In this document: piece after piece, positions 1 to 23,102 of the stretch
How positions within the stretch are numbered: the first letter of the stretch is position 1
How the letters are laid out: each line of letters opens with the position of its first letter
Virus record (IMG/VR): IMGVR_UViG_3300006802_000608
Span: 1-23,102 of that record
DNA: 23,102 nt
Direction: 5' to 3' (one strand)
DNA from: a virus
Made by a program: the position numbers and the translations under genes
Notes under the pieces: model-generated
Databases searched by the model: none
Seen by the model: only the letters and a program-made list of their open reading frames with translations
Told to the model about the DNA's origin: nothing

Positions 1-121
1 GATCCCGCGCCTCTTTCTCACGCGCTAATCGATCCTCGCGCTCTTGCTTTGCTTTCTGTCCCGCTAGATACGCAGGAACACCCCGCTCCGCGCCACGCGC
101 TAATTGTTTAAAAAAGTTCAT
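1..121 (-). CDS. Start of an unknown phage protein, cut by the window edge
   Basis: An ATG at 121 opens a frame that runs without a stop to the window edge (40 codons seen). The protein begins MNFFKQLARGAERG and then becomes highly charged, with alternating Lys/Arg/Glu/Asp that suggests a long helix or coiled coil. It starts 6 bases after the stop of the preceding repeat-rich protein, the usual spacing for this operon. A G-rich stretch (GGGGGTAA) lies roughly a dozen bases upstream as a weak ribosome site. Given its place after the tail genes it may be an internal virion or ejection protein, but that is only position. The rest of the gene lies outside the window. Confidence 0.6.
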   Translation of the reverse strand, partial: MNFFKQLARGAERGVPAYLAGQKAKQEREDRLAREKEARD

Positions 122-127
122 ATGCTA

Positions 128-1504
128 CTATTTACCCCCAAGGTAGGTCAAGAGTGCATTTAGGCCCGACTCCCATGGTTCAGGGCCAGGTGCTTGGCCT
201 GGATTTACGGCCGCAGGACTCAAGCGCCCAAGCGCCTGAGAGAATGCATTAAAGCCACCTAGACGTTGGTTGTAATCGATCTGACGATTCTGGTTATACA
301 GGTCAGCCATGCGCGCAAACTCATCAAATTGCTGACCGTATCCAGCACGCTGACGATCAAATTGACTTTGTGTGAGGGCATCCTGTAGCTGTGCTGCCGC
401 CGCCTCTCTCGCAAACCCACTCTGGCGCAGTTGGTCATTAAGCTGCGTCTGTTGTAACTGCCTGCCAAACTGACTTTGCTTGAGAGCATCTTGCAGTTGC
501 GTGCTGCTCAAATCCCTACCAAACTGTGATTGCTTAAACTGATCCAACAGTTGTGCCTGTGTTGCTTCGCGGCCAAACTGCCCCTGCATGAGGTTCTCTC
601 TTAACTGCGCTATAGCTGCATTGCGCCCAAATTCGCCCTGCTCTAACTGCTCCTCTAGCCCCATAGCCCCCATAAGCTCATTAAACCCTTGCTGGCGCGT
701 GGCTAACTCCCTCCCAAATTGGGAGCCACCCAACTGATCTTGAAGACCAAGAGCACCAAATAGCTCTTGCACTTGCTGGCTCCGCTGCGCCATGTCCCCC
801 TGACGCATCTGCTCTGAGAGGCCCACCTGCATAGGCAATAGCTGCATCGTCGCTTGCGTAGCGAGGTTCATTAGCTCATTGCGCTGACGCGATCCGAGGT
901 CTGCTCTGGCCTGATCCATGAGGCTGGAGTTGCCCAATCCTCTATTAGTCATCTGCTCTTCTTGCATGGACGTTTCCAGCCCCTGCTTGCGCTCCATCTC
1001 ATCCATAAGCGCTTGCAACTGCGGCAAGGTCTGCTGACCACTAAAATACGCATCCATGGCATTTTGCGTAGGTTGCGTATTATAAACCCCTGCTGTAGGC
1101 GTACTGGCAAGTGCAGTCAGGTTCGCATTTGAAGTAGGTGATGCACTTGGCATTGCTTGCGTAGGTGCTTGCTGTAGTCCTGCCAACGCTGCATTGGGAG
1201 CGTAAGGGTTAAATTGTGTTTGATTTTGTGGCGTATATGGATTGGAAGTGGGCGCAAATCCCGTTTGGCCCATAGAATAAGGCGAATAAGCCGTTTGACT
1301 GGTTTGCGTTACAGACGAGTTGACGGCGCCCGTGTTAGTAGGGCTATAGGCTGTCTGCTGTGTGGGCATCAATACATTGCCGCCGCGATCAGCGTTATAT
1401 TGACCAAAAGTAGGATTAAATCCTGCCCCACTATATCCTACGCCATTCTCTCCCGTGTTATTATTAGTTAGAAAGTTCGTCCATGTATCCGTTACTTCGC
1501 TCAT
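128..1504 (-). CDS. Gln-rich virion-type protein with 18-residue helical repeats (458 aa)
   Basis: No family is recognised. The first ~180 residues are rich in Asn, Thr, Pro, Gln and Tyr and look disordered. The remainder is helical and dominated by a repeat of about 18 residues whose core reads QSQFGR followed by a TQLQDAL-type segment. At least six copies are visible, from about 725 down to 345. Such regular Gln-rich helices fit a coiled-coil fibre, internal virion or DNA-ejection protein, and the position after the tail genes agrees; this is inference. The start chosen is the ATG at 1504, preceded by a near-perfect GGAGG with about 7 bases of spacing. The frame stays open upstream to a GTG at 1735 (77 more codons with protein-like composition), so a longer form is possible. 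Confidence 0.75.
   Translation of the reverse strand: MSEVTDTWTNFLTNNNTGENGVGYSGAGFNPTFGQYNADRGGNVLMPTQQTAYSPTNTGAVNSSVTQTSQTAYSPYSMGQTGFAPTSNPYTPQNQTQFNPYAPNAALAGLQQAPTQAMPSASPTSNANLTALASTPTAGVYNTQPTQNAMDAYFSGQQTLPQLQALMDEMERKQGLETSMQEEQMTNRGLGNSSLMDQARADLGSRQRNELMNLATQATMQLLPMQVGLSEQMRQGDMAQRSQQVQELFGALGLQDQLGGSQFGRELATRQQGFNELMGAMGLEEQLEQGEFGRNAAIAQLRENLMQGQFGREATQAQLLDQFKQSQFGRDLSSTQLQDALKQSQFGRQLQQTQLNDQLRQSGFAREAAAAQLQDALTQSQFDRQRAGYGQQFDEFARMADLYNQNRQIDYNQRLGGFNAFSQALGRLSPAAVNPGQAPGPEPWESGLNALLTYLGGK
345..725 (-). repeat. 54-bp coding repeats (18 residues each)
   Basis: Within the 458-aa protein the segment (L/F)KQSQFGR...TQLQDQ recurs every 18 residues in its clearest part. It appears as QFGREL, EFGRNA, QFGREA, QFGRDL, QFGRQL, GFAREA and QFDRQR in order. 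At DNA level the copies are diverged, so this is an old array under protein-level constraint rather than a recent expansion. Confidence 0.7.
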
Positions 1505-1841
1505 GTCACTTCCTCCAGTATTGTCATCATTGGCGGTAAAGTTATTGGTGCCGTTAAATACTTTTATCTGTTCCCCACTAGGTACAAATGATACATTTAT
1601 TCTTCCACCACCATATAGGGTTGTTAAAGACTCATCATCTAACGGATCACCATAATAATACTCATATCTACGGTTTAAGTCTTCTTTGCTATCCCGAAAA
1701 GACCCACCAAGGTCAGCAAAATTTACAGTAAACACGTTTCCCGCCTAAAAATGATCGACCTACAGGCGCTTGCATGTTGGTCATCAGCGCTGCAACCTCT
1801 TGAGGACTCAAGCCAAATTGCAGACTCGGCAAAGCCTACCA
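1505..1841 (-). other. Coding-like stretch with a broken frame between two genes
   Basis: This 338-bp gap is large for so compact an operon and both halves look coding. From a TTG at 1832 a 39-residue frame begins MPSLQFGLSPQEVAALM and stops at 1713. A second frame starts at GTG 1735 and runs in frame into the 458-aa protein. They overlap by 23 bases in different frames. Dropping a single base near 1736 would fuse them into one continuous N-terminal extension with the junction FLGGK-VFTVNFADLGG. Dropping one base of the GG at about 1834 would attach the ATG that overlaps the previous stop (TAATG at 1842). Options are two sequencing indels, a genuine double frameshift, recoding, or a tiny separate gene. 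The motif EVAALM resembles repeats of the preceding protein. Confidence 0.5.
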
Positions 1842-3722
1842 TTACTTTATCTTTCTAATAGGCTCACTTGAAACATTGGCCTCATCAATGTCAGCTTGTG
1901 TGATGGGAGGCAGTGCTTCCCCTGTTACATATCCACTTAATATGCCCAAATCGATCTTAGGAAAACCGCCAGCCTGACCCTGAAATCCTACCGTCCCACC
2001 ACGCCTCTGAAACTCATCTTCTCTATGCCGTTCAGCCCATGTGGATAAGACAGCGAGGAAGTTCTCTGCACCCTCAGATTTTCTGATAGCATCCACTATG
2101 CGCGGGTTAGAGGGGATCACCTCTCCCTGCACTATCACATCGCGGCCATTCATCCAATCGTCAAATTGCACAGCGGTCATGCCTCTGGCGTCTACACCTG
2201 TATTGGTAGTAATATAGTCGCGTAACGAAGCGGGGATAAGGTTTGCCTGACCCATAAGCTGTGGGTTCTCATTAACAAACCGCTCTATGCCCTCTACTGG
2301 ACTCACGCGCTCTTGATTGCCAGCACCGCCACCTCCTCCAGCACCTGCGCCACCAGCACTACCTCCACCCGCTACAGCGCCCATCTGCATATTAGGCAAT
2401 GTGTATGCCTCTGCCGCCATCCCTGGCCCCATTGTCGCCTCTCGTTCATATGCGGAGAGCGAAGGGGGAGGTGCTGCATCCCGCTCCATCTGACCATATG
2501 CCGCAAATGCATCGCGGGGGTCAAAAGCCGCTTCACGAGCATAAACGCTTGTATCAGGTCGCTCTAATAGTTCATATGCCGCCAATGCCGCATCTCTTTC
2601 ACTTAAAGGCGATCTATCGTATGTATTCTCTCTACTAAAGGTAGAGGGGTCCATATTACGCCATAGATCTGCATCGAAGGTCATCTCCTGTTCTGGACGA
2701 TTGAGATAAGGCAAAGCACCCTGTGTACCCATCATCATCGCTTGGGGATCAATTGGCTCTTCGGTGGCCACTGCGCCATAAGGCAACTGCCCTTGCGTAG
2801 CTCCCATTAATGCGGCTAGATCTAACTCATTATCTGTGCTAGTCGCGCCATAAGGCAACTGCCCTTGAGTTCCTGCCATAAGGGCAGCTAAATCTACATC
2901 GTTATCTGTGCTAGTCGCGCCATAGGGAAGCTGACCCTGTGTGCCCATCATCAAGGCGGCTATGTCTAACTCATTATCTGTGCTAGTCGCCCCATAGGGC
3001 AACTGACCCTGTGTACCCATCATTAGAGCGGCTATATCCCTATCTTCATCTGTCTTCTGTGGGGGTAATTGTCCAACAGATCGCCATGCATCTGCATCAA
3101 AAATAAAGTCCCTCTCATCATCTGTGCTAGTCACCCCATAGGGCAACTGACCTTGTGTGCCCATCATCAGGGCGGATATATCCCTCTCATCATCTGTCTT
3201 CTGTGGGGGTAATTGTCCAACAGATTTCCATGCATCCGCATCAAAGGTAAAGTCTCTCTCATCGTCTACAGTAGGAGGACTTTTCATAACAGGTCCGACC
3301 ATATAGCCAGGAGGAGGAACCCATGGACCAACGGGAGGAGGAGGAGGAGGAGGAGGCCCCTTTCCCTCAGGGTCTAATATCTCAGGAGCTTCAAAACTTA
3401 CAAAGTCAGAGAGGGGGTCAAAAGAAGTCCTCTGCCTATTAGTATGCTGCGGTTGAAACATAGGAGAGACAAACATAGTCTCAGGACGATTGGCCTCTTG
3501 CGTCATGAATTGATGCGCGCCACCCAAGAGAGAGGGCAGGTATCGTGATTCATTCTCCATACGCCACTTCATCACCGCATTCTGAAAGCGCGCATTATTA
3601 ACAGCTTCACGCGCCAACAGCTTCATGGCGTTATCCCAATCTTTACCTTCCCACTCTTCAGGTAGTCCTAATCCATCATCCGATTCTTCAGGTGCTGGTG
3701 GATCATCTACGTATTCAGCCAT
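1842..3722 (-). CDS. Large repeat protein with polyproline run and 24-residue modules (626 aa)
   Basis: Function unknown. It has an acidic N-terminus (AEYVDDPPAPEESDD), then a helical stretch, then eight prolines in a row (about residue 125) encoded by a GGA/GGN run near 3330-3360. Eight or so 24-residue modules follow, in which FDADAW..GQLPPQK units alternate with ALMMGTQGQLPYG units. Next come shorter Ala/Tyr/Arg motifs (AAYE, AAFDPRDAFAAYG), a Gly/Ala-rich linker, and a more globular C-terminal ~150 residues ending PIRKIK. It could be a disordered internal virion or tail-associated protein, judged only by position after the tail genes. The start is the ATG at 3722, with GAGGTG six bases upstream, overlapping the end of the previous gene by 8 bases. 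An upstream in-frame ATG at 3755 is less likely. Confidence 0.75.
   Translation of the reverse strand: MAEYVDDPPAPEESDDGLGLPEEWEGKDWDNAMKLLAREAVNNARFQNAVMKWRMENESRYLPSLLGGAHQFMTQEANRPETMFVSPMFQPQHTNRQRTSFDPLSDFVSFEAPEILDPEGKGPPPPPPPPVGPWVPPPGYMVGPVMKSPPTVDDERDFTFDADAWKSVGQLPPQKTDDERDISALMMGTQGQLPYGVTSTDDERDFIFDADAWRSVGQLPPQKTDEDRDIAALMMGTQGQLPYGATSTDNELDIAALMMGTQGQLPYGATSTDNDVDLAALMAGTQGQLPYGATSTDNELDLAALMGATQGQLPYGAVATEEPIDPQAMMMGTQGALPYLNRPEQEMTFDADLWRNMDPSTFSRENTYDRSPLSERDAALAAYELLERPDTSVYAREAAFDPRDAFAAYGQMERDAAPPPSLSAYEREATMGPGMAAEAYTLPNMQMGAVAGGGSAGGAGAGGGGGAGNQERVSPVEGIERFVNENPQLMGQANLIPASLRDYITTNTGVDARGMTAVQFDDWMNGRDVIVQGEVIPSNPRIVDAIRKSEGAENFLAVLSTWAERHREDEFQRRGGTVGFQGQAGGFPKIDLGILSGYVTGEALPPITQADIDEANVSSEPIRKIK
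2700..3270 (-). repeat. 72-bp tandem coding repeats arranged as 144-bp pairs
   Basis: The phrase tatctgtgctagtc recurs at 2831, 2903 and 2975, exactly 72 bp apart. The phrase tgtcttctgtgggggtaatt recurs at 3051 and 3195, exactly 144 bp apart. Each 72-bp unit encodes 24 residues. Reading in the direction of translation the order is A, B, A, B, then at least three more B-type units and a diverged last one, where A carries FDADAW..GQLPPQK and B carries ALMMGTQGQLPYG. Near-identity between B units suggests recent duplication by slippage or unequal recombination. Confidence 0.9.
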
Positions 3723-4104
3723 TACTACCACCTCTCCTGCGACGATTCCACTCATTTATATCTTGATAAACACTTCTTCCCTGCAAAGACGAAGGGTATG
3801 ATTGATAGTTATTACCTCCATAGTCACTACTTACAGTCCATCCTGACCCATAATATGGATCAGAAGCATACATATCCTCCGATCTATCAGGGATATTATT
3901 CCAATAAGTAAATACCTGCCCTGCGTCATCCATCCAATGTGGAATACCACCAATCATAGCATTGGACCCTTGCCTCATCGCCATTTCTAAGTTAGGCGGT
4001 ATTTCCATGTGGCTAGGGTAATAAGCTCGGTCAGGCATTCGTGTGGGGGGCCTTTGCGCGCCAGCACCCTGCGAAGGTGTATCTCTAAAATCATTATTTG
4101 GCAT
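3715..4104 (-). CDS. Unknown small protein, Tyr/Asn/Pro-rich (129 aa)
   Basis: It is not recognised. The ATG at 4104 has a good ribosome site (AGGAGAG, 7 bases upstream) and lies 12 bases after the stop of the beta-propeller-like tail protein. The protein is rich in Tyr, Asn, Ser, Pro and Met, has few hydrophobic core segments, and ends in a basic tail (NRRRRGGSNG). There is a short more ordered part around GGIPHWMDDAGQVFTYW. It overlaps the next gene by 8 bases, so the two are probably translated together. A virion-associated role is possible from position only. Confidence 0.75.
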   Translation of the reverse strand: MPNNDFRDTPSQGAGAQRPPTRMPDRAYYPSHMEIPPNLEMAMRQGSNAMIGGIPHWMDDAGQVFTYWNNIPDRSEDMYASDPYYGSGWTVSSDYGGNNYQSYPSSLQGRSVYQDINEWNRRRRGGSNG

Positions 4105-4116
4105 TGCTATACTCTC

Positions 4117-5655
4117 CTATGCAACAGGTTGTTCTGCACGTAACCTATGTTCCAAGTGGTATCCATTAACCTTAAACCACTGATTAGCGCCCGTAGTCTC
4201 AAAGGTTAACCTACAATAATATCCCCGATTTGCTTTAGTCAAACGAAAATGCGCTCCGCGTTGCTCTGCTCCACCAAATAAAGCAGCACCCCATTCACCC
4301 ACGCCCCATCCATCGCTAACGCCTCCAGCCGTTGATGTTAGCGTCTCACCACCCAGGCCAGGCAGGTCTTTGCGCCCCAAAGATATCTTTAATGTCAAGG
4401 GATACGAGCCGTTAGTGAGAAAATCAGCAAAGACGCGATTATATCGTTTCATCCAACCTAAGCGACCTTGCGTGTGACTTGGCGTGACAATGCGCCCTGT
4501 GTAATTGGTGTTGTCCCACGCATCACCTGAGTGCATCTGTAGCACCTTACCTGTCGTTGTGCCCACCACTTGCACATCTTCGCCCGATTTACGCCATATG
4601 GTCCCACACAATATGTTTGCTCTATTGTGCCGCGTGTATCGCAGCCTATTGCGGCCTAAGCCCGTGTTGCAGATGACGCCCTCTGAAGGCGTTGAGCCTG
4701 TCGTGCCATATTGATACCAATACTCGTCCCGTGCTTCATTATATATCGACCACGCCGTAGATTGGGTAGGTAGGTTCCTGCGGTCTAAGATAGGCTTAAT
4801 GGCATCGGAGATGTTATCAACATAGAAGCCACCCGTAGATGACGTAGCAAAGATACCCCCAATACCGTTGTCTGACGCAAACATACAGATGCCGCCGCGC
4901 GCTTCAGCTATAGTCCCATGCGACATAGTGCCAATACGCGAGGACACCTCCCTAACCGCTGTAGAGGCTAGGTTAGTAGAGGGAAGCAGTCGTAAGATCT
5001 TACGCCGCTTAAAGATCATTAAGTTACCCATAAACACCGATAAGCCCGTTATATCGCCAGAGCCTCGGTCTATTTGTATGGACCCCCCATCAGGAGCGGC
5101 CCACACCTCCGCATCGTTGACCTTAGAATAAAATAGGGTATCGCCCGTTGCTAACCACCACCTGCCCCCCCAACTGATGCCATACTTACCCGTGGCGGGG
5201 GGTGATCCACCCAAAGCAGAGACACCCGCTCCGCTAGTATACTTCTGCGGTGCGTCTACGCCGTTAGAGAGCAAGAGTAAGTTAGCCGCCGTAGTAGCAC
5301 CGTAAAACATACCACCAAACCAACGCGCATCGGCCCCTGTATTGAAGCCCGTGCCGCCTGTCGATTGAGAGAAGTCGGTCCCTGTAGACTCATATATCTT
5401 ACCATCCGCAGCGGTGCCTATCAGCCGCAACCCTTCATCGTAATCAAAGAGGCCCGTAACGCGTGCATTGCCTAACGTAGTCGTTCCAATCTGCGTAGCA
5501 CCTCTCATCTTCTCAGGCTCTGAGGTGTCTTTAGTATACACTATATTGAGCATCTCCCACAGGGCCTGTGAGTCAAACTCAGGGTTGGACTGATTGAGCC
5601 TCCTATCAATGCCATGCCCTATCTGATAGTGCATATCATATTGCCAGCGGCTCAT
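4117..5655 (-). CDS. Tail protein, beta-propeller-like (tail hub/nozzle type, 512 aa)
   Basis: The protein consists of repeated short beta-rich blades. Examples are GLFDYDEGLRLIGTAADGKIYES, ISWGGRWWLATGDTLFYS, ITGLSVFMGNLMIFKRRKILRL and ICMFASDNGIGGIFATSS. These give the pattern of hydrophobic strand, turn and strand typical of the propeller-type tail proteins of short-tailed phages (compare P22 gp10 and T7 gp12). Its length of about 500 residues fits that group. The C-terminal part is a beta-sandwich-like region ending YYCRLTFETTGANQWFKVNGYHLEHR. The ATG overlaps the stop of the connector-like gene (TAATG), which matches the usual order of adaptor followed by nozzle. It probably forms the tail tube or nozzle through which DNA leaves. 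The fold assignment is by pattern, not by search. Confidence 0.65.
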   Translation of the reverse strand: MSRWQYDMHYQIGHGIDRRLNQSNPEFDSQALWEMLNIVYTKDTSEPEKMRGATQIGTTTLGNARVTGLFDYDEGLRLIGTAADGKIYESTGTDFSQSTGGTGFNTGADARWFGGMFYGATTAANLLLLSNGVDAPQKYTSGAGVSALGGSPPATGKYGISWGGRWWLATGDTLFYSKVNDAEVWAAPDGGSIQIDRGSGDITGLSVFMGNLMIFKRRKILRLLPSTNLASTAVREVSSRIGTMSHGTIAEARGGICMFASDNGIGGIFATSSTGGFYVDNISDAIKPILDRRNLPTQSTAWSIYNEARDEYWYQYGTTGSTPSEGVICNTGLGRNRLRYTRHNRANILCGTIWRKSGEDVQVVGTTTGKVLQMHSGDAWDNTNYTGRIVTPSHTQGRLGWMKRYNRVFADFLTNGSYPLTLKISLGRKDLPGLGGETLTSTAGGVSDGWGVGEWGAALFGGAEQRGAHFRLTKANRGYYCRLTFETTGANQWFKVNGYHLEHRLRAEQPVA

Positions 5656-6695
5656 TACCGAACGGCTCCTTTGGAGTCAAACCACAAACCACTCCGCGTA
5701 GGCATAGTAACGCCATAATCTCTGCGGTAGGTGTTAATAGAGAAACCCGCGTCAATCTCTTGACGGTTCTCGCGGCGCATCAGATGGCCAATAGCCGCTT
5801 GGTAGCGTTGCTCATACAGTGATGCCCTATCGTAGTCTTCATCGTAGACACAGGCAGCAACCTTGACTCGATGCGAAACGGCCTGATAGGCAATGCCAGG
5901 CGCATCACCGCCAAAGAGGTTCGTGCCAAACGTAGTGTTTTCGCCAATAAGCTCTTTATACCATATATCTACCAGATACTGCTCGGTGGGAAAAGGCCAT
6001 AACAACAGACGTTTGTTCTCGTCCGCATCATTGGATATTAGGGTAGCAAGGCGAGGACGCCCACTGGTATTCCTATGCAAATCGCCGCCTGAAGCGTTAA
6101 GTATAGTCTGTAAGTTAACGTAGTCTATCTGGTTATTCGGGGTAACGCCTGTCAGTCCTTGCGACCATGAGCTTGCGTCACCAAATGTAATATGCTTGAC
6201 CTCATCAATGTCAGTGGTAACCGATAGGTCGTAGGTGTCTTGAAATATGCGATAGCCTGCTGCTGTGCTGGTTGTCCCTACATAGACGCGTGATCCCGTA
6301 GCAGCAGAGATACCTAACGTAAGCGTGTCTGGCGAGGAGTCGGTGTCTACTGCGGCGATGGGATAAGACACATTATCGCCCGTAACCCTAAACCACATAT
6401 CGGTGGTAGCGCCAGTAAAAGAGTCTGCATCCACCGCAGTACTTGTAACAGAGGTGACCGTAGCTGATCCGTTGGTGACCGCCGCTTTATCCGTAGTTAT
6501 ATCAGCCGCCGTTAAGATGTTAACATGTTTAAGCGCCCACCTGAAGTCACCGTAGGTCATAATCTCTTCTACGGTGTCGTTAGCTTCTTCTATCATCCGT
6601 TGCTGAAGGATATTTAACGCCGTGAATGAAGTAATCTCAGGCTCACCTATCTCTTTTAATCCCTCATTAATTATGGTACCCAGTGTCTTTGCCAT
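5655..6695 (-). CDS. Head-to-tail adaptor / tail tubular A-like protein (346 aa)
   Basis: The N-terminal ~60 residues (LGTIINEGLKEIGEPEITSFTALNILQQRMIEEANDTVEEIM) are helical. A Ser/Thr-rich beta domain follows (about 65-160), then the segment GRPRLATLISND..KRLLLWPFPTEQYLVDIWYKE. That pairing of a GRPR stretch with LWPxP and aromatic strands is typical of the connector/tail tubular proteins of podovirus-like phages. The C-terminus is helical (AYQAVSHRVKVAACVYDEDYDRASLYEQRYQ). It sits immediately before the propeller-like tail protein with a TAATG overlap and would form the ring between portal and nozzle. The ATG at 6695 also overlaps the stop of the gene before it. The exact family is not certain. 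Confidence 0.6.
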   Translation of the reverse strand: MAKTLGTIINEGLKEIGEPEITSFTALNILQQRMIEEANDTVEEIMTYGDFRWALKHVNILTAADITTDKAAVTNGSATVTSVTSTAVDADSFTGATTDMWFRVTGDNVSYPIAAVDTDSSPDTLTLGISAATGSRVYVGTTSTAAGYRIFQDTYDLSVTTDIDEVKHITFGDASSWSQGLTGVTPNNQIDYVNLQTILNASGGDLHRNTSGRPRLATLISNDADENKRLLLWPFPTEQYLVDIWYKELIGENTTFGTNLFGGDAPGIAYQAVSHRVKVAACVYDEDYDRASLYEQRYQAAIGHLMRRENRQEIDAGFSINTYRRDYGVTMPTRSGLWFDSKGAVR

Positions 6696-7132
6696 TAGGT
6701 AATCCTATCTATAAAATATCCCATAACAGTCATGTAGATATCATCGTCCGTGGTTTTGGCGTTAATATATACCCCTTCGTTAACTACAATATTAAGAGGC
6801 AATAAAACCAACTGATCTCCTTGGACTACGGCTGTCTGAAAAAGCACTTTACTTGGCGTGGTGTCCGAATCGCTTGCCGCCTCGTAAACCACCAATATAG
6901 CATCTACCGTAGAAGATACTTGCTTATCTGCCTTAGCTATGATGCCCGTAATGACAAACTGCTTGCCAGCAACAATGCGATAGAAATTGTATGCCGTATC
7001 TGGCTCGGCTAGCTCTTTAAATATAGTTTGGTCATAGCTGACGGGCGAGGTAACCAACTGACCTAACGAGGTTACTATAGCACCATGCCGCGTGCCTCTG
7101 CCTCCATCTTTTATGACAATAGGTTGAGCCAT
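6695..7132 (-). CDS. Small beta-rich structural-type protein with Asp-Gly/Gly motif, copy 3 (145 aa)
   Basis: It begins MAQPIVIKDGGRGTRHGAIV, the third consecutive protein in this region that opens with an I-x-D-G-x-G-x-G type motif. The rest is beta-strand-rich (FVITGIIAKADKQ, AILVVYEAA, QLVLLPLNIVV, VYINAKTTDDDIYMTVMGYF), a compact jelly-roll-like composition without catalytic motifs. It is the shortest of the three. The start at 7132 overlaps the stop of copy 2 (TAATG) and its own stop overlaps the connector-like gene. A minor virion or receptor-contact role is possible, but nothing in the sequence proves it. Confidence 0.7.
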   Translation of the reverse strand: MAQPIVIKDGGRGTRHGAIVTSLGQLVTSPVSYDQTIFKELAEPDTAYNFYRIVAGKQFVITGIIAKADKQVSSTVDAILVVYEAASDSDTTPSKVLFQTAVVQGDQLVLLPLNIVVNEGVYINAKTTDDDIYMTVMGYFIDRIT

Positions 7133-7713
7133 TAAATCATTATAAAGGTAACACGAGCATACGCTAACCCGCTTGTATGATCGCTGACGATACGCACTTC
7201 AAACGTATCGTTCAATCCCAAGATTATTGAACCCTGTTTGTTGTATACAATACTATCGCCCTCGTCTTTTACATAATATCGATCTAATTCTGTAAACGTA
7301 CCTGCCATAGTTGGGTTATTGTCATAGCAAGTAACAGAAGCCACCTTATTAGAGAAAGCGGTTGTGTTTACGGGGGTAACCACTGTACCTCCACTGGAAA
7401 AAGTGCGGCCAAAGCCAAGCTCAAACCGTGTAGCAGCGGCTGGCAGTGCTGTGCCTCCCGCCTGATCTAAAAATTGCAAACGAACAAAAGTGACCGCCAA
7501 ATTTTTAGTTGTATCATTGTTCTTAATATGCAAGATTGTGTGCGTGCTGTTGTTGACGCTAGCAAAGTCTCCAATAACTTGATAGGCGTTTTGCTCAACC
7601 CTAGCTACGTGATGCTGTAGTTCTTGCGACTCAGCGACTACAAGCATTTGTCCTTCATCGTCAACTTTGGCTAACTTACCTGAGCCACCGCCATCTTCAA
7701 TTGTTAAAGCCAT
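7132..7713 (-). CDS. Beta-rich structural-type protein with Asp-Gly/Gly motif, copy 2 (193 aa)
   Basis: The N-terminus reads MALTIEDGGGSGKLAKVDDEGQM and aligns by eye with copies 1 and 3. After a short linker the body is beta-rich and shares with copy 1 the phrase IxxKNNDTxKNL (here HILHIKNNDTTKNLAVT; copy 1 has VIYLKNNDTKNLIIT), so the two are true paralogues. Charged and aromatic turns near the end (TELDRYYVKDEGDS) are followed by a strand-rich C-terminus (YARVTFIMI). A clear ribosome site (AAAGGAA) precedes the ATG at 7713. Small paired proteins with this N-terminal pattern occur between head and tail genes of some phages; their job is not established to my knowledge. Confidence 0.75.
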   Translation of the reverse strand: MALTIEDGGGSGKLAKVDDEGQMLVVAESQELQHHVARVEQNAYQVIGDFASVNNSTHTILHIKNNDTTKNLAVTFVRLQFLDQAGGTALPAAATRFELGFGRTFSSGGTVVTPVNTTAFSNKVASVTCYDNNPTMAGTFTELDRYYVKDEGDSIVYNKQGSIILGLNDTFEVRIVSDHTSGLAYARVTFIMI

Positions 7714-7736
7714 GTTATACGTTCCTTTTACCTATG

Positions 7737-8321
7737 CTATTTTAAATAGCAGATAAGCGCCGCGTAAACGGAGAGCGATGTATTAGAAGAAGTTTGTGGA
7801 TCTATCTTTACGCCTATGGTTGACCCAAATGGAATAACCTCATCTATTGAGGAAAAGAGTCTACCGCTTAACCCTTGAAACAGCAAAAGGTGGTCAGTGC
7901 CGTTTGTCATTGTAGCCCCTGTAGCTCCCTTGTATACATCAGCATTTAACGTCTTATTTAACCCATAATTGCGATTGGAATTAATAGCTACAGCCGTTTT
8001 ATTGTCAACAATAGTGCCTGTCGTAGGATTACGCACTACAGTGACACGAGCAATGTCAGAGCTTGTGCCATTGGTAGGTCCTAAGCCAACAGCAATAGCC
8101 GTAATAATTAGATTTTTAGTATCGTTGTTTTTTAGATAAATTACAGGCGTTTCTGCGTCATTAGTAAGCGTTATCGCGCCTGTATTAATGTTATACGCAT
8201 TCCCTATCGTGTTAATTTCTATTGACTCTTCTACCGATATGGCACGTACGTGCAAATCATTTTTTTCGTCTACTTCAGCAAGAAACCCTCGCCCTTTTCC
8301 ATCTCTAATCATATCAGGCAT
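7737..8321 (-). CDS. Beta-rich structural-type protein with Asp-Gly/Gly motif, copy 1 (194 aa)
   Basis: It begins MPDMIRDGKGRGFLAEVDEKND, matching the same I-x-D-G-x-G-x-G..A-x-V-D plan as the next protein. It is almost the same length (194 against 193) and shares LKNNDTKNLIIT. The C-terminal half has the strand pattern FGSTIGVKIDPQ and LSVYAALICYL, comparable to FEVRIVSDHTSGLAYARVTF in copy 2. So the pair arose by tandem duplication and then diverged strongly. It starts 2 bases after the stop of the 55-aa gene (TAATAATG). No signal peptide or membrane segment is seen. Probably a virion component; this is inference from context. Confidence 0.75.
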   Translation of the reverse strand: MPDMIRDGKGRGFLAEVDEKNDLHVRAISVEESIEINTIGNAYNINTGAITLTNDAETPVIYLKNNDTKNLIITAIAVGLGPTNGTSSDIARVTVVRNPTTGTIVDNKTAVAINSNRNYGLNKTLNADVYKGATGATMTNGTDHLLLFQGLSGRLFSSIDEVIPFGSTIGVKIDPQTSSNTSLSVYAALICYLK

Positions 8322-8323
8322 TA

Positions 8324-8491
8324 TTAAACCTCTATATCTTCATTTTGCACAACAAAGTCATTCATATTGGATAGATACACGTTGATCTTTCTCAATTCTC
8401 TTATCACATCTCTGAGGTATTCTTCAACATTGCTGTCTCTAACGCTTTGGTCAGCATTTGCTGTGCTTGTGGTAGAAATTGAATCAGCCAT
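8324..8491 (-). CDS. Small helical protein (55 aa)
   Basis: The chosen ATG at 8491 gives MADSISTTSTANADQS followed by a strongly helical, heptad-like C-terminal half (VEEYLRDVIRELRKINVYLSNMND), which suggests a short coiled coil. The ATG lies inside the last codons of the preceding gene (8-base overlap), a normal coupling arrangement here. A longer form from an upstream ATG (8524) would overlap the previous gene more and has no better ribosome site. Function is unknown. A length near 55 residues and a single helix would fit a small assembly or trimerisation peptide, but this is a guess. Confidence 0.65.
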   Translation of the reverse strand: MADSISTTSTANADQSVRDSNVEEYLRDVIRELRKINVYLSNMNDFVVQNEDIEV

Positions 8492-8729
8492 ATATCCATA
8501 GCCTGTAAGAAACTTCGTTTGCAACTAACGTGATACCTTTTAATCGCACGCTGGCCGCAAAGGTTTCGGTGGGCCTGAGAGTCCCTCTTTCACCACTAAT
8601 CTCAAATACTAGATCTTTGGATGACGAGTCATTCATTAAGATCACCTTGTACGCGTTCCAAGGGAAGTATATAGTTTTTGTACCATTCAGCGACTCTTCG
8701 TATGCCTTGAAATTAGCGTAGTGACCCAT
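8484..8729 (-). CDS. Small beta-rich protein (81 aa)
   Basis: The protein is compact and beta-rich (KTIYFPWNAYKVILMND, KDLVFEISGERGTLRP, ITLVANEVSYRLWIYG), which fits a small jelly-roll or a domain of a virion protein. The ATG at 8729 is preceded by AGGG seven bases upstream. It overlaps the next gene by 8 bases. It is not recognised as a known family. It resembles in style (not in alignable sequence) the domains of the three following Asp-Gly motif proteins, which also contain N-D-S/T-x-K-(D/N)-L: here NDSSSKDLVFEI against NNDTTKNLAVTF. That shared phrase may mean it is a truncated relative lacking the motif-bearing N-terminus. Confidence 0.7.
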   Translation of the reverse strand: MGHYANFKAYEESLNGTKTIYFPWNAYKVILMNDSSSKDLVFEISGERGTLRPTETFAASVRLKGITLVANEVSYRLWIYG

Positions 8730-8839
8730 CTTAATACCCTATGACGTCGAGGCAATACGCGACGATAAACAGAAGGTAGATGATCCATTCCTTCTGGCAC
8801 TGGCTCATCAATGCGCCGTATGATAGATTCATTAACCAC
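8687..8839 (-). CDS. Possible small Arg-rich protein (50 aa)
   Basis: A GTG at 8839, directly after the stop of the 132-aa gene, opens a 50-codon frame starting MVNESIIRRIDEPVPEGMDH and ending in a very basic tail (RRVLPRRHRVLRW...RHTKSR). It fills the otherwise empty 110-bp gap and overlaps the next gene by 43 bases. The composition of the first half is protein-like, while the basic second half partly reflects the overlapping gene. There is no strong ribosome site, but start-after-stop coupling is common here. It could also be chance. Confidence 0.35.
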   Translation of the reverse strand: MVNESIIRRIDEPVPEGMDHLPSVYRRVLPRRHRVLRWVTTLISRHTKSR

Positions 8840-9238
8840 TTACGATCCAGAAATAAAGCCATTTTTCACAGCTTCGATGATAATCGTTCCTCGTTCATTT
8901 GCGCCCAGACCCAATGTCGTTAGCATGATGTCGCTATTAGCGCCTGTTGAGGTGTCTGGTATGCCACCAAAGCGGGTCATGTCAAGATCCATGTTGCCAT
9001 CTGGGATTGCACAGATGATTACATCGGCTGTGCCATCAAACAAGATAGAACCGCTAAAACCCCCCAATGAACTCTGCACGCGCACCACAGAGACTTCTGT
9101 CGGAGTAGGAGTAAGGGTAGATATATCAAGAATTTGCGTAGCTGTCTCATCGCCAGAGGCATCGCCCGTGATGTCAACTTTGGCAATGACCCTGCGGCGT
9201 GAGTCGTGGAGGGTAGTCTTGGTAATAGTGTTTGCCAT
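8840..9238 (-). CDS. Conserved-type phage structural protein (132 aa)
   Basis: The protein begins MANTITKTTLHDSRRRVIAKV and continues with DITGDASGDETATQILD, FSGSILFDGTADVIICAIPDG and LDMTRFGGIPDTS, ending with a strand (RGTIIIEAVKNGF). This layout of an N-terminal MANT.TKT.L.D strand, a GDGSGDET turn, then W/FDGTAD and a GGIPD loop is one I know from small proteins encoded between head and tail genes of many environmental phages. Their function has not been settled; a virion role is assumed. The start at 9238 has AAAGGAAAT upstream. Confidence is high that it is a gene, low on what it does. Confidence 0.75.
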   Translation of the reverse strand: MANTITKTTLHDSRRRVIAKVDITGDASGDETATQILDISTLTPTPTEVSVVRVQSSLGGFSGSILFDGTADVIICAIPDGNMDLDMTRFGGIPDTSTGANSDIMLTTLGLGANERGTIIIEAVKNGFISGS

Positions 9239-9300
9239 GAGCGGATTTCCTTTCTTCGCTTTAGCGGCTCAATGCGCGCTGTATAATGGCGGCAAATCGT

Positions 9301-9477
9301 CTACTTTTTTGGAGCAACCTTCTTCTTAGCTTTTGGCTTAACCGTACCTGTAAAGAGACTTTCTATCTCTGATAAGGTGCAGGGGCGATAAGTAGCGTTA
9401 AGGCGTGCGTGAGCCTCCTTTGCAGAAAGCCCACGCGCCTTAAGTACCAACGCCACTTCTTCTGTGGCTTTATCCAT
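9301..9477 (-). CDS. Small protein with Lys-rich tail (58 aa)
   Basis: An ATG at 9477 opens a 58-codon frame, MDKATEEVALVLKARGLSAK and onward, ending KPKAKKKVAPKK. The first 40 residues look like two helices (EEVALVLKARGLSAKEAHARL and TLSEIESLF). The tail is almost pure Lys/Pro/Ala, suited to binding nucleic acid or acidic surfaces. It starts 4 bases beyond the stop of the beta-helix protein and fills the gap to the next gene. Function unknown. Such short basic tails occur on small virion or DNA-associated proteins of phages. Confidence 0.7.
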   Translation of the reverse strand: MDKATEEVALVLKARGLSAKEAHARLNATYRPCTLSEIESLFTGTVKPKAKKKVAPKK

Positions 9478-9480
9478 AGT

Positions 9481-10482
9481 TTAACTACCGCCAACTGTGG
9501 GTGCAATGAATGCGGCAAGTGCAGGATCAGCCGCGTGGACGTTACCCGTGTCAGCAAAGACCGTGGGCGAGTCAGCATCGGTGGTGGCATCGATGAGGTT
9601 GCCAGCAGCAATCGCCGTAACCACGTTGCCATTACCAAACGCCGTAGCGCCATCAGCCAACAAAATACCAATCGTGTTAGCGCCCGTCACCGAGATACGG
9701 TTGTCGTTCAGTTGGTTAAGCGTACCTACCAAGCTAATGCCTGAAGTGCCATCAACGCGAATCTGGTTCTTTTCAATCAAGCAACCGTCTCCCGCACAAG
9801 AGATCGCGTCCAGCGAGGCATTGGCCGTAACGCCATCATAGATGATGTTACCGCGCAGCGTGTTCTCATCCGAAGCGGCAGACACCGTGATAGCGATATC
9901 GTCTGTATCCGAGAAGGTGCAACCCTCCACCAAGCAGTTGGTGGCTACAGTCGTGCCATCGCCAAGACGCAAACCGTTCAGGGCAGCAGCACCGCCCGTC
10001 ATCTTAAAGAAGACATTGCGGATAACCACACCCGCCGAAGCAGTCGTGTCAGCGACATCTACCATAAACGTATCGGAGGTAGTGGCCGTGTTGGTGAGAA
10101 CAAGGTTCTCAACCGTGATGTTATTGCCATCAACGGCGATCATCTCTACGGAGTCCGTAGCACAGGCGATCTCAGACGGCCCCTCAACGCCCACAGGGAC
10201 GCTGGTAAAGCCCGTCAAGGTCACATCAGTCTTGGTCAGGGCAATAGCCGCCGTGATCGTTACAGAGCCAGGAAGGACTACAATAGTATCACCACGACCC
10301 GCTACGCACTTGGTGTGAGCGGCAGAGATCGTGGAGAGGGGCTGCTGCGGCGTTAGGCCATCGTTGATGTCCGAAGCGCCTATGCCTTTATACGCCACCG
10401 TGCCGCCGCCTACGAAAAAGACCGCGCCACCTGGCTTGTCGTTATTTACCCACTGACCGTGGGAGAAGCTCAAATTAGCCAT
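9481..10482 (-). CDS. Right-handed beta-helix protein beside the coat gene (333 aa)
   Basis: The N-terminus (MANLSFSHGQWVNNDKPGGAVFFVGGG) precedes a segment typical of pectate-lyase-like phage proteins (GASDINDGLTPQQPLSTISAA...GRGDTIVVLPGSVTIT). After it, repeated rungs of about 20-25 residues alternate hydrophobic strands with Asn/Asp/Gly/Thr turns (NNITVENLVLTNTATTS, NCLVEGCTFSDTDDIAIT, GCLIEKNQIRVDGTSGISLV, NQLNDNRISVTGANTIGILL). This indicates a parallel beta-helix. No obvious catalytic set is seen. In tailspikes this fold degrades polysaccharide, but here the gene lies directly after the major capsid gene, so a capsid surface or decoration role is equally plausible. It follows a 135-bp gap with a hairpin, which may let it be expressed at a level different from the coat. 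Confidence 0.75.
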   Translation of the reverse strand: MANLSFSHGQWVNNDKPGGAVFFVGGGTVAYKGIGASDINDGLTPQQPLSTISAAHTKCVAGRGDTIVVLPGSVTITAAIALTKTDVTLTGFTSVPVGVEGPSEIACATDSVEMIAVDGNNITVENLVLTNTATTSDTFMVDVADTTASAGVVIRNVFFKMTGGAAALNGLRLGDGTTVATNCLVEGCTFSDTDDIAITVSAASDENTLRGNIIYDGVTANASLDAISCAGDGCLIEKNQIRVDGTSGISLVGTLNQLNDNRISVTGANTIGILLADGATAFGNGNVVTAIAAGNLIDATTDADSPTVFADTGNVHAADPALAAFIAPTVGGS

Positions 10483-10552
10483 TGTTCACTTTCTTAGTTT
10501 AGGTAAGCGGGGGTTTGGGCGTGTGCCTACTCCCCCCTCTCACTGTAAGTCT

Positions 10553-10578
10553 CCACAGGGCATCCTGTACGCCTGTGG
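10553..10578 (-). other. Hairpin in the gap after the capsid gene
   Basis: In the 135-bp gap 10483..10617, CCACAGG at 10553-10559 pairs with CCTGTGG at 10572-10578, a 7-bp perfect stem with a 12-base loop. A second shorter palindrome (GGGCATCTGCCC) sits closer to the capsid stop. No run of T follows either stem in the reading direction, so a strong intrinsic terminator is unlikely. An RNA processing or 3'-end-protecting hairpin that separates coat expression from downstream genes is possible. No gene was found in the gap. Confidence 0.4.
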
Positions 10579-10617
10579 CGAGATTGCTACCTATCTTGGG
10601 CAGATGCCCGTGTTACG

Positions 10618-11523
10618 TCAGACACCAGGGCTGCCGAAGACACCACGAGGATCGGCCCAACCACTCGATTGTGCAAACATACCCGTGATCTTGTAGTCCT
10701 TGGTATCGAAGTCATACTCGTAGTCCGTCCAGAACTCTTCACGATCATACAGCAACAACTGATGGTCGCTCTTGTCCGAAAGGATAAACCAAGCATCAGG
10801 GTCAGTAAGGTAGTTCCATACCTGTACGCCCATGATGTCTTGCAGCGGGTTCGACGCATTGGTGTCGTTCTCGCTCACGAGGTTAGACTTAATGAGGCGA
10901 TGTGCCTCAAAACGCAGTTCCTTGGGCACAAGCAAGGTACGCGGCTCAATAGTCACGCGCTTGCCACCGCCATCACGGAAGTCACTGAAGTCAATCAGCG
11001 CCTGCTCAAGGGAGGTCTGCGAAAGGTCTGCCGCCGAGGACAACTCATTGGCAAAGGTGCTTCCATCTTCACGAACGTGATTGGTGGCAAACAACTCGAT
11101 GCCATCAGGTCCCGTGAAAGAGTTGCTAAAGCCGTTGTTGAAGTGATTGGCGAGGATCGTCTCCTCAGTAGCACGCGCACTGCGCGCCAACTCAACAGCG
11201 AGCTTCTCCATGGTGGCATACAGGTCATCACGCAACATATTGCGCGTTACCCGCATACCCGAACCATAGTCCAAGTGCGTGAAGGTGTTACGGAAGCCTT
11301 CATTGTTGCTAACGTAATCAATGGGCTGTCCTTCCAGCTTCTGCGACATAATGCCAACACCACCAATGGTCAGCGTATCTTCCTGATACTGTGAGCTTTC
11401 GCGCACATTGAAGATGTCACGGCCCACAACGGAACGCTCCATCCACTCATGGAAAATGACCAAATCGATGTCGCGCAGGGTAGCTGAAAAAGGAAAGCTA
11501 CCAATGGTATGAATACTAGCCAT
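10618..11523 (-). CDS. Major capsid protein, HK97-type (301 aa)
   Basis: The length, the position after scaffold and accessory gene, and the internal plan fit a phage coat protein. There is an N-arm; then KLEGQPIDYVSNNEGFRNTFTHLDYGSGMRVTRNMLRDD (E-loop and start of spine helix); then the long helix MEKLAVELARSARATEETILANHFN; then LFATNHVREDGSTFANE and SQTSLEQALIDFSDFRDGGGKRV. RTLLVPKELRFEAHRLIKS and the strand-rich C-terminus follow. The pattern VP-x-EL-x-F-x-A-x-RLIKS is common in the peptidase-free coat proteins of HK97-fold phages (Mu gpT-like in style). Start at 11523 with a strong ribosome site (AAAGGAGAT). It has no cleavage motif and no adjacent protease, so the coat probably assembles on the separate scaffold. 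Good confidence for coat, less for subfamily. Confidence 0.88.
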   Translation of the reverse strand: MASIHTIGSFPFSATLRDIDLVIFHEWMERSVVGRDIFNVRESSQYQEDTLTIGGVGIMSQKLEGQPIDYVSNNEGFRNTFTHLDYGSGMRVTRNMLRDDLYATMEKLAVELARSARATEETILANHFNNGFSNSFTGPDGIELFATNHVREDGSTFANELSSAADLSQTSLEQALIDFSDFRDGGGKRVTIEPRTLLVPKELRFEAHRLIKSNLVSENDTNASNPLQDIMGVQVWNYLTDPDAWFILSDKSDHQLLLYDREEFWTDYEYDFDTKDYKITGMFAQSSGWADPRGVFGSPGV

Positions 11524-11535
11524 TGTTTATCTCCT

Positions 11536-12087
11536 TTAGATACCCGCCGTACCAGCGGTTTCAAAATGTCCGTTGATGGTGCATACCAATTCCGCGTGGT
11601 CACCGATAAGGTTATCCGAGCGATTAAGTAGACCGTGAATACGCATGAGCAGACCCGCCGTGGTGTTTACCGTAGCATCGTCCAACTCTTGTCCAGAGAT
11701 ACCCGTGTTCGTGTTACCCGTATGGTTCGTGACAGAGATATCTGCGTTAGCACCATAGTGGGTAACAGCAGGAGTGCCGTCATCAATCTGCATGTAATAC
11801 TGCTGCGAACGATGATAGTGGCACAAAACCGTTCCTGCCGTGCTAGCCGCCAAGAGGGTTTTAGCTGCCGTGCTAATAGAGGTAACGCTCTCTACTGCGC
11901 CAACTACGTGCGTGCTAGAAGCCGCAGAGGGGATCACGTTGCCGTCCGTTTCCATAGCAACCAAGTCACCGCGAAAGAATGCCGTGCTGTTCGATGAATC
12001 AACAGCATAAGCATTCAGCCCATAGATAATGCCCGTGGCGGTAGCGCCATGAGGCGTGTCAGCATTTGCTGGAGAAGCTGCTGCCAT
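11536..12087 (-). CDS. Capsid accessory/decoration protein (183 aa)
   Basis: The Ala/Thr/Ser-rich protein directly precedes the coat gene (12-base gap). It contains IIYGLNAYAVDSSNSTAFFRGDLVAMETDGNV and HVVGAVESVTSISTAAKTLL. This resembles the small head proteins found next to coat genes in many phages, where an FxGDLV..xxDG..xP segment is followed by a GV/GA strand. A later part (YYMQIDDGTPAVTHYGANADI) is also beta-rich. These proteins are thought to sit on or stabilise the capsid shell; here this is inferred from position and composition. Start at 12087 has AAGGAAAA upstream, and a candidate promoter lies 33-62 bases upstream. Confidence 0.65.
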   Translation of the reverse strand: MAAASPANADTPHGATATGIIYGLNAYAVDSSNSTAFFRGDLVAMETDGNVIPSAASSTHVVGAVESVTSISTAAKTLLAASTAGTVLCHYHRSQQYYMQIDDGTPAVTHYGANADISVTNHTGNTNTGISGQELDDATVNTTAGLLMRIHGLLNRSDNLIGDHAELVCTINGHFETAGTAGI

Positions 12088-12119
12088 TATACTTTTCCTT
12101 TTAAATAACGAGACTACGC

Positions 12120-12149
12120 ATTATAAGGTGCGCGACCCTCGTTGGTCAG
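12120..12149 (-). promoter_or_regulatory. Candidate sigma70-type promoter before the capsid accessory and coat genes
   Basis: Read on the minus strand, CTGACC (12149-12144, four of six matches to the -35 box) is separated by 18 bases from a perfect TATAAT (12125-12120). The start of transcription would fall about 12113, some 25 bases before the accessory-gene ATG. It overlaps the last codons of the zinc-finger gene. It would give the coat and accessory genes an extra boost over the scaffold region. The -35 box is imperfect, so confidence is moderate. Confidence 0.45.
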
Positions 12150-12894
12150 TGATCGTTATACCCTCCCTTGCGCCAGGATCACCCATGGTAAAATTACCTT
12201 GCTGGTCACGTTGAGCACGATTTGCTACAGCACGAGCTACTTGCCCTGCTTTTTGCGAATCATGTCCCTTTGCTTTCATAGAGTCATAGACCAACTTCTC
12301 TATGCCTTCACGCTGCTGCTCATACGACTCCCGCGAAGCAGACAACTGGCGTTCCACGCGACTGCGCTTCTGCTTTTGTCTACGCTCGGCTAATGCTGCT
12401 GGAATACGCAATAGTGTCATCTCATTGGCGCGGATGCGATTATCTTCAGTAGATCCTTGCACCGCACGTAGGTCCGACCCTTTTGGCATATTCTCGATGA
12501 CTGCTCCTTGATCAAGCATACGCCTGACCTTATCAGGAGCCGCCCATCGAAGCACTGCACCGTTGCGCTCTGCATCTTTACGAGACTCCTCTGGGATATA
12601 CAGGGCATTAAAACGATCATACTCGTCTTGTAGCTGTATACCCGCTACGGCATGAGGAGACTCATCGGCTTTGTTAACCAATACGGGATTGAGCGAATCT
12701 TGCGCCATAGACATCGAACATTGCTGCGGATGCTTGGATCGCAAGTGATTCTTTAAGGCTTTGGGGTTTGCTTCTTCCCCTACACCCATGCGTGCGCCAC
12801 AAAATGGACACTCTTGGCCATCCGAACGCTCAAAGACATAATCTACACCCGCATTGATAATCTGCATCTCTTTGGGATCTTTGTTCTCGCTCAT
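12121..12894 (-). CDS. Head-module protein with C2H2-like zinc finger (257 aa)
   Basis: Near the N-terminus the sequence ECPFCGARM...LKNHLRSKH places C29, C32, H50 and H55 as a classical C-x2-C-x17-H-x4-H zinc site. After this the protein is mostly charged and helical (EEMTLLRI-type, AALAERRQKQKRSRVERQLSASRESYEQQREG), ending in a Gly/Arg-rich tail. It lies between scaffold and capsid accessory gene with a 1-base overlap to the scaffold stop. Some phage head genes include helical proteins of this size, but a zinc finger is unusual there. It may bind DNA or a partner during packaging or assembly; this is inference. Family not recognised. Confidence 0.75.
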   Translation of the reverse strand: MSENKDPKEMQIINAGVDYVFERSDGQECPFCGARMGVGEEANPKALKNHLRSKHPQQCSMSMAQDSLNPVLVNKADESPHAVAGIQLQDEYDRFNALYIPEESRKDAERNGAVLRWAAPDKVRRMLDQGAVIENMPKGSDLRAVQGSTEDNRIRANEMTLLRIPAALAERRQKQKRSRVERQLSASRESYEQQREGIEKLVYDSMKAKGHDSQKAGQVARAVANRAQRDQQGNFTMGDPGAREGITITDQRGSRTL

Positions 12895-13751
12895 TAGCCA
12901 TTCGCTCCACTGTGACGATTCAAGCTGATATCCATAAGACGTTTAGCCGTCTCAGGTTTCATGTTACGCAACCGACCAAAGTTACTTTTCCCAGGCTCCA
13001 ACGGGGGAGGTTCATTTAGTGGTGCACCGCTAGCTCCTGCGGATATGGGATTCTTGGGGCGCTCGGAGAAAGGTTTAATCTTACCTTGCTCCATCTCCTC
13101 AACCAACAATTCCGAGACATAAGCCTTTAAGTCACGAGGACGCGAGGCCAAGTCTGGGTATTGCTTTAGGGCCTGATTCAGTCTGACTTGTAACTCAGCA
13201 GACTGTGCAGGAGTAATCATGCCCTTCTTTTCCCACTCGGTAAACCTATTAGACGTACCAAAAGTAGAAGCAAGCTCGTCCATGACCCGCTTGTGCACCG
13301 CTTGATCACGCCGCGCCAATTCCTCTTTTGTAACAAGGTTGCCAGCCCTCTGAGCATACTGATGCTCAAAGTGCCTTTGCAATGTCTCGTACGCCTGTTT
13401 ACCTGCTTCATCATTGCCTAGCTGTTGGCGTATCAGTTGCTCAGTAGGGTCAGGTTTCGACTGCTGACTCTGGTCAACGGGCCTTTGTCTATCAGCTTGT
13501 GCTTTTAGCATTTGCTGCATCTGCTGCTGTAGGGCTGCGTCACGCGCCGCCCACTGAGCATCCCGTTGTTGAAACTGAGCTAGTTGCTGTTCATACGTGC
13601 GTGCCTTGTCATTGACCTCTTTAAAGCGGTCATATGGCACGCGATTATCTTGGCCCTCTGACGATGATGACGGGTCGCCTCCCGAACTTTCAGAGCCGTT
13701 TGGAGTGGACGAATCTCCATTATAATTTACGTCCCTAACAGCTTCTGACAT
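12894..13751 (-). CDS. Capsid scaffolding protein (285 aa)
   Basis: It has an acidic, Ser/Gly-rich N-terminus (SSTPNGSESSGGDPSSSSEG), then the phrase RVPYDRFKEVNDKAR common in phage scaffolds, then a long Gln-rich coiled coil (QQLAQFQQRDAQWAARDAALQQQMQQML). A helical domain follows (TEQLIRQQLGNDEAGKQAY...RDLKAYVSELLVEEM), then a basic C-terminus (NFGRLRNMKPETAKRLMD), the usual coat-binding end. Length, charge layout and position upstream of the coat gene support scaffolding: it would form the temporary core of the procapsid. No protease motif is seen. The ATG at 13751 is preceded by CTAAGGA. Confidence 0.82.
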   Translation of the reverse strand: MSEAVRDVNYNGDSSTPNGSESSGGDPSSSSEGQDNRVPYDRFKEVNDKARTYEQQLAQFQQRDAQWAARDAALQQQMQQMLKAQADRQRPVDQSQQSKPDPTEQLIRQQLGNDEAGKQAYETLQRHFEHQYAQRAGNLVTKEELARRDQAVHKRVMDELASTFGTSNRFTEWEKKGMITPAQSAELQVRLNQALKQYPDLASRPRDLKAYVSELLVEEMEQGKIKPFSERPKNPISAGASGAPLNEPPPLEPGKSNFGRLRNMKPETAKRLMDISLNRHSGANG

Positions 13752-13769
13752 TCCTTAGCTCCAGGTTGA

Positions 13770-13907
13770 TTAGTACTGCTTGGCGGGGTCTTTATGACCG
13801 CACGAACCGCTCTTTTTGGCTTTAGCTGACTTGCCGCCCGTCTTGCCTTTGTCAGACGCCTTGCGCGGCTTTGCATTGCTATAGCTCTTATTTCCCGACC
13901 AGTCCAT
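13770..13907 (-). CDS. Tiny Lys/Gly-rich basic protein (45 aa)
   Basis: An ATG at 13907 overlapping the preceding stop (TAATG), with GGAG 8 bases upstream, opens a 45-codon frame. It begins MDWSGNKSYSNAKPRKASDK, has a Lys/Gly-rich middle, and ends SGSCGHKDPAKQY. It is strongly basic with almost no hydrophobic residues, so it is probably disordered and able to bind nucleic acid or acidic proteins such as the scaffold. It fills the gap between the 84-aa gene and the scaffold gene. It may be an assembly or DNA-condensing peptide; function unknown. Confidence 0.7.
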   Translation of the reverse strand: MDWSGNKSYSNAKPRKASDKGKTGGKSAKAKKSGSCGHKDPAKQY

Positions 13908-14161
13908 TATCTGATCTCCTCTGCTACTTGGTTATTGTGTAAAACAGCGGCTTGCTCACGCAAGCGCACCGTCACGGATGTTGGCAACGATAATCCTGCC
14001 GCATCTGCTAAAGCAGTGAATACCGTTAACCACTGCATGGGTTTCAAATCGTGCCATACGATTGAAGGTTCCCCATTCTTTAACGAGACAAAGGCGAATG
14101 GCCCTTGACTCACCATATTTCGCACTACCTGATCTTTTACTTCTCTTGGAAGGTCAGCCAC
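13907..14161 (-). CDS. Unknown small protein (84 aa)
   Basis: The sequence MADLPREVKDQVVRNMVSQG is followed by FAFVSLKNGEPSIVWHDLKPMQWLTVFTALADAAGLSLPTSV. It appears to have an N-terminal helix, a two-stranded segment and a C-terminal helix pair. It is not recognised. Start at 14161 overlaps the stop of the 77-aa gene by 8 bases and its stop overlaps the next ATG, so it is embedded in the portal-to-scaffold string of small genes. Probably assembly related by position only. Confidence 0.7.
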   Translation of the reverse strand: MADLPREVKDQVVRNMVSQGPFAFVSLKNGEPSIVWHDLKPMQWLTVFTALADAAGLSLPTSVTVRLREQAAVLHNNQVAEEIR

Positions 14162-14387
14162 TTAGCGCATCCTCTTGCTCGTTTTGCAATCGTGTAATGA
14201 CACGATCAATGCCATCGGTGAGGCCCGTGTGATACTGTATCTTACCCAAGTCTCCTGCACGAGCCGCTGCGCGTAATCCCTCGACCTCTTTAACTGCTAC
14301 CTCGCGCATAACATTAACGAAGACGTTAAAGTATGGGTTGGTAAAGAAGTCTCTCTTGGCTCTACTTAGCCTGTCCTGCTCACTCAT
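14154..14387 (-). CDS. Small helical protein after the portal (77 aa)
   Basis: Starts at ATG 14387 with AGGGG six bases upstream (a TTG two codons earlier is less likely). The protein is almost wholly helical: RLSRAKRDFFTNPYFNVFVN, VMREVAVKEVEGLRAAARAG, KIQYHTGLTDGIDRVITRLQNEQ. Short helical proteins of this kind are often encoded just after phage portals. Some have been proposed to act in packaging or head assembly, but none can be named here. It shows an 8-base overlap with the next gene. Confidence 0.7.
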   Translation of the reverse strand: MSEQDRLSRAKRDFFTNPYFNVFVNVMREVAVKEVEGLRAAARAGDLGKIQYHTGLTDGIDRVITRLQNEQEDALSG

Positions 14388-14402
14388 CCACAACCCCTGA
14401 TG

Positions 14403-14762
14403 TTATTTGTAATAATCATAGGTAGAGTTTTGGCCACCCGAATCCCCAAGATTGTTTAAACCCATATAATTGTTCGGACGCGATTGTCCAATCCTGCCTT
14501 GCGTTGCCATCATCATTGCAATGATCTGCTGTAGCATCTCAGGATCCATGTTATTAGCATAGCCTTGCATCGGGCCGATTGACGCTGGCAATGCTTGAGG
14601 TGCAAATCCTTTTGAGCCCATATCATAGTTGGGGAGTTGCATACCTTGGTCCTGCATTCTTGCACTGTTATTTGGGCCAGATGCATCATTTGGCCTTGAA
14701 GGAAAACTCATCCTTTCAATTGGTGACATACCCATTCTCATTTGATTATCATAATTTGGCAT
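14403..14762 (-). CDS. Unknown Met/Gln/Asn-rich protein after the portal (119 aa)
   Basis: The sequence is low in complexity and rich in Met, Asn, Gln, Pro and Gly (MPNYDNQMRMGMSPIERMSF, then GFAPQALPASIGPMQGY). It contains one helical hydrophobic stretch, EMLQQIIAMMMATQGRIGQ. That stretch resembles the repeated IAALMMGTQGQLPY motif of the 626-aa repeat protein at the other end of the structural region. It starts 2 bases after the portal stop. It is probably disordered apart from that helix. Not recognised as a family. The shared motif suggests both proteins may bind the same partner; this is inference. Confidence 0.65.
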   Translation of the reverse strand: MPNYDNQMRMGMSPIERMSFPSRPNDASGPNNSARMQDQGMQLPNYDMGSKGFAPQALPASIGPMQGYANNMDPEMLQQIIAMMMATQGRIGQSRPNNYMGLNNLGDSGGQNSTYDYYK

Positions 14763-14764
14763 CG

Positions 14765-17083
14765 TTACGCCCCTAATGATTGTAGGTTAGGTGGACCTTG
14801 ACCGTTGCTAGCGGCGGGGGACTGATTAATGTCACCCATCGCACCCATCTGACCCACGCCTTGTAGCTGTGCTACGTTATTGGCGGTAGGCTGCTGTTGT
14901 GCTTGTCCAGGTGCTTGACCTTGACCTTGTTGTTGCATTGCCGCCATAGCTTGTTGCTGTTGCATCATCATCTTTTGCTGCTTGGACTGCACATGCTGTT
15001 GTAGGTGAAGCATGTATCCTTGTAGGTTAGGACTGCCCATAGCCTGATACGACTCTGACTGTATGTGCGCCATGTGGCCCTGTAAGTGCTCATCGTCATT
15101 GTCATTAGGATGCACTGGTGCAGGAGCGTCACGGCCATAGACCATCTGATCCATCTCGCCGTTTTCCTCTTCCCAATCTTTTGACACCCCTTTAGACAAC
15201 GCTTCTCTTGGACCAATAAACTGTTGCGGTGTGGGTATGTTTATGGCTTGTAGGTAAAAGTTTTCTACTTCCCATCGCTTGGCAGGATCGTTCATAATGA
15301 TGGGCGAGTTGGCAGCAAGTTGTAAAAGCGCATTGCCCTGCTCCTGCCGTAGCATCGAACCATATAACCCTGCATTAGCACCAAGCCTAAAGTCATATTC
15401 ACCGCGCATCCATAAGTCTTTACGCGATAGCTTCTGCGTCAAAGGCCCCTCATTGCCTTCCAGACGTATCATCCTATACTCAGGGCCATACTGTAACTCC
15501 ATGTTATACGCCATCTTACACATGAAGCCAAACGCCTCCGAGTCCTGATTCAGCATCTCCGAGGTGCGCGCCATAGACTCTTGCTGCGTGCCGACAAAGC
15601 CTGTAGCGTGTCGCGCTGCTGCGCCCCGCGTAGGAGACATGCCCAGAAACAAATCCGTGACGCCCATCACGCGCTCTACCAGCGTGTAGAGTAGCTGCTC
15701 TTCTTGTGCATAGAATCCCGTGACATTCTGCAACTGCGGGAAGCGCACATCATTAACGTCATCTACAGGAACACCCTTGAGAGGACGCAATTGTATCTTC
15801 TCAGGATTTAAGGTGGACGTAGCACGATAAAAGAAGAAGGGCATGTTAGTGGCAAAGCCAATGTCCATGCGTAGGTTGTGTATCGTATCTAACTCAGCAC
15901 TCAGGGGCTTGGCGACCTCCATGACGCCCATCGACCACCACCGCGTACCTACGCGCTGGTAGTGCAACTCCAAGAGAGGACGCTGATTGCGCCATGCAAT
16001 GTCACTGAGGCGGTATGCGCCAAGGAGGAACTGAGGCTGTAGGCAGGCAAAGAAAACGCATTCTGTCCACTCCTTCTCGCCCTCCTCATTCTCCAACTCC
16101 CACGGCATAAACCACATCACCGTCTCAAACTCAGGGTTGGGCCTTGCGTTGGGTGTCTTACGGGTAGAGAGCGCACGCTGCGTGCCCTCATGCCTGTCTT
16201 GTGCTTTGACCCTGCGCTGGTTATCTGAGGTGATGGAATCGCCTGAACGATCTTGAGCAGGAGCCTTCTTTATCCACCACTCTTTGTCGCTCGTCTCTGT
16301 ATCGTCCAAGATATAGCCATACGCTTCATTCCTGCGCTGCCAGATGTAAGAGAGCGTCTGCCATTGGCGAATGCCCACGTAATCTGAGCCACCAGGGTTT
16401 GATGGCGTGAGTGGCTGTAGGTTTAATCCCTCTTGACTCTTAATGAGATCATCCCACTCCACAGGGTGCAGCACAGGGCCATCATACTTAATCTCACGCT
16501 GGAGAATAGTCTCTTCCTCGCGCCGTACTACCAACTCGCCATCGACATCAATCTGTGGCGTGCCGTCAGGATTAAAGAGGATAGCTGGTGCGGAGGTGGG
16601 CTGTTTTGCGCGGTAGGTGTATTCATCGGTGACGTAGGAGAAGATACCCACTCCCACGCCGTGTATGCATCGGTTTTTAGAGATCAAAGACCACATCTGG
16701 CGAGCATTCATGCGTGCAGGCTGTAAGTGCCAATCGACTAGCTTACAGGCATCATCAAAGATGGCTTGATCGTCATCCTCTTCCGCTTTACCAGATACCA
16801 AAGGCGTCTGACCCCACACAGAAGAGACTAAGCGTGTGTTAATAGAGTCAACTAACCAATAGGGCATCTGCACATGGAGATTAGAGCTATTGGGCCATGG
16901 GCCAGTGCGTCCATCATCCAACTTGCCCCTGAACATATTGTCATAGGCAATGTGCTGCTCATTTAACTTAGTGCGCTCTTCTATTCGATCTCTGTATAGA
17001 TGGGCAATAGAAGTAAGGATCTCTTCTTTTTCCTCATCATCTAAATCTAATAGTTCTGGCGCTGGAAAGTCTGGATTAGCCAC
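14765..17083 (-). CDS. Portal protein, P22-like large type (772 aa)
   Basis: This is the longest gene here, with the layout of large podovirus-type portals. The N-terminal region includes RIEERTKLNEQHIAYDNMFRG and ACKLVDWHLQPARMNARQMWSL. A membrane-free middle has strands such as WDDLIKSQEGLNL and a Trp-rich wing (VMWFMPWELENEEGEKEW). Then comes the clip/stem region with HATGFVGTQQESMARTSEMLNQDSEAFGFMCKMAYNMELQYGPEYR, and a long Gln-rich helical C-terminus resembling a barrel (LQQHVQSKQQKMMMQQQQ). The portal forms the dodecameric ring for DNA entry and exit and docks the terminase. It starts with GTG at 17083 (AAGGA just upstream), close behind a promoter. The C-terminal Gln run is longer than in most portals. 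Confidence 0.85.
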   Translation of the reverse strand: MANPDFPAPELLDLDDEEKEEILTSIAHLYRDRIEERTKLNEQHIAYDNMFRGKLDDGRTGPWPNSSNLHVQMPYWLVDSINTRLVSSVWGQTPLVSGKAEEDDDQAIFDDACKLVDWHLQPARMNARQMWSLISKNRCIHGVGVGIFSYVTDEYTYRAKQPTSAPAILFNPDGTPQIDVDGELVVRREEETILQREIKYDGPVLHPVEWDDLIKSQEGLNLQPLTPSNPGGSDYVGIRQWQTLSYIWQRRNEAYGYILDDTETSDKEWWIKKAPAQDRSGDSITSDNQRRVKAQDRHEGTQRALSTRKTPNARPNPEFETVMWFMPWELENEEGEKEWTECVFFACLQPQFLLGAYRLSDIAWRNQRPLLELHYQRVGTRWWSMGVMEVAKPLSAELDTIHNLRMDIGFATNMPFFFYRATSTLNPEKIQLRPLKGVPVDDVNDVRFPQLQNVTGFYAQEEQLLYTLVERVMGVTDLFLGMSPTRGAAARHATGFVGTQQESMARTSEMLNQDSEAFGFMCKMAYNMELQYGPEYRMIRLEGNEGPLTQKLSRKDLWMRGEYDFRLGANAGLYGSMLRQEQGNALLQLAANSPIIMNDPAKRWEVENFYLQAINIPTPQQFIGPREALSKGVSKDWEEENGEMDQMVYGRDAPAPVHPNDNDDEHLQGHMAHIQSESYQAMGSPNLQGYMLHLQQHVQSKQQKMMMQQQQAMAAMQQQGQGQAPGQAQQQPTANNVAQLQGVGQMGAMGDINQSPAASNGQGPPNLQSLGA

Positions 17084-17119
17084 ACAAATCCTTTTTAGGC
17101 AAAAGAGTCCTTTAGGTGG

Positions 17120-17148
17120 ACAATATACTTATCAAAATTCTTTGTCAA
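17120..17148 (-). promoter_or_regulatory. Strong sigma70-type promoter before the portal gene
   Basis: On the minus strand a perfect TTGACA (17148-17143) is followed either after 17 bases by TATTGT (17125-17120) or after 15 bases by TATATT (17127-17122). The spacer is AT-rich. Transcription would start near 17113, about 30 bases before the portal GTG. This is the only sizeable AT-rich gap inside the minus-strand operon, and it sits between a helix-turn-helix gene and the portal. It would start a separate transcript for the head genes using the host RNA polymerase. Confidence 0.65.
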
Positions 17149-17156
17149 CATATTTT

Positions 17157-17342
17157 TTATTTAGCAATTTTTTTTCTTGCAGAGGGCGTCAATAGGCCGT
17201 ATTGCTTGCAGAGCCTCCTAAACGTACTGGGCGCTATGCCTAACGCTTTAAAAGCGTCGGCATCCGTATAGTACATCCTACATACGCGCTCCATTTGTTT
17301 CTTAGAGACAGCATCTTTAACTACAGTTGATTTAATCGACAT
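17157..17342 (-). CDS. Small helix-turn-helix protein (61 aa)
   Basis: The protein has a basic N-terminus (MSIKSTVVKDAVSKKQMERVCRMYY), then a clear helix-turn-helix pattern (ADAFKALGIAPSTFRRLCKQYG), ending in Lys-rich residues. This resembles the DNA-binding domains of small phage regulators and of terminase small subunits. It overlaps the GroES-like stop by 11 bases and its own stop comes just before the promoter for the portal. It could regulate that promoter or act as the packaging-site recogniser. Nothing decides between the two. A length near 60 is short for a terminase small subunit, which usually has an added oligomerisation part. Confidence 0.6.
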   Translation of the reverse strand: MSIKSTVVKDAVSKKQMERVCRMYYTDADAFKALGIAPSTFRRLCKQYGLLTPSARKKIAK

Positions 17343-17622
17343 ATGCCATGATCTCCTCTTCGGCTAACAGTAGATACCATGCATCATTGATCTTTACCTC
17401 CGTTCCTGCCCACTGAGGCACAATAGCCAGCCGATCTATCTCTATGTCTTGACTAACGTCACGCCCCTTCTGTAATATCCTCGCTGTCTGTGGAGGCCTC
17501 ACTGCGCTGTCGGGAATCATTATCCCGCCCTGCGTCTCCTCCTCCCACTCGCCATCCCGCTGTAACAACACCCTCTTGCGTAACGGCTTCACCTCCATGC
17601 CTATCTGCTCTATCAGGTCCAT
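17332..17622 (-). CDS. GroES-like co-chaperonin (96 aa)
   Basis: The plan matches GroES. The opening strand VKPLRKRVLLQRD corresponds to the I-RPL-DRV-V-R strand. The mobile-loop region EEETQGGIMIPDSA corresponds to the T-GGI-(hydrophobic)-(hydrophobic)-P-S segment that contacts GroEL. The strand TARILQKGRD corresponds to the G-V-A-G segment. The segment VKINDAWYLLLAEEEIMAYVD corresponds to the end with E-EVLIM-E-DI-A-V. Length (96) is the same as bacterial GroES. No GroEL is visible, so it should act with the host GroEL, as T4 gp31 does, to help fold a coat too large for normal GroES. The start at 17622 has GAGGAG upstream. It lies within 5 kb of the coat gene. It overlaps the preceding gene by 164 bases. 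Confidence 0.8.
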   Translation of the reverse strand: MDLIEQIGMEVKPLRKRVLLQRDGEWEEETQGGIMIPDSAVRPPQTARILQKGRDVSQDIEIDRLAIVPQWAGTEVKINDAWYLLLAEEEIMAYVD

Positions 17623-17878
17623 CGGGCTTCTCCTCAATTAAGTTGTTAAGGCGCAAGAAAGCTACGATCTGCGGCCATACGCCTGCCATATGCAAAAGAT
17701 ATTTGGCTTCTTCCTTTTGCTCTGCCGAGCCAAAGAGGGCCTGCTCAACTAACGTCATTCTAAACTTGGTCTTGAATTCTTGGTCTGTAGGATCGCCCTT
17801 GTGCTTATTCAGCCACCCTTCCTCCTCCATCTCGGCCACCGACCAATCAATAGACTTCCATAAGTCACCAAACGTCAT
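17459..17878 (-). CDS. Unknown protein overlapping the co-chaperonin (139 aa)
   Basis: The N-terminal two thirds look like a normal protein (MTFGDLWKSIDWSVAEMEEEGWLNKHKG, then VEQALFGSAEQKEEAKYLLHMAGVWPQIVAFLRLNNLIEE) and are helical. From about residue 87 the composition changes to Gly/Asp/Arg/Ser, because this tail is read out of frame within the GroES-like gene (164-base overlap). The ATG at 17878 has GGGATAA upstream. Its function is unknown. Its place between the nuclease/glycosyltransferase region and the head genes would fit a small packaging or regulatory protein, but no motif supports that. A stop right after NNLIEE would be expected, so a lost stop or an indel is possible. Confidence 0.6.
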   Translation of the reverse strand: MTFGDLWKSIDWSVAEMEEEGWLNKHKGDPTDQEFKTKFRMTLVEQALFGSAEQKEEAKYLLHMAGVWPQIVAFLRLNNLIEEKPDGPDRADRHGGEAVTQEGVVTAGWRVGGGDAGRDNDSRQRSEASTDSEDITEGA

Positions 17879-17897
17879 TTATCCCAACTTTTCATCG

Positions 17898-18638
17898 TTA
17901 ATACCCCGTTATGCTGGATGGCTGATGTGTATGCGTGTCCTCGCTGTGCATATTTAAACTTGATGCCCCCGATGATCGCTCTAACCCCATAACAGCTAAC
18001 CATAGCGCCTTGCATACTGTTACCCGTGCACCACGCACGCCTGCTTGGGTTTGTAAGGTCGGTATATCGTAAGGAAACATAAGCCTGTATATTGGCTCGG
18101 CATCTACGCCATAAAGCGTCATGCCCGAATGAGGGTCTGTTGCCTCCGCACTCAGCACTAACTCCAAGTCACGGTGCATCTCATTCTCGTCAGGTATGTT
18201 CAGGGTGCGCGGGTATGCAGTGTGCATAATGTGCACAAACGTGGGCCAACGGCTTTGCGCTACGCCAGGCGTTAAGCCATTATAGTGAACCAAACCATCT
18301 GTTCGCCGCAACGCCTCTACTTGATCGGCAGGGCTTGACGCGCTGTACATGTATTGCGCTAAATACTGGTCTTTCCATTCAATTAGCTTGGGAAACATAC
18401 GCGCAGGCACGGATTGCTCAAACTCGTCCAAAACAACATAGATACGCTCACTGCGACCATTATGCTCATATACGCGCTCTCCTACGGCCACAGCAAACGA
18501 TGGGGTGTCCAGACAGACACCAATCGCCACACGCCTAAACTTCATCTCCAACGGCTCGTTGGCGTTGCGTCCTACCTGATGCTGATATATGAGTTTAACC
18601 CATCCATTGGGCAGAGGTGAGGCTACTAAGAAACGCAT
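17898..18638 (-). CDS. Unknown protein (246 aa)
   Basis: Mixed alpha/beta protein starting MRFLVASPLPNGWVKLIYQH with an opening strand-turn-strand. It then has MKFRRVAIGVCLDTPSFAVAVGERVYEHN, RIYVVLDEFEQSVPARMFPK and a helical part LIEWKDQYLAQYMYSASSPADQVEALRR. No motif of a known enzyme is evident. The C-terminal 30 residues (SSGASSLNMHSEDTHTHQPSSITGY) are polar and probably disordered. It starts 3 bases before the glycosyltransferase stop and is followed 19 bases later by the next gene. It may work with the glycosyltransferase by neighbourhood only. Confidence 0.7.
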   Translation of the reverse strand: MRFLVASPLPNGWVKLIYQHQVGRNANEPLEMKFRRVAIGVCLDTPSFAVAVGERVYEHNGRSERIYVVLDEFEQSVPARMFPKLIEWKDQYLAQYMYSASSPADQVEALRRTDGLVHYNGLTPGVAQSRWPTFVHIMHTAYPRTLNIPDENEMHRDLELVLSAEATDPHSGMTLYGVDAEPIYRLMFPYDIPTLQTQAGVRGARVTVCKALWLAVMGLERSSGASSLNMHSEDTHTHQPSSITGY

Positions 18639-18641
18639 GAT

Positions 18642-19529
18642 TTATCTTTTTTTAGCCCCCTTTTGTCTCCTTCGCCGCGTGTTTTGGCTTCTATTGGGTC
18701 TATTTCCTTGGTTTTTACCAAAATTGCCAATGATAGGGCCGTTTAAATCCAGCGGAGGCGGCGCAGGCGGCACCCCTTCTATTATAGTAGACACCTCTGA
18801 TGCAACCGCCATCCGATTTTCCTCAACAGGTGCTTGACGCGATTGCGATTGCAAGTACTGTGCGCCAAGGGCGGCAAGCTGTGTCATGGGCACTAACTCC
18901 GTGATGTTCACCTCGCGTGCATGGGCACACACGTAGGTAGGCAGCACCGTGACGCCCCCTGCCTTAGCGCAGAAGGTGAAATCTTCTCCCACGCGCCTTC
19001 CCTCCACGTAATCAAAGACAAACCATAGCTTTTTTTCATCCCGTATGCGCTCTAAGACGGGCCTTCGGACGACCATGCACCCTGTGCCTGCCGCATCTGC
19101 GCGAAATGTCTCCATCTCATCTGCGCCCTTCTTTTCGGGCCTCCATTCTTCAGGCTTAAAGAACCGATAGGCTCCTTTCCTCAAAGGCTGTTCGCCCTCT
19201 GCCGCCTCTTGGCGGTATACCTGATAGTTTGCGCCTATCTGTGGGTGATAATGGCCATATAATCCCGCTACGACCTCTCCCTCCACCTTCAGTATCTCAT
19301 CCGACTCTGGGGGCGTTACGTCTGAGTCAATCATCCACAGGACATCTGCATCCGACTCTAAGAAGAGCGCGACCATCTCGTTGCGTGTCTCGCATACGCC
19401 TGCGGTTTGGTAATAATAGGAGACATCCCATTCGGGGTGGGCCTTGCCTGCCCAATGCAACCAGGAAGCCAATCCTCTGTCAATCGGTCCGTGGGTGGGT
19501 ATCCGCACCATTACTTTTTCATCATGCAT
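18642..19529 (-). CDS. GT-A type glycosyltransferase (295 aa)
   Basis: The protein begins MHDEKVMVRIPTHGPIDRGL, the first strand of a GT-A fold. NEMVALFLESDADVLWMIDSD follows, where DSD (residues 68-70) is the metal/nucleotide-sugar site. RADAAGTGCMVVRRPVLERI and GEDFTFCAKAGG...VCAHAREV continue the standard order: GTG loop, acidic catalytic GED, His near the end. A retaining or inverting mechanism cannot be told. A C-terminal tail rich in Pro then Arg/Lys (PNRSQNTRRRRQKGAKKR) is unusual and could bind DNA or the host surface. It would add sugar to a phage or host molecule (virion protein, DNA base or lipopolysaccharide). Start at ATG 19529 has GAGGAG six bases upstream; a longer start at 19565 is possible. 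Confidence 0.8.
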   Translation of the reverse strand: MHDEKVMVRIPTHGPIDRGLASWLHWAGKAHPEWDVSYYYQTAGVCETRNEMVALFLESDADVLWMIDSDVTPPESDEILKVEGEVVAGLYGHYHPQIGANYQVYRQEAAEGEQPLRKGAYRFFKPEEWRPEKKGADEMETFRADAAGTGCMVVRRPVLERIRDEKKLWFVFDYVEGRRVGEDFTFCAKAGGVTVLPTYVCAHAREVNITELVPMTQLAALGAQYLQSQSRQAPVEENRMAVASEVSTIIEGVPPAPPPLDLNGPIIGNFGKNQGNRPNRSQNTRRRRQKGAKKR

Positions 19530-19590
19530 GATGAGCTCCTCGTCGATAGGCGTGTTCATCTGCATCTAGGGTATTGGTCGATTCACTCAT
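19522..19590 (-). CDS. Possible 22-codon linking peptide
   Basis: An ATG at 19590 overlaps the terminase-nuclease stop (ATGA). It opens a 22-codon frame, MSESTNTLDADEHAYRRGAHHA, which ends 8 bases inside the glycosyltransferase. The position fits reinitiation after the nuclease and coupling to the glycosyltransferase. The peptide is polar with a His-rich end. It has no ribosome site of its own at a good distance. It may be only a coupling device, or chance. Confidence 0.25.
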   Translation of the reverse strand: MSESTNTLDADEHAYRRGAHHA

Positions 19591-20162
19591 GGCAGTATCG
19601 CTGCACTCCTTGCGTGTAGGGTGGGTGAGAAAGATGGGTGATAGACATGAGAGTCCGAGCCTGTCGCGCCCATCAGCGCCATGGCCGTTGCCACGGTAGC
19701 ATCTACGGGTCTTGACTGCTGAGACTTAATCAGGCGCGGTCCTCGCTCCGTCTCTTTGATGGCCGTCTGCACGAAGTGTGAGCGCAGATCCGCGTCCTTG
19801 CAGAGCAGGAACGTGCGCTCATCACAGTGCGACTTGAGGGTGGCACAGGCCGTAGTCATCATCGTTAACTGATTCACCTCCTCCAACAGCGCCCCATAGC
19901 CCTCCTCAATCAGGCGCTGACGGGTGGTTAGAAACTGCGAGGGGTCGTAGTAGATGGCGGCGATGCGCTGTGTCTTGAGCAGCTTGATGATACATGGCTC
20001 CACCTGTGTGATCATGTTTACAGGGGGCGTAAAGATCTTTATCCCCCACATCTTAAAGATGCCCATCTCATAGTCGTGGTATACCGCAGCGATAGCTGAG
20101 GTGTCCCGCTTGATACCGATATCTATGCCCACATGAAGGATAGGATCTACGTTACGGTTCAT
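19587..20162 (-). CDS. Terminase large-subunit nuclease domain, stand-alone (191 aa)
   Basis: The protein is the RNase H-like half of a packaging terminase. Motif I is ILHVGIDIGIKRDTSA (Asp14). Motif II is IAAIYYDPSQFL (Asp73). Motif III is RPVDATVATAMALMG (Asp154), in the usual spacing. Between them lie EEVNQLTMMTTACATLKSHCDER and DADLRSHFVQTAIKETERG, the segments found before the last motif in large terminases. It cuts DNA at the start and end of packaging. No ATPase half (Walker A, Walker B) is present here or in the neighbours upstream, and the protein starts exactly at the nuclease strand, so the subunit seems split. The last 22 residues are Ser/His-rich. ATG at 20162 overlaps the stop before it. 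Confidence 0.8.
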   Translation of the reverse strand: MNRNVDPILHVGIDIGIKRDTSAIAAVYHDYEMGIFKMWGIKIFTPPVNMITQVEPCIIKLLKTQRIAAIYYDPSQFLTTRQRLIEEGYGALLEEVNQLTMMTTACATLKSHCDERTFLLCKDADLRSHFVQTAIKETERGPRLIKSQQSRPVDATVATAMALMGATGSDSHVYHPSFSPTLHARSAAILP

Positions 20163-20437
20163 TGCACTTTACTGTGTATGATAAAGAGGTCCTTGGCCCT
20201 GAGCCAGCAGGAGCGCGGCACGCCCTCCCTATGTATCAGGTCATGCAACGTGTTTTTCATGGCCAGCAAGGGCGGGTGTATCCTGCGCTGCTCTGCATAG
20301 ACCCATCCAAGGAGTATACGAACCCCTATATACTGCTCACCGCCAATGTATTTAAACGCACCAAAAGGCTCTATGCGCTCTATCGCGCCGACCTGTATGC
20401 TTTGAGCCTCTATGGGCTTCCTGTAATGGATCGTCAC
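20159..20437 (-). CDS. Unknown small protein upstream of the terminase nuclease (92 aa)
   Basis: Starts with GTG at 20437, overlapping the preceding stop (GTGA), with GGGAG upstream. It begins with TIHYRKPIEAQSIQVGAIER and has a beta-rich first half (IERIEPFGAFKYIGGEQYIGVRILLGWV). A basic helix follows (QRRIHPPLLAMKNTLHDLIHREGV), ending in LRAKDLFIIHSKVQ. No known motif. Its stop overlaps the ATG of the terminase nuclease. It could be a packaging partner only by position. It does not contain a terminase ATPase motif. Confidence 0.65.
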   Translation of the reverse strand: MTIHYRKPIEAQSIQVGAIERIEPFGAFKYIGGEQYIGVRILLGWVYAEQRRIHPPLLAMKNTLHDLIHREGVPRSCWLRAKDLFIIHSKVQ

Positions 20438-20850
20438 TTCTGGATCTCCCGCATGAGGTCATCGGTGCGGTCTATAATGCCTTTGACGTTACGCTCCTGC
20501 ATGATCTCCCTGTACTTACCCGTAGCGTGGGCAAGCTCACGCGCCACCTGCTCAAACTCCATGCGCTCAAGGTGTATATCGTGTATCCCATGCTCCTTGC
20601 CCACGTTAAGCTCAGGTACCTGCATGGTGTGGTTCTCCTGAAACCACAACTGGCCAAACATAATCATATAGTGGTGACAAAGCACTGAGTCGAGTTCAAA
20701 GAAGGTCCTGCGCGGGTTCTTCGCCTTTATAAAGATGTATTGGTCAGGAAGGGGCACGCCTGATGTCTCGTGGCCCTTAACACCATACCAAGCATTTAAC
20801 TCAATCGCATCAAAAGACTTCACCTGCACCGTGGCTCTACCGTTCAGCAC
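20434..20850 (-). CDS. Unknown protein (138 aa)
   Basis: Starts with GTG at 20850 (GGAG seven bases upstream), overlapping the previous gene by 14 bases. The N-terminal half is beta-rich (TVQVKSFDAIELNAWYGVKG, QYIFIKAKNPRRTFFELDSV) with a hydrophobic aromatic stretch (MIMFGQLWFQEN). The C-terminal half is helical (RMEFEQVARELAHATGKYREIMQERN, RTDDLMREIQK). No known family recognised. The mixed layout resembles small adaptor proteins; no role can be given. Confidence 0.65.
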   Translation of the reverse strand: MLNGRATVQVKSFDAIELNAWYGVKGHETSGVPLPDQYIFIKAKNPRRTFFELDSVLCHHYMIMFGQLWFQENHTMQVPELNVGKEHGIHDIHLERMEFEQVARELAHATGKYREIMQERNVKGIIDRTDDLMREIQK

Positions 20851-21040
20851 CGTGTAGCTCCTTCCACTCTAATAGTCGATTTAAGTCCACCTCAGTATAG
20901 ATGTAGGGCGCACCGCGTGTGGCGTGCGTGTCACGCTCTGGCGTGATGATGCCCTTGAGCACCTTATCCTTGACCCACCACTCCGAGCGCCCCGTCAAGC
21001 GCGCCATCTCCTTGAGACTAATCCTCTTTGCTTCGTGCAT
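20837..21040 (-). CDS. Helix-turn-helix protein, excisionase/MerR-like (67 aa)
   Basis: The segment ISLKEMARLTGRSEWWVKDKVLKG is a helix-turn-helix of the winged type used by excisionase and MerR-type proteins. IITPERDTHATRGAPYIYTEVDLNRLL follows, giving the wing strands and the final helix that such proteins use. It may recognise a DNA site for packaging or regulate the operon. The start at 21040 overlaps the previous gene by 23 bases. It lacks the extra parts of a true phage excisionase, and no integrase is visible. It could also serve as a small terminase-like DNA-binding component; this cannot be decided. Confidence 0.7.
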   Translation of the reverse strand: MHEAKRISLKEMARLTGRSEWWVKDKVLKGIITPERDTHATRGAPYIYTEVDLNRLLEWKELHGAER

Positions 21041-21197
21041 AGATCAGTATGTTGTGATAAGGGATGGCGATAATAGTATCAACTAGGTCAATCTCTGCGC
21101 CCCAACCATACAAATATATTGGACCATCTTTACAGTGGTGCTCTCTATAGCCATTATTTGCCATATAGCCTATCCACCTCACCTCAACAGGTTCCAT
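21018..21197 (-). CDS. Unknown small protein (59 aa)
   Basis: The ATG at 21197 comes directly after the sulfotransferase-like stop and has a G-run upstream at a workable distance. An alternative start at 21221 (67 aa) has a better ribosome site (GGAGG) but overlaps the preceding gene. The protein is beta-rich (VEVRWIGYMANNGYREHHCKDGPIYLYGWGAEIDLVDTIIAIPYHNILIYA), with regular short strands like a small beta-barrel. No known motif. It ends with RSKED. The role is unknown. Confidence 0.6.
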   Translation of the reverse strand: MEPVEVRWIGYMANNGYREHHCKDGPIYLYGWGAEIDLVDTIIAIPYHNILIYARSKED

Positions 21198-21198
21198 C

Positions 21199-21774
21199 TT
21201 ATTTGCCCCCCTTATCTTCATTGATCTCCTCCATATGCTGTAAGCAGTCCGACTCCCTGGCACGTATCACAGAGGAGGCGGCGTGGGTATCGAAGTCCAC
21301 TATACCTAATAGATACTGCCCCACATCGTAGGCGACTCGTAAGGGATCACCAATAAGGGCCTCAAAGGACACGATCAGCACAGGACCTAACGACGATAGC
21401 ACGGAGAGGGCGTAGGTCCTATCGGCAGATAGGCTACCCTCCCATCCCTTGAGGTAAGGCACATCGCGCTTGAGCCTGTGTATCAAGAACTTACGCTGTG
21501 ACTTGACCTGCTGCTGTATGTTCCTGTCCATCCAGATAAAGCGGTACGCGTATTTGGGAGAGGGTTGATAGATCTGTGGGTCTAATATCTTCAATGCCTT
21601 GCCCTTGGCTTGCTCCAAGAAGCTCGACTTTTCAGGTAGGCCCAAGACCCTCTTGCTCTCGTAGAAGACAGGAGTATGGGTATATAAGGGCATACCGCCT
21701 GCTTCCAGCATCTGCATCATAGCCGAAGAGCCACAGCGCCCTAACCCACTCACCACGACAATCTCCTCACTCAC
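21199..21774 (-). CDS. Sulfotransferase-like P-loop protein (191 aa)
   Basis: The first strand and loop, EIVVVSGLGRCGSSAMMQML (GRCGSS at 12-17), match the 5'-phosphosulfate-binding loop of the sulfotransferase family. Later YRFIWMDRNIQQQVKSQRKF carries the Arg and Ser spaced as in the 3'-phosphate-binding segment (R..Q..S). The protein has the shape of the compact versions seen in some marine phages. A role in sulfating a phage surface molecule, a host sugar or a small molecule is possible, but the substrate is not visible. Another P-loop enzyme is possible. A possible catalytic base is uncertain. It overlaps the zinc ribbon stop by 8 bases. Length is shorter than classical sulfotransferases. 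Confidence 0.65.
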   Translation of the reverse strand: MSEEIVVVSGLGRCGSSAMMQMLEAGGMPLYTHTPVFYESKRVLGLPEKSSFLEQAKGKALKILDPQIYQPSPKYAYRFIWMDRNIQQQVKSQRKFLIHRLKRDVPYLKGWEGSLSADRTYALSVLSSLGPVLIVSFEALIGDPLRVAYDVGQYLLGIVDFDTHAASSVIRARESDCLQHMEEINEDKGGK

Positions 21775-21964
21775 GCCCTATCTCCTCTCGCACTAACCGC
21801 TGTAGCACCTCGCTCAACTCCCACCACCCTTCCGTCTTTTTCTCCTCCACAGGGACAGTCTCCACCGTAACGATAGACTCATTACATGAGACACAGCGGC
21901 GGTAGCGCTTATCCCCATGCTTGCTCTTTACCCGCGTATCCCCACCGCACGTTGGACACTTCAT
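21767..21964 (-). CDS. Four-cysteine zinc ribbon protein (65 aa)
   Basis: The start MKCPTCGGDTRVKSKHGDKR leads to RRCVSCNESIV, with cysteines at 3, 6, 24 and 27 (CxxC-x17-CxxC). It is a zinc ribbon of the kind at the N-terminus of NrdR-like regulators and many small phage proteins. The rest (VPVEEKKTEGWWELSEVLQRLVREEIGRE) is a charged helix. It probably binds nucleic acid or a protein partner. It lies between the Dam-like methyltransferase and the sulfotransferase-like gene. Ribosome site is weak. Its exact role is unknown. Confidence 0.75.
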   Translation of the reverse strand: MKCPTCGGDTRVKSKHGDKRYRRCVSCNESIVTVETVPVEEKKTEGWWELSEVLQRLVREEIGRE

Positions 21965-21970
21965 ATTTAT

Positions 21971-22402
21971 CTAAAGTATAAAGGCCGCTATATGGCGACC
22001 TGTTCCTTTCCCCTGTTTCCCATCTTCAATAGCACACCATTTAACATCACCAAGGTTTTCAACCTGCGCTCCTGCTGCCAACAGCATTAAGACCCATTTA
22101 TCAATGGGGTAAACCATGACAACTCTCTTACCCCTACCACTCTCTTCAATGGCTTTACGCGCCCATGCCGTAGGGCCTTTTTTACGGCCCTGATGCATTA
22201 TACTACCAAAAGGTGGATTGACATAAGTGCTATTGCCCCACTCAGATGTCAAACCATCGAAATCATTTGGCTTGGGATAAGGACAGGCATCAAAATCAAA
22301 ATCAAAACGATCTTGAAGTGCTTGCATTAACTCTGGGGGCGTAAGCCAGTAATGTCTGCCGTCAGATGCTCCCTTATGAAATTTGTTATCTTTAGGTTCC
22401 AT
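21971..22402 (-). CDS. Phage Dam-like DNA adenine methyltransferase (143 aa)
   Basis: The sequence has the hallmarks of small phage N6-adenine methyltransferases. HYWLTPPELMQAL is the usual W-x-TPP opening. FDFDFDACPYPKPNDFDG follows. Then EWGNSTYVNPPFG carries NPPF (62-65) as the catalytic motif, in the D/N-P-P-Y/F class. The segment WARKAIEESGRGKRVVMVYPIDKW is a typical helix-strand of the fold. It would methylate adenine in phage or host DNA using S-adenosyl-methionine, possibly to escape restriction. The start at 22402 has GGGG just upstream. It is the first gene of the minus-strand operon seen. Length is at the short end for the family. Confidence 0.8.
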   Translation of the reverse strand: MEPKDNKFHKGASDGRHYWLTPPELMQALQDRFDFDFDACPYPKPNDFDGLTSEWGNSTYVNPPFGSIMHQGRKKGPTAWARKAIEESGRGKRVVMVYPIDKWVLMLLAAGAQVENLGDVKWCAIEDGKQGKGTGRHIAAFIL

Positions 22403-22413
22403 ATCGCCCCAAT

Positions 22414-22622
22414 TGCTGTATCTGTAAACGCATTGCTATCACTAAAATTACTAACCCCGTATTTTGAGACACCCATTGCTGTATCTGTAAAGCGCCCACC
22501 GCTAAGATATGCTGTATCTGTAAAAGGTGCAAGTGCTATATGCGCCGTAGAGGGGGATAGTGTAGTAACTTAGTCGCTGTGTGTGAAAGGGAGTGTAGCA
22601 GATTAGTCGCCGCGTATGAAAG
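22414..22622 (-). repeat. Degenerate repeats with alternating 33 and 63 bp spacing
   Basis: On the minus strand, CTTTCATACGCGGCGACTAA (22622) and CTTTCACACACAGCGACTAA (22589) are followed by three exact TTTACAGATACAGCA copies (22524, 22491 and 22428). The steps are 33, about 63-65, 33 and 63 bp, so the higher-order period is about 96 bp. A weaker copy (TTTTAGTGATAGCAATGCG) fills the last long step. Translated, the units give 11-residue repeats such as FTDTAYLSGGR and LSHTATKLLHY, though the two halves are in different frames. They may be binding sites or the decayed end of a repeat protein gene. Confidence 0.65.
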
Positions 22623-22639
22623 TGGGTCCCTACTTCTAC

Positions 22640-22674
22640 GCTTTCTGACGAAAGCCCCCGTGGCCCGTGGGGGC
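22640..22674. other. Two overlapping hairpins
   Basis: GCTTTC (22640-22645) pairs with GAAAGC (22650-22655) around a TGAC loop. The next stem, GCCCCC (22654-22659) with GGGGGC (22669-22674), shares its first two bases with the first stem, so the two exclude each other. On the minus strand the GC stem is followed by TTTCGT, a weak terminator-like end. This could be a terminator or a two-state RNA switch; the T-run is too short to be sure. Confidence 0.4.
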
Positions 22675-22770
22675 GAGGGGAGGGGGGCTACATCTCGCCT
22701 TGTTAAGCTGTTAAAGCGGGCCAGCGCCGCATGGCCACAGCGCACAACATGCTGTTATCACTACACTTGC

Positions 22771-22832
22771 GCCGCGCCGCGCCGCGCCGCGCTGTGGGCT
22801 GTGCTGTGCGTGTGCGCTGTGGGCTGTGCTGT
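22771..22832. repeat. GCCGC tandem repeat followed by a 25-bp direct repeat
   Basis: Four GCCGC units in a row (22771-22790) are followed by two copies of GCTGTGGGCTGTGCTGT (22791-22807 and 22816-22832), 25 bp apart. The sequence is strongly GC-rich and purine/pyrimidine-biased, unlike the genes around it. No gene is supported here. Confidence 0.8.
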
Positions 22833-22938
22833 ACACCGCGCCTTACGCCTTACACGCTACTATTACGCACACCTACAGTCTGCATGCATGCTATATACCC
22901 ATAGCACAATTTATTTACTCCCCGCTAAAAAACCCCCC

Positions 22939-22967
22939 TTGACTTATACCCATGAGTATCGTATTAT
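22939..22967 (+). promoter_or_regulatory. Strong sigma70-type promoter for the plus-strand gene
   Basis: TTGACT (22939-22944, five of six matches) and TATTAT (22962-22967, five of six) are separated by 17 bases. Transcription should start near 22974. The 9-mer TATACCCAT occurs both in the spacer (22945) and upstream at 22894, and TATACCCGC follows at 22971, so an operator overlapping the promoter is plausible. It reads into the 21-codon leader and the methylase-like gene. Confidence 0.7.
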
Positions 22968-23005
22968 TAATATACCCGCAGTACTTAACCTACGGAGCTA
23001 ATCCC

Positions 23006-23071
23006 ATGTATACGATAATACCACAAAGGAAAAGGCATAACGATGCGCGTACTTGTTGCTTGCGAGTGTAG
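23006..23071 (+). CDS. Possible 21-codon leader peptide overlapping the methylase start
   Basis: An ATG at 23006, with GGAG 8 bases upstream, opens the short frame MYTIIPQRKRHNDARTCCLR followed by one Val codon and a stop at 23069-23071. It overlaps the methylase-like ATG (23043) in another frame. It may couple or limit translation of that gene. It could also be an accident, because the methylase has its own ribosome site. Confidence 0.35.
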   Translation: MYTIIPQRKRHNDARTCCLRV

Positions 23072-23102
23072 CGGAAAAGTGCGCCGCGCTTTTAGAGCGC
23101 TA
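23043..23102 (+). CDS. Start of a DNA cytosine methylase-like gene, cut by the window edge
   Basis: The 20 codons seen, MRVLVACECSGKVRRAFRAL, match the typical start of a phage/bacterial DNA methylase family (MRVLVACE-x-SG-V-R-AF-x-x-x-G), in which the strand plus the CE-x-SG loop forms part of the S-adenosyl-methionine site. Most members are listed as cytosine-specific DNA methylases. AAGG lies 7 bases before the ATG. It is read divergently from the Dam-like gene. Only the first 60 bases are in the window, so function rests on this short match. Confidence 0.6.
   Translation, partial: MRVLVACECSGKVRRAFRAL

What the first reader, a model, noticed from the sequence alone, without database searches (positions are those of the whole stretch)
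19587..20162. Terminase nuclease without its ATPase
The three Asp motifs of the large-terminase nuclease (Asp14, Asp73, Asp154) are all present in a 191-aa protein that starts right at the nuclease domain. None of the genes upstream in the operon has a Walker A or B motif. In most tailed phages both domains are in one protein; split cases usually result from an intron, intein or an unusual packaging arrangement. Here there is no homing gene in between, so the two halves are probably separate genes, with the ATPase elsewhere in the genome.
Basis: partly seen in the sequence, partly recalled or inferred. Interest (0 to 1): 0.7.

Follow-up and report, generated by a model that had tools for sequence, protein, structure and literature searches.

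The report
Phage packaging enzyme split in parts
In this uncultured phage the DNA-packaging enzyme, normally one protein, is encoded as separate motor and cutter genes far apart in the late gene cluster, with a third protein beside the cutter that has a cutter-like predicted fold, is probably inactive, and may be the adaptor that docks the machine on the capsid.

Summary
The gene (minus strand, 20162..19587, 191 aa) is a stand-alone nuclease domain of an HK97-type large terminase (TerL); its three Asp are invariant in 9 of 9 aligned proteins. No ATPase is in the window. A contig 99.94% identical over 19,160 bp (G002) carries a 327-aa ATPase-only protein 4.0 kb beyond the window's left end, 23.6 kb downstream of the nuclease. 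It has terminase Walker A/B and coupling motifs, and its model matches the HK97 TerL ATPase domain best (Z 17.7). Split rows form one side of one branch (100/100) in trees of either half; more distant relatives are fused. A sister group keeps the halves 0.8-2.5 kb apart. Split TerLs are already annotated in an isolate (Arthrobacter phage Kitkat), in another TerL family. New here: a third protein (17898..18638), predicted to have the terminase-nuclease/RuvC fold without TerL's Asp at the expected places, found in 23 of 24 testable split loci and 0 of 45 fused-type ones. It ends in (T/S/A)GY, as do several TerLs of related phages. I propose, unproven, a three-piece terminase in which this protein docks the motor on the portal.

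The parts
19587..20162 (-). stand-alone TerL nuclease (HK97/phrog_9 type), 191 aa, Asp14/Asp73/Asp154
17898..18638 (-). c9: predicted terminase-nuclease/RuvC (RNase H) fold, TerL-type Asp not at the expected places, C-terminal ITGY; 246 aa
   Evidence: AF2 model (pLDDT 76, pTM 0.77); fold matches; residues; tails
20434..20850 (-). c21: small conserved protein upstream of the nuclease in split relatives, function unknown (138 aa)
   Evidence: no significant Pfam or PHROG family
18642..19565 (-). glycosyltransferase-like gene between nuclease and c9; present in only some relatives
17332..17637 (-). GroES-type co-chaperonin (phrog_3188, E 6.8e-11), context
14765..17083 (-). portal / head-tail connector (phrog_332, E 6.3e-8), proposed docking partner
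10618..11523 (-). major capsid protein, Mu gpT-like (PF10124), context and search anchor

Best explanation
The 191-aa protein is the catalytic nuclease half of an HK97-type large terminase that is split at the linker between its two domains. The ATPase half is a separate gene (327 aa in the same phage, contig G002) near the end of the late cluster, whereas the nuclease lies near its start. The two proteins are expected to act in trans at the portal: ATPase translocates DNA, nuclease makes the initiating and terminating cuts. Shown: both halves exist, are separate, carry the expected catalytic motifs, are conserved and under purifying selection, and no other TerL was found in the records searched. 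Inferred: that they assemble into one motor, and that the split came once from a fused ancestor. Further inferred and less certain: the adjacent protein c9 helps to join motor and portal.
For: Nuclease: profile, PDB and triad evidence. ATPase: phrog_9 positions 198-338 in G002 and 201-335 in G001, with weak further matches at 421-472 in G007 and G011, whereas nuclease halves match from 479-483 on (485 in the window), so the break is at the linker. Walker A PKK(S/E)(G/A)KT, Walker B FDE(L/M)W and TTYAG are kept in 6 of 6 ATPase rows. The ATPase model (pLDDT 74.5, pTM 0.75) best matches HK97 TerL residues 1-225: Z 17.7, 215 residues, rmsd 3.4; Foldseek E 7.7e-6. G002 overlaps the window at 99.94% over 19,160 bp. 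Of 22 records found by portal or capsid, 11 give a nuclease half and 7 an ATPase half, both in 5, each in its own open frame. Trees: split rows are one side of one branch, 100/100, in the ATPase tree (16 split, 25 fused) and in the nuclease tree with the window included (22 split, 35 fused). dN/dS 0.05-0.18 in the 7 of 10 gene pairs where dS was not saturated. No phrog_2 or phrog_38 TerL in 9 records.
Against: No biochemical evidence of a joint motor. The window and G002 are fragments, so the same-phage pairing rests on the 99.94% overlap of two contigs; 9 of the 22 records (4.1-16.5 kb) showed neither half. The ATPase does not reach Pfam TerL_ATPase PF03354 (0 of 8 records), and PDB sequence search with its profile found no terminase. 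No small terminase was identified. The root of the trees is not determined; that fusion is ancestral rests on its being the common state.
Confidence: 0.86

Rival explanations
1. Artefact: a frameshift, misassembly or contig break separated an ordinary fused TerL.
For: The window is a 23.1-kb fragment and the ATPase lies outside it. In MW202785 two adjacent TerL pieces may be of that kind, since its relatives EBPR podovirus 1 and CV-1-33 have TerL genes of fused length.
Against: Only 2 extra codons are open upstream of the ATG; other genes flank both halves; the same split occurs in contigs from different data sets.
Confidence: 0.02
2. The halves are rejoined after transcription or translation by a trans-splicing intron or a split intein.
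For: Introns and inteins in terL are known (Campylobacter phage IBB_35, passages of PMC3322345). One fused relative, L146, has a 1087-aa ORF with long insertions in the ATPase part. The nucleases of G011 and of L170 have N-terminal extensions by first-start reading.
Against: The window nuclease has 5 residues before its conserved DP, and the G002 ATPase ends 3 residues after its last invariant position, M324 of 327: no room for intein pieces. No Rfam match, group I intron included, in window, L078 or L102 at gathering threshold.
Confidence: 0.03
3. The stand-alone nuclease has left packaging and serves elsewhere (e.g. as a resolvase), while the ATPase packages with another cutter or, as in phi29, without one.
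For: Separate genes allow independent roles. The neighbour c9 could be another cutter: it has the RNase H fold and invariant acids of unknown place.
Against: The nuclease stays upstream of the portal in the mapped records, its nearest relatives in sequence are TerL nucleases (hhalign split versus fused 100%), and no other TerL nuclease was found.
Confidence: 0.08

Closest known systems
HK97-type large terminase (phrog_9; PDB 6z6d)
   Same: ATPase model Z 17.7 to HK97 TerL 1-225; nuclease profile hits 6z6d 383-497; same motif set
   Different: HK97 TerL is one chain (514 residues in the sequence record); here the two domains are separate genes, 16-26 kb apart in the window's group
Split TerL of Arthrobacter phage Kitkat (KU647627; genes 4 and 11, annotated ATPase domain and nuclease domain)
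   Same: two separate genes with six others between them; the 2017 paper notes two TerL-related genes in cluster AT (passage of PMC5513430)
   Different: Kitkat's halves belong to phrog_38/phrog_2-type TerL and lie 1.9 kb apart, both upstream of the portal; no c9 search was made there
phi29 gp16 C-terminal vestigial nuclease (passages of PMC7672431)
   Same: RNase H/TerL-nuclease fold without the active site, thought to keep a non-catalytic motor role
   Different: it is fused to the ATPase and phi29 has no active terminase nuclease; c9 is a separate gene next to one with the full triad
TerL of podophages with related Mu gpT-like capsids (e.g. MW202796)
   Same: gene directly upstream of the portal, where c9 is a few genes upstream of it; C-terminal TGY
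   Different: fused 502-aa protein, phrog_38 type; no significant sequence similarity to c9

Membership tests
Large terminase (HK97/phrog_9 type) | RNase H-type nuclease domain with three Asp | tested here: met
   9 of 9 rows; profile matches
Large terminase (HK97/phrog_9 type) | ASCE ATPase with Walker A, Walker B and coupling motif in the same phage | tested here: met
   6 of 6 ATPase rows; G002 overlaps the window at 99.94%; not detected by PF03354
Large terminase (HK97/phrog_9 type) | both domains in one polypeptide | tested here: not met
   open frame 193 codons; separate open frames in the close relatives. So the window gene is a TerL nuclease subunit, not a whole TerL
Large terminase (HK97/phrog_9 type) | packages and cuts DNA | not testable with these tools
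   no experiment
Split TerL (Kitkat kind) | ATPase and nuclease domains in separate genes | tested here: met
Split TerL (Kitkat kind) | same TerL lineage as Kitkat | tested here: not met
   Kitkat phrog_38/phrog_2, here phrog_9
c9 as TerL nuclease domain | RNase H superfamily fold as in TerL nucleases | tested here: met
   predicted model only: Z 11.8 D6E TerL, 11.6 SPP1 G2P, 11.5 G20c; RuvC and poxvirus resolvases tie (Z 11.2-12.1), so terminase rather than resolvase is not settled
c9 as TerL nuclease domain | catalytic Asp triad | tested here: inconclusive
   27 sequences: no acid at 36-43 (first strand), acid at 44 in 24 and at 45 in 16, at 101 in 11, at 202-213 (last helix) in at most 3; but acids at 72, 90, 108, 114 and 168 are in 27 of 27, and the model was not superposed on an active site
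c9 as TerL nuclease domain | sequence-profile similarity to TerL nucleases | tested here: not met
   hhalign probability 18.2% or less in each comparison
Split intein or intron-interrupted gene | intein pieces or a group I intron at the break | tested here: not met
   protein ends too short in the window and G002; no Rfam match

The most novel reading that the evidence does not exclude
These phages use a three-piece terminase: an ATPase, a free catalytic nuclease, and c9, a pseudonuclease derived from a TerL nuclease domain (perhaps the lineage's former podoviral TerL) that keeps a portal-docking C-terminal tail (TGY). c9 would hold the motor on the portal during translocation, and the active nuclease would be recruited only to cut, so that cutting and pumping are separable by gene. 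(Lowered from 0.30 after one search showed invariant acids in c9, which leave room for an active site.)
Probability: 0.26. Interest if true: 0.8.

Novelty: new variant of a known kind. Interest (0 to 1): 0.6.

Why it matters
How pumping and cutting are coordinated inside a terminase is an open question, because both active sites and the portal contact are normally in one chain. A natural system in which motor, cutter and possibly docking module are separate proteins would let each be removed, mutated or titrated alone. The arrangements seen (fused, split with genes in between, split and far apart) suggest how a fused TerL can break up, and warn that terminase-based phage surveys may count such genomes as lacking a terminase or as having two.

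Tried and rejected
Homology of c9 to terminase nucleases by sequence: hhalign against the nine nucleases gives probability 2.2%; against the C-terminal parts of four GY-tailed TerLs 18.2%, E 0.0013 for one comparison; with larger sets 0.1-4.0% for TerL nuclease sets and 0.1-0.5% for four unrelated controls, local mode. So c9 rests on predicted fold, tail and place only.

MW202785 as a precedent for a stable split: set aside, because its relatives EBPR podovirus 1 and CV-1-33 have TerL genes of fused length. Caulobacter phage RW has two TerL CDS, but both show an ATPase P-loop in the printed sequences, so it looks like a duplication, not this kind of split.

Homing gene as cause: in the sister group the gap holds c21, a 153-aa gene and variable cargo; of 5 gap proteins scanned with Pfam only the C5 DNA methylase of L104 matched, and none was a homing endonuclease. 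The original event could still have been one.

Searches with no result: tblastn of the window nuclease (E up to 1), of G001's ATPase (0.01) and of c9 (1) in 50,697 phage records. Other members did give weak matches there: G011's ATPase to 102 records (listed matches down to E 2e-4, to annotated TerLs such as those of Paenibacillus phages and phiC31), G011's nuclease to 9 records at E 0.08-0.5; I took these as the remote fused family. Genome-contig scan for the ATPase family: 20 pattern matches, no relative, so no host is known. PF03237 in 2 records and PF03354 in 8 found nothing. Literature: searches showed me no paper on a split HK97-type TerL or on a separate pseudonuclease; one listed 20 of 38 papers and 126 listed 15 of 24, and only open-licence PMC papers were searched.

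Dropped rows: trees left out ATPase pieces under 220 aa and L146 (ATPase tree), nuclease pieces under 120 aa, and identical sequences. In one search, 11 of the 51 'fused' loci (L174, L176-L185) are so labelled by ORF length alone, the ATPase profile not matching them. L107 is called split from its ORF alone (its contig ends 208 bp later). L162 is a split locus with 4.5 kb downstream and no c9.

Full report
OBSERVATION. The ORF is real, at 20162..19587 on the minus strand, 191 aa, in a frame open for 193 codons. PHROGs places it in TerL phrog_9, positions 485-663 of 812, E 6.5e-9, i.e. the nuclease end alone. Asp14, Asp73 and Asp154 are invariant in 9 of 9 aligned proteins; the eight relatives are 37-62% identical to the window protein. 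The relative in L002 passes Pfam TerL_nuclease and the family profile finds HK97 TerL in the PDB at E 0.0011. None of 76 window ORFs has a strict Walker A motif.

WHERE THE ATPASE IS. A first relative, G001 (58% identical nuclease), has a phrog_9 ATPase hit in a separate gene at the far end of its contig. Portal and capsid searches gave 22 records. Of these 22, the ATPase query finds 7 and the nuclease profile 11, with both in 5: G001, G003, G007, G010, G011; 9 of 22, of 4.1-16.5 kb, showed neither half with phrog_9. G002 is the key one: it matches the window (reverse complement 3943-23102) at 99.94% over 19,160 bp and runs on beyond the window's left end. Its ATPase gene, G002 23196-24179, 327 aa, therefore starts 4.0 kb past window position 1 and 23.6 kb downstream of the nuclease. 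G002 itself begins downstream of the nuclease, so the pairing rests on the overlap.

THE ATPASE IS A TERMINASE ATPASE. It keeps PKK-x-x-KT, FDE-x-W and TTYAG in 6 of 6 rows. Its AlphaFold model matches HK97 TerL best by both methods (Foldseek E 7.7e-6; Z 17.7, 215 residues, rmsd 3.4, residues 1-225), then P74-26, Sf6 and T4 terminases at Z 14.3-15.1; the first non-terminase row is at Z 12.9. Pfam TerL_ATPase does not detect it and the PDB sequence search finds no terminase with it.

MAP. In transcription order the nuclease precedes the ATPase by 20.5 kb (G001), 22.6 kb (G003, nuclease cut by the contig end) and 26.1 kb (G007); in G010 and G011 the ATPase comes first, 15.9 and 16.9 kb before the nuclease; in G023 18.8 kb before. 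Shared gene order fits one circular or permuted map of about 43 kb: nuclease - c9 - portal - capsid - tail - large virion proteins - ATPase - mostly opposite-strand genes - nuclease. In G001-G003 one more late gene follows the ATPase. The circle is my inference; no record was shown to be complete.

ONE SPLIT CLADE. Deeper scans returned 55 loci for the ATPase and 41 for the nuclease. In the 91 loci L095-L185, a nuclease match lies in a fused-type ORF in 51 loci (40 with both domains matched, 11 by length over 400 codons only) and in a stand-alone ORF in 30 (several loci are the same phage or record). Where both domains match, the ATPase match ends 8-35 residues before the nuclease match begins in the 39 of 40 ORFs measured, so the break in the split forms is at the domain linker. 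Split rows are separated from fused rows by one branch with 100/100 support in the ATPase tree (16 and 25 rows) and in the nuclease trees (20 and 35 rows; 22 and 35 with the window and L002 added). In a sister group the halves are 0.8-2.5 kb apart in 10 loci (9 records, L105 and L153 being one), with other genes between. Nei-Gojobori dN/dS for 10 pairs: nuclease 0.05-0.10, ATPase 0.12, c9 0.09-0.18; three pairs had saturated dS and gave no ratio, and six of the seven others had dS above 1.

THE NEIGHBOUR, c9. The 246-aa protein at 17898..18638 has no significant Pfam or PHROG match. Modelled from an alignment of 11 sequences (pLDDT 76, pTM 0.77), it matches terminase nucleases: Foldseek first PhiV-1 terminase (E 1.2e-4, TM 0.40) then SPP1 nuclease (4.9e-3); on re-alignment D6E 11.8, HSV pUL15 11.7, SPP1 11.6, G20c 11.5, HK97 10.0; fowlpox resolvase (12.1) and RuvC (11.2) are tied with them, with somewhat fewer residues aligned than most of these. 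So the fold is RNase H superfamily, terminase- or RuvC-like. In 27 sequences no acid stands on the first strand (36-43) and at most 3 have one at any column of 202-213 around the last helix start, where TerL nucleases have Asp; but an acid follows the strand at 44 in 24, and acids at 72, 90, 108, 114 and 168 are in 27 of 27. I infer loss of the TerL-type triad, but a different active site is not excluded. Sequence profiles show no relationship. c9 is found in 23 of 24 split loci with at least 1 kb downstream of the nuclease (exception L162) and in 0 of 45 such fused-type loci; the split loci are one clade, so this is one association, not many.

THE TAIL. c9 ends in GY in 38 of 38 proteins with a complete end (36 TGY, 1 SGY, 1 AGY), 22 of them distinct over the last 200 residues. 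Of 21 TerL or TerL-part proteins looked at from phages found by capsid or TerL similarity or as references, 5 end in GY: MW202796, vB_Af_QDWS535 and MW202785 in TGY, vir526 in SGY, MW202426 in IGY. In the 91 loci, 26 of 1990 ORFs of 100 aa or more end in GY and 23 of these are c9; all 22 TGY ends are c9. None of the 50 nuclease-matching ORFs over 400 codons and none of the 31 shorter ones (a few cut by contig ends) ends in GY. [quoted passage not shown]

MECHANISM. Supported: ATPase and nuclease are separate gene products. Inferred: they act together at the portal. Proposed: c9 is a docking subunit, a nuclease-fold protein with a TerL-type tail encoded near the portal gene, which the split motor would need because neither the stand-alone nuclease nor the ATPase has that tail. 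It may descend from the former podoviral TerL of this capsid lineage: capsid relatives carry a TerL next to or near the portal gene, of phrog_2 or phrog_38 type in the four tested, while the split TerL is HK97-type. This replacement story is not tested.

KNOWN OR NEW. Separate ATPase and nuclease TerL genes are annotated in Arthrobacter phage Kitkat, of another TerL family; the 2017 description, of which I saw passages, mentions two TerL-related genes. The present case is a new variant: HK97 type, halves far apart in the late cluster, with a linked nuclease-fold protein. The literature searches are listed under Tried and rejected.

Noticed in passing
window 2970-3267: Imperfect tandem duplication (two 154-bp copies, 89.6% identical) inside the 637-aa ORF 1842-3755; overlapping alignments suggest that the corresponding gene differs in repeat copies between the near-identical contigs G003 and G017.
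   Followed up: no
window 21199-21774: Sulfotransferase-like protein with a GLGRCGSS loop, below the Pfam cut-off.
   Followed up: no
window 21971-22402: Dam-type DNA adenine methyltransferase (PF05869, E 6.2e-7).
   Followed up: no
L146 4270-7533: Fused TerL relative with a 1087-aa ORF whose ATPase part is interrupted by two long insertions, intein-like in size.
   Followed up: no
L207 689-3491 (Caulobacter phage RW): Two large-terminase CDS, both with a P-loop, separated by a methyltransferase: apparently a full TerL plus an extra ATPase-only paralogue.
   Followed up: partly
L104 1956-3221; L155 4881-6469; L175 2808-4369: The gap between ATPase and nuclease in the sister group takes up variable cargo (a C5 methylase, a protein with a CxxxCxxC stretch, unknowns).
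   Followed up: partly
L170 3337-4398 and record G024: Most diverged split nuclease in the trees; in its 41-kb record the ATPase lies 257 bp from the contig's right end and the nuclease 3.8 kb from its left end, so they may be about 4 kb apart if the map is circular.
   Followed up: partly
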